A stretch of DNA of 50,952 bases, taken from Gracilariopsis chorda. Taxonomy: Eukaryota; Rhodophyta; Florideophyceae; Gracilariales; Gracilariaceae. This document shows positions 1-50,952 of this stretch, piece after piece; positions within the stretch are counted from its first letter, which is position 1; the number at the start of each line of letters is the position of its first letter. A program made the translations under genes and the position numbers. Under the pieces are notes generated by a model. The model was not told the DNA's origin and ran no database searches. It saw only the letters and a program-made list of their open reading frames with translations. The stretch spans positions 1 to 50,952 of the forward strand of contig NBIV01000369.1 in NCBI GenBank assembly GCA_003194525.1, read 5' to 3'.

Positions 1-429
1 TCTCGACACACTCCTGTTGGATTATGACGGACAGAGTGTGCCCAGCCGGTTTTCAAGCCGTTTGAATGTTTAACCCGCGTCCGGTTGTAAGGATTGGTCT
101 GCCTTTACTCACACACCGAAGTGTGCTTTCCGGCCCCAAGAGGTACGACACGGCGGCCGCCCCGGACCCTGCACAGCAAGCTGGTATTAGGTCCGGTAAA
201 CCTTCAGACTTCCTGATCGCCGTCAAACGACCAGTATACCACAGAGGAGCACCTGACTTTTCCCAGATCCGTGGTACTTAGTGGGTTACTCTTGTGGCGA
301 CCTGCACACGAGCTCGGCCTTGCCTAGGTCCCAGGCCAGCAAACAGTGCCCAAAGTAGCAAAAGGTTACTACACTGCGCTATTGGCCAAGCCTGAATGGG
401 ATGGAAAATAGTGGTTAGGGTCAGCAAGC

Positions 430-583
430 GAGATGCATTTGGCACTGCGCCAGTGCAGTATATACGTCTGTTGCAGGCAAGTCTGCAATGAAACTTCAGT
501 ATACGCTGCACTGGCGCAGTGCAATTTGCCACGTGTCGGAATGCGCTGCACTGGCGCAGTGCAATTTGCCAGGTGTCGGAATG
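430..583. repeat. Three short palindromes and a 40-bp tandem duplication
   Basis: Three near-identical palindromes lie at 442-456, 507-523 and 547-563. Each has arms TGCACTG / CAGTGCA (or one base shorter) around a 3-base centre. The last two belong to a 40-bp unit repeated in tandem (504-543 and 544-583) with one visible difference (CACGTG versus CAGGTG). No coding role is evident. They lie just left of the larger tandem array and may be part of the same repeat landscape. Confidence 0.8.
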
Positions 584-667
584 AACAGGCGGGGTTTGCT
601 GCTGAGTGGCTGGCACTACAATTTGATTGTATTGCAAGCCATTCAGCAGCCATTGCACAGTCAACTT

Positions 668-717
668 GCAGCAGCAGCAGCAAACTAACTGAACGCTTTG
701 CTGCTGCTGCTGCTGCT
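668..717. repeat. Inverted CAG/CTG microsatellites
   Basis: A GCA-type trinucleotide run (about 668-683) is followed after 14 bp by a CTG run (697-717), so the two can pair as a long hairpin. The CTG run recurs at the same place in the two following tandem units (about 1186-1208 and 1660-1678) with different repeat numbers, as expected for a slipping microsatellite. Open frames through it give poly-Gln, poly-Leu or poly-Ala and are not taken as genes. Confidence 0.85.
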
Positions 718-1833
718 GAATGTTTTTAATGGTGGGGAGGCGTTGCGCCAAATGGGCGATTTGCATGCGCAAACGGGGGCGTGCAAAGCGAATTTGTGGC
801 GCAACGCCTCCCGTCAATCAACAACACCCCCCTCATACATGTGTAAATCATTAAGAGTGGGGGGTGTTGAGATCCCATTGCACTTGAAAAGTGGAAACGG
901 CCTTCGGCCGTGGGCGGCGCTGCGCGCCGCGTTGGTTTTGTAGCTTTGTGTATTTCGTGGCGTTCGGAGGCTCTCCGAGCACTTTGCTCGCTTGCGCTCG
1001 CAATAGCGCTCGTAGAACCACGCGGCACCGCGGCGCCGAGAGTATGTGGAGCCGTAGGGGTTTGTGTTTAGGTGCCTAAACTGACTGCAGTGCCATCCAA
1101 TGATGAGAAAGCGCGACACGTTGCTTTTTGTAACTGGGTGGCACTGCAGTCATTATGGGAGTGCCAGCCAGTAAGCAGGAAGCTTTGCTGCTGCTGCTGC
1201 TGCTGCTGAATTGTTTAAGTGGTAGGGAGGCGTTGCGCCAAATGGCAGTTTTGCATGCCCGTAGAGGGGCATACAGGGCGGTTTATTGGCGCACCGCCTC
1301 CCGTCAATCAACAACACCCCCCTCATACATGTTTAAATCATTAAGAGTGGGGTGTTGAGACAAGTGGAAACGGCCTTCGGTTGTGGGCGGCGCTGCGCGC
1401 CGCGTTGTTTTTGTAGCTTTGTGTATTTTGTAGCGTTCGGAGGCTCTCCGAGCACTTTGGTCGCTTGCGCTCGCAATAGCGCTCGTAGAACCACGGGGCG
1501 CCGCGGCGCCGAGAGTATGTGGAGCCATTAGGGTTTGTGTGTAGGTGCCTAAATTGACTGCAGTGCCAGCCAATGATGAGAAAGCGCGACACGTTGCTTT
1601 GTGTAACTGGATGGCACTGCAGTCATTATGGGAGTGCCAGCCAGTAAGCAGGAAGCTTTGCTGCTGCTGCTGCTGCTGAATTTTTTAAATGGTAGGGAGG
1701 CGTTGCGCCAAATGGCAGTTTTGCATGCGCGTAGAGGGGCATACAGGGCGGTTTATTGGCGCAACGCCTCCCGTCAGTCAACAACACCCCCCTCATACAT
1801 GTGTAAATCATTAAGAGTGGGGGGTGTTGAGAT
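695..1833. repeat. Tandem array of a ~480-bp hairpin-rich unit, about 2.4 copies
   Basis: Units start at GCTTTG positions 695, 1182 and 1655 (periods 487 and 473 bp); the third stops near 1833. Each holds a CTG run, a 15-bp inverted repeat (735-749 with 798-812 in unit 1), a second one (arms CAACACCCCCC, about 822-869), a chain of GC-rich mini-hairpins (898-910, 914-930, 965-977) and a pair of arms TGACTGCAGTGCCA / TGGCACTGCAGTCA near the unit end. The third copy lacks the hairpin chain. No convincing protein is encoded. It could be a satellite-like array or a tandemly duplicated non-autonomous element. Confidence 0.85.
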
Positions 1834-2764
1834 TATAATGGAGAGATTCCAGTCGAGACTACTCAGTTCATAGCCATGACCGCTATCGATGCTTGGAGAC
1901 AGTAAATACGTTCCTCATACTTTCTTTCATATACAAAAGCCTTCTTCCATCGGATGGATTTGTAGAATTGTGCCGCAGAATGCAAGTTTCCGGACTGGAA
2001 GTCGTCTTGTTCCGAGTGAATTATCCTTTACGCTATGTGTCAGAGCTTATATCATATGGTGTGCAGGATGCGACTGTATAGCACAACAGAGGATAATGAC
2101 AATGCGTCAAAAATAAGGACTAAGAATGAAACCAGGAGAGAAGGATACACGACTCCTAATGCCAAAATTATTGACCGCAGAGTGATTTCCTTGTCTACCC
2201 TCTTAGTAACCTGTAAGTGTGTGCTGGAATCCATTTGGGTGAACGTCGAGATTGAAGCAATACAGCACTCTGCTATTGAGCAGTGTGGGCCAGTAAGTCT
2301 GCATTGAATAGACTGATAATCTGTAGTGGGGATGGTTCTCGAAAAGAAGGTGTTGAGGTAGTTTTGAAGCCTTTAAAGTTTTCATTTCTATGGTTTGATA
2401 AGACGTAACCTTCAGATCTCATGTACAGCCAATGAAACTAAGGTCGTGCATAACGACTTCTTGAATGGATTGTGATTTTGGCTCCTTGGATAGCAGTTTC
2501 GCGGACGAAAATGTATTACGCATTATCTTGTGAAGAAGAATGGGTGCATCGTTTTGCTAGTCCTTTACTACGACAGGGATATCTTCAATAATGTTCAAAG
2601 GAAGTGCATGCTGCTGCGTGATACGGAATAAGACGTTTCACTTGAGAAAGAGTGTCAGCCAGAGCTCTCGAGTAGGGTCCAGTAGGGATTGGAGAAGATG
2701 TAAAATGTTTCCTGGAGAACTCGTGTGCCAAGTGTGTAGCTGATGTAGATAGACCACTTTACTC
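1834..2764 (-). pseudogene. Decayed copia-like 3' part (possible RNase H end)
   Basis: No intact gene is visible. On the minus strand around 2060-2230 a degenerate frame contains a T-K-R-V-D-K-E-I-T-L stretch and then a D-A-L-S motif. Their order and spacing resemble the tail of a copia-type RNase H (the EKR...ADALTK region). The segment directly abuts the outer end of Gypsy-1, so it is probably the left-hand continuation of the decayed copia-like element seen at 28165-31000, split by that insertion. This assignment is inference from weak similarity. Confidence 0.3.
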
Positions 2765-2769
2765 CCAAC

Positions 2770-3203
2770 TGCTGACGATTCTTGGAAGCATAGTGGATGG
2801 TGTCAAAAAGATGGAAGGAAAAGGGGATAAAACCGTAGACGTAGTCAAGAATAAGGCGGCGCAGTGTGGAAAGGGAAAGGTGGGCAAGGAGGAAGGCACA
2901 AAGGAAGGAACACTAAAGATCTGGAACTGTTGATGCTTGGGCTACCGGTACGGCGAGACCGTCTCAGCTTTTATATGGTGTTGCCCATCGGTTAGGTCTT
3001 TAGAAAAGTCCCCGCCGACGAAAGTAGAATGGCTAGTTTCTACTGTAGTGTAGCCTAACTACACCAAAGGACATTGTGTCAAATATCACGTGGTGTACAC
3101 TGTCCAACACACGGTTACTTGGTGAACATGGACATGGCAAATAGATTTTGCGGTCTACTACGATGACATGGCGTAAATAGCAACGGTGATTCCTGACAGA
3201 ACA
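2770..3203 (-). repeat. Gypsy-1 3' LTR
   Basis: This 434-bp segment is homologous, in the same orientation, to 27729-28159. It begins TGCTGACGA on the plus strand, where the other copy has TGTTGACGA, and ends GAACA where the other copy has CAACA. The shared core includes GGCGAGACCGTCTCAGC and a TTTATATGG stretch that could be a TATA-like promoter element. The integrase-chromodomain frame runs into it. Confidence 0.9.
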
Positions 3204-4661
3204 GTGCCCCATGATCTTGGCAGGTGATGTTTCGACAAAGATTACTTAAGAGAGATGCAGTGATGGAGCGCTGAGGTTTTTTGCCGCTGGTAAGTACTTC
3301 TTCTAGATATTCTGTAACCAGCTGAGGTACGTCCTCATGTAGGGACGAAAGTTTGACCCAATCGGTTTCGTCTTCTGTAAATCCGCGCCATTTGACTTGT
3401 AGCTCTACAGTTCTTTGACATCTTCGGATATCGGTGAATGATTCTAGGAAAAGGAGTTCGCCGGTTTGATACTGGAGATGTTCGAGGATTTCTTCACATA
3501 CTTGATAGTCCTTGTTCCGGAAGAGCTTTAGATGGCGGCGGTGAACTTCCGTTTTCTTTCCATCTAAAAGGTTCTCGATAAGAAAGATGTAATCCGATCG
3601 ACACTCAACGACGCAGTAGGGACCTAACCATTTGACAAATGGTTTCCTTGTGAGTTCATGCTGCATTATTCCTCGTAGAACATAGTCTCTTTCCGTAAAA
3701 TCGATAGTTCTCAAGTTCTTCTTTCGATTGTGTGAGTCTACCGCAGAGTAGCGTTTCTTAACAGAGCGCACAGCGACGTCTTTGTGCATTCCCTCTAAAG
3801 CGTTAAGCGTTGCTTGAATGTGTTGTCGCTGAGTGGACCGAAAATCGCCAATGGAGTACACTTTCACGTCCTTAACGACCTTGCGTGTAACTGATGCAGG
3901 TGGACCTTGTTGAGGGTGTCCAGTGATAACGGTGTGAGGACAGCGGTTCTCGAGGCGTTCGAGGATCGAATCGTTCAGTGCGGACTGTACTATGGGTAGC
4001 ATACTTGGCCAGCACGTTTGTGGGAGCTGATACTCGGACAGCAGTGCTCTTTTTGCCCGGAGCAGTTATCGATTATCGACTTCGACTGTTCCATTTGACC
4101 AAGGACAGTATGCCAGTGTAAAATGATGGGCCGAATAGGTTCACTCCTTGGGTAGTCGAACTAATTCATTCTTGAAGTGCGACCCACCATCAGAAACCCA
4201 ATGCTTCACGACCCCAAATGCCGCAAACCATTTGATAGGAACGTCAGCTACAGTTTCTGCAGTAGTGTCTTTGGTTGGCGTCAGCCAACGGTAGCCACTG
4301 TGATCGTCCTTGAGTACGAAAGCATAGATGTAGCCATTCTACCCGTTTGACATGAAACAGAAATCAAAATGGAGAAGCTTGTTTGGTTCCACAGCGTGAA
4401 GAGCCTGTCCGAGTGGACGAGGTGCGATTTTCCTTGATTCTGTAAAAAACAGTGCAGACAGGAGTTTATGAACGATTCCACGTCTTCTGTCATTTTGTGA
4501 CAGGAGAAATGAGCCTTGATAGACGCGAGAGTGACGCACTGGCTACGGTGTGTCCTGTGTCCTGTGTGGGCGGCGATGATGATGGGGAGCTTAAGATGTG
4601 CGTCATCGGATAGTATCCAAATAACATCATTATTGTCGTTGAACCATTCTTCTGTTCGCAT
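3115..4661 (-). pseudogene. Gypsy-1 integrase with C-terminal chromodomain, broken
   Basis: Gypsy integrase inserts the cDNA copy into host DNA. An HHCC zinc-binding module (AAHTGH ... CLHC) lies at 4661-4500. The catalytic core follows in shifting frames at about 4400-4020, with a D-F-C-F-M segment, the SDGGSHF segment and an NGTVEV segment supplying the D, D and E positions. The last uninterrupted piece (4002-3115, 295 codons) holds the integrase C-terminal region and a chromodomain-like stretch (VKWRGFTEDETDW), which in chromoviruses targets insertion to marked chromatin. The final ~30 residues lie inside the 3' LTR. At least two frameshifts or stops separate the pieces, so it is not expressed as one protein. 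Confidence 0.85.
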
Positions 4662-4694
4662 GAAGGTACCAGGTGGATTCTGCTTCGATGATGA

Positions 4695-5191
4695 CTAGGA
4701 CTTCATGATGTCGTCCATACTCGGCCAATCGATCTTAGGATCGGTTCCAGGATTGATGGGAGCACACATGAGTGACTCGGCACGCAAGCCTTTTGTTGCT
4801 TCGACCTCACATTTTGGGCTTACAGCCCACCTAGTTAGCATGTCAGCCCATACGTTGTGCTCTCCTGGTAGATGTTCCATGACATATCGAAAGGCACTGA
4901 GTTTGATTGCCCAGCGCATGAGGTTGCTTGCGGTGTGCTTTGCGATACCTGTATTATGTCCATACGGATCATAGAAATACAAAAGATTTGCGTGGTCTGT
5001 GAATATGGTTACTTCGCAGCCGAGTACCAGATAATCGAGAAGGCACATTGCTTCGATGATGGCGTATCCTTCCTTTTCAGGTACTGACCAGTTCACTGAT
5101 GAGCCAGAGAACACTCCTGAGAGAACACGGAGAGGTTCATGTCTCTGCTTTTTGATTTCCTGTGATCGGTCTTCCTTTGGTAGTTGTGTGA
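4695..5191 (-). pseudogene. Gypsy-1 RNase H, 3' part
   Basis: RNase H removes the RNA template during reverse transcription. The frame contains VNWSVPEKEGYAIIEA, the FTDHANLLYFYDP segment and AVSPKC near the end of the domain. The open frame extends rightward to 5288, but residues encoded right of 5191 come from the inserted Harbinger terminus and are not part of the original protein. Gypsy-1 coding resumes at 17701, and joining the two across one TGA copy keeps the frame. The N-terminal half on the far side carries a TAG in place of an expected Trp codon. Confidence 0.85.
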
Positions 5192-5353
5192 GGGCCGTTC
5201 TTAACAAGCGTGAATTCACGGTAGATCTACCGTGAACGGCATGTGGCAGTACATTGTTGGTCAACAAAAGTTTTTGGCTTTTCGCCATTTCTTTTCTTTA
5301 ATGCCCCAAAGGAGCTCACACTGTAATAAAAATGCGCGGTTCTGGATGATTGC
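5192..5353. repeat. Harbinger left terminus with subterminal palindrome
   Basis: The left inverted repeat (5192-5211) is followed by a perfect 22-bp palindrome at 5215-5236 whose arms begin TTCACGGTAGA. The hexamer TTCACG/CGTGAA also recurs next to the right terminus (GTTCACG at 17644, 17654 and 17660). Shared subterminal motifs of this kind are usual binding sites for Harbinger transposase or its Myb-like partner; binding here is inferred. The segment ends at the MULE target duplication GATGATTGC (5345-5353). Confidence 0.75.
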
Positions 5354-5589
5354 GGGAAAGGGCTAAACTACACGACGTAGATAGTGTAGGCGAGTCAGCG
5401 CGCATTTGCACCAATAAAAAGAGAGAGTCAGCAGGCACGTGCCACGGCGAGCTGCACAAGTGCCCGTGCCACTTCAGATCTTACTGTAGCCAATAATACG
5501 CCCCTATTTTGGATTTCAACCAGTAGATCCGCAGAGTCAGAGCATTCCCTCTATCCCTGCTCTCTCCGGCCGCCAAGTCAGCACAACGT
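5354..5589 (+). repeat. MULE left terminal inverted repeat
   Basis: The 236-bp repeat starts GGGAAAGGGCTAAACTACAC and matches the complement of 12777-13012 with two differences near its middle. It contains GC-rich inverted segments (GGCACGTGCC at about 5434). The promoter of the large plus-strand gene must lie in it or in the 184 bp between it and the ATG at 5774. Confidence 0.95.
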
Positions 5590-5773
5590 AAATGAGATGT
5601 AGATGCAGTCGAGGTTACCGCGCGGCGTCGTCAAAATGTGTGGGAATGACAGATACGTCAGGTACTACGTCCTCCTTCACATCTTCGACGACCCTTTCAA
5701 AGACTGCTGACTCTCTCTACGTCCCAATCTCCTTCCCGGACCGCTCTCGTGTACTGTTCTATTGATTTGAGCA

Positions 5774-8700
5774 ATGGAGCAAAACAAAGCGTCTGACTAC
5801 GTAGATATTCTCCCAGAACATGAACTTTATGAAACCTTTACGTCGTTCTGGGAGAATCTTGAAAAGCGTACGCAAATGCGCATCAGTGATGGCTCTGCGA
5901 GTTCCGAAGTCCTTTTTGCGGTTGTGAAGGACCATGTAGCCAGAATCTTGATCGCAGAAGGCAAAGAAACATCACCGGTTTCTTTGGTACACAGTTCAAA
6001 ACCTGACTCGGAAATGTGTAGCGATTTGATCTCAACAGCTGTTTTGAACATGGTACCTTCTGTTGGTGTGGCTTTTGCCTCATGTTCTATTGGAGTGATG
6101 CTGACAAGGCTATCGAAGTCATTCAAGGGAAAGAAGGGAAACATACCGGAAGAGGATTTGGAAGTGTTCAAGAAGTGGTTTACCTTTAAAGGTAAGGGTG
6201 ATACAGAGATAAACACGGTTTTAGTCCCATTGAACATGTCTAACAGCCATTGGGGTGTTTTGGTAGGGAAGAAAATTGTCAATGCGGCGCGAGGAACGCA
6301 ACGATGGACGGTTTGGTTTGGAGACAGTCTTGGAATGTCTGTTGATCGAAGGATTATGAAACTGTTCTCTTTCTTGTTTCCCTTTTGCCTCACAGGAGAT
6401 GAAGCGCTACGTTCGGTGATATCGGAGCGGAACTACATGCTACAGGTAAAAGGGTTTAAGCGACAAAAGGACTCGCACAGCTGTGGTTGCTATGTTGTTT
6501 CCCTTTTCACCATGTTCAGTGCGGACCACGGCTGTATCCCGAAGCGAACCTACGCATCTGGGTACAGCCGAGCATTGACTGAGAGGATTCGATGGATGTC
6601 CATTAGAATCCGGATTCTACACATACTCATGGCGAAGGAGTTCTTTCAAACCGACATTGTTACTGAAACAATGGTCGTACGGCTCCGGTCAGAGCATCGT
6701 TTAGAACTCCTTCGCATGAGGAAGGAAGGTAAACAACGGCAGCGTACGAAACGAAGCGTGGAGCGGAGCATTGGGATGCAGAATGGAAAGGAAGAAGCTG
6801 GAAAGGAAGAGGGAACGGATGTGAATACAGTTCTGGGAGAACGAAAAGCAGGAGAAGGAAAGGTCGTGGATGTTTTCAACGACCCCTGTAGAGAGACGAA
6901 TCTTCAGCCAATGCCGTTGGGTACGCGCGACTCTGAGGCGCGTGCTATACGGAAAAGCCAGCGAACAAAGCGTGTTCATGAGCTGAACCAAAGTTCTGTT
7001 CAGAGCAGTGGGATGTGTCTACCCCTGAAGATTCGCATGAAGCGACGAGTGCAGTTTTCTGATTCTGCTCCGGTTGTAGCGGACATTGTGACCAAATTGA
7101 TTGAGATATGTGTATCACAGCGCTCCGAGATGGTGCACAAAGCGCTAGGTGAGAAAACTGGAAGAAGTTCTGAAGTAAGTGGAGCATCAGGTGTAGAAGA
7201 GGAGCAGGAAATGATTCAGACTGGAGAAGGTAGTGAAGTAGACATGGAAATTGACGGACATTCACCAGCAAAGACGATCAGTCGGACACAGGCACAGGTA
7301 GAAGTTGAAGCTGAAGAAGGAGCGAAGGATACCGCGGCGCCTTCCGAGCTGAACGCAGAAACTGAAAAACATATTGAAGAGAAGAAGCAGGCTTCTAAGA
7401 ATGGTGGTCAAGCTCAAGAGCTCAATGAAGAGCTGGCAGCCTGTTCTGACGCTCAGATACAGGAGAAGCCGCACATGGAGCTACCATCAATGACTATGTG
7501 TGAAGGACGCACTACGAAGACCGGGTCATGCACTGAGGATCAGGCAGACGTCCAAGAGACATTTGAAAACAATGGAAGGCGTTTATGGGTTGATGTGAAA
7601 CTTGAGGACGGTGGTGAATGTAAGACAGAACTTGCGATGTCAAACGAGAGGCTTGTCTCAGCTCTGAAAGGTTTAAAGGAGGTCTTTGACCTCCCTGCAC
7701 TGGTTGCCTACATCGCTAAGAACTTTGGCTACCTTTATGGTGTACAATACTTCTCAGTGTTGCAGACGATGAAGTCGAGGTCGTCTGCGCTGCTCACCGG
7801 AAAATTGCGGTGTCTGCGGCACAAGTCGCAGTGCCGCTCCAACATTCGGGCAAAGTTCTATCCCATGGAGAGATGTTGGGTAATTGAACAGGACCTGATA
7901 CACACGCACACCCCCCAACAACTTCCATGCCCCGATGATCTTGTAAGAAGGAGGTTTGAGGGCATTCGCTCCTCTTTAGCCTCCCGTCTACAAGAATGGG
8001 AAGAGCACATACGGAAAAATGGAGAATATGTACGTCTGTCATGCATATTTCGAACCATACCCCCCTTCCAGGGAGCCGAGGTCTACAACAGCTCATCATG
8101 CTACCTCCTAGAGCATTCACATGGTCCTTTATCTCAAAGCGATGCAGAAACAGGAAGCGAAGACGATATGGCGTATGGCGACTCCAGTGGGGCTGAGGAC
8201 TTTTATCCCTTCTATTGCGTGTTGCATAGCACGAAATGCCCTGAGAGGGGAGGTGTTTTTGATGGCCGTGCTTCGCAAAGAGCAGTTCCCGAACCCAAAC
8301 CCGAGCTTTGGAAGCAACACTCCTCGGTTTCACAGGAAGGAGGTAGGCCGTTTTCCAATCTACCGAAGAGGCCGCAGCAAGGACCTATCTCAGGGGAAGG
8401 CATCGGGAAAGGTGGCGTAAACGATGTAAAATGCTCGGATGGACTTCTGGATAATGCGTTTAACGTCGAGAGTGGCGTAAGAGGCGATTTTGGCATTAGC
8501 TCTTTTGAAGCTGACCCCCCTGCTGCTTCTCCGAACTCCTCAACACAAACAGTGGACGCGAAATGCGAGCGTGCACGCCACAGCGCTGTGGGCGCCGAAT
8601 TAGGCTCAAAAATTAGTGAGGATAGTGAAACTCTCAACGCAAACGTTGCATATGCGCAGCAGGTTTCAGATGAGCAGTCCGTTGAAGAAGAGGAGGCGCT

Positions 8701-10357
8701 GCTGATTGATCGATTCTTAGATGACGAAGAGGAGGTTCCTTCATGCTTCTTCGAAGACTCTGATGGTGGCATCCTGAATGAAGAAGAATCGGAATCGAAG
8801 GAGAAGGATGGCCTTGGAGAGAAGGACGAAAAGTACTGGACAGAAGATGGTGATGAAGAACTGGGCACGGAATCCGTACAGAACACGATACCGAATGAGA
8901 GAATTGAGGAGTGTTTTAAAGCAGCAGTCTTAGCCTATCTGGAAACCCTTCCTCTCAATGCTCCTGGTGTCACGGTTCTGAAGGAAGTTCAATTTATCGC
9001 GGACTGCTTCGGGTACAGCTTATTCGTAAGGACTTCTATATACTTTGGAGAACGAAAGCGATCTCCGGATAAGGCAAAGTCTCCCCAGAGTCGTGGTGCT
9101 GAACGGGGGAATAGAAGGGTGCTGAAGAAGGGAATCTTGAAGTGCGATCAATACAATAACAAGATGACGCGATGCCTCTTCTCGATAACGATTAAGACGG
9201 AGGATTCTGGGCAGGAGGAAGATGGTGGAATGATCTACGTGGCTAATTTAAATGGTTGTAAACATGGACATGGTCCCTCTGGGAGCTTTGGTATTAGACT
9301 TCTCAAGCCGCAAATGCGTTCTGAAGCGATACATATGACGAACGATTTGCATATGAGCTTTAGAGATACCATACGATACCTGGAAGACAAGTACAATCAG
9401 AAGATAAATCCGGTATCGGCTAGGAAGAAGTTGAGGTATGCTTCCTCTACAAGCAATCCCCGCGATTTGGAATGTGTAAGGTTGTGTGATCTGCTCTTTT
9501 CGTTGAGCCAGGAGGATGCAGGGAATAAGGGATTCTTCGCTGCGGATGATTCGGGTAGGATGAAGTACGCTTGTTGGTCGTTTCGAGAGTGGATGGAAGA
9601 CTACCAGAAGTTCGGCATTGTTCCGGGGGTATCTATTGATTGTAAAGCCATAGCCAATAGATACGGTTTCCCTCTGGTCACCATTAATGGAAGAGCCAAT
9701 GATGGTAATGTGTTGACATTTTTCATGGGGTATATGTGCTCCGAAACAGAAGAGGACTTCGTACGAATTCTGTCCTACTTCAAGTCTATAGTCGCCGTCT
9801 CACCGGCGATGGTAGTGATGGACCAGAACACTGCTTGTATAAATGCAGCTGAGAAGGTGTTCAATTCGTCCTATATAAGCCTCGACGAATGGCATCTGAA
9901 CGAGAATCAGAAGAAGAATGTGGCCAATTGGTGTAGAAAGATTGGTAAGATGGAGTGGATGCACGATATGAAGAAAGACCTGTTCAACCTCAGAAAGTCA
10001 TATACGTCGGAAACGTTTTTCGAAAGGAGAAGAATGCTAGAATCCAAGTACTTTGATGCTTTTGACGATCGTCTCCCTGTGTGGTATAAGTACTTGTACC
10101 ACTATAAGCCGCATATGCTGGTGTCTTGCTTCCGAAACGCGGCTATACCTACCCGTTACATGTTCCAAGGAACTGGCTACACCGAATCTTCTAACTCTGC
10201 ATACAAGAAGATCATTATATCGAAGAAGATTCCCTTGTGCAAGGTTCCTTTGGAGGTTCGGCGTATATCCCAAGAACGGGCTGATACCCGGACCTTGGAG
10301 CTTGTACGAACCTTATCTTCTCAAAGTGGGAGATATCAGAAGACAAGAGAGCTTTAG
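5774..10357 (+). CDS. MULE protein: Ulp1/SENP-like protease fused to MULE transposase
   Basis: A 1,527-codon frame from an ATG 185 bp inside the left repeat. Residues ~150-250 form a C48 (Ulp1/SENP) cysteine protease with the triad in order: H159 (NSHWG), D184 (FGDS), Q231 and C237 (SHSCGCY). A long acidic, low-complexity linker follows. Two FAR1/FLYWCH-like DNA-binding stretches with C...H-x-H endings lie near residues 690 and 1170. The MULE transposase core follows, with D~1289 (VSIDCK), D~1350 (VVMDQN), WHLNEN (~1373) and the E of TESSNS (~1471). Transposase cuts and pastes the element; the protease may act on SUMO or related tags. The frame stops at TAG, yet the same frame stays open beyond it. 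MULEs with Ulp1 domains are known in plants. Confidence 0.9.
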   Translation: MEQNKASDYVDILPEHELYETFTSFWENLEKRTQMRISDGSASSEVLFAVVKDHVARILIAEGKETSPVSLVHSSKPDSEMCSDLISTAVLNMVPSVGVAFASCSIGVMLTRLSKSFKGKKGNIPEEDLEVFKKWFTFKGKGDTEINTVLVPLNMSNSHWGVLVGKKIVNAARGTQRWTVWFGDSLGMSVDRRIMKLFSFLFPFCLTGDEALRSVISERNYMLQVKGFKRQKDSHSCGCYVVSLFTMFSADHGCIPKRTYASGYSRALTERIRWMSIRIRILHILMAKEFFQTDIVTETMVVRLRSEHRLELLRMRKEGKQRQRTKRSVERSIGMQNGKEEAGKEEGTDVNTVLGERKAGEGKVVDVFNDPCRETNLQPMPLGTRDSEARAIRKSQRTKRVHELNQSSVQSSGMCLPLKIRMKRRVQFSDSAPVVADIVTKLIEICVSQRSEMVHKALGEKTGRSSEVSGASGVEEEQEMIQTGEGSEVDMEIDGHSPAKTISRTQAQVEVEAEEGAKDTAAPSELNAETEKHIEEKKQASKNGGQAQELNEELAACSDAQIQEKPHMELPSMTMCEGRTTKTGSCTEDQADVQETFENNGRRLWVDVKLEDGGECKTELAMSNERLVSALKGLKEVFDLPALVAYIAKNFGYLYGVQYFSVLQTMKSRSSALLTGKLRCLRHKSQCRSNIRAKFYPMERCWVIEQDLIHTHTPQQLPCPDDLVRRRFEGIRSSLASRLQEWEEHIRKNGEYVRLSCIFRTIPPFQGAEVYNSSSCYLLEHSHGPLSQSDAETGSEDDMAYGDSSGAEDFYPFYCVLHSTKCPERGGVFDGRASQRAVPEPKPELWKQHSSVSQEGGRPFSNLPKRPQQGPISGEGIGKGGVNDVKCSDGLLDNAFNVESGVRGDFGISSFEADPPAASPNSSTQTVDAKCERARHSAVGAELGSKISEDSETLNANVAYAQQVSDEQSVEEEEALLIDRFLDDEEEVPSCFFEDSDGGILNEEESESKEKDGLGEKDEKYWTEDGDEELGTESVQNTIPNERIEECFKAAVLAYLETLPLNAPGVTVLKEVQFIADCFGYSLFVRTSIYFGERKRSPDKAKSPQSRGAERGNRRVLKKGILKCDQYNNKMTRCLFSITIKTEDSGQEEDGGMIYVANLNGCKHGHGPSGSFGIRLLKPQMRSEAIHMTNDLHMSFRDTIRYLEDKYNQKINPVSARKKLRYASSTSNPRDLECVRLCDLLFSLSQEDAGNKGFFAADDSGRMKYACWSFREWMEDYQKFGIVPGVSIDCKAIANRYGFPLVTINGRANDGNVLTFFMGYMCSETEEDFVRILSYFKSIVAVSPAMVVMDQNTACINAAEKVFNSSYISLDEWHLNENQKKNVANWCRKIGKMEWMHDMKKDLFNLRKSYTSETFFERRRMLESKYFDAFDDRLPVWYKYLYHYKPHMLVSCFRNAAIPTRYMFQGTGYTESSNSAYKKIIISKKIPLCKVPLEVRRISQERADTRTLELVRTLSSQSGRYQKTREL

Positions 10358-11170
10358 CACTTTCTACCTGTAGAAGTTGTAGACAGCCTGGTGGCTGAGT
10401 ACACGAACTACGCCTTGGCGCACTTCGTAGATTTGAGCTTTGAGCCCTGGAAGAACTACATTCTTTCCAGCACAGAGGTTGTGGATTATTCACAGGAAGC
10501 GTGGCCGGAAGCAATCAGAAACCTGGAAAGTAGTTCAACCCCAGCAATGGGACCTGTAGCTCGCTTTAAGTTGAAATGGGGAAGCCATCTGAGTCAGAGC
10601 CGGAATGCGTCGGTGGATGAAGAGCGCTCATCACAGGAGACTGTTGTGCAATTCTCAAAAAGGTATACGGGGTCGGGGGATGACGTTAAGGCAGAGTTTA
10701 TTGGTGTCTGTTCCTGTGGGCAGCCCTGGTCCGTTGGTTTTGCTTGTCGTCACATGGTTCGATGTGCTGTGGTTTATCAGGAAGAACGTCTGCGGTTCCC
10801 TGAACTACGAAACATACTAGAATACTTCATACCTCTTGAAGCGCTTTTCTCTACATACTGGAGAAAAGATACTTCTGCTATGACAGTCCCATACTTGGCG
10901 AAACTCAGGTCAGAGACCCGATACTTCAACAACGAGGAGATGGATTACCGACTACGCCGTTTTGATGAGTCGACGGAGAAAGAGTTTATCCCCATTGACT
11001 CAGATATACTTAGAACCAGTAGAGAAGACTCGGAAGTAGATGGGTACAATACGTACATGGAAGGAAAAAACCTCTACGATGCTTTACATCGACAAGCTAC
11101 TGGAATTGGACGTGTTGCGGTGAGTGGAGTTCTACGTCTTTTAAGGGATGCCATCGCGGACATTCAGTAG
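10358..11170 (+). CDS. MULE transposase C-terminal part with SWIM zinc finger
   Basis: This continues in exactly the same frame as the upstream gene after one in-frame TAG (10355-10357). It begins H-F-L-P-V-E-V-V-D and is open for about 270 codons. The SWIM finger CSCGQPWSVGFACRH (C-x-C-x9-C-x-H, near 10710-10755) is the standard C-terminal DNA- or protein-binding module of MULE transposases. The two segments are therefore one gene broken, or punctuated, by a stop codon. A start codon inside this segment is not needed to explain it. It ends at a second TAG (11168-11170). I saw no frameshift between the two parts. Confidence 0.85.
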   Translation, partial: HFLPVEVVDSLVAEYTNYALAHFVDLSFEPWKNYILSSTEVVDYSQEAWPEAIRNLESSSTPAMGPVARFKLKWGSHLSQSRNASVDEERSSQETVVQFSKRYTGSGDDVKAEFIGVCSCGQPWSVGFACRHMVRCAVVYQEERLRFPELRNILEYFIPLEALFSTYWRKDTSAMTVPYLAKLRSETRYFNNEEMDYRLRRFDESTEKEFIPIDSDILRTSREDSEVDGYNTYMEGKNLYDALHRQATGIGRVAVSGVLRLLRDAIADIQ

Positions 11171-11545
11171 GGAGAAGCGACACACTTCGAAGCTAGAGGT
11201 ACCTTTAAAACAAGGCTGGCTTCATTAACAGAACACGCGGAAGAAACAGAGAACACTGTCACTTTACTGCATCCATCCTCTTCTACAAAAGATTTCAGTT
11301 CATCAGGGATCCGTCCGCCAAACAATGGACGCCACAGGGCACAACGGAGAAAGAAAAGCTCCTTGGAGCGCACGAGAAAGCGAGCGAGGACAAGCCCACA
11401 TTCATCCCAGGAAGTGTCTCAGAAAGACTGTCACCCACCTTCAACATCCTCAGAACCAGCTGTGGCACCCTCAACTTCCATAGCCCAAGACGTGCAAGAC
11501 AAAGCACTTCGAATTATGTCAAAGTCTCTCGGACACATCCACTAG
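11171..11545 (+). other. Same-frame open extension downstream of the transposase stop
   Basis: After the TAG at 11168-11170 the transposase frame stays open for another 124 codons, to a TAG at 11543-11545. The translated tail is Ser/Thr-rich with a strongly basic patch (RRKKSSLERTRKRAR), resembling the NLS-like basic tails of MULE transposases. It may be the original C-terminus cut off by mutation, a readthrough extension, or chance. The 0.36 kb after it (11546-11904) shows no coding signal; it is pyrimidine-rich in part. Confidence 0.5.
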
Positions 11546-11904
11546 CTGTAGCATTGACCACAGGCGTTTGATCCCTTTCCTTCTTTCCTAATTTCTTTGA
11601 GCTCTTTCTGTTCTTCATAAAAGCCTTGAGGTCTTGCTTCTTTCGCCTTCTGCTTCACTTTAATTCTTTATTCAACTTCTAGATATCGTCGCGTATTCTA
11701 AAACCTCGTCCAAGAACGCGTGAACAGTCTTTCTTGCATCTGAGAACCCCGAAATGGAAGCCCAGTTGGAGTGTACTATACACCTTCATCACTCTAGAGC
11801 CAACGTATCTCCTAAAAGACTCAACTATAGAATCAGCTAAACTCATGAACAAACAGTCCAATTCCACTTGAACTATAAGCCACATCAAACGCGTATCCGC
11901 AGTC

Positions 11905-12438
11905 TCAGGCTTTGGCTAACTGTCGTACCATGTCTTCTCTCTCCTTTTCATTTCGTACCGAATCCGTTAGGCTTCCGGAAAGCTCGGCAAAGGTATGTAG
12001 AGGCAAGTTTTCCCGGCGCTTCGGGTCTTCAATCTCTTGGAGATCACGTCCCAAGAACTTCAACCCAAAGTCTTCCCTAGTACTCGGATCTAGCTTGCCA
12101 GTAGCGGCTGCAGCGCCGAAAAATCTCCCCAGAAACTCACAACAGCGTGACTTGTCAGTCTTCATATCAGAAATGTTACGAATAAGTTTAGGAAGATATC
12201 TCCAGAAAATAGTCCCCTCAATTGGTGAGTCCACTAGACCTCCAAGTAGCTCGATAATTTTGTCCTGGTGTATGATCTTCGAACTGAACGTCTCCATTAG
12301 TGCCTCATGCAGAACCCCTTTGTAGTTGTTAGCTTTGACTTCGTCTGCAACAATTTCCTGGACTTCACATATTGACGGATTAGTCCAAAACTCCTCCATC
12401 GCTCCCTTTGACTTCCTGTTTAAAACCTGTGGGTCCAT
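11905..12438 (-). CDS. MULE minus-strand protein, all-helical, eIF4G-MA3-like (tentative)
   Basis: 177 codons from an ATG at 12438, converging on the transposase gene. I do not recognise it with certainty. The sequence is rich in amphipathic helices, and phrases such as KIIELLGGLV, the CCEFLGRFFGAA segment and DLQEIEDPKRRENLP recall the MA3/MIF4G helical repeats of eIF4G-type proteins. It could be a captured host gene fragment, as in Pack-MULEs, or an ordinary second MULE protein of the mudrB kind. Upstream on the minus strand a donor AG|GTAAGT (around 12555), a branch-like TTAACTAAC and an acceptor CCTCAG (around 12447) suggest a small intron in its leader; no open frame crosses that junction in phase, so it would be untranslated. 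Confidence 0.6.
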   Translation of the reverse strand: MDPQVLNRKSKGAMEEFWTNPSICEVQEIVADEVKANNYKGVLHEALMETFSSKIIHQDKIIELLGGLVDSPIEGTIFWRYLPKLIRNISDMKTDKSRCCEFLGRFFGAAAATGKLDPSTREDFGLKFLGRDLQEIEDPKRRENLPLHTFAELSGSLTDSVRNEKEREDMVRQLAKA

Positions 12439-12776
12439 TAACGCTGAGGTAGGTGTACGGGCCTTCGGAGTTAGTTAATGTTGTGTTGTACGAGATATTG
12501 GTGGCCAAGAAGTAGATTTTACTCGTGTCAGATTAACAGCCTACGTAGATTCACTTACCTCTTTGTTTGAGAGCACTGCACGACAAGCGGATGTCCCAGG
12601 CCGAAGGCTCACAAAAAAGCCGTCAATAATACCGAGGAGAGTCCGGCTCGGTGATGGCGTGATCGTAAGGGGAATCAATGTTGAGGGAGCACGATCACGA
12701 CTCCCTATGCCTCTTCTCCCTTGGCTACGCTCACCCGTTTGCACAAAGATGGCGCCAAATGGCAATTATGATATTA

Positions 12777-13012
12777 ACGTTGTGCTGACTTGGCGGCCGG
12801 AGAGAGCAGGGATAGAGGGAATGCTCTGACTCTGCGGATCTACTGGTTGAAATCCAAAATAGGGGCGTATTATTGGCTACAGTAAGATCTGAAGTGGCAC
12901 GGGCACTTGTGCAGCTCGCCGTGGCACGTGCCCGCTGACTCTCTCTTTTAATTGGTGCAAATGCGCGCTGACTCGCCTACACTATCTACGTCGTGTAGTT
13001 TAGCCCTTTCCC
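12777..13012 (-). repeat. MULE right terminal inverted repeat
   Basis: Complement of 5354-5589 with two differences, ending ...TTTAGCCCTTTCCC and followed directly by the 9-bp target duplication at 13013-13021. The 335 bp before it (12442-12776) hold the leader, and probable intron, of the minus-strand gene. Confidence 0.95.
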
Positions 13013-13021
13013 GATGATTGC

Positions 13022-13235
13022 AAGACCCACAGCATTTTCCCCGGACCACATCACCGGAGGAGCATATTATGGAGAGCGGAGCTCGTTGCCGCACCAAAAG
13101 CGAAGTAAGCTTACTGCACCTATAACCAGGTGGCGAAACTGCATTTTGCGTTCCCCTGCGCTCGTCTGTTGGCCTTGTCTTTGCTAGCTCAACATGGATC
13201 AGCGCAATCCTAGCGGTGTCTCATAACTGCCTCAG
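13022..13235 (+). other. Harbinger 5' region of the accessory gene
   Basis: Between the MULE target duplication and the accessory gene there is no other gene. A short ATG frame at 13193 (MDQRNPSG) ends at TAA after ten codons. A GT...CTCAG interval of only 20 bp could join it to the main frame, but that is too short to be taken seriously as an intron. Promoter elements are not obvious. Confidence 0.4.
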
Positions 13236-14855
13236 GTGCAAAGAACGCCACTTAAACCAGCTCTTACCGAACTACCCCATTGTATGAAAGACCCATTGAA
13301 ACCGAATCTTCCTGATAGACCCACAACAGCTTCGAAAGCGGTCACTCCCATCTCAAACATATCAGCCGGAACCAACACTTCATCACAGCCTCTCGTTCGC
13401 CGCAGTCCGCGAAAACACACTAGCACACAAGAACGTTCCCAACCACTTCATATCGCCGCGCGTACAAGACCCTCCAATGAAAGCATTGCAAAGTCCTTAG
13501 ACTTTGACTCTCAACAATTTACGTCGCAACTTGATCAATTTCAGGGGCTAGAATTTGAAGATCGAGATCGAGTCACGCGTCTGTACTCTTATTTATCTTT
13601 GAAAACAGTCAAAGAGATACATCACATCAATCGACCGTGGAAAATCAAGGTACGTAATCGAACTAAGGAGCAACTAGTCGCAAGGATTTTGATTCACGTT
13701 TACATTTCCAATCGCAAGGGAACTTCTTTATCGAACTTAATTTCTACGAATAGTGGGTTGGCTGACTTTGGGGACTGGGAAGAAAAGTCCATGAAGAATT
13801 TGTTTACTTTGGAAATTCTCCCCGACTTTTCCGTCATCATCATGCAGTTGTCTCCGGCTGAACAAAATTTGCTCACACGCTCGATCGCACGTGTGATACG
13901 GCCGAAGAGTCATAGGAAGAATGAGGAGGGAGAAGAGGAGGTTGCGCAGCAGCAGAATAACTTTACTCTGAATGAGTTTGCGAGGCTGGTGGTGTTGCTT
14001 CGTGACGACCAATGCTGTCGGAGCGCACTATATAAGGCCACAGGAGCTGAATTGAAGCGGGAGGAATTGGATGCACGTGTAGCTCGAGAATCGTTTTGGA
14101 GTATAATTGAGAATCGTTTCAATGACAGTATGGTGGACTCGAGCGAGAACTTTAGGGGACATCTGGATGATATTGACTCTAATATGCGGCCATTAGCGCA
14201 TCGGAGCGCGACATCGTTGAAGAACCATTTTTATCAGACTAAGAAGTTATTCACGAAAGTCTTTAACAAATGGTCCGCTTCCGGACAAAACGACCCATCC
14301 CGCATATCTGCGTTTCTGGGATATACTTTAGCTGGTGACTATAATATGGATTCTAAGCGTGTTCTGGTTTTGTTTGTGGCATGCAGGATATTCACTGAAA
14401 ATCCCGATATGGAGCTGGTTCAAGTGGCCTCCAAACTAATTGAAGTCGAAGAAGGAGGACACCTTGAAGCTGAAGACGATGACGGTGAAGATAGAGTTGA
14501 AGTTCGAAAGCAAGGCAGCAAGAAGCGGAAAAGTAGTAATCTGCAGCAAAGCTTTGACGACATTTCAAAGAGAGTGGACAGGTTTCAGGATATCATGCAA
14601 TCACAAGTGGAACTGCAAAAAGGGCAGAGTGCAACTACCGATAAGAAGCTTTCCCAGTCTGAAGAAGAGAGCAAGTTGCTTGACGATGTGCTGGATAGTT
14701 TAGATAGATGCAAACGAGCGAGGGAAGGAAACGATGAAGAAGTCAAAGATATGGCGAGAATGCTTCTGGAGCGAAAGAAGCAGCGCTTTCGAAAGTTTCT
14801 TGAACAACGTGGTGACCGTAGCGATCATCATGATCCTTCTCATAACAGTATCTAA
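13236..14855 (+). CDS. Harbinger accessory protein, SAP-like and SANT/Myb-like regions
   Basis: 539 codons are open from 13236 (GTG); the first in-frame ATG is at 13284, so the true start is unsure. Around residues 105-150 is a helix pair resembling a SAP DNA-binding motif. Around 285-370 the pattern FWSIIENRFN ... RPLAHRSATSLKNHF resembles the SANT/Myb-like trihelix of PIF/Harbinger accessory proteins, which bring the transposase to the ends and into the nucleus. An acidic run, a basic KKRKSS patch and a charged coiled-coil-like C-terminus follow. It lies divergent-to-convergent with the transposase inside one pair of terminal repeats. The role is inferred from context plus the SANT-like pattern. 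Confidence 0.65.
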   Translation: MQRTPLKPALTELPHCMKDPLKPNLPDRPTTASKAVTPISNISAGTNTSSQPLVRRSPRKHTSTQERSQPLHIAARTRPSNESIAKSLDFDSQQFTSQLDQFQGLEFEDRDRVTRLYSYLSLKTVKEIHHINRPWKIKVRNRTKEQLVARILIHVYISNRKGTSLSNLISTNSGLADFGDWEEKSMKNLFTLEILPDFSVIIMQLSPAEQNLLTRSIARVIRPKSHRKNEEGEEEVAQQQNNFTLNEFARLVVLLRDDQCCRSALYKATGAELKREELDARVARESFWSIIENRFNDSMVDSSENFRGHLDDIDSNMRPLAHRSATSLKNHFYQTKKLFTKVFNKWSASGQNDPSRISAFLGYTLAGDYNMDSKRVLVLFVACRIFTENPDMELVQVASKLIEVEEGGHLEAEDDDGEDRVEVRKQGSKKRKSSNLQQSFDDISKRVDRFQDIMQSQVELQKGQSATTDKKLSQSEEESKLLDDVLDSLDRCKRAREGNDEEVKDMARMLLERKKQRFRKFLEQRGDRSDHHDPSHNSI

Positions 14856-15305
14856 CAGTTTTCTTTGCTTGCTTTGTATGTCTATGTGTCTTGTGCATTT
14901 CTAACTAGGTATAGTACTACTAGATTAATGTGATCGTGGTGACTCTGCTCCTATAGGGCACCGGGTGGTGGTGGGAACGGTCACACCCTCCAGTTCGTAA
15001 ACGACAAGCAATCTTTCTTGTTGTTTGATGTTACAATTCCATTGCAGTCTGTGAACGGAGTTCACAATCCTGGGACTGATTTAAATCCTCTCAATGCAAT
15101 TGTTCATTGAAGTTAGGCACATACTATTGGCTTTGACGTGGTGCCCCAGTCTTCCTTTCACTTCAGGGATGCGAAATGCGAAACAGGTGCTCCATTGGGT
15201 TTCAAGTAGAAGCCAGTGTCTCTCATGGCCATATGAGTCCTGCTGATGTGCCTCTTTAGTGCTCTATCTATATCCAATCTCCTACTTGCGCAGCTATAAT
15301 TTCTT
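14856..15305. other. Harbinger intergenic region, no gene seen
   Basis: About 450 bp between the two convergent genes. It is AT-richer than its surroundings, contains only short frames, and probably holds the 3' untranslated regions of the plus-strand accessory gene and of the minus-strand small gene. Confidence 0.5.
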
Positions 15306-15800
15306 TCATTCCTGTTTACCGAACGGAAACACCATCACATTCCTAAGTAACATTGTATGTGTACGACGGAAACATACCGTATTTACATTACGAACGTTTA
15401 GCACGAGTAAGTTATGAATAGAGGGAATACGATCCCTCTTTATCCTGTGTTGGCCTTGTTCAAGCTTATTCCTCGCTGCTGATTCTGAAAGACTCCTTGT
15501 GCGCTGAACCCTGGCATGCTGCTCAAATGCTCTCGATGGATAGATGCGTATAAGGTACATAGTATAATCCGGGGGCTCCCAGGAAGTTTTGCCTTTGCCG
15601 CACAAACTGTGCACTATACCGGGACGTTTTGGCATTTTGTCCGCTCTAAGGGTTTTTCGATCTGGTGGTTGAACCATTTCCTTGAGACGGTCAGCCAGGA
15701 TTCCATGCCGGTTATATGCATCAAGAGAATCTGCGAAGCGACGCATGAGCTCGGCATGCCAATTGCCGACAGGTGTGGTTGGGTCAATTCCAGTGGCCAT
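15306..15800 (-). CDS. Hypothetical 164-aa Harbinger-internal protein
   Basis: A minus-strand frame from an ATG at 15800, directly downstream of the transposase and in the same direction, 159 bp from its stop. I do not recognise the family. The N-terminal third (NWHAELMRRFADSLDAYNRHGILADRL) could form a helix; the rest is basic, with RxxR-rich stretches. A plus-strand frame overlaps it (15516-15848), so coding is not certain. It could be a third transposon protein or a chance frame. Confidence 0.35.
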   Translation of the reverse strand: MATGIDPTTPVGNWHAELMRRFADSLDAYNRHGILADRLKEMVQPPDRKTLRADKMPKRPGIVHSLCGKGKTSWEPPDYTMYLIRIYPSRAFEQHARVQRTRSLSESAARNKLEQGQHRIKRDRIPSIHNLLVLNVRNVNTVCFRRTHTMLLRNVMVFPFGKQE

Positions 15801-15959
15801 GATGCGGGTTTGTTAGAGACGAAAGGGATAAGGAAGGATGGGATATAAGAACTCCGTTGAGGCCAGGAACCAGAACGCGTTTGAAGAGGTGTGAAATCGA
15901 AAGACGGCCATGGTAGTATCTATCGCACAGAGCTTGCCATTTGCAGAGGAGGAGGTTAG

Positions 15960-17216
15960 CTATTCAAAGCTATACATTGGAGCCCCAAGCACAGAAGGAC
16001 GCCTCAAGCCTTTTTCCTTAATGATCTCCACCAGTGACTCCCGTTTAATGGAAGTAGACGCCTGAGGCAGAGAGTGAGAACCAGAAAGGTTATCTTCCCA
16101 CTGCTGGGCTTTGCAAGATGTATACCAGGCCTTCAAATCTTCATTTCGTCGACATACCTCGTCGTACGAAATATCATTCGACCCTGATCTCCGACTATCC
16201 ACACAGAAATTGTGGAGCTTCATGCAAACGTAGATTATCCTGGAGCTCACCGCAACGTCGTATTGCAGAGCATTCAGAATTCTCCATCGCGCCACAAGCA
16301 TCCCGAACGCCTGTTCGACATGAACACGGAGGGAAGATAGATAATAATTAAAGCCATCTTGCCACCAATACTTTAGCTGAGAGAGCGGAATTGGAGTTAT
16401 CAGGCTTTCAGTGCAGAGATATGCCTCATCTCCTACGATCCAGAATTCATCACGTAGACCTTTCTTCTCCAGATATGCTCCCAATTTGTAAACTGCGTGT
16501 GCCAGAGGATCATGTATTGATCCAACGCAACGTACCGATACATCCAGAAATCGATACGAGGAATCGACGACGGCCTGCACGGGAAGAGAATAATATCCTT
16601 TTAGGCAAAAGTATGCTACGGCATAGCGAGATGAAGGTTTCCTGATCTTGACAGCGATTCCGTCAATGGCGCCAACACACCCAAAAAGAGGATTCAAGCT
16701 CCGTCTTGAATGCTTGAAGCCCAAAGCCACGCGCTCGAGGTCTGCAACAGTTTTAGGAATACCAGGAAGTTTTAGAACCTTTGACAGAACCTCACATGTT
16801 TCATGAAAAACTGCATATGGCGTAGAGGCTCCAACCCCGAAAGCCATCATAATATCCAAATATCCTGAACCTGCAAGCATTCTTAGTGTGATCCCGAGTC
16901 GCATTTTGGAAGTTATTACACGACGCCTAGCTCGTTCTCCCATCTCGAAATTCTTTTGCAAGAACGGTTTTAGTTTATCGTGAAGGTCGTCAAATTCGTC
17001 TTTCGACAATCGAAATGCTCGCTTAAAGTCACGCGCGTTGAGTCTTTGTTCGATGCTTTCAAACGTAATAGTTCGTTGGACTAACGATTGTGATCGAACA
17101 CTTACCGATTTGGGTTTCCCTGATTCTTTTAAAATTGAAATGGAACATTTGTAGAGATCTAAGGCTAATGAAGCCTGCATAAATACGGACGAGCTTGATG
17201 TCACAGAGCCAGCCAT
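15960..17216 (-). CDS. PIF/Harbinger transposase (DDE_Tnp_4 / HARBI1-like)
   Basis: 418 codons from ATG, a full-length size for this family, with no internal stop. An N-terminal helix-turn-helix-like part (residues ~60-180, including DEFDDLHDKL and RLGITLRMLAGSGYLDI) precedes the RNase-H-fold DDE nuclease: D185 in GAIDGIAVKI, D263 in VGDEAY and E301 in HVEQAFGMLVARWRIL, then KLHNFC. Harbinger transposase cuts the element at its ends and inserts it with a 3-bp duplication, usually together with a SANT/Myb-like partner; both features are present here. Intact catalytic residues mean it could still be functional, although the MULE has lengthened its element to 12.5 kb. Confidence 0.93.
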   Translation of the reverse strand: MAGSVTSSSSVFMQASLALDLYKCSISILKESGKPKSVSVRSQSLVQRTITFESIEQRLNARDFKRAFRLSKDEFDDLHDKLKPFLQKNFEMGERARRRVITSKMRLGITLRMLAGSGYLDIMMAFGVGASTPYAVFHETCEVLSKVLKLPGIPKTVADLERVALGFKHSRRSLNPLFGCVGAIDGIAVKIRKPSSRYAVAYFCLKGYYSLPVQAVVDSSYRFLDVSVRCVGSIHDPLAHAVYKLGAYLEKKGLRDEFWIVGDEAYLCTESLITPIPLSQLKYWWQDGFNYYLSSLRVHVEQAFGMLVARWRILNALQYDVAVSSRIIYVCMKLHNFCVDSRRSGSNDISYDEVCRRNEDLKAWYTSCKAQQWEDNLSGSHSLPQASTSIKRESLVEIIKEKGLRRPSVLGAPMYSFE

Positions 17217-17700
17217 ATTGCTCCCCCGGTAGTGTTAGTTTGATTAGTTACAACTTGATCCAAAAACGTAAAGCGTTAGAGAAGAAGAGACAAGCCAATT
17301 GATGGAAAAAGAAGGTCAGCATGAGTCAAATGTATGACAGGATCAATGATGATTGGCATCTATTGCAAGAAAGGAGATAGAAGATCCTCTTTTGCTGTTT
17401 ACCTTGGAAGTCTAGAGAGAGCGTGGCGCGTGGAGAGGCTCATAGTGAGGGGGCGCGGAGAGGCTCATAGTGGAGGCTTATTGCATGTGCGACATGTCGC
17501 ACACACAATTGGGACGGCGAGAGTATGCACATGAACAGGAGATCACGAGAGACGAAGATTGTCCCGAAGTCTGTAAGGCTTCCAGGAATGGGTCTTACAG
17601 ACGTTAATTTACTGTTAGAATCCTTAAAAGATTCAAAATTTGCGTTCACGCTCGTTCACGTTCACGCTCACGCTTCGTCAACGCTTGTTAAGAACGGCCC
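17217..17700. promoter_or_regulatory. Harbinger right subterminal region with repeats and palindrome
   Basis: This is the upstream region of the transposase. It contains a 16-bp direct repeat GGAGAGGCTCATAGTG (17432-17447 and 17457-17472), a perfect 18-bp palindrome with half TGTGCGACA (17486-17503), and three GTTCACG copies (17644, 17654, 17660) beside the right inverted repeat. These are plausible transposase or Myb-partner binding sites and promoter elements. Function is inferred from position. Confidence 0.6.
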
Positions 17701-17703
17701 TGA

Positions 17704-18536
17704 GGATAGCAGTCTAATGAGTATCTGATACCTCTGTGAAAAGAGATAAGTTCTGCTCATGTTTTGGAAAACCGAGCTTTCCAGAAGCAATGCGTTAATC
17801 CTTGATGTCTGCGAAAGCTGCATCATGAATTGTGCCCCACGAGGTGGTGATGGAAAGTTTGCGTAGTGCTTGCTTGGTCCGTTTTCCGACCTTCTTTTAA
17901 CACGATTCGAGCAAGTCGTGCAGGAGAGTGATGCACTGTAAATACGCAGGGATCGAGTTACGCATCCATTTGGTTGCGCAAGTAAACTGTTGTAGTTTAT
18001 TAGCGAGAGTAGGCTTTTGCATTGAGACGAGTGATTCGAAATGCCTAGTGTAGTATTGAATGACGTCCTTGGAGATTTTACGTCCACAGAATTGTGCTGT
18101 GGTGGCGAATAGAGTCAGTTTCTCAGCATGAGCCTTGAGCCCAATTCTGCTACACACCTGTACGAATGAATCGATGTTATCCAGCAACTCTTTTTCATTG
18201 GTTTCATTGAATAAGAAATCATCGAGCCACTGTAGCATCTTGTCGAGCCGACCGTCGAACGTATGCTGCAAAACATCTTGAAAATGATTGCCAGCATCAC
18301 TTCCGCCTTGAAGGAGGCGGCGTGATGAGTAGACACCGATCGGAGATTGGATAGACATTATCTCTTGAGACTTCGCTGCGAAAGGTACTTGCCAGTACCC
18401 GTGGGCGAGGTCCAAATGGCCGAAGCATACACTACTGGAGATGTACTGGAACTTAGAAGCCAGGTGAGACATCGCCGGTTGAATAGGTACAGTCCTGGCA
18501 TTTGGCCTACGGTGGTCTACAGTGAATCGGAGGGTT
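17704..18536 (-). pseudogene. Gypsy-1 reverse transcriptase, middle and 3' part, plus start of RNase H
   Basis: A Ty3/gypsy reverse transcriptase copies the element RNA into DNA. Going leftward on the minus strand it begins with RFTVDHRRPN at the copia junction. DLAHGYWQVP follows, then LLQGG, the LQWLDDFLF catalytic stretch (the YxDD site reads W-L-D-D here) and the GRKISKD region. After a frameshift near 17890 it continues to the start of RNase H (LFTEVSDTH), where a TAG replaces the usual Trp codon just before the Harbinger insertion. Several lesions make it non-functional. Confidence 0.88.
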
Positions 18537-18541
18537 GAGGA

Positions 18542-18792
18542 TGTGACACATACACGTGTACACTGTCATGCCAAGCCGCGACCCCGGCATCTCCCGCGCT
18601 CCTCCCGGCGCGGAGGTGCAAGGGAGCCTTTGAGGGGCGCTACAAAAACCAAATAAAGAAGCGCCAGCACGACGCTGGCGTGGGGAGCGGACAGCCAACG
18701 GAGGACTGCAGAATTACGTCCCTCTCGGTCCGCCGCATTTTCGCCTCGGACAATCCAACCCTCCGAACCCAGGGATGTTTCAGGCTTCCACA
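18542..18792 (+). repeat. Copia 5' LTR
   Basis: 251 bp with TGTGACAC...TTCCACA ends. Internal hairpins include arms of 7-8 bp at CGCCAGC...GCTGGCG (near 18663-18681). The start codon of the longest gag frame (18775) lies 18 bp before the LTR end. No clear TATA box was seen. Confidence 0.95.
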
Positions 18793-20088
18793 GTTATGGG
18801 CACAGGCACAACGCCCTCTAAACCGCTTGCACCGACTGATCCGCCAATGTTTAACCCAGAAGGCGATCTACAAGAATATCGTTGGGATGTGACTCGCTGG
18901 GTGGAAACCATTCAAGCTGCCGCTGAAAACGGCACGGACCGCATGTACAAAACAGTGTACGCTACACTTGCACGTCACTTGTACGACCATGGACTACCCC
19001 GAGAACAAAAAGCTATCGTGGATGAAGCACAGGCCAAGAAAATCATCGACTACAAGCAAAATGATCAAATTGAAGGAGTCAGGCAGATTGTGCAGCTTAT
19101 CGCAATTGACCCACCTATTGCAGTTGTTACTAGGCTGATATCTTCCTTCAATCAGGTCACTCAATGTAAGCGTCGTCGTAATGAGGACCTTAGTGTTTTT
19201 GTCTCACGCTTCCGAGGTTTAGCTTCCGATCATCTGATGTATGTTGGTCTTTCGAAGTCTGCCCAAGTTAGCGAAGTCTTGGCAATCACCCTTCTTAACA
19301 ATGCCATGCTTAGCGAGGAAACTCTGACAAACGCAAAGCTTCAGCGTATCTCCTTAGCAGAAGCACGTCAGTGGTCTGAAGGTGAACCGGAATTATCAAT
19401 GTCCAAGTCTTCTCACGAATCACTGCTGACGTTTATCCGGGAGATCACTGAACCTTATGGAAACGACGAAGCCATACCACAGCCCTCCGACAACGCTAAT
19501 ACTGTTCGTCACAAGGCCACTGATTTTGTTAACGGTGCTCGTCAACTCATACACCGCAACTCCGAACTGTTCAACTACATAACGGAGATGTCGAACCAGC
19601 AGTCAATCACTAGTGACATGTTCTCTACCGGCGAACGCTGCAAGCTCAACCTTGATGATGCGGTAAAGGTAATAAGGAATCTCACCTTCACTCTCAAGAA
19701 GTCGGAAAAGGCCTACACCAAGGCCGACATAGAGAACATGGTCGGAAAACGGGTCCAACAAGCTCTTGCAGCCTTTCAGAAGCGAAACGAGCCCAACCGT
19801 CGCTCTCGCTCTGCGAAAATGCCTCGCAACAGCGGCAGTAACAATAGCAGACTGCCTTCTAATCGAGGTTTCTCGGGCAAGAGAAACCGACCGGAGCCCG
19901 AATTCTGCTACGACTGTGGTGACCCAGGGCATTGTCATGGAGATTCCAAGTGCAAGCGCCCTAGTTTCCTGACCAAGAAAATCAGAAGCGAAGCAGAACC
20001 GCGAAGCAATCCTAAGGATACTAAGATGGACAGAAGCAACCGGGCTTTTCGCCAGGGCTCCAACCCCTCACAACGCAGTCATCTCTAA
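18775..20088 (+). CDS. gag: Copia Gag
   Basis: 437 residues. Gag forms the virus-like particle that encloses the element RNA. Most of it is an unrecognised helical capsid-like region; near residues 378-393 is a zinc knuckle of unusual spacing (CYDCGDPGHCHGDSKC, C-x2-C-x4-H-x6-C or C-x2-C-x6-H-x4-C) in a basic, Arg/Ser-rich tail. The frame opens at an ATG inside the LTR (18775). Other in-frame ATGs are at 18796, within the primer-binding site, and 18847, just after it, so the start is uncertain. Pol lies in a different frame and overlaps the 3' end, implying ribosomal frameshifting or a separate message. Confidence 0.85.
   Translation: MFQASTVMGTGTTPSKPLAPTDPPMFNPEGDLQEYRWDVTRWVETIQAAAENGTDRMYKTVYATLARHLYDHGLPREQKAIVDEAQAKKIIDYKQNDQIEGVRQIVQLIAIDPPIAVVTRLISSFNQVTQCKRRRNEDLSVFVSRFRGLASDHLMYVGLSKSAQVSEVLAITLLNNAMLSEETLTNAKLQRISLAEARQWSEGEPELSMSKSSHESLLTFIREITEPYGNDEAIPQPSDNANTVRHKATDFVNGARQLIHRNSELFNYITEMSNQQSITSDMFSTGERCKLNLDDAVKVIRNLTFTLKKSEKAYTKADIENMVGKRVQQALAAFQKRNEPNRRSRSAKMPRNSGSNNSRLPSNRGFSGKRNRPEPEFCYDCGDPGHCHGDSKCKRPSFLTKKIRSEAEPRSNPKDTKMDRSNRAFRQGSNPSQRSHL
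18793..18809 (+). other. Copia primer-binding site, initiator-tRNA-Met half type
   Basis: The bases directly after the 5' LTR read GTTATGGGCACAGGCAC. The complement of the anticodon stem-loop of eukaryotic initiator tRNA-Met is close to GTTATGGGCCCAGCAC. The match points to priming by an internal cut of that tRNA, as described for Drosophila copia, instead of by a tRNA 3' end. The comparison is from memory of the conserved tRNA and has about two differences. Confidence 0.65.
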
Positions 20089-20206
20089 CTGCTGGGGAAG
20101 GAGCCTATTCAGATTTTCTCCCATTCTCCAAAGATCCAAACCTGTCATCGATCCCAGCTGTCCGAAAAGTGTTGGAGGGCTTGACGCTATAGCTCACCTT
20201 TGCGTT

Positions 20207-23200
20207 TTGTTAGGGGTGGAGCTCGTCCTTCAACAATTGGATTGCCAGCCCTTCCTCCATGGCTTTGGAGAGAACTGCGCTGACGCAAGGCCCACCTTCG
20301 CCAGGTGGATCCTTCGCGGTCAAGACGAGAACGACGTTTCATTCTCTATTCGCTTCTACGTCGTAGAGGGCACTTGCCCCATTCTTCTTGGACTAGACGT
20401 TCTGTCTCATTGCGACATACTTGGGAGCCTAAATAGAATCCAGGTCCCTGTCGATGTCCTCTCTAATGAGAGCCTTGTCATCCTGCCGACGTGTTATAAC
20501 GGAACAGACCTGTCGAAGCGCAAACATTTGCTGCTAGTACCATCCAGCAACGCTTCGTACAAGTCGCTCCTATCCCGTACAAAGACCGCTTCGTCTCCAC
20601 GAAAGCTCATCGAAAATGAACAACGTTTCGCTAAGCGTTTCCACCTGTACACCCACTTCCCTCCGATGGACATGAAGAGAATCTGTAACAGGGCCGGTGT
20701 GCTTACCAGGACCCTCGAGTCTCTATTAACCGACTCGTTCTCATCATGTCAACAATGTGCCTCGACGCGAAGGCCGCTTGCCTCTCGAAAGGTATCCTTT
20801 GCTCGACTTTTGACGGCTTTCAACGGGCACGTACAAGTAGACTTCATGTTTATCACCGAATTAGGGAACCTTCCCATCCTCCACATGAAGGATGCCGCAA
20901 CGGGCTTCTCCGCAGCGGCTCTATCGCTCTCGGGGACGATGAAGGAAGCTTCCAGGAACTTCGTCGTGGACTGGATATCGGTCAACGGCCCCCCAGCAGA
21001 GATCTCCGGGGATCCCGAATTCTTCACAGATGAATTCGCCACCATGTGTGCGTCTCACTCCATCAAGTACTCTGCAAGGCCAGCACGCCGTCACAACAAA
21101 ACGGGAGTAGCCGAATCCTCTCACGAGGCGATTCGATACCTGGCCCAGCGGCTCCTTAAGGACCACAGGTTCGCTTCGTCTAACAGCTTGCAGGTGCATT
21201 CAGACCAGGAGATCTTGGCTCGCGCCGTTTTCTTGAAGAATACGCTGCTCGGCTCCAAATTCCTCTCCTGCTTTGCGCTGGCTCGGGCCTACCGTCCAGC
21301 TCTCTCGGGCCTTGATCAAAGCCCCGTTAGCAAGGAGTTATTAGAGGCGTATCACGAGAAGACCGCTCGCCACGCTCTTCACACCTTCCTGCGTTCGAAG
21401 GATGTGAAAAGTCTCGACCGGACGTTGCTATCTCCTGGAACAGCCGTCTACTTCTTCAAAAAAGGAGCGAAACGAGGCCAGTGGTACTCCGGATTCGTGA
21501 AGGAGGTGCACTCTCACTATGCAATTGTGTCTACTACGAAGAACCTTAAAGGCTTCAGCCACACTGTTGCATATGAAGACCTCCGCCTCAAGCCACGATC
21601 CAACGTCCTCCGTGACATTGAAGAAATAGAACTCGGCTGGCATGAGTTCCCCAAGGAGGAACGGGAGCAACCTCCGCCCGAGTCTCCAACTCCACCTGCT
21701 CCAAACGACAGTTCAACCAATGAGCTCCTTCAAGTAACGGAGGAGCCACCGAGCATCTTCGAACACGACGAACGTGGCCTTAACGATTTTGCCGAGTGGA
21801 ACGACCATCATTCAAGCATGGCATATCTGGCGCAAAACAAGCTTGCGCGCCCAGTCAACTGCCCGTCGAAAGAAATTGGAGACTACGCTCTAATGAAGAG
21901 CCCTTTGCCACAAACTGCTCAGCTAACGTCTGCCAAACAAACAATCCTCCGAGAGTTATACGAATGCCTAGGGAACGAGCCTCTTACTGAGCACAAGCTG
22001 CAATGTGCGCCCAGGTGGTTGCTCGACGAGGCTATCGACAAGGAGAAGCAGTCCTACCGCGAGCGTAAGGCCTTCCAGCCTGTATCGATACGCTCTCTGC
22101 CGCCATCGGCAAACCTCATCTCGTCACACCACTTCTTTGTCATCAAGCATGACGGCGAGAGTAACACTCTCAAGCTCAAATGCAGGCTTGTACCTCATGG
22201 CAACAAGGATAACCAGAAGCACGACCTTCGTTCCGATTCTTCAACTGCGCAGTTCCCAACCATACGTCTCCTACTTTCGCTCGCTTCAATCTTCCACTTC
22301 ACACTAGCCTCACTCGATGTTAAATCCGCGTACTTGCAAGCAGGCGAGCTCCACAGAGATGTATATGTCAGCCCGCCAAGAGGCTGGACTCACTACACAG
22401 ATGAAGTGTGGAAACGTCTGGCCCCGGCGTACGGAATAGTGGACTCCGGCCGCCTGTGGCAGCTCTGCGTTGAAGAATGGCTCCTTGAGCAAGGTTTCGC
22501 GTCCGTTCCGGGTGTTCCCCAAATCTTTCTCCTGTGGAAAGACTCCGAACTTCAGTTGATGCTCGCCAAGGTTGTCGATGACATGATATTCGCCGGAAAG
22601 CCTTCGGCGCTCACCCATTTCCGGGAAACAATAAGCGCTAAGTTCGACGTCGGAAGGTTTACCTCCGGGTCGGATATAGTCTTCAACCGACTGTTCATTC
22701 GCCAAAATTCCGACTTCTCCATGAGCGTGTCTATGGAAGAATTTGCGGACTCCATCAAGCCGATTGAGTTGACACACGCGCGTAAAAAGGAAAACGACGC
22801 CCAATGCACCAAGGAAGAACTAGGCCACTTCCAAAGGTTGACAGGGAAGTTGAACTTCCTAGGGCATGGCATCCTTCCTCAAGCATCCCTTGTTGCTAGC
22901 AAGATGCAACAGAACGTGTCACGCTTTCGTGTCTCACACATCCGTCAATTGAACTCTGCTCTAGTTCACGTGAAGTCTTTAAACCCCAAGCTCACCTTCC
23001 GCTCACTCAGCGAACCATATACTCCCGGCCGAGTCCCGGTCACCATAGTCGCACTCAGCGATGCGTCAAGTGGCACTGGCTCTTATGGGCAAAAGGGCAC
23101 ACTATGCTGCCTGCTCTTCCAATCGGACGGAAATCTAGTCCAGCACTATGTAGATTGGCATACCTCGAAGCAGCAACGAGTTTCCTTCTCCTCTGCAGGA

Positions 23201-23575
23201 GCAGAAATTCTTGCTGCTGCTCACACAGCGGACAGGGCCATTCACCTAGCCCAAGTACTCCCGTCTGTGATGAGTTCCAACAGTGAAACCACTAGACCCA
23301 TGCTGCAACTGTTGGTGGACTCGCACGGATTGTTCTCAACGATATCTACTTTCCACGAACAAAAGGATTATCGCTTGAGACCAACAGTCGCCCGCCTGCG
23401 AGACTCGTTCGAATCGAACGAGATCAACAAGCTAAGTTGGATACCAGGTCCACTCAACCTTGCAGACGCGTTGACGAAAATCAATCCTCATGCGTTCAAG
23501 ATGCTCAACAAATCTATGAAGGATAGTGCACTTCCCGATAGTTTGGTCAAGTTTATCGAGGTCCTGCAAATTTAA
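20207..23575 (+). CDS. pol: Copia Pol: protease, integrase, reverse transcriptase, RNase H
   Basis: 1,122 codons from 20207, but the frame is open further upstream, past the gag stop, and must be longer: the protease active-site stretch VIDPSCPKSVGG is encoded at about 20144-20179, with DPS where DTG or DSG is usual. ILLGLDVL (~60) is the protease flap end. Integrase: H150 and C181/C184 zinc residues, D212, D269 and E303. An SH3/Tudor-like stretch is at ~410-461. Reverse transcriptase: LDVKSAYLQ (~703) and VVDDMIF (~789). RNase H: SDASSG (~951) and SAGAEILAA (~997). The order and the RVT_2-type RT place it in Ty1/copia. No internal stops; it may be active apart from the odd protease motif. 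Confidence 0.93.
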   Translation: MLGVELVLQQLDCQPFLHGFGENCADARPTFARWILRGQDENDVSFSIRFYVVEGTCPILLGLDVLSHCDILGSLNRIQVPVDVLSNESLVILPTCYNGTDLSKRKHLLLVPSSNASYKSLLSRTKTASSPRKLIENEQRFAKRFHLYTHFPPMDMKRICNRAGVLTRTLESLLTDSFSSCQQCASTRRPLASRKVSFARLLTAFNGHVQVDFMFITELGNLPILHMKDAATGFSAAALSLSGTMKEASRNFVVDWISVNGPPAEISGDPEFFTDEFATMCASHSIKYSARPARRHNKTGVAESSHEAIRYLAQRLLKDHRFASSNSLQVHSDQEILARAVFLKNTLLGSKFLSCFALARAYRPALSGLDQSPVSKELLEAYHEKTARHALHTFLRSKDVKSLDRTLLSPGTAVYFFKKGAKRGQWYSGFVKEVHSHYAIVSTTKNLKGFSHTVAYEDLRLKPRSNVLRDIEEIELGWHEFPKEEREQPPPESPTPPAPNDSSTNELLQVTEEPPSIFEHDERGLNDFAEWNDHHSSMAYLAQNKLARPVNCPSKEIGDYALMKSPLPQTAQLTSAKQTILRELYECLGNEPLTEHKLQCAPRWLLDEAIDKEKQSYRERKAFQPVSIRSLPPSANLISSHHFFVIKHDGESNTLKLKCRLVPHGNKDNQKHDLRSDSSTAQFPTIRLLLSLASIFHFTLASLDVKSAYLQAGELHRDVYVSPPRGWTHYTDEVWKRLAPAYGIVDSGRLWQLCVEEWLLEQGFASVPGVPQIFLLWKDSELQLMLAKVVDDMIFAGKPSALTHFRETISAKFDVGRFTSGSDIVFNRLFIRQNSDFSMSVSMEEFADSIKPIELTHARKKENDAQCTKEELGHFQRLTGKLNFLGHGILPQASLVASKMQQNVSRFRVSHIRQLNSALVHVKSLNPKLTFRSLSEPYTPGRVPVTIVALSDASSGTGSYGQKGTLCCLLFQSDGNLVQHYVDWHTSKQQRVSFSSAGAEILAAAHTADRAIHLAQVLPSVMSSNSETTRPMLQLLVDSHGLFSTISTFHEQKDYRLRPTVARLRDSFESNEINKLSWIPGPLNLADALTKINPHAFKMLNKSMKDSALPDSLVKFIEVLQI

Positions 23576-23592
23576 AAGTCCTATATGTTTCG

Positions 23593-24927
23593 TCATTGCA
23601 AGTTTTTGTAACCTCCCTCCCCCAACCCTACCTTTCGTCGTTTGCAATGATGACGTTTCGACGAACATCGGTTTCCTTCACTGGATCGACGCAGCTCTTC
23701 CACTTTGCGGACCTCCATCACACGTTCAAATCCATCGGCACTACCAACACAGCATCTCAGGGCTTTCACGCTCAAGCTCATTGGAAACTGCTCGACAGAA
23801 TCCAAAATCATGCGCCGCGTCGCGTCAATGCATACAACATGATCCACGTTTCGCGCGCGCAGCCTCACAAGAAACACACCACTTGATTGGGCTACCAACC
23901 ATTCAACCTTACTCTCACAATGTTCAGCGCCAAAGCGGACACGATTTAAAATCACCCACTTGGCGTGCGTGTTAGTCCATTGTGCAGCGCTTACAAAAGA
24001 CAACATCGGTGGTAGAGGCTCTTTGAGCATCACTTCCGTTGCATACTCCTCGCTAATCACAAGCGCAATCGCGTTACAAAGTGACGCTTGTAAGCACAAC
24101 ACCTTTGTGTTGCAAATTAGCATTCGATCCTCTTTCAGTAGAAAAGGATCTGTGTCTGGAGTTGCAGCGCGAGCACCAGGACTCGAAACACGCACAGATA
24201 CAAAAGGGTGCTGCAAGCAATATTCATCCAAAGCATCAATTGCCCTAGGAACCGCTCGAGGCACAATCTGGTTCGCGTCGGTCAATGAGTCATACTGCAG
24301 CGAAAACTGTGTACCACCTTTCCAGATCCCGGCCTGACCAAGCGCGTTGCACAAACTTGGCCCATCCAGCGTGTGCAGCCGTACTTCATGCCGACCCCAA
24401 TGCGGTTCGTCGTGATTGCGTGCATAGTACGCAGGGCCTTGAACGCAACGCACTCCTTGACCCGATCGGAGAATAGTGTCGTGCGGAACGAAAACAACAG
24501 CGTCCACACTCCATTCTTCCCCACTAACCTCATCGTGGTACAAGCCCCAACGCAACGCCGTTTCGTGATGTAAGGACGCATTTGGGCGTGCCACACACCA
24601 GTTAAGTATGGCCCTCCCTGCTGTAGTCAGCAGAATTGCCTGCCTCACAACCCGATGCCGACCATCGACATGTTCCAAAAGGAATCGCACACGCCCACGA
24701 TCTTCACTCCTAGTGATTGACACGATTTCCACCGCAGTCCATTCACAACCACCCTGTTCTGTTGACGGAGATTCACGAAGAAAAGTGGCGTTTATCCTTC
24801 TCTGAGCAACATATTTTTCTGCACGACGACGTACTACGTCCCCCAAGTCCCGTACATCTACTCCTGCACAACTCCCTTTGCGCCACGCGCGACCGTCGCT
24901 AACTTCTTCTTCTTGAACTGATGCCAA
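23593..24927 (-). CDS. Antisense accessory gene of the copia element, unknown family
   Basis: 444 codons antisense to the element, ending 18 bp after the pol stop, so the two genes are tail-to-tail. The frame starts without ATG; one base out of frame, a continuing peptide (FYARIDPDRGSWHQF) leads back to an ATG at 24989, so a 1-bp change in the GAAGAAGAAG run near 24910 probably split the N-terminus. I do not recognise the family. Residues C284 (CLQASLCNAIALV), H363 and D376 (VDHVVCIDATRRMILDS) occur in the Cys-His-Asp order of papain-like peptidases; this is speculation. The basic C-terminus (SSKRHHCKRRKVG) looks like a nuclear signal. Transcription would have to start in or near the 3' LTR. 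Confidence 0.7.
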   Translation of the reverse strand: MASVQEEEVSDGRAWRKGSCAGVDVRDLGDVVRRRAEKYVAQRRINATFLRESPSTEQGGCEWTAVEIVSITRSEDRGRVRFLLEHVDGRHRVVRQAILLTTAGRAILNWCVARPNASLHHETALRWGLYHDEVSGEEWSVDAVVFVPHDTILRSGQGVRCVQGPAYYARNHDEPHWGRHEVRLHTLDGPSLCNALGQAGIWKGGTQFSLQYDSLTDANQIVPRAVPRAIDALDEYCLQHPFVSVRVSSPGARAATPDTDPFLLKEDRMLICNTKVLCLQASLCNAIALVISEEYATEVMLKEPLPPMLSFVSAAQWTNTHAKWVILNRVRFGAEHCESKVEWLVAQSSGVFLVRLRARNVDHVVCIDATRRMILDSVEQFPMSLSVKALRCCVGSADGFERVMEVRKVEELRRSSEGNRCSSKRHHCKRRKVGLGEGGYKNLQ

Positions 24928-24989
24928 CTTCCTCTATCAGGATCAATACGTGCGTAGAACTTCTCCTCCACCAAACACTTCACCTGCAT

Positions 24990-25601
24990 CACGATCAAAA
25001 ACAAGGGAAGCCTAGAGCAAAAAGAAGGTTAGCATTAAGCGCGCCTTCGAACGCCCTCCAGAGCCCAGAGCAATCTGTAGATTGACGTGCTCTTTGCGAG
25101 GACGCTCTATCGACCATGGTCCCTCGGATCCAGCGAAGTTGCAATGCTGAAATGCTTCTGTCGCCGCCGGTGCGACCCCAAATATGCCAAAACCACGTCG
25201 CTTTCACCCCCATCAGTAACAGTGCCACAGCTGTGAAACACCCGAACCACCCCGTGCAGAATCTTCACTGCTGCACAAAACCTCCACCGCTTCCTGCACG
25301 GAGCCTACCTTCTCTCCCAACCCCAGCCCTTCCCCACAAACATGTCGCCGTCCAACTCCCCAGACCTCGCCCACCTCCACGCCTCCCAGGGCGTCCCAGA
25401 CACACATTCTCCCTCACCCGCGCTCACCGCGCTGCGCTGCTCTCTGCAGGCCGCCTTTCACCGCGCTAGCTCGTAGCGCCTTTGTTGCAATGCAGCTGCC
25501 GTTTTTGCTGTCGAGCCGCCGCCGCACGCCGCCGCACGCGCTCGCGCCCAGCGCCACGCGATCTTCCAGTGGTTTGTACTTCTCGTCTCCTACGGTTCGA
25601 C
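24990..25601. other. Copia region between antisense gene and 3' LTR
   Basis: About 0.6 kb, C-rich on the plus strand, with only short frames. It probably contains the leader and promoter of the antisense gene; a CTCTAG acceptor-like sequence (plus strand CTAGAG, 25012-25017) lies just upstream of the putative ATG. Nothing else is recognisable. Confidence 0.45.
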
Positions 25602-25615
25602 GAGAACAGGGAGGG
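25602..25615 (+). other. Copia polypurine tract
   Basis: GAGAACAGGGAGGG lies directly against the 3' LTR start (25616). It is the expected primer for plus-strand DNA synthesis. Confidence 0.85.
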
Positions 25616-25866
25616 TGTGACACATACACGTGTACACTGTCATGCCAAGCCGCGACCCCGGCATCTCCCGCGCTCCTCCCGGCGCGGAGGTGCACGGGAG
25701 CCTTTGAGGGGCGCTACAAAAACCAAAAAAAGAAGCGCCAGCACGACGCTGGCGTGGGGAGCGGACAGCCAACGGAGGACGGCAGAATTACGTCCCTCTC
25801 GGTCCCCCGCGTTTTCGCCTCGGACAATCCAACCCTCCGAACCCAGCGATGTTTCAGCCTTCCACA
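25616..25866 (+). repeat. Copia 3' LTR
   Basis: 251 bp, same length as the 5' LTR with about seven substitutions, followed by the target duplication GAGGA at 25867-25871. It faces the antisense gene, so a minus-strand promoter here would drive it. Confidence 0.95.
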
Positions 25867-25871
25867 GAGGA

Positions 25872-26485
25872 ACCGGGTTTCGGTACGGTGAGAGCTGGGC
25901 CTGCCCATCGAGCAGAAGGATTCTTGTATACAGCCCCGATGGACTCCAGTTCTTGTACTGTATGGATGATAAAATCGCGCTGTTAGGGAGCGTATCTTCT
26001 TTATGGAGACCGATATGGTTTGCAGTTCTCTATGGGAGTGATGACGAGAGGTGGGACGTTAGCGGGAGGATCTGGACCGAGTTTGATACGAAGTACATCT
26101 CTGTATTTAACAAAGAAAATCTTGATGGGATTGAGTCCTTGATCTGATATACCATTTTTCTTCCCTTCCTCGATACGGTTCTTGAAAGCCTTGTTGATTT
26201 CTTCCTGTGAATCCTTACCTATGCCAGCTGCGAGGCATTCAGGTAGTTTGATAGGATCACCATGAGCGTCCACGTATGAGAGTCTCTTATCTCTCGCGGC
26301 AGCGAGCTTGATCTCGTCTGGATCAATTTCGCCCACGTGCTTATCGTGGATAAATGGGTGCAATCGGCGCCAATGTTCGGATAAATCGAAACCGATTGTG
26401 TTTAGGAACGGCCGACCCAATAGGATTTCATCCATTTCATTGTAGACAACGATGAATTCGACGCCGCTGAATCTAACGGGAACTT
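25872..26485 (-). pseudogene. Gypsy-1 protease end and start of reverse transcriptase
   Basis: Minus strand. EILLGRPFLNTIGFDLSEHW (26435 leftward) is the end of the retropepsin. A connector leads to the N-terminal RT motif QELESIGAVYKNPSARWASP, just before the copia insertion. Two TAA codons (plus-strand 25999-26001 and 26014-26016 region) break the frame. Continuation of the RT is at 18536. Confidence 0.85.
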
Positions 26486-27666
26486 TAGAACCTGGGAGTG
26501 AAATGTGAAGTTGAGTTTGACCTTTGCTGACGAGGTGAACTTCGCCTGGTCAGATTTGAATGCGCCCAGTAATTCAGTCGGCTCTTGAAATGATTTGGTC
26601 TCCAAAAACGGCTTTGCGTTCTTGACCTTGTCGAAGGTTGACGCGTTGATGGCATTGAAATCAGAGTAAGAGTCGCCAAGGACAGTTTCGAATACTGTGC
26701 TCTCAATGTCAATCCGGAAACGTCCTTCTTCTGCTCGAGGTTGGTTTTCTCTGGATGCGGACTGTCAACTGACAGTTTTAGCCCTTTTACCCTTTTTGAT
26801 TTTGTAATGTTTGCCGAACAGTGCCTTTTTCCGATCGTCAGAGGTGTGTGGACAGTCTTTGAGAGAATGCCTTTCGGTGCAATCCAGGTTAGGGCATGGA
26901 TCTGTCCACTCAGTGTCTTTCCGTTTGCTACCTCGACGATCGTTCTTGTCCTTCTTTGTGGTACTGTCAGATTTTGCATCGTCATTCTTGCGACTTCGAC
27001 TAGTGCGAGATTGACGTGTATTTCGGGGCTTGACTCGCTCTTGAGCAGTTTGAGTAAGTGTGAGATCAACTGCGAGACACGCCAATTCCTCCTTGAAGAG
27101 CTTGATGTCCGACAGTTGAGCTTTCGTCCAGCCTCGTCGTCGCATCTTGGTGCGCTCTTGTAGGACAGGATCTTTGAGCTTTTTTACTAAACGATCGATG
27201 AAGTTTTTAGCAAGATATTGGTCCTTGAAGACCTCTGACCAGTTGTTCTGGTCGAGTGCAGTGATGACCGTCACAATAAATTTGCCACGCCTTCGGCAAG
27301 GTCTTCCTAGTTTGCTTCATAGGTTACAGACTGTAGAGCAGAGTCAATACGTTCGGGGAGATCCTTCGGAGTGAGGTTTAATGCCGTTTCGAACCAGCTC
27401 TGAACGGCTTGAACTGTATCGTCTTCTACTTTTTCAGCGTTTGGTATTTCACCCATGTCGCAGAGTGTATGGAGAGTTGTAGCATCCGTGCAATCCTTGA
27501 TCGTAGCCATGTGTCTCTTGTCTGTACTATCTCTGTTAACATCGTTGACCTTGTTCTTGCATGCCGCGTATTCAGTTTCGAACTTGAACAAAGACGGTTG
27601 GTCTACCAGCTTCAGTGTTGGTGGTATAACGAGAACAATCATGCCATAGTTGCTTGCAGAAGCCAT
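26486..27666 (-). pseudogene. Gypsy-1 gag and start of protease
   Basis: Gag starts at an ATG (27666) 62 bp inside the 5' LTR. It continues through a frameshift near 27300 to a knuckle CPNLDCTERHSLKDC (C-x4-C-x3-H-x4-C) around 26880. Farther left a protease active-site-like segment (GDSYSDFNAI, about 26650-26680) follows; D-S-Y stands where D-S/T-G is expected. The gene is broken by at least two frame changes. Gag packages RNA and the aspartic protease cuts the polyprotein. Confidence 0.8.
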
Positions 27667-27728
27667 GATAACACCGGTCCGATGTGCGGTACGCAGTACT
27701 CTTACTCTTTGGAGAAGTCAAAGCGCTT

Positions 27729-28159
27729 TGTTGACGAGTCTTGGAAGCACAGTGGATGGTGTGAAAATGATGGAAGGAAAAGGGGATAAGACCGTAGACG
27801 TAGGCAAGAATAAGGTGGCGCAGTGTGGAAAGGGAAAGGTAGGAAAGGAAGAAGGCACAAAGAAAGGAACACCCAAGATCGAGAACTGTTGATGCTTGGG
27901 TTACCGGTACGGCGAGACCGTCTCAGCTTTTATATGGTGTGCCCGTCGGTTAGGTGTTTAGATATGTCCCCCGTCGACGAATGTAGAATGGTTAGTTTGT
28001 ACTGTAGTGTAGCATAACTAGATCAAAGATTGTGTCACATATCACGTGGTGTACACTGTCCAACACACAGGTACTTGGTGAACGTGGCCACGGCGAATAG
28101 GGTTTGCGGTCTACTACGATGGCATGGCGTAAATACCGACGGTGATGCCTGACACAACA
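27729..28159 (-). repeat. Gypsy-1 5' LTR
   Basis: 431 bp with perfect TGTTG...CAACA ends, homologous to 2770-3203. Followed on its outer side by the target duplication CCAAC (28160-28164). The sequence just inside the LTR (minus strand AAGCGCTTTGAC) does not match an obvious tRNA 3' end, so the primer is unknown. Confidence 0.9.
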
Positions 28160-28164
28160 CCAAC

Positions 28165-29880
28165 ATAATTGAGGCTTGGCACGGTCGGAGCAATGTATTG
28201 TAGCGTGGTTGAAGGTTGAGTTCGTTGGCACACTTCTAGGGTAGTTGGTTCAGTCGCACTGTAGGGAGTAGGAACATCTTCGAGATGGATATCGGTAGTG
28301 CAGTGTTATGAAACATATTTGCCACACTGAAGTAAACGGCTGAGAGTGATGTTTTTGCTTCGAGGGAGTCGAGAAGGCTTGGGTCTGGTACGGAGGTGTA
28401 CGAAGGGTGCGGAAGAAAATGGTTTTGGATCTTTAGCCAAGATATTAGTCAATCGTCTTGAGAAGACTTAGTCACAGAGAAAAGGGTGAGCTGTATCGTG
28501 TCCCGCAATGCAAAGTAGCTTTTCTCTTCTTGGGCGACTACCAACGAGGGGAGCATGCCAGCTTGGTAGACGTTTTTAAGAATTTTTCTGTATGGGTATC
28601 GTGATGCATGACTAATTGGATTCCCCAATGATTTGTTGAGCTTCGATGCTTTTATGCAACCGATTATATATTTGAGAAGCATCCGCTGAAACGACGAATC
28701 ATGATGGTTGTTAAATAGAAGTTAGAGCTCGGAGGGTTGTGTTTAGATCCATTGCACGGCGTTACATGGGTTGGGAGGAGATCTATCTCCCCACAGAGCG
28801 TTCCTGTCAGAATTTATTCTCTGAAAGAGACCTTGAGAGACTGAGGAAGCTGGATTCGCAAATATTTCTTGAGGTTGATCCTGAAAGGGTTTTGTAGAAG
28901 TTTCATGAAAGGTGCTGGCAGTGTGATTTTTGTAGCATTGGAAGTCATGAAAACGTGACAAGAAGGTAGATTGGGCTTATATTGGCGAAATTGTAAGCTT
29001 CTTTTCGTTGAAATATGCAGAAGTAGGTACGGTGGGACCATAGTACAGATGGTAGATAGCGTTGAGTGCTGATCTGATTTCAAAGGCATTGGCAACTCCG
29101 TAGTTGAAGGGATAAGAAATGGGATGCTGAGGCAGATACTTGCCTTTGCTTAATTCCACGCGTGGCATTCTTCTCTCCCAGAGAGTGGTCGCTTCCTCTG
29201 TCCTGTTCCCGACTCTTGCTTGGCATTGTTTCATTCAGGATTCTCGGATGGCTTACATTGCCGTCAGGCGCTTCTTTTACAGCGATATCTTCCTCGTGGT
29301 AGTTTCTTCGAGGTACTGAGCTCTCACAGTGCATTGTGCAACATTTTTAAGGATATGATTCGCTCCATCCGATGCATTTTCTCTGTCGTGGTGGACGTCA
29401 CTGGACATTACTTCTTTGACGTGCAGTATTGTGTAATCCAACGTAGGGAGAGTTTTAGTGATGGTCTCTGTTGAGTGCTTGTTTTGGATACTCGTGAGTG
29501 AGTAGTTTCAGAAGGATTATCCTTCCAAGAGAGATTGCTTTCGTTTCAAAAGCTAAAGGTTGGCCTCTTACAGACGGTTTCCAATGCTGGACGTGGTGCC
29601 GCAGTAATCTGAGTATGTCTTGTCTTCTTCTGCTTTCGTAGAAGAAAACCCAAACGACTGATATTTCCAGGTCTCATCTGGGAAGTGGAGATTTTCCTGC
29701 TGACCATTATCATACGCAATGTGACATTTGTCACATAGGGAATCGTATTGCGTGACTGCTCAAGGATAGTACTCATTATCCATTGGCCAGAATACCTTGA
29801 TTTCATCACCAATGTTGGGCAAGGTGGACGTTTGAGGAGCTGCAGATCCAGACGGTTATGTGTCATCCATCAATGAAAGA
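28165..29880 (-). pseudogene. Decayed copia-like pol: Tudor/SH3-like linker and RT start
   Basis: Minus-strand remnants in shifting frames. Around 29820-29680 a stretch reads G-D-E-I-K-V-F-W-P-M-D-N-E-Y-Y, followed by C-H-I-A-Y-D-N-G and E-N-L-H-F; this is the SH3/Tudor-like linker often found after a retroelement integrase. Around 29090-28960 and 28800-28750 are further pol-like pieces (A-Y-F-N-E-K-K-L; N-S-D-R-N-A-L-W). The rest to 28165 is too decayed to assign. It abuts the Gypsy-1 target duplication and probably continues at 1834-2764. Confidence 0.45.
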
Positions 29881-30296
29881 TCAGCGTTTGTTTCGTCATT
29901 GGACGGAGGGAAGCCACATAATTAGAATCCGATACGTTGATATCAAATTTTAAGGCATTCTTCATTTCGTCAATTGATGCTTGTATTGAAGAAGCCAGGG
30001 GAGAGTGATCGATAGCCTGTCGAATATCTTCAACAGATGCATGCTTGATGCAACAAGTTTTTCCAGGTACAGTCCCCACACGATTTTGGTTGTCGTACCC
30101 CAGGAAAGGTGTCGGTGGGGACCAATTTCCTCTTTTCTGGTTCATATGCTTGACAAATACCTCGGTCAAGTCACAAATTTGAAATGAAAAATGCCTTGTG
30201 GCCTTTGAATGGAGAATCAAGGATAGCTAGCGTCGGTCATATAGCGTCTTCTGGGCATCAAGCATATTATCTGGTACGTGAACGCGGTGGTCATCT

Positions 30297-30998
30297 CTAT
30301 AATGGGACGATTGTATCCTTTTGCCAACTTATGAGCAGAGAAAATTTGTTTTCCATAGAGATCATTGGAAAAATGACTAACAGATGTGAGGTGCGTATGG
30401 AAGGTTCAGGGTTATCATTTTTTAACCGTAGATATATATCTCTGAGGATTCGATGCTTTGCTTCAATTGCATTTTGGGTGCGGTGACGTGGAGGTAGAGG
30501 TCCAAACTCGATACTAAACGTATCCAAGTAGGTCTTGAAAGTAGGCTTGTCGAAAGCAGGATCGAACAGTACCTTACCAAGTGGCCAAAAATGAGATATT
30601 CAAAGAATATCAAAGTGCAAAATCGCGTTGTTCCTTGTATTATCTGGCACAAAGCTTCCGACAGAATATCGAGCAATTGAATCCATTGCATGAAAAACAA
30701 TTGCTTCGTCCAGGAAAAAATGACCATCACAGACAACCTGTCTGAATTGACGAGACATGCAGCTCAGAGACAATTTGCGAGCAGGCAACGTATGTGCATT
30801 TTTGCGGTAGCTAGCGAATTGATCTAGAGTCAAATTAAAATGCCGCTTCACAATATTATCACAGAGATTATTTATCTCCAGTGTAGAGCAATACCTTGAG
30901 ATGGTAAACCATCTCAAGGTATTCGCAACCATCTCAAGGTATTCGCGACTTTGCTCTATCACGAGGTAGGCTTGTTCACAAAAGCCACTGTACCGCAC
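30297..30998 (-). pseudogene. Decayed retroelement integrase core
   Basis: Minus-strand remnant with the three catalytic positions still recognisable in shifting frames: D in VFHAMDSIARYSVGSF (about 30680), D in the segment coding for FDPAFDKPTF (about 30560), and E in AIEAKHRILRDIYLRL (about 30470). Spacing and order fit a retroviral-type integrase. It belongs to the oldest element of the left nest and has frameshifts and stops. The copia-like placement rests on the following linker and RT-like remnants. Confidence 0.65.
30891..30946. repeat. 15-bp-arm palindrome plus 19-bp tandem duplication
   Basis: ATACCTTGAGATGGT (30891-30905) is followed after two bases by its exact complement (30908-30922). 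The right arm is then part of a 19-bp direct repeat starting ACCATCTCAAGG (30908-30926 and 30928-30946). It lies in the decayed integrase and looks like a local templated duplication. Confidence 0.9.
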
Positions 30999-31594
30999 GG
31001 TGTTCGGGTGTAAATCAAGGTAGCGTCTGGCTATACCGACGGATGGATTACCACAACTTGGGCTACTCGTGGGGTGACGTAGTTTACAGGCTCATGTAAG
31101 TGATGTTCAGGCTCACGGAAAATGCAAAGAGAAAACCAGAAAGAAAAAAAACTACCCAAGGAAAAATGCACAATCAGTCAACTCGCAAAGAGAACCAAAA
31201 AAGACCCAAAATTAACAATGCTGCTTATTTAGACAGGATGGCAAAAATCCATACTGAGTGGAACAATTATCTGTTTCCAAAAAACGAAAGTAATCCAAAA
31301 CGGTAATAAACAATAAAGCCAGGCAACTCCGCGGCGTCAGACAGATTGCAGATTCTAATGGACTCTGCACGGGTGATTATAACGACGCAGAACGCGTTGA
31401 AACTCCAAAATGGGTTGATCACTTTGTGCAGACGAACAATACAGAGCCTTGTTACAGCTTATAAATATTTTAGGGTGGAACTGCAGAGCCATTCTTCTTT
31501 AAATGCAATCGGGGTAGTAATAATAAAACTGAGAATATTTATAATTTAGTTTGGCCGGCCTTTGGTCTACACTTTTGTGTTACTGAGCGTGTGC
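30999..31594. other. AT-rich stretch without recognisable gene
   Basis: About 0.6 kb between the decayed integrase and the Gypsy-3 LTR. Only short Lys/Asn-rich frames are present. It may be more of the oldest element or unrelated host DNA. Confidence 0.4.
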
Positions 31595-31887
31595 TGTTAT
31601 CAACGATTATCTTACTTTTCAGAAATGAATGCAAATGAAGTAGAGAGATTGAAAAATTGTTGTTTACTTTGATTTTTGCTGGGGAGGCACGTTGGCGCTC
31701 TTTTCCAGTCCGGGCTGGCCGAGGGAGGAGAAAGACGGAGTGCCGACGATCGCAGTCGGGTCCCTATATAAAACTTGTTACTGTAGTGCTTTGGACACTC
31801 CTCTAATAAATGTAATTTTGTGGAACTAAAATTAAAAGTGGAACCTATTAGAGAATATTTCCTAGCACATGATGACAATTGATAACA
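31595..31887 (-). repeat. Gypsy-3 3' LTR
   Basis: 293 bp inferred from its ends alone, since the partner LTR is outside the window. It starts TGTTATCAA and ends TTGATAACA, a perfect inverted terminus. Inside is a CTATATAAAA box near 31764-31773. On the inner side a minus-strand purine run (AAAAGGGGA, about 31893-31901) fits a polypurine tract. The region 31888-32204 is noncoding 3' sequence of the same element. Confidence 0.7.
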
Positions 31888-32209
31888 ATTATTCCCCTTT
31901 TAAGCCCTTATTCTTCCTTGATTAGGTTGTTTGTTCTGTTACTGAGGTATATGAGTATTTGAATGGATAAGAAAGGATAAGACGATCGATGTCCAGAGTT
32001 AAATGAATATTGAATGGTTGATTATTTTTCAACATTGCTAATCAACTTTTTATTTCCAATATGAATGTGTTCCTTTCTTCCAGATGTCCAAATTTTTTCA
32101 CTATGAAGCAGTAGTAGTACACCAGAAATTCTAAGAATTCATTATTGACGGGGACTGGTAAAGCTGGTGGAATTTGCTTCACAATCTTTACAAGTACGTC
32201 GAACTGTTC

Positions 32210-33051
32210 TGTGGTGCAATGCCCCAAAGGGGAAAAGCACCGAAAGATCTGCGGGATCTTCCTCTCACGAGGTGAACCCAGTTGAGTAGAGCCCTCCCAG
32301 AGGTGTCACGTCGAAGCCGGTTTGTAAGACCAGGGACGCCTGTCGCGACTTGCGCAGGGATGTGAAGGCGAAGAATCAGTGTCCGCGTGAGCGGGTGTGG
32401 TTCTCAGTAGAGGTATGTTTCCACGTAAGTGGGGATGTGTGAGCCGGTGTACACAGGAGGGCCACGGGTAGCGGGATGTACTACCCTGAAAGGGGGAAAG
32501 GAGGAGAGTGAAGGCAAAGGAGGAAGAGTGGGCGAGGGTGAGTCGCGAGAGCGACGAACAAATACGGCAATGCCGGTGGACAGGACTCCCTATACAGGGC
32601 GAAACACCAATGTGATTGGAACAATTATACTCCCAAGGATGGGTCTCTTTAGGTGTGCAAGGGAGTTAGAGGTCCCGTGGTTGGCGGCGTTTCTCTCCAA
32701 GGAGGAGTTGAGAACGCGCGGAAGCGGCAACAACTAGAGCCAATTTCCCAGGGTCGGGGTCCCTTGTTGGGGAAGGTTTACTGGTGCGACGGCAGTGCAC
32801 CGTCGCACTAAGTACTAACTTCCCAGAAATGGGTGTAAAAATAAAAAATACAACTAACTAAAATTATGAGAAATACTCCACATTTCGTGGCAACATCCAC
32901 TACTGTGGCCAACCGCCAATTGGCCCAAAACCGTGTCCCACGTGTCCATATCCACCATAGTGGGGCGTAGTTCATATACACACTACACAACCGATAATAT
33001 CGGGAAAACAATCAAGTACTAGGAATCCCTCCCTGAGGGCGTTGCACTTCA
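32210..33051 (-). repeat. Gypsy-2 3' LTR
   Basis: 842 bp, TGTGGTGCAATG...GCACTTCA on the plus strand, homologous to 42833-43663 (831 bp). A plus-strand open frame of 102 codons (32429-32737) is shared by both LTRs but not by the diverged solo LTR and is not called a gene. Mini-hairpins include 32261-32272, 32383-32394, 32421-32432, 32588-32599 and 32784-32808. Since the antisense gene starts 57 bp beyond its inner end, this LTR is the likely source of its promoter. Confidence 0.95.
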
Positions 33052-33053
33052 TA

Positions 33054-33063
33054 TCCCCCTCCT
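33054..33063 (-). other. Gypsy-2 polypurine tract
   Basis: Plus-strand CCCCCTCCT, minus-strand AGGAGGGGG, two bases inside the 3' LTR. It is the expected plus-strand primer. Confidence 0.8.
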
Positions 33064-33107
33064 GAGACGGGAAAACACCCGCGGCCGCGGAGGACTCCTA
33101 GAAGAAA

Positions 33108-34181
33108 ATGGGTGACAAAAGCGCGTGCGCCGTCTCCGGTTCTCCGGTAAATTCTTCTGCATCAGAGTCACTAGCCCCTGATATTGCAGCCGTTGTTTCC
33201 TCACCCCGCTTTCGCACCTCCTCGTCACCGAACGCACCAAAACAACCAACAACAACCACCCTCCAAGAGGGAGAAATGAGTGACGACAACGACATCAACA
33301 ACCGTCAACCACCGAGGTCTCTCGGACGATACACCACCGGTTTCCGGTCAGTTCCCCTGCCTCAGGGCGTTCAACCTCCGGTACAACCGGGAAATGTGTC
33401 AGTTACGACCAACCATCCCTTCGCACTACCACCTTCGGTGGGGTCTTCCGGAACGGCTCCGGTGATGAACTGGCCGACTTATAACACCCTGGTGGGGCTC
33501 AACCCGATGAATCGGAATCACGCGTCACACTTGCGCCTTGCTCCGTGGTTTCACCCGGTCGCTGTCCTCAATGAGGGGTTGGTCACCGCTTACGCGGATG
33601 GCTCAGACACCCTTCCGGGGGATTTGCCCAGGGCAGTCACCACCTCGTGGGATTGGCGTCACCGGATCGCGATTCCGCGTCACCACCTCCGAAGGAATTC
33701 GGGCGAGTCCGTCGCTGCGGCGCAGACCGCATTGGCGCGGATGGCATACCAACGGCAAAGCGCTCCCTTCGATGTACCGGTCCCTCCGGAGTTTGGCTTC
33801 GACGTTAGCCACTTCCGCACTCGCGGGGAGATTGGGTACGGCGAGAACCTGTTTCGCCTCGAGACCCTCGGTTGGAGGAATTTTCCCGCAGCGCGGCAGG
33901 AAGCCTTTTGTTGGGAGCGGCCGATTATTCGGGCGGAGTTCCGCTATCTTTCCCGGCAATACCGGTCAAACTTCCACCAGAACGTCATCCGCTATGAGCG
34001 GCGCTGGCGATCCCGATTCGGGTATTTCATTCCGTACCAGAACGTGGAGATAGAGCGGATTGCGGCGCCTCACCGACCAGGTCTGTATGTAGCACTCCCC
34101 GAGTGGTGGCGCTTCCATGAAGCCTGCTGGGGGTGCTACATGAACTCCCGCCAGTACTTACGTACCTCGGTTCGCTGCTAA
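33108..34181 (+). CDS. Gypsy-2 antisense accessory gene, N-terminal part
   Basis: 357 codons from a true ATG, on the strand opposite to gag-pol, between the polypurine tract and pol. I do not recognise the family. The first ~90 residues are Ser/Pro/Thr-rich and look disordered; the remainder is compact and aromatic-rich, with many Trp/Tyr/Arg residues (WFHPVAVLNEG, SWDWRHRIAIPRHHLRR, YRSNFHQNVIRYERRWRSRFGYF). The composition suits nucleic-acid binding or a structural protein, but nothing decisive is seen. After the stop, homologous-looking coding continues in another frame (34184-34947), so the gene was longer. Expression would start in the neighbouring LTR. Confidence 0.65.
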   Translation: MGDKSACAVSGSPVNSSASESLAPDIAAVVSSPRFRTSSSPNAPKQPTTTTLQEGEMSDDNDINNRQPPRSLGRYTTGFRSVPLPQGVQPPVQPGNVSVTTNHPFALPPSVGSSGTAPVMNWPTYNTLVGLNPMNRNHASHLRLAPWFHPVAVLNEGLVTAYADGSDTLPGDLPRAVTTSWDWRHRIAIPRHHLRRNSGESVAAAQTALARMAYQRQSAPFDVPVPPEFGFDVSHFRTRGEIGYGENLFRLETLGWRNFPAARQEAFCWERPIIRAEFRYLSRQYRSNFHQNVIRYERRWRSRFGYFIPYQNVEIERIAAPHRPGLYVALPEWWRFHEACWGCYMNSRQYLRTSVRC

Positions 34182-34183
34182 TG

Positions 34184-34947
34184 CAGGATCCTCGGTCGGG
34201 TTTGTGGTACGTAGTGATTAAGGAGTGGGTGGCCTGCACTGCGGCTTATATCCTCAACGAGGTGTACGACCAGTATCGTCTCTGATTCGTTCAACAGCGT
34301 GTGCGGGCAGCGATCCGAACTCTGGATCTTCGCATCCCCCTTGGGGGCCAGGCCAACAATGAAGAGGTCCTCCAATTACTTGGGTACATCGACAGCGTTA
34401 GATGGGGTGAGGTCCCGCTGGAGCAAAGCGGTCGTATGGATGGCGGCAGTGGTAACACCGGTGGTCCGGGACTGGGTAGAAACACCGCCCTTGCGGGGAC
34501 TTTTGTCTACTTCGACCCCTGAGAGTTCCGGGAATTTCCTCCGAGGAGGCGCGCGAACTCCGCGATAAACCCCGGCATGTGCCGGAAAACCACCCCATGG
34601 GGTACGTCGATTCTGACCACTACTACCGCGCATATGGCGGGGATGACCCAATGGTCGATACTGAACCGGAAGAACGCGGGGAGATAGGCGTAGAGGATAC
34701 CGGCGCTAGCACGGAAGCTTCCCCAGAGAGGGTACCTCCAGGCGAGCCGGCTGCTGAGCCTTCGGCGGCAAGTGCCGGACCTTCTATCCCCAGCGGGGTG
34801 ACGGCGAATGAAAACGAGATCATCGCACGTTTTCTCCGGGGTGCCGGTCTGAGCGCTGCCGAGGTATCGGGGGATGTCACCGCTATGGCGGGTGCGTTGG
34901 CCTACCGCCTCGCTGGTGGTTACGCCCCGGACGATGGGGGTGAGTGA
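34184..34947 (+). pseudogene. Gypsy-2 antisense accessory gene, frameshifted C-terminal part
   Basis: In frame 34184 the product runs LWYVVIKEWVACTAAYILNE, crosses a TGA near 34274, continues through FVQQRVRAAIRTLDLRIPLGG to a TGA near 34520, and after another shift continues as an acidic, Pro/Ala-rich tail (34579-34947, including YYRAYGGDDPMVDTEPEERG). The pieces follow one another without gaps, as expected for one gene of roughly 600 codons that has taken frameshifts and stops. Short introns are an alternative but none fits well. Confidence 0.55.
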
Positions 34948-35033
34948 AACCTCTAGTCCAGTTCCCTGGTTCTTCTTTCCTGGCATAGCCAGCTAGTGTA
35001 GTATAGTGTTGTGGGGAGCTAGCTGCTCCTTTT

Positions 35034-35039
35034 AATAAA
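35034..35039 (+). terminator. AATAAA polyadenylation-type signal for the antisense gene
   Basis: AATAAA occurs 87 bp after the antisense stop (34947) and just before the pol stop (35138). It fits the end of an independent plus-strand transcription unit. A hexamer is short, so chance is possible. Confidence 0.45.
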
Positions 35040-35137
35040 CTTTCCCGTTTAGAACGGTGATTCTCGTTTCAGTTCCCCGTCTTCGACGGACCTTGCCTTT
35101 TTATCCTTTCCTATCGCCCTCCGCTCGCGCGGCAACG

Positions 35138-36618
35138 TTACCCAACTTGGGCAATTACCAGCGTGGCTGGAGCTGCAGTTCCCGTTTGACGGTGGTATCG
35201 TACGACCTGCGACCGTGGGAGGTGTTCGATTGGCTCCCACGTATGCCCACTGGGGTCATACCCGTACCAGCGGACGCGGTATTGTAGAATACCATCCTGG
35301 TCCCAGGTGTGTCCGACAAGTCGGTCTACTACGAACTCTCGTTCGTAGACCTGCCGGCCGTGCCGGGTGGTCGTTGTATTCTCTTGCGAGGGTTGCCCGC
35401 GGTGCGGTATAAAGTCCCTTAGCAGGGTGTTCGGCGATAACTCCGGCGTTGCCGTGCACTGTGGTAGCGACCGCTGCTCGTGCGGGAGGATATCCCTCAA
35501 GAAGGTGTTTGGCGTCATGGTTTTCACCGCCAAGTCATTCCCCATTGGGGCAGGGTCGTTTCCGCTTTCGCGGTATTGCGGGCGAACTGCCAGTCGGCGG
35601 GGAACTTGGGCTCCGCCTTCGCGGTTGAGCTCACGAACCGCGAGTTTGCGGGAAGATGACCGCTCCTGCGGAATCGGCGTTTTCACGATCCCCTGGGGGG
35701 TCCCGTGCGACACGGTGATTGGATGGCAAACCGCCTCCCTGCCAGGCGCACGAGCGCTCTGCACCATACATTCCGGCGATGCCGTGGTGTCCCCGGCTAC
35801 TGACGGCTTGCCTGGGGTTAACTCCGGTACACCGGTATTTTGGTCAAAAGTCCCCTTTGTGGGGTGCCAGGCAGGTGCCGATGACACCCTTATGAGGGGC
35901 CTTGCCGCTAAGTGCGGTGCACCTTCTCCATGAGGAGGGGCAGCGTCAAGTACGACCAGTTTCGAGCGTGCGATGGCGCGCGTTTTTCCCGAGTTCCTCG
36001 GTTCTTCGCCGCAGCGTTGCGGAAGTTGGCGGAAGGTATTCCCCGGAACAGGGGCTTCGATTCCGTCGACGACGGGAGGCGTTTCCGGCGCTTGCGTGCC
36101 AGGGCCTGAAGCTTCGACTGCGGCTTGGCCGCCTTTTTCCCCAAGAGGGGTGTGGGTATTTCCCAGCGTTTGTGGCGATGCGTCCGGGGCTGGATCGGGC
36201 GATTGCATTTCCGCTGCTGCAGTTTCGGGGGAGCTTTTTGTTTTCCCGTGACGGACGGTATAATTGCCGCTTTTGCGGGGCCTGCACGTCTGGTTCCTGT
36301 TGTGCAGCTCTGCCCAAGAACAGGGGATTAGTGTCTTGGGACATACTCCGTGCTCCACGGTCAGTGTTCCGTATGTTACGTGTTTCCCGTTGCGACGGCG
36401 ATATCGTTCCTCGAAAACGGGTGTTCTCCTCCCCCTCCTTAGACGGAGTGGCGTGGTAAGGGATAACCTTCCCCGCCTGCCGGGTGTAAATTCGCGCCAG
36501 GGGGGCGGGCGTGGTAGGGGCGGGTGCTGAGAGGCCCAAATTACCCGGCTGAGCCGGTGAGTCCGACAGGGTAGGTAGGTCTGAGAGTCCCTGGCTGGGG
36601 TGTGGTAGTACCGTAGGC
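35138..36618 (-). pseudogene. Gypsy-2 pol C-terminus: very long linker and chromodomain
   Basis: From the end of integrase (about 36619) a Pro/Ser/Thr/Arg-rich region of about 430 residues, in two frames joined near 36200, leads to a chromodomain: YEREFVVDRLVGHTWDQDG then YRVRWYGYDPSGHTWEP, residues ~340-390 of the last frame. A chromodomain directs integration to histone-marked chromatin. The linker includes a short internal repeat, NTFLRDILPHE and NTLLRDFIPHR, about 75 bp apart. Such a linker is far longer than usual for chromoviruses. Confidence 0.8.
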
Positions 36619-37880
36619 CTAGTTCTCCCGGAGGATTTCGGTGTTGCAGAGTCCGTAGAAACGGGGTTGCCTGGATCCAGGACGAGGGGCAAGGACAACA
36701 CGATCACGGGAAATCCGTTCGTGCGTGTCGCCCATCTCTACCACGACAGTGTCGGTGTTTACGGAGATGACCTTGAATGGTCCATCCGCCACAGGCGAAA
36801 GTTTATGGCGCTTCTCCCGTTCCGGGTTGTAGTACTCCTTCCTGATGAAGACGTAGTTATTCGCCCGAATCTGGGACGGTTTCTCTCGCAAGCGAGTATC
36901 AAAATCCCGCTTGTAGACAGCTTGCGCACGTGCCATTCATTTCCGCGCAGCGGGGACCAGCTTGGAAAGCCATTGCTTCCATTGCTGCCGGTAGATACCC
37001 ACTGATCGGAAATTGTCCAAGGTAGCTTGGTGTCTCAGCGCCACAGGCGGGGGTGTTCTAAATAGAACCAACTCGAATGGCGAAACTCCGGTAGTCCGTT
37101 GTACCTCCGTATTGTACGCGTAGGTTAACGCATCCGCGTACATGTCCCAGTTCTTCGGGTGGTCTGCGAGGTAGGAACGTAACGCCGCGAGTAACGTCCG
37201 GTTAAACCGTTCAACTTGCCCATTACATTGGGGGTGGTAAGTAGTCGTGAACAAGTTCTTGACATCCAGGATGTGACAAACATCCTGGAAGAACTTGCTC
37301 GTGAACTGTTTCCCGTTATCGGAGAGCACCTCCACAGGGGGACCGTAGACGAAAATCCAGTGCGTCACCAGAGCCTGGGCCACCGTGAGAGCGGTTATCC
37401 TCCGAAGAGGGACAGTCCGTACCAGCTTGGAAAAGTTGTCCGTAATGACAAGTAGAAACTTGTTTCCACGTTTCGTGGTGAGTAGTGGTGCGAAAATATC
37501 GATCGCGATAAACTCGAGCAGCGCCCTTGCGGGAATAGTGTCATCTTCTTCGCATTTTTGCGGAGTTTCACGCGATTCTGTGCGCATTCGCTACAAAACC
37601 GGACGGTTGCGTAGCAATCCACCGCCATGGCGGGCCAATAGAAATCCCTTCGGAGGGTTAGGTAGAGTTTCCTCCCACCTTGGTGACCTCCAATGGGGGC
37701 ATAGTGTGATAGATGTAGCACCTGCGACTGCAGGGAATGAGGTACCACAATCTGTGGGCGGGCTTCGAGCTTCCTTACGAGGTAGCCTTTGTCGTTTACT
37801 CCGAAAGGGAGATCTTCACCACCGTTGATACGGGCACGAATCCTTGTACAGAATGGGTCGCCGAATTGTTCTCGGATCAT
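36619..37880 (-). pseudogene. Gypsy-2 integrase, one frameshift
   Basis: The zinc module (HLSHYAPIGGHQGGRKLY ... CSECAQNR) is in the frame ending at 37395. The core is in the next frame from 37587: D30 (FIAIDIFAPL), D90 (LSDNGKQFTS) and E126 (GQVERFNRTL), all three catalytic residues intact. The C-terminal GPF/Y-like region (ADGPFKVISVNTDTVVVEMG) is at about 36740. A single frameshift near 37540 separates the zinc module from the core, and a TGA at 37935 lies upstream. Function: joins the cDNA to the target. Confidence 0.9.
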
Positions 37881-37934
37881 TTCTTCCGGTGATACCGGTA
37901 CAAATTTTCCCAGTAACAGGTTCTCAGATTTATC

Positions 37935-39671
37935 TCACGATGCGAGTAGTTCGTCAAAGTCCGCATCCTCGTCCCAGTTTTCTGGCCCAGCCTCGACGGC
38001 ACATTCTGGATCATCCGGGTCTATGGCCATGAAACATGGGAATTCATCATCCTCCGTTGGGAGTGCTTCCCCACTTGTGGGTAAACGCGACAGGGCGTCG
38101 GCTTGGGTGTTCTGCGCGCCCTTTTTATAAATGACTTGAAAGTCATATTCCGCGAGGCGGAGTCTCCAGCGCATGAGGCCTCCCGACGGGTCGGAGATAT
38201 TCATTAACCAACTCAATCAGGCATTATCCGTGTACACGGTGAATTGAACTCCCATAAGGTAGGAGCGCAGAGTGTTCATCGCCCATTCGACGGCGAGGCA
38301 CTCTTTCTCCGATACGGAGTAGTACCGCTCATGAACATTGAGCGAGCGTGAACAATAACCAATTGGGTGTCGTTCCCCCTCGAGGGTGGTTTGAAAAAGA
38401 GCACACCCGACTTTGTAGTCGCTCGAATCCGTATCTACGGAGTATGGCAACCCAAGTTTTGGGAGATGTGGGATTGGTGCTGATGTGAAAGCCTCCTTCA
38501 AGGAGTTAAAGGCTTCCGATTGCTCGGGCGTAAATGTTCCCAGTTTTGGGGGGTTCTCCTTTCGCAACAACGCCTTCAGGGGCGCTCCAGTATCCGAAAA
38601 GTCCGGGATAAACCGTCGATAGACGTTGACCATCCCCAAAAAGGAGCACAGTTCCGTTTGAGTACGGGGCTCTTTCGCCTCAACGAGGGATTTGACTCGA
38701 GCTTTCTCGATCGCTAACCGTCCAGGACGGATAATGTGACCCAGATACTTCACAGTATCTGTGAAAAACTCGCATTTCCTCAACTTGAGGGTAATTCCCG
38801 CATCGCGGAGTACGGTCAGCACGTCTCGGACGTGAGTGAGATGGTCGTCCAACGAGTTGGAGAAGATGATAATATCATCAAGGTAGACCAGACAAATCCG
38901 CCACTTAAAGCGGTTGAGTAGAATATCTACTGCACGCCGAAAGGTGGCGGGGGCGTTGGTTTACCCAAATGGCATCCACTTGAAACGGTACGTTCCTGCG
39001 TGGCAGGTGAATGCAGTTTTGTCGCGATCCTCGTGTTTGAGAGGTACTTGCCAACATCCCCAATTGGCATCGAAAGCCTTGAAAACGGTGGCGTCTCCGA
39101 GGGAGTCAATACACTCGTCCATACGAGGGATAGGGTACGTGTCCCTAACAGTAACGGCATTGAGCCGGCGGTAGTCGACACAGAACCTCCAGGTTCTGTC
39201 GGCCTTCAAAGCCAGTACAACTGGAGATGCCCAGGGTGATTGAGTGGGCTCAATCACACCTGCAAGGAGCATCTTGTCCACTTGGGACTGCTCCTCTTCC
39301 CGAGCTTTCGGAACTGCCCTGTAAGGGGGTTGTGCAACCGGTCGCGCACCGGGGAATAAATCGGTCCGGTGTTCCGTTGCATTACTCTCGCCAAGCGAGC
39401 CATCCCACATTGTGGTGAATTCCCGTAATTGTACGGAGTTTGTCGCGGTGCGACTCTGGCACGTGGCTGAAGTCCAGTGCTTCAAGTGCCTTTTCCGGAT
39501 CAATCCCGTCGTTGCTCGATGGAGCATTGTCCTGTGGAACAGGTATGGTTCGCAATTCCGAGTTACTCGGTCTGTTCGACGCTGAAGTAGCGGTTTCCTC
39601 CCCCTCCTTAGACTTGACGTCTTCAGACGGCGGGGCAAACTCGTCAGAAGAGGTGGTAACTCCGAGTACAT
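37935..39671 (-). pseudogene. Gypsy-2 reverse transcriptase and RNase H
   Basis: RT begins near 39420 after a frameshift (PGARPVAQPPYRAVPKAREEE). It includes VDYRRLNAVTVRDTYPIPR, a TAA in the PFG(L)TNAPATF motif at about 38959, the catalytic LVYLDDIIIFS (about 38875) and YLGHIIRPGRL. RNase H follows (VDTSDYKVG type start, YSVSEKECLAVEWA, FTVYTDNA) with TGA codons at 38217 and 37935. All frames agree except for the shift near 39430. The protein is clearly that of a Ty3/gypsy chromovirus-like element, inactivated by three in-frame stops. Confidence 0.9.
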
Positions 39672-40622
39672 CGGCGGCTGTCATCTTCGTTGGCAGCATT
39701 CCCATAGGATGTGGACACTCCCAATTACTTGGTGTTTTACCAAATACTGGGGGTGTTTGCCAAGGTTGGCAACCAATATCCGGAAAGGAACATCCGGGGA
39801 AATGGAGACAATTCCATTAGCCAGCGCCAGCTGGGATTTCTCGTACAACGAGGCGAGGGGTTGTATAACCCGAAGACCGTGTTGACGGGAATTTACCTGC
39901 ACCCAGACTTGGGACTCAGGTGGTATAGAAACCGAGGCAGCGACGCGGAGCTTAGTGGACTCGCGGGACGCGGGCGGTGGTTCCTGCGCAGCAGGGAGCG
40001 GAACTTGTTTCCGAGAGTACCGCTTTAGTGGGCAGCGAACAATCGGAACCGACGATTCGTCGTCAACTTCTACACGCCTGAGGCGGGGCCTGATTGCGTC
40101 GACAAATCTGTCGCAGTAATCACATCCCAGTATAACTGGTGCTGCCAATGAACGGCAAACGATGAATTCCAACTTCACCACAGAGGTACCAAGTCTCACG
40201 ACGAGGTCCACTGTGACCACCGTTTGTGACGGATTGTTGTTCGCATCCGAAATGTCGGGGACCGCGTCAGAGTGGATACGAGACCGCACAAGTGGTGGTG
40301 ACAATGATTCCACAACAATGTTGGGGCCTGCACCTGTATCCAGGACGGTGAGAAACCTCATCATAAACTGGGGATCAAGGACAAGGTCGGCATAGGCCTT
40401 ATAGTTGCGCTTGGCCAAGACCAAGACTCTACCGGGAATCCGGGGATTTTTACTCCGTATCCACGGGCGACGCAACACACCGAGGTGCGCAGAGTCCGCG
40501 TCAGCGGTGTCTTTCGTCGAGAGGACTTTCACCGGCAAGCGAGGCGAGGACGCCTCGGGTGCCAACAGCCTCTTGTCTGAGGACGCCTCTCCCAAAGGGG
40601 AGACTCCCTCAGTTAGTTTTCC
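39672..40622 (-). pseudogene. Gypsy-2 protease
   Basis: The pol frame starts in the -1 frame relative to gag. The aspartic protease active site LDTGAGPNIV is at about 40335, and the flap/exit motif APVILGCDYCDRFVD at about 40120. The frame ends at a TGA (39681), but the neighbouring frame carries the continuation (LPTKMTAADVLGV...), so a small indel near 39715 is followed by a compensating one near 39430. The enzyme cleaves the Gag-Pol polyprotein. Confidence 0.85.
40577..40622 (-). promoter_or_regulatory. Gypsy-2 gag-pol -1 frameshift signal
   Basis: Minus strand: the last two gag codons form G-GAA-AAC (40616-40622), a slippery heptamer of the relaxed lentivirus-like type, directly before the gag TAA (40613-40615). 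A two-tier stem follows: CTGAGG (40607-40612) pairs with CCTCAG (40577-40582), and inside it TCTCCC (40598-40603) pairs with GGGAGA (40588-40593) around a CTTT loop. Slipping back one base enters the protease frame. The spacer of 3 nt is short. The stem may also simply be one of the many mini-hairpins of this element. Confidence 0.6.
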
Positions 40623-42727
40623 GCCTTCGGCGGTGGGTTGGTTTCCTCGACAAAGAGAGCTTCATCCCGTTGACGGGGGTTTGTATCCCCATAAGCGGGG
40701 GTTGCAACGGATGGTTGCGCGATCTCCCGAATCGGGGTGTATGAAGCTTGCCACGCACGCGGGGTCTGTGGTAGGGCATGGGGAAATTCCGTTTTAGCAC
40801 GGAGGTAGGAAGCCGTCGGGACGGAACGTTTCTCCTCTGGAGTGAGGGTCTCGTAGTTTGCCACCACCTTGGCCACATCCTTCAGTGAGCAGATACAATG
40901 AGGCGAGGTATGACCATGGGAATAACAAAGGTGGCCAATGAGGGCCAACACCGCGACACGCGGATTATTATTCCGAGTATCGGAGAAACGAACCACAGGG
41001 CGGGTGTCAGTCCATCCAGGCCGTTGATAACGGGGTTGACCGTTTGAAAACTGGAATCGTTGGGGTTGGACCCGACCGTTACCACCGTATAGAACGGGAT
41101 CTTCTGTTCCCGTATCACGGGTCATCTCCGTCGTTGACGGTAAGCCACTGGTGGGTATCGACCCACCATCCCCCTGCACTAAATGCATCGTATCAAATCC
41201 CTGTCCAGGGTTCCCATCCGCAGTGAGCGGGAGTGAGGAAGCTTCGCTTTCCAGCAACAAAGCCTTGGTGGATTTCATCCGATTGTTCGGGGTTCTTGCC
41301 CGACGTGCATCCCCTTCCGCTCGAGCTTGTTGGACCAGCTCTAGGTAGGTGATCCTCCGCTTATCCTCACGATAACGGGTAACTAAACTCCGGACTACCG
41401 GGTCAAGACCATCGATGAACATTGTGCAGCGCTCCCCAACGGGGTATACATTACCACATCTGTGGAAAGCCTTGTTAAGGCGCACCGAGTAATTGGTCTC
41501 GGTCTCTCCAGCGCGCTGGCGTGTATCTCGCAAAGCGAGGATAGCCTGCTGAATAGCGGTGTTTGTGGCGTAGGAGCGCAGTACATACTGCACAGCCTCC
41601 GGCAAACATGTAACTCCTCCGTCGAAGGCGCGAGATGATCCTCTGACAGAGATGTATTGGTCCTCCACCACCCCCCGTAAGAAATATGGTAAAGCCAAAT
41701 AGGCTTGTCTCTCATTCATACCAAGGATATCGGCCTCCGCTACAAAGCGGGATAAGAAATCCAGTCTAAAATACTGGTTGCGGAGCGAGAGCTGCATTCG
41801 CTTAATGCAGTCTCGCACCTTTCCCGTACCACGGGGCGTACGTCCAAGTTACGAATCTTCGAGTCGGTAGTGCCGGTATGACAAAAGATTCCGGTAATCC
41901 GGGTTTGTCGGTTTCAATTCCCGGAGACCGGGGTGTCTTCTCCCCTTTCGGCGGGCGCGGATCACACCTTCGGTGGCCGATGACCGCTTTGGGCGGGAGG
42001 GGTAGCCTCGCTTATCGTCCTCAGAGTCGGAGTCCGAGGAGCTCGGGCTATTCGAAGGATTTCGGGATGAATCCGAAGATGTCGAAGAGTCCGAGTCCGA
42101 GTATTTTCGGTGGTGTTTCCGCTTATGACTGCGTTTCTTTTTCCCAGCATATTGGTGATTTCGAGACGCAGTCGGTACCGGATCATCCGGGGATGGTTTT
42201 TGCATGAGAAAGAACTGCTCCAGTATCTCCAAGCAAGCACCAATCCGATCAAATCGAGACTCAACTCCTTCGATGAAGGTGGCGGGTTGCTCCAAACTCT
42301 CCAAAACGGAGTTGACATCAGACCGTAAGATACGGAGGTCCTCGGCAACCTCTTTCACAGGGGATGCCATAACCACCTCTTGGAGGGATTTCAATTCCCA
42401 TACAAGGGTGTTGTGGGCGGTCTACAGTGCGCAGACCTGGGAATCCAGGGATGTCCCCTGGGGGGTGTTGTCGACCGTTCCACGGGAGTTTGATACCGCG
42501 ACTGCGGGAGTCGATGCATCATTCCCCTGCGGGGGTTACAACGACGGCAAAACAGTGTTCCGGGGTTCCTGGGGTTGGTTTGAATTCCTCGAAGAGGGTC
42601 CACTAGCGAAGCTGGAGCCGGTCCGCTTCGTAATGCGGGATATGAACCGAACTTCGGGGACTTCTCCACCATCGTGGGAACGACTGCGGGTGACCGCACG
42701 CTCCGCATCCGAGGGTTGCCCCGACAT
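40613..42727 (-). pseudogene. gag: Gypsy-2 Gag
   Basis: Gag starts at 42727 with MSGQPSDAERAVTRSRS, matching the Gypsy-4 start MSRRPSSAEPAVTRSRS. One frame runs to 40613 with in-frame stops at about 42536 and 41849 (the latter TAA where Gypsy-4 has TCA). An Asp/Ser-rich linker with SSDSDSEDD and a basic patch (KKRSHKRKHHRK) leads to the capsid-like region (41818 leftward), including LDFLSRFVAEADILGMNERQAYLALPYFLRG and ETNYSVRLNKAFHRCG. A Cys/His cluster (CYSHGHTSPHC) near 40925 may be a degenerate zinc knuckle. It packages the element RNA. Confidence 0.88.
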
Positions 42728-42807
42728 GAAGAGCTACCGTCACGACGGAAACAATTCCGCAACTTCCGGGAAGTGGAAGATGAACCTCGAAAGAGGGAAA
42801 ACAAACA

Positions 42808-42829
42808 CCGATTCTAAGTCACGAGACCA
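42808..42829 (-). other. Gypsy-2 primer-binding site
   Basis: Three bases inside the 5' LTR the minus strand reads TGGTCTCGTGACTTAG and on. The same place in Gypsy-4 reads TGGTCTCCCGACCTAG. The Gypsy-4 version is the complement of a tRNA 3' end of the form ...CTAGG-TCGGGAG-A-CCA, a good T-stem and acceptor stem. The Gypsy-2 copy has three differences. Confidence 0.75.
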
Positions 42830-42832
42830 CTT

Positions 42833-43663
42833 TGTGGTGCAATGACCCAAAGGGGAAAACACCGAAAGACGTTCGGGATCTTTCTCTCACGAGTTGAACC
42901 CAGTTGGGTAGAGCCCTCCCAGAGGTGTCACGGCGAAGCCGGTTTCTAAGACCAGGAACACCTGTCACGACTTGCGCAGGGAGGTGAAGGCGAAGAATCG
43001 GTATCCGCGTGAGCGGGGTGTGGTTTTCAGTAGAGCTATGTTTCCACGTAAGTGGGGATGTGTAAGCGGGTGCACACAGAACGGCTGCGGGTAGCGGGAT
43101 GTACTACCCTGAAAGGGGGAAAGGAGGAGAGTGAAGGGAAAGGAGGAAGAGTGGGCGAGGCTGAGTCGCGAGAGCGACCAATTAATACGGCAATGCCGGT
43201 GGACAGGACTCCCTATACAGGGCAAAACACCAATGTGATTGGAACAATTATACTCCCAAGGATGGGTCTCTTTAGGTGTGCAAGGGGGTTAGAGGTCCCG
43301 TGGTTCGCGGCGTTTCTCTCCAAGGAGGAGTTGAGAACGCGCGGAAGCGGCAACAACTAGAGCCAATTTCCCAGGTTGGGGTCCCTTGTTGGGGAAGGTT
43401 TACTGGTGCGACGGCAGTGCGCCGTCGCACTAAAAACTAGCTTCCCAGAAATGGGTGTGAAAATAATAAATAAAATCAACTAAAATACTCCACATTTCGT
43501 GGCAACATCCACTACTGTGGCCAACCGCCAATTGGCCCAAAACCGTTTCCTACGTGTCCATATCCACCATAGTGGGGCGTAGTTCATATACACAATACAC
43601 AACCGATAATATCTGGAAAACAATCAAGTACCAGGAATCCCTCCCTGAGGGCGTTGCACTTCA
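42833..43663 (-). repeat. Gypsy-2 5' LTR
   Basis: 831 bp, homologous to 32210-33051, with the outer end against the target duplication TGTTC (43664-43668). Mini-hairpins are in the same places as in the 3' LTR (for example 43005-43016). Confidence 0.95.
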
Positions 43664-43668
43664 TGTTC

Positions 43669-44098
43669 CATAATGTCAATGAATGGTCCGACCATGAAAT
43701 AATATCTTAAGCAAACCTGCATCCGATTCCACATATATTCCGGATAATCGTGAGACTGAACTAGTTTGAAGCCCCAACTTTCAATAGATTTTCCAGCTAC
43801 GACGAAAGATAAAAATTCGTTATCGGGATTTCAAGTGAAGGAATCGATGTTGAGACTCATGCTTGAAGTTGCTGAAATTGTTAACGTTCAGAGCTGTATT
43901 TATCAACGAGAGCAGGTGGTGCTGAGGTGATGATCGTTTGACTATCCACCCATCGATTATCAGTGTCGTCTGTACCTTTATATTGAACGAGGTACTCTAA
44001 CTTGCTCTTATTGACAATATGTTTCAGGACTTGATCGATGCCTTGGCGTTCAGTATTGACAACTTGTTCAGCAGCAGATCTATTTCCGCTATTCGCTT
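43669..44098 (-). pseudogene. Gypsy-3 chromodomain and 3' region
   Basis: Reading leftward from the solo LTR junction, the frame N-S-G-N-R-S-A-A-E-Q-V-V continues into a chromodomain (GIDQVLKHIVNKSKLEYLVQYKGTDD...WVDSQTI), ending at a stop at 43881. Joined across one CGCTT copy it continues the integrase frame exactly (K-K-E-A then N-S-G-N). The 43669-43880 part is noncoding 3' sequence up to the Gypsy-2 insertion. Confidence 0.9.
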
Positions 44099-44895
44099 TG
44101 TAGTGCAATGCCCAGAAGCGGGAGCGCACCGAAAGACGTTCGGGATCTTTCCTCGTTAGAGGTGAGCCCAGTTGGGTAGAGCCCCCCCAGAAGTGGCACG
44201 ACTATGTCGGGTTGCAATGCCGAGGCCAGCTGTCGTGACTTGCGCAGGGAGGTTGAGGCAAGAATCGGGTATCCGCAGCAGCGGTGTATGGGGGTGGTTA
44301 TCCTCGAGAGAGGTGAGGGTTCCACGTTAGTGGCACGCGCGAACACGAGCCGTGGGTAGCGGGGAAGCCACCCTATAAGTGGAAAAATAAGGGGGAGCTG
44401 AGTCACGAGTGTCGTGACGAAGACTAACGGCAGTGCCGGGAAATAAACCTTATACAAGGCGAACACCAAGACAGCTGGAATAACAGTCCAAATACTCGGG
44501 TCCTTTAGATAGGCAAGGGGATTCGACTTCCCGTATGCGACGGTGCTTCCCTCCAAAGAGGAGTAGAGAACACGCGAAGGCGGTGAGGTCTAGAGCCAAT
44601 TCCCCAGGTTGGGGTCCCTTGTTTGGGAAGGTTTACTGGTGTGACGGCAACCCGCCGGCGCACTAAGTACTAACCATCCCAGAAATGGGTGTAAAAACAA
44701 TAAATAGAATTAACTGAATTACTCCACTTCGGTGGTTCATGCCCACTACTGTGGCCAACCGCCAATTGACTCTTCCATGTCCCACGTGCCAAAACCATCA
44801 TTCAGTGGTCGTAATTCATGCAATGAATACATTACCAAAACATTCTGGAAATCAACCAAGTACCAAGAATCCCTCTCTGAGGGCATTGCACTTCA
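44099..44895 (-). repeat. Solo LTR of the Gypsy-2 family, inserted in Gypsy-3
   Basis: 797 bp starting TGTAGTGCAATG and ending GCATTGCACTTCA on the plus strand, diverged from the Gypsy-2 LTRs. It is flanked by perfect CGCTT duplications (44094-44098 and 44896-44900). No internal element sequence is present, so it is a solo LTR left by recombination. It sits exactly between the integrase C-terminus and the chromodomain of Gypsy-3. Confidence 0.95.
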
Positions 44896-46000
44896 CGCTT
44901 CTTTCTTCTCTGCATAAAACGGTTTTAACAATGAGATATGAAATGTGTGTTGTATGTTCTCCATACTCTTTGGAAGTTCGAGTTTGTAGGATCTCCCCTC
45001 CGCAAGAACTTTGATTATGTCAAACGGGCCAATATACCTTGGTGTAAGTTTCCTTGCACGGCCGTGTTTGAGATTTAAGTTCTTGGTAGATAGTAATACT
45101 TGATCTCCTCTCTGAAATGTTCGATTCTCTTGCGTGCCTTTATGAGCGTCAATCATTCTTTTATTTTTGTTTCTGATTGAATTTTGCGCGACTTGGGTTG
45201 CATATTTTATGTTTTCTATAAACTTCTGCGTTGCGTCATTTGATATCTCAACTTCGTCACGATATATGAAGTCTGCTATAGTAACAGGATGTTGGTAATA
45301 CTCTAAGAAGAATGGTGTTTCATTGGTTGCATCATTTATGTTATTACTGTAAGCAAATTCAATACCAGATAGAAATATATCCCAGTCTCTTCGTGTATAA
45401 CTAATGAAGCATTTTAACATTTCCTCATAAGTACAGATCGCTCTTTCAGATTGTCCATCGGTTTGTGGATGAAATGAGGTTGAAAGGTTGAGCTTCACTT
45501 TGAGAATTTGCATAAGTTCCTTCGAAACGCTTCCTGCAAACCTTGGGTCTCTGTCTGAGATGATTTTGCGCGGTAGTCCATGGAGTCGATAAACTTCTTT
45601 ATAAAAGGTCTCGGCTGTATCCTTCGCATTTAGGGTTCGCTTCATTAGAATAAAATTTATGCGCTTTGATAATTTGTCAAAGACGACTAAAATGGAGCTC
45701 ATTCCTTCTTTAGTTTGGGGTAAATCAAATATAAAATTCATTGAAATGATCTCCCATTTCTTACATGGAGGTGGAAAAGGTCTCAATTTTCCATATAACT
45801 TTTAATTCGTACTTTTAGACCTTTGACACTAAAGACAATTCTTAATGTAATTTTTTATATCATCACTCATCTTTGGCCAAAAGAAATCTCGTTTAACTAA
45901 AGAGATTGTTCTTTGAGCTTCTCTATGCGCACCAAGGAGTGATCCGTGATCATCGAAGAGTACTTGTTCTCTCACATTTTCGTGAGGAATTCATAAGCGT
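44896..46000 (-). pseudogene. Gypsy-3 integrase
   Basis: The zinc module (HREAQRTISLVKRDFFWP, then C-x2-C with a stop between) lies at about 45960-45830. The core is open from 45786 for 297 codons: N17 where the first catalytic Asp is expected (ISMNFIFDLP; the family consensus is M-D-F), then D78 (ISDRDPRF) and E114 (TDGQSER). The C-terminal GPFDIIKVLAEGRSYKLELP region follows, ending in LLKPFYAEKK at the solo LTR. The Asp-to-Asn change would abolish strand transfer. Chromodomain follows at 44098. Confidence 0.9.
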
Positions 46001-46294
46001 TCTTCGAGGTATAATCTTCCGTTCTTCCACTGCAATGGTTTCCAGGGATTTCTTGCATAATCGTTAAAGAATTCGTCTTGTTCATACTCGTGGTCTCAAG
46101 TCTACAATATTCTTTCGTTTGTACTTATTGTGGCTACACTGGACAGCTTTCTTATCATGTCTGTTCATAATTCATCTACCTCTTTATGCTTGCGGGACAA
46201 GGCATCAGCAACGTGATTTGCCTTTCCTTTAATATATTTAACATCATACTTAATTTCTTGCATAAATTCCACCCATCTTGCTTTGCTTTCTTGA

Positions 46295-47427
46295 TCAGCT
46301 TTTCTGTGACTCGAGATACTTTAAGGGATGATGATTTGTAAGTATATTGAAATTGGATCCGTGGAGATAGGATCTCCGGGTTTCAAGTGCAAACACTATA
46401 CCCAAGGGTTCCCGTTCATTAGTCGGGTAGCCCTGCTCCGTTGGTGATAATTTACGTGAGGCATAGGCGACAGGCCTACTACCTTTTTCATATGTTTGTG
46501 TAAGTACGGCACCTATCCCTGTCTGTGATGCGTCAGTCGTTAACTCATTTGGTTCATTGGGATGGGCACATCTCAAAATTGGAGCATTACTTAAAGCTTG
46601 TTTGAGTTGCTGGAAGACATTCTGTTCTTTTTTGGACCACTGGAATGTTACTGACTTCTTTGTTAGATCAGTGAGTGGTACGGCTAGTTTTGAGAAATCT
46701 TGTACAAATCTTCTGTAGTAATTACACAAACCTAAAAAGCTTTGGACTTGGGTAACTAAAGTTGATACTTCCCAGTTCCTCATAGCTTCTGTTTTCTTGG
46801 GGTCTACTTTAATACCTTCTGATGTGATTATGTGTCCTAAATATTCGATGGAAGTTCTCATAAATTCACATTTGGAGAGCTTTCCATAAAGCTTATTCTT
46901 TTTAAGTACCTCAAGCGCCTGCTTCATATGTTTAATATGTTCTTCCTTATTCTTACTATAGATAAAAATGTCATCTAGGTATACTAGGATGAAAGAATCT
47001 AGGTAAGGATGGAAGATAATATTCATGTAAGTTTGAAAACATCCAGGAGCACCGGTAAGCCCAAAGAGTGTTACGAGATATTCAAACTGACCATATCTTG
47101 TGCAAAATGCGGTTTTTCTATATCTTCTTCTCTTACTCTGATTTGATTATAACCAGATCAGTCTATTACAGAGAATAGTTTTACGCCACCCACTTGATAC
47201 CATACTTCATCTATTCTTGGGAGTGGTACTTGATTCTTAATTGTTTGCTTGTTAAGTGCTCTATAATCGATGTACATTCTCAGACTCCCATTCTTTTTCT
47301 TTGTAAATAGAACCGGACTTCCCCAAGGACTAATGCTTGGTCTTATGAAACCATGAGCTAGTAAATCATCTAATTGTAACTTCATTTCTTGCAATTCAGA
47401 CATTGATAATTTACATATAGGTCCCAT
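46295..47427 (-). pseudogene. Gypsy-3 reverse transcriptase and RNase H
   Basis: RT starts in the frame 47427-47158 ([42 protein letters not shown]). After a degenerate stretch it continues from 47026 with FILVYLDDIFIYSK (catalytic YLDD intact), KCEFMRTSIEYLGHIIT and FLGLCNYYRRFV. RNase H follows: LTTDASQTGIGAVLTQ, YASRKLSPTEQ and [10 protein letters not shown]. It is a standard Ty3/gypsy arrangement, broken between 47157 and 47026. The remainder to 46001 holds the RNase H end in poor frame. Confidence 0.9.
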
Positions 47428-47539
47428 CTTAGGTTTGCGCCTTCTTCGAGATTCATTCTCATTAAAACTTCTCTATGGGGCGGTAAATCTTTCGGTAGAT
47501 CTTCCAGGAAGATATCTTTATATTTTTTTAATAGCTTCT

Positions 47540-48160
47540 TCAGTTGATATCCACTTTATTTCCGGCTCTCAGCTCGGGAGTACTAGAAAACTCATTATAA
47601 GGCCTTAAACTCTTTTCAGGCTTAGACGGATCTTGGTCTAAATTTACCTGTTCTTCATAAGGCATAGACTTACTCTCGTCTATAATTGCCTTCATAATAA
47701 CATGATATATCATGGATTTACTCTTCCTTACACGTCTTACGAACTGCTTACTGGTAACTAGGAATAAAGGCCGATATGAGACCCCGTACGTTCCAGCCTC
47801 TGCGTCCAGAGTTATTTGCTTTCCTTCGATATTGATTAGCATACGGTTCAATTTCCAATTTATTATTGGAATTATGTCTGAATCCCACAACTTACCTAGT
47901 ATGATGTCATAAGATATCAGATCTACCACATAGGGATTAATTTGGAAGTATGGGTCACCAATTTTTAGAAAAAGCTTTCTAGAACTCACGTTCATAGGAA
48001 CCAGAGTTCCATCCCATAGTTCTGCTTGCAACTTTGACTTTTGAAATTGCAGGTTACACTTTTCTGCAAAGCATTCAGAGATTATAATCTCCTTACATCC
48101 AGTGTCAATGAGAACACTACATTTTTGTGGATTTTTCTTTCAAACTTCTCCCTTGAATAC
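47540..48160 (-). pseudogene. Gypsy-3 protease
   Basis: A retropepsin with its active site at about 48085-48115 (SVLIDTGCKEIIIS) and the second half from 48031 (PYVVDLISYDIILGKLWDSD). The region to 48226, where Gypsy-4 interrupts it, is the start of the protease or the end of gag. It cleaves the polyprotein. The frame is broken near 48035-48040. Confidence 0.8.
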
Positions 48161-48226
48161 TATGAACGGGCACCTTTTGGTGATACGTCCCTTGTAGGCA
48201 GGGAAGGAACATAATGTGTTAATATT

Positions 48227-49127
48227 TGAAGTGCAATCCTCAAGGAGGAAGACTCATCGATGCCCTGTGGACTTGGTGTTTTTGCCGCTTTCGCGTGTTT
48301 ATGATTACTACCTCTATTAGCGGGTGTCTCAGCCCTCAGCGGATCTGCACTGTGCACCAGGTGCACACCTGTGCATGCCCCGTGTGCCGCCCAAGGCGTG
48401 AGTGGACAACGTGTGACACGGATCGTCAGGAGGAGGTTGGCACCACAATGTGGACATTTATTTATTATATATATTTTTATTTATAATTTATCTACGCTAC
48501 AGCAGGGAGATTACTACACTATATAGTGGCTCGGCGACCTCGCCCTGACACTGAGTAAACTTCCCCAACCAGGGTTCTTGGCTCTAAGTCTTTTCCGCTT
48601 TCGCGAGTCTTCTACGCTCCTCGGAGGTAAAGCCGCGTTACTAACGGTAGACCTATCCACCCTGCGTCACTAGGAGTATCACCGCCTTGGGCACTTGTCA
48701 CTTAATTCACCACCGCCATGTTCTCACCCCTGTATAGGATTCCTTGGTACCTTTTTCGTGGTCCCGTTGGCCCACACCCCCGTCGCCCCCAATCGGGCAT
48801 CCCCCGTATTTCCATTACCCCGCTCTCGTGGTTTCTACCCCTTTGTGTGGTTGCTCGTCACCGCTGACGCGTGTCTCTCGTGCCGGTATCCCGTGACGTC
48901 TTCCCCCACTTACGTGGACTCGTACTCCTTGGAAGGGCTGTTTTCCCATTCGTGGTGATCCTAATCCTACCGTTTCAACTCTCCCCGCTTGGCGTGAGGG
49001 TGAGCCTCGGCTTTACAACCCGACTTCGTCGTGCTCATCCGGAGAGCCTCTGTTCGCTTTCTTACCCTCCAGAGGGGAAGATCCGAACGTCTGCGTGTGT
49101 TGTCCCGCTTGCGGGTATTGCACTACA
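48227..49127 (+). repeat. Gypsy-4 5' LTR
   Basis: TGAAGTGCAATCC...GCACTACA ends match the complement of the Gypsy-2 LTR ends (TGAAGTGCAAC...GCACCACA). The interior is strongly diverged from Gypsy-2 but alignable in patches (for example 48585-48640). A TATATATATTTT run at 48466-48479 may serve as TATA box. Partial mini-hairpins such as CCGC-TTTC-GCG are present. Confidence 0.85.
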
Positions 49128-49130
49128 AAG

Positions 49131-49152
49131 TGGTCTCCCGACCTAGAATCGG
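49131..49152 (+). other. Gypsy-4 primer-binding site
   Basis: TGGTCTCCCGACCTAGAATC begins three bases after the LTR. Its complement ends ...CTAGGTCGGGAGACCA, a convincing tRNA T-stem, acceptor stem, discriminator base A and CCA. The tRNA would start CTCCCGA; tRNA-Tyr is one possibility but identity is not settled. Confidence 0.8.
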
Positions 49153-49242
49153 AAACGGTTAGGTTTTGTAGTACCTCTCCTCAGAGATTCACTGTCCAAA
49201 CTTTTGGTTTCTTACCACTTCGTGGGAGTTTTTGGTCTACAC

Positions 49243-50797
49243 ATGTCTCGGCGACCATCCTCCGCCGAACCCGCTGTGACGCGGAGTCGTTCCGTCAGTG
49301 ACATGGAACCGGCAGAGATCTCGAAGGTCCACGCTGGCCACCCTCGACTTGCCACTTTGAAAGGCAAGTCGAAGGGCCAAGACTCGTAGAGAGCCCAGAA
49401 ACCCCTGCCTAAGGCGTTGAAGGACGCTCCCAACTCTGGTGTCGACCCGGCTTCTGCCGATGTAGCTGCGCCCCGGAGGAGAGAACCCGATACCGACGCC
49501 CCGCCTAGTTTCCAAGCGCAGCTTGATGAGGTGCATGAAGCACACAATACCCTCGTAGAGGAGTTTGAAGTCCTGCGTGCCAGGTTTGATACCTCTTTTA
49601 TGAAGGATTTGGCTGAGGACATTCGCCTTTTAAGGGCGGATGTCAACACTGTGTTGGAATGTTTTGGTGGTCCTGCCAACTATGTTGAGAATGTGAAAAC
49701 CCGATTTGATCGTGTCAGTGCCCGTCTGAGGACGTTGGAGCAAACTATCTTGATGGATGACGACGTCCCGGGTGAGGCCACTGCTGTCTCGCAAAAAGCG
49801 AAGCGCGAGAAGAAAGATTCTACCCGCCGCACTCGTAAGACGCAGCCCAAGCACGATCCCGACTCGTCGGATTCCTCCCTGTCTTCACAGGAATCTCACC
49901 ATTCTGATGGTTCGGTGTCGTCGGATTCTTCGTCGGACGATGATCGTCGCCGACGCCCGTCCCATCCTAAACGGTCTTCTTCCACCCAAGGTGTGATTGG
50001 CCCCCGGAGGAAGGGGAGGAAACACTTAGGATTGAGGGAACTCAAATGTACTAATCCCCTCTACAAGAGGTTGGTATCGTACCGATATTATCGGCTTGAC
50101 GACTCCTCATTGGATCGTACACCCCGTGGTACGGGTAAGGTGAAGAACTGCATCAAGCGTATGCAGCTTTCCCTTCGTAACCAGTCCCTTTTCTGGAGAA
50201 GATGCCATATTGGTGTTAGACTTCCTCGGAAGGTTCGTTTCCGAAGCGGACATACTTGGTATGAACGAAGGACAGGCGTTTATTGCCCTACCGTATTTTC
50301 TACGTGGCCTCGCCGAGGATCAATACAACTCTGTAAGAGGTTCTTCCTGAGCCTCCGAAGGAGGTGTAACGTGCTGACCGGAAGCGGTTCAGTACCTCTT
50401 GCGATCCTACGCGACGAACAACGCTATTCAAGCGGCTATTCTCGCTTTACGCGATACCCGCCAGAAATCTGGAGAGACGAAAACCGAATTCTCAGTACGC
50501 CTTAATAAGGTTTTCCACAGGTTTGGCAATGTTTACTCCTCTGGAGAGCACTGCACCATGTACATCGATGGATTGGATCCGGCAATCCGTACGCTGGTGG
50601 CCCGATATCGGGAGGACCGTAGTAACACCACCTACCTGGAGTTGATTCAACACGCGCAAGCGGAAGATGATGCACTTCGAACTCGTATCCGTGCATCGAA
50701 GTCTCTTTCCGCCAAGGCGTTGATGATGGAAGCCAGTTCACCGTCTTTATCACTAGCAGCGAGTGGACGCCCTTCAAGGGACTACGATAACGTGTAA
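49243..50797 (+). pseudogene. gag: Gypsy-4 Gag, with stop and frameshift
   Basis: ATG at 49243 (MSRRPSSAEPAVTRSRS). The frame meets a TAG at 49387-49389 and continues unchanged to about 50195: a coiled-coil-like region (ADVNTVLECFGGPANYVENVKTRFDRV), an Asp/Ser linker and the basic patch RRKGRKHLGLREL. A frameshift near 50195-50200 and further breaks before 50399 move to the frame ending at 50797 (SYATNNAIQAAILALRDTR, GEHCTMYIDGLDPAIRTL). All parts align with Gypsy-2 Gag. The tail after 50797 is probably the rest of gag in another frame. Confidence 0.88.
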
Positions 50798-50952
50798 CTC
50801 GCTCAGACCGGTGCTCATTCTATTCCTACCACGGAACTGCCGTCCACGACGGATGCGTCCTACGACACAGGTCAGGAGAATTCCCTGCTGTATGTTGCCG
50901 GACCCCGTGTTCACGGACCTCGCATTCCCTATGCCAATGGTGCCCTCCGGCA

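Follow-up and report, generated by a model that had tools for sequence, protein, structure and literature searches.

Why should a retrotransposon be studded with tiny perfect hairpins from one LTR to the other? The question is raised by Gypsy-2, an element in the stretch of Gracilariopsis chorda DNA analysed here (the window, 50,952 nucleotides of contig NBIV01000369.1). An earlier note had seen such hairpins in its gag, pol, antisense frame and LTR alike, and had offered three ideas on their origin: selection for a bead-like folded RNA, a proliferating miniature palindrome, or palindrome-correcting template switches.

The Gypsy-2 element

Gypsy-2 is a GC-rich, chromovirus-like LTR retrotransposon of the Ty3/Gypsy type, with an LTR pair, the order reverse transcriptase, RNase H, integrase, and a chromodomain (Table 1). 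Its gag region gave no Pfam match and in the window copy is open in pieces only; visual inspection of the frame at the same position in another genome copy, L045, shows a CX2CX4HX4C zinc knuckle. The RVT_1 match in the upstream reverse transcriptase frame lies just below the Pfam cut-off. The related fragment at the right end of the window aligns to Gypsy-2 in three pieces at 74–84%. Rfam gave zero matches at the gathering threshold, and no relative was found among viral contigs.

Table 1. Gypsy-2 and related features of the window, with hairpin counts (outermost pair C:G)
Feature	Position	Strand	Basis or content
Gypsy-2 LTR retrotransposon with hairpin array	32224..43669	-	LTR pair from direct repeats
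5' LTR (right end in window)	42846..43669	-	18 hairpins, 21.8 per kb
3' LTR (left end in window)	32224..33057	-	18 hairpins, 21.6 per kb
gag region, approximate	40620..42778	-	placed via alignment to L045
Reverse transcriptase and RNase H, two frames	38217..39680	-	RVT_1, RT_RNaseH, RT_RNaseH_2
Integrase, zinc-binding H2C2 and core, two frames	36937..37934	-	Integrase_H2C2, rve
C-terminal frame, chromodomain near end	35138..36703	-	Chromo PF00385, 8.6e-10
Solo LTR, related family	44098..44895	-	18 hairpins, 22.6 per kb, density as in Gypsy-2
Fragment of related element, orientation opposite to Gypsy-2	48500..50952	+	42 hairpins, 17.1 per kb

Excess of hairpins and its confinement

Perfect inverted repeats with loops of 3–5 nt are about three times as frequent in Gypsy-2 as in dinucleotide shuffles (z 10.7–15.0), a stronger excess than the earlier note had claimed. 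With 4-bp arms and 40 shuffles, we counted 147 against 49±7 at loop 3, 150 against 48±7 at loop 4, 131 against 48±8 at loop 5 and 81 against 49±6 at loop 6 (z 4.9); the excess is small for loops 1, 2 and 7 (69, 74 and 63; z 2.9, 3.4 and 2.2), and loops of 8–12 nt show none. Direct 4-nt repeats, used as a control, were in excess at two loop lengths only, 5 (96 vs 49) and 2 (74 vs 50). The single pattern CCGC-N4-GCGG occurs 15 times in 32210–43663 (200 dinucleotide shuffles: mean 0.28, maximum 2), while with the arms exchanged, as GCGG-N4-CCGC, two copies are found (mean 0.29, maximum 3). All the positions reported earlier for this pattern hold save 33596, which should read 33586, and there are six additional copies, at 33079, 33815, 34485, 34880, 35121 and 37622; the sixteenth copy in the whole window is that of the solo LTR, at 44273. 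Other N4 versions said to be common are so for CCAC/GTGG (8; mean 0.34, maximum 3) and CCTC/GAGG (4; 0.28, 3), while CCCC/GGGG (3; 0.74, 6) stays within chance. Inspection by eye also bears out the N5 copy at 35905, as well as the longer arms reported at 40540, 41792, 41823 and 40621. Genome-wide, CCGCN4GCGG is found 11428 times and its arm-swapped form 1093 times; a 5-bp word, CCCGAN3TCGGG, reaches 120 against 29 reversed, far below the counts of the two 4-bp words.

Counting hairpins whose outermost pair is C:G, the window copy holds 243, 18 in each LTR and 207 between them (233 without overlaps). Density is equal in LTRs and coding DNA: the internal region has 21.1 per kb, and this region, the LTRs, the solo LTR and the fragment at 48500–50952 all lie far over their shuffles. 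Elsewhere the window stays close to background, with 3.0 per kb in the copia element (22 vs 21.9 shuffled), 2.5 per kb in a low-GC Gypsy (8 vs 5.2±1.9) and 2.7 per kb in positions 1–32200 (88 vs 80.8±7.9). The earlier note had held that equal density in shuffles, or the same excess in copia or other Gypsy elements, would speak against its claim; shuffles gave about a third of the observed number, and neither element shares the excess. Ten 1.5-kb slices of other Gypsy elements in the genome, which may share families, are without the array. In one copy, synonymous shuffles left all four frames far short of the observed count (z 9–19): 64 vs 12.6±2.7 in gag, 93 vs 18.6±4.2 in pol, 40 vs 11.5±2.8 in a third frame and 26 vs 6.9±2.2 in the antisense frame, with hairpins in all three codon phases. 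The window copy is an old one in which the array is weakened, at 23.8 hairpins per kb against 30.2–32.1 in 29 other loci.

Grammar and pitch of the array

In other genome copies the hairpins follow a simple grammar: the outermost pair is 5'C:3'G, stems vary in sequence, and most have either 4 bp around a 4-nt loop or 5 bp around a 3-nt loop. In L045 (9721 nt, 40 shuffles), outer C:G stems number 160 against 26.6 expected at 4 bp and 87 against 7.5 at 5 bp, whereas 4-bp stems with an outer G:C pair number 29 against 25.8. The 5-bp stems go with 3-nt loops (39 vs 1.0 for stems with one AT pair) and the 4-bp stems with 4-nt loops (60 vs 4.3); stems are longer where they are AT-rich. The 237 non-overlapping hairpins have a median Turner ΔG of -5.0, and for stems beyond about -9 kcal/mol, which are few, enrichment is not clear. 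What the hairpins have in common is mainly base pairing and the outer C:G, and with stems and loops that differ, the idea of a proliferating miniature palindrome is not supported. Loops carry no strong motif: in 705 hairpins with loops of 3 and 4 nt, pooled from 10 sequences that overlap in part, every base stays at 38% or less at each loop position. GNRA tetraloops make up 28 of 345 in a pool that holds repeated copies and 11 of 178 (5.4 expected) once repeats are removed, and since the antisense strand gives the same number, they provide no strand signal.

The hairpins, about 12.5 nt long, are also spaced. Recognised hairpins in L045 average one in 41 nt (237 over 9721 nt), but compared with random placement linkers of 0–4 nt are avoided (6 vs 34.6±5.1) and those of 5–13 nt preferred (93 vs 54.1±5.8), and the best of 104 periods tried is 21.25 (z 7.1). 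The best periods of other copies are 20.25 in L010 (z 3.6), 20.0 in L005 (3.4), 21.5 in L041 (4.1) and 21.75 in the window copy (5.5); L008 peaks at 23.0 (z 2.7), and L001 is aperiodic (z 1.1). A pitch of about 20–21 nt is preferred, and roughly half of its positions are occupied.

Turnover between lineages

Between lineages 20–25% apart hairpins turn over and their density persists. In a three-way comparison of about 1 kb, 21 hairpins were confined to one lineage. At least one lineage-derived substitution lies in the stems of 19 of them; derived stem sites amount to 25 of 183, against a proportion of 0.078–0.126 at never-stem sites, and for 11 of the 21 another lineage has a hairpin at most 4 nt away (about 5 expected at random places). 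Many hairpins have apparently been gained through point changes, while about a third of the lineage-specific ones may be chance hairpins, judged from background density. In a segment diverged by 22%, 13 of 28 and 12 of 26 hairpins were kept, and pairs changed on both sides pair again in 2 of 5 and 4 of 8 cases (24 of 50 over all comparisons, which overlap), little or no more than chance at a level estimated, not computed.

Copies L010–L038 split into two subfamilies. When stems of any copy are taken, which is unbiased, the polymorphism test gives p 0.69 in subfamily A, p 0.012 in B and p 0.07 pooled. A pooled p of 0.0024 for stems defined in one copy was set aside as biased by that definition, as was the count of shared stems in both subfamilies (8 of 649 changed), which is conditional on pairing in both. 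Because choosing perfect hairpins in one sequence biases arm-versus-loop divergence, the comparison of L045 with L032 (arm 2/616, loop 12/277) was likewise discarded as conservation evidence, and we claim no strong conservation for single stems; L045 and L039, moreover, are about 96% alike and not independent. The apparent turnover by point changes at a persisting density speaks for selection on structure rather than for template switching or relic decay, though the covariation and polymorphism tests are weak.

RNA or single-stranded DNA

Stems accepted by selection on RNA would tolerate G.U, and no G.U preference was found on either strand: near-pairs number 164 vs 123 for GU, 217 vs 147 for CA and 572 vs 518 for others, with C.A slightly above G.U in some copies and the reverse in others. 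In equilibrium folding the mean hairpin probability is 0.40 as RNA and 0.62 as DNA. Shuffling the linkers raises the RNA value from 0.411 to 0.474 (first 5 kb, 125 hairpins, four shuffles), so the linkers show no adaptation that would keep hairpins free in RNA. The folding-energy excess over shuffles is 21.4% (z -2.61) with DNA parameters and 11.0% (z -2.05) with RNA parameters; real and shuffled stems are told apart as well by RNA as by DNA energies (KL 0.125 and 0.129). For RNA, the energy difference is 11.0% on the sense and 9.0% on the antisense strand (24 folding windows, one copy), compared with 2.2% for copia and 5.8% for positions 5700–11200. Sense folding is slightly higher at 37 and 20 C (RNA p 0.13 and 0.11; DNA p 0.011 and 0.074), and the A-rich hairpin flanks of the sense strand suggest that one strand counts. 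The folded molecule may be RNA or single-stranded DNA; hairpins win more easily in DNA folding. Of the three ideas offered earlier, the bead-like fold under selection is the best, given the stability-dependent grammar, the pitch and the apparent gains by point mutation; the idea is supported in part, since the fold may be one of single-stranded DNA and not of RNA.

Proposed role and rival explanations

We tentatively propose, as the likeliest of the readings considered and one that is quite possible though short of probable, that the array on the whole element consists of short beads kept by selection on pairing. Each bead would be one unit in a nucleoprotein array and would serve as docking place for Gag of the element itself, a protein with a CCHC knuckle of retroviral type. 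The single-stranded genome would be written throughout as self-folding hairpins, C-N3/4-loop(3–5)-N'3/4-G, whose linkers of mostly 5–13 nt would give the pitch near 21 nt at which about half of the positions are recognisable. Point mutations would remove and restore hairpins while selection on base pairing maintained the array. During particle assembly each hairpin position of the genome would take up about one Gag; the Gag footprint would set the minimum linker and its recognition the fixed size and outer C:G pair, and very strong stems would not be enriched because ribosome and reverse transcriptase must melt them. For Ty3, an estimated 20 nt or so of RNA go with each Gag (PMC6525542, PMC4974528), which equals the pitch of the array, a match that concerns pitch and not hairpin count, and the Ty3 nucleocapsid zinc finger is critical for packaging (PMC4974528). 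Against Gag docking we count the dispensability of Ty3 nt 429–4979 when proteins are supplied in trans, as described in the same source (PMC4974528), the varied loops, the low RNA hairpin probability, the untuned linkers, near-pairs of the G.U kind that are hardly raised, the polymorphism values of subfamily A and of the pool, the loss of about half of the hairpins at 22% divergence with re-pairing little or no above chance, and the aperiodic L001 and deviating L008. In a narrower form, which we find somewhat unlikely, the hairpins would be a ruler laid over the protein code, with one structure-specific site per capsid protein at the spacing of the capsid lattice, possibly read as both DNA and RNA.

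A serious rival to Gag docking, although rather unlikely in our judgement, is that the hairpins act in single-stranded DNA, where they would compact or protect the minus-strand cDNA (or both strands) or organise its coating during reverse transcription. Watson-Crick pairing indifferent to G.U on either strand, the higher stem probability in DNA and the larger energy excess with DNA parameters all fit this role; that both energy sets separate real stems equally well, that the A-rich flanks point to one strand and that long single-stranded cDNA is transient do not. We consider it unlikely that local hairpins in sense and antisense transcripts serve as a shield that blocks long duplexes or small-RNA targeting, in the manner of viral genome-scale ordered RNA structure (GORS), for which this function has been proposed (PMC9784701). 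Their distribution over the whole length, their Watson-Crick stems able to fold in both strands and the RNA energy differences on both strands, above those of copia and 5700–11200, agree with shielding, which predicts neither the minimum linker nor the preferred pitch nor the outer C:G rule.

Less credit is due to the remaining explanations. That a once-full array is decaying neutrally in all lineages is improbable: the fraction kept at 22% divergence is near that of neutral one-branch decay (about 36%, an estimate), and recent polymorphism in subfamily A is free of constraint, but 19 of the 21 lineage-specific hairpins look gained instead of retained, and the origin of the full array is left unexplained. 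About as improbable is a mutational origin in which reverse transcriptase switches templates and copies arm onto arm. It would act throughout the element and keep palindromes perfect, as they are; yet the lineage-specific hairpins average roughly one derived change (25 over 21, mean 1.2, indirectly inferred) instead of an arm rewritten in one event, both arms differ in several differing hairpins, the ten other Gypsy slices lack the array, and pitch, outer C:G and stability rule are given no reason. An artefact of composition or codon use, suggested by the GC-rich element, is refuted by the dinucleotide and synonymous shuffles, the loop-length controls, the equally dense non-coding LTRs and the orientation asymmetry in the genome.

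The array amounts to a second code over roughly 10 kb of a retrotransposon, open protein frames included, with a preferred period and a simple, testable grammar, and the array-free Gypsy elements of the same genome make the contrast a natural experiment. If the hairpins are Gag units, they would offer a direct route to how Ty3/Gypsy particles, and perhaps retroviruses, choose and order their genomes; a ruler, if true, would mean that nucleic acid can carry a repeating code for assembly, defined by shape and pitch and not by sequence. Should the hairpins shield RNA or cDNA, they would be a new kind of transposon counter-measure.

Comparison with known systems

Our searches of open-access papers turned up no report of such a hairpin array. 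Hairpins made by template switching would also be short and perfect, and a rewriting of the arm in one step is predicted for them; the lineage-specific hairpins of Gypsy-2 differ in having about one derived site each. The array resembles GORS in being structure spread genome-wide over coding and non-coding parts, with native energy clearly below shuffled (11.0% in a family copy, mean z -2.05), and the usual threshold for GORS is about 8%. It differs in being largely one short kind of hairpin, of narrow size, outer C:G, 20–21-nt pitch and Watson-Crick pairs only, and in residing in an LTR retrotransposon. Dispersed packaging signals are not known to be as dense as the Gypsy-2 array, or as regularly spaced. 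In MS2, many genome-wide stem-loops are proposed sites of coat-protein assembly and share a recognition motif in loop and bulge (PMC6281560); Gypsy-2 likewise has many stem-loops along its genome, but its loops, the part compared, are varied, and binding by Gag is what we infer for it. Ty3 belongs to the same superfamily and shares the one CCHC finger and a value near the pitch, about 20 RNA bases to each Gag (PMC6525542, PMC4974528); it differs in that its internal sequence can be dispensed with in trans (PMC4974528). Beside these systems, the array suggests an element whose entire genome has been given the form of beads on a string, possibly as an aid to packing.

Results

The earlier note described Gypsy-2, an LTR retrotransposon on the minus strand of the window, as studded with tiny hairpins, and this description holds. 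Counts of perfect inverted repeats with 4-bp arms were 147, 150 and 131 for loops of 3, 4 and 5 nt, about three times the 49, 48 and 48 of 40 dinucleotide shuffles (z 14.2, 15.0 and 10.7); with 6-nt loops there were 81 (z 4.9, 40 dinucleotide shuffles), and with loops of 8–12 nt the counts were at shuffle expectation. CCGC-N4-GCGG occurs 15 times, with 0.28 expected. Hairpins with an outermost 5΄C:3΄G pair (outer-C hairpins) reach 21.1–21.8 per kb, in both LTRs and the internal part alike as the note had also claimed, 22.6 in a related solo LTR and 17.1 in a related fragment, and in per-kb maps the density drops to background where Gypsy-2 ends. The copia element, a low-GC Gypsy and the first 32.2 kb of the window carry 2.5–3.0 per kb, about 1.5 SD or less from their own shuffles. 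Codon use as the source of the array was ruled out by synonymous-codon shuffling, a control that the note had proposed: four frames of one copy hold 64, 93, 40 and 26 hairpins against 12.6, 18.6, 11.5 and 6.9 after shuffling, and hairpin starts occupy all codon phases.

Gypsy-2 has reverse transcriptase, RNase H, integrase and chromodomain; its frames are fragmented in the window copy and open in some other genomic copies. The best protein match of its reverse transcriptase is in Agarophyton chilense (76% identity), followed by Chondrus crispus (57%), which points to a red alga as the probable host. In L045, a 9721-nt copy, the 3΄ part also holds a 292-codon antisense frame, which may be chance; it is hairpin-rich (26 vs 6.9 in synonymous shuffles) and had no match in Pfam.

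Features of the window and of the copy L045
Feature	Position	Strand	Remark
Gypsy-2 5΄ LTR	42846-43669	minus	
Gypsy-2 3΄ LTR	32224-33057	minus	
Related solo LTR	44098-44895	minus	
Related fragment	48500-50952	plus	three aligned pieces
Low-GC Gypsy	44896-48139		
1528-codon open frame	5771-10357	plus	Ulp1-type protease domain joined to MULE transposase domain
DDE_Tnp_4 transposase frame	15960-17234	minus	424 codons
Direct repeat	678-1833		~196 nt, three copies 470-490 apart; plus 300-nt repeat 473 apart
Direct repeats	2770-3203 / 27729-28159		89-92% alike, 24.96 kb apart, flanking the greater part of the window's left half; may mark the termini of a large nested element
Antisense frame (L045)	8024-8899	minus	

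The genome searched comprises 91.3 Mb in 1081 contigs, the window being contig C369. Ten 10-kb slices were scored, two of them (L039 and L045) picked as copy-bearing and eight not so picked. In these two, outer-C hairpins reached densities of 32.6 and 32.1 per kb, and loop-length controls 4.1 and 3.9; among the eight, one held an array element (L041, 17.9 vs 2.8) and seven did not (2.3–4.5 vs 2.3–3.4). Another 29 loci, from 40 scored of 927 candidates, gave 30.2–32.1 per kb and the window copy 23.8; the array is therefore weaker in this old copy. Around other Gypsy reverse transcriptases of the same genome (32–56% protein identity, top local match), ten slices of 1.5 kb together held 39 such hairpins in 15 kb, vs 30 in control loops. 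Genome-wide, CCGCN4GCGG occurs 11428 times, its backward reading 2154 times and its arm-swapped form 1093 times; CCGTN4ACGG occurs 9080 times and its backward reading 1419 times. Other Gypsy elements seem to form regular head-to-tail arrays with a fixed step (~5680 bases in contigs C573, C883 and C819; ~6350 in C509, C225 and C755), resembling tandem LTR retrotransposons.

The hairpins follow a grammar. Stems of L045 with an outermost 5΄C:3΄G pair number 160 at 4 bp (26.6 expected) and 87 at 5 bp (7.5 expected), while an outer G:C pair shows no clear excess at 4 bp (29 vs 25.8). Five-bp stems go mainly with triloops and 4-bp stems with tetraloops, stem length rises with the number of AT pairs, the loop-closing pair prefers a 5΄ pyrimidine, and loops lack a strong sequence motif. 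Median Turner energy in L045 is −5.0 kcal/mol, and enrichment extends from about −9 to −2 kcal/mol, with none clear beyond. Sense-strand flanks in L045 are A-rich (41–42% at +1/+2 after the stem, 40% at −4); C stands at ~40% at −1 and −2, a strand-specific signature.

Spacing is ordered as well. Linkers of 0–4 nt in L045 number 6, where random placement gives 34.6, and linkers of 5–13 nt number 93, where it gives 54.1. Of 104 trial periods, 21.25 nt fits best (z 7.1). Among ten partly overlapping sequences, with z taken as the maximum over periods, it exceeds 3 in five (L045, L010, L005, L041 and the window copy; 20.0–21.75 nt), is 2.4–2.9 in four (L002, L007, L008 and the 48.5-kb fragment; 20.0–23.0 nt) and only 1.1 in L001. 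The 237 hairpins of L045 (9721 nt) amount to roughly half the number that a complete array would hold; in gaps of 22–36 nt, imperfect 3-bp hairpins are somewhat commoner mid-gap (24/520 placements vs roughly 2% elsewhere). The two longest gaps fall at the reverse-transcriptase catalytic LDD, recognised by eye, and at and past the point where the integrase core match ends, as if protein constraint prevailed locally.

Subfamilies A and B (L010 vs L032) are mosaic, ~1.2% apart over most of 3.7 kb and 22% over 1.37 kb; the divergence jumps from about column 2400 of the alignment, as after recombination between elements. The diverged part has 28 (A) and 26 (B) hairpins, 13 and 12 kept in place, with differences of 17–19% in stems, 23% in linkers and 29–30% in loops. 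Over ~1 kb compared three ways with a third family (L008), 21 hairpins are confined to one lineage: 19 have at least one stem substitution derived there, and for 11 a hairpin of another lineage lies no more than 4 nt away (~5 expected at random places). These derived changes and neighbours indicate that hairpins turn over, apparently mostly via single point changes, and that density persists despite their replacement. A polymorphism test is only suggestive of stem constraint (pooled p 0.07), and double stem changes re-pair little or not at all above an estimated chance level.

Discussion

The minimum linker, preferred pitch, narrow bead size and fixed outer pair together suggest that the hairpins are docking sites for a protein. 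The leading candidate partner is Gag, which we propose tentatively: each hairpin position would dock one presumed Gag, whose frame carries CHLCYAHGHTSPQC, by eye a CX2CX4HX4C knuckle, and had no match in Pfam. RNA in Ty3 particles is estimated at ~20 bases per Gag (PMC6525542), equal to the hairpin pitch here, a numerical match short of proof.

As RNA, the element shows a folding-energy excess of 11.0% (sense) and 9.0% (antisense); DNA parameters raise these figures to 21.4% and 18.8%. Two other window stretches gave 2.2 and 5.8% (RNA) and 4.0 and 8.0% (DNA); stem probability is 0.40 in RNA and 0.62 in DNA. A G.U preference is absent: in a pool of ten sequences, some overlapping, near-misses number 164 vs 123 for G.U, 217 vs 147 for C.A and 572 vs 518 for others, and Watson-Crick pairs 706 vs 95. 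Because of these DNA-favouring figures and the missing G.U preference, a role in single-stranded DNA, or folding required in both strands, are serious possibilities; that the hairpins act in DNA seems to us clearly less likely than docking by Gag, and we judge a shielding role about as likely as the DNA role. Little weight is given to a mutational origin of the hairpins or to the decay of a relic.

Literature searches confined to open-access papers, and partly directed at adjacent topics, gave no account of such an array. Compared with known systems, the array element differs from dispersed packaging signals, whose shared loop motif it lacks, and behaves in the main test as genome-scale ordered structure does.
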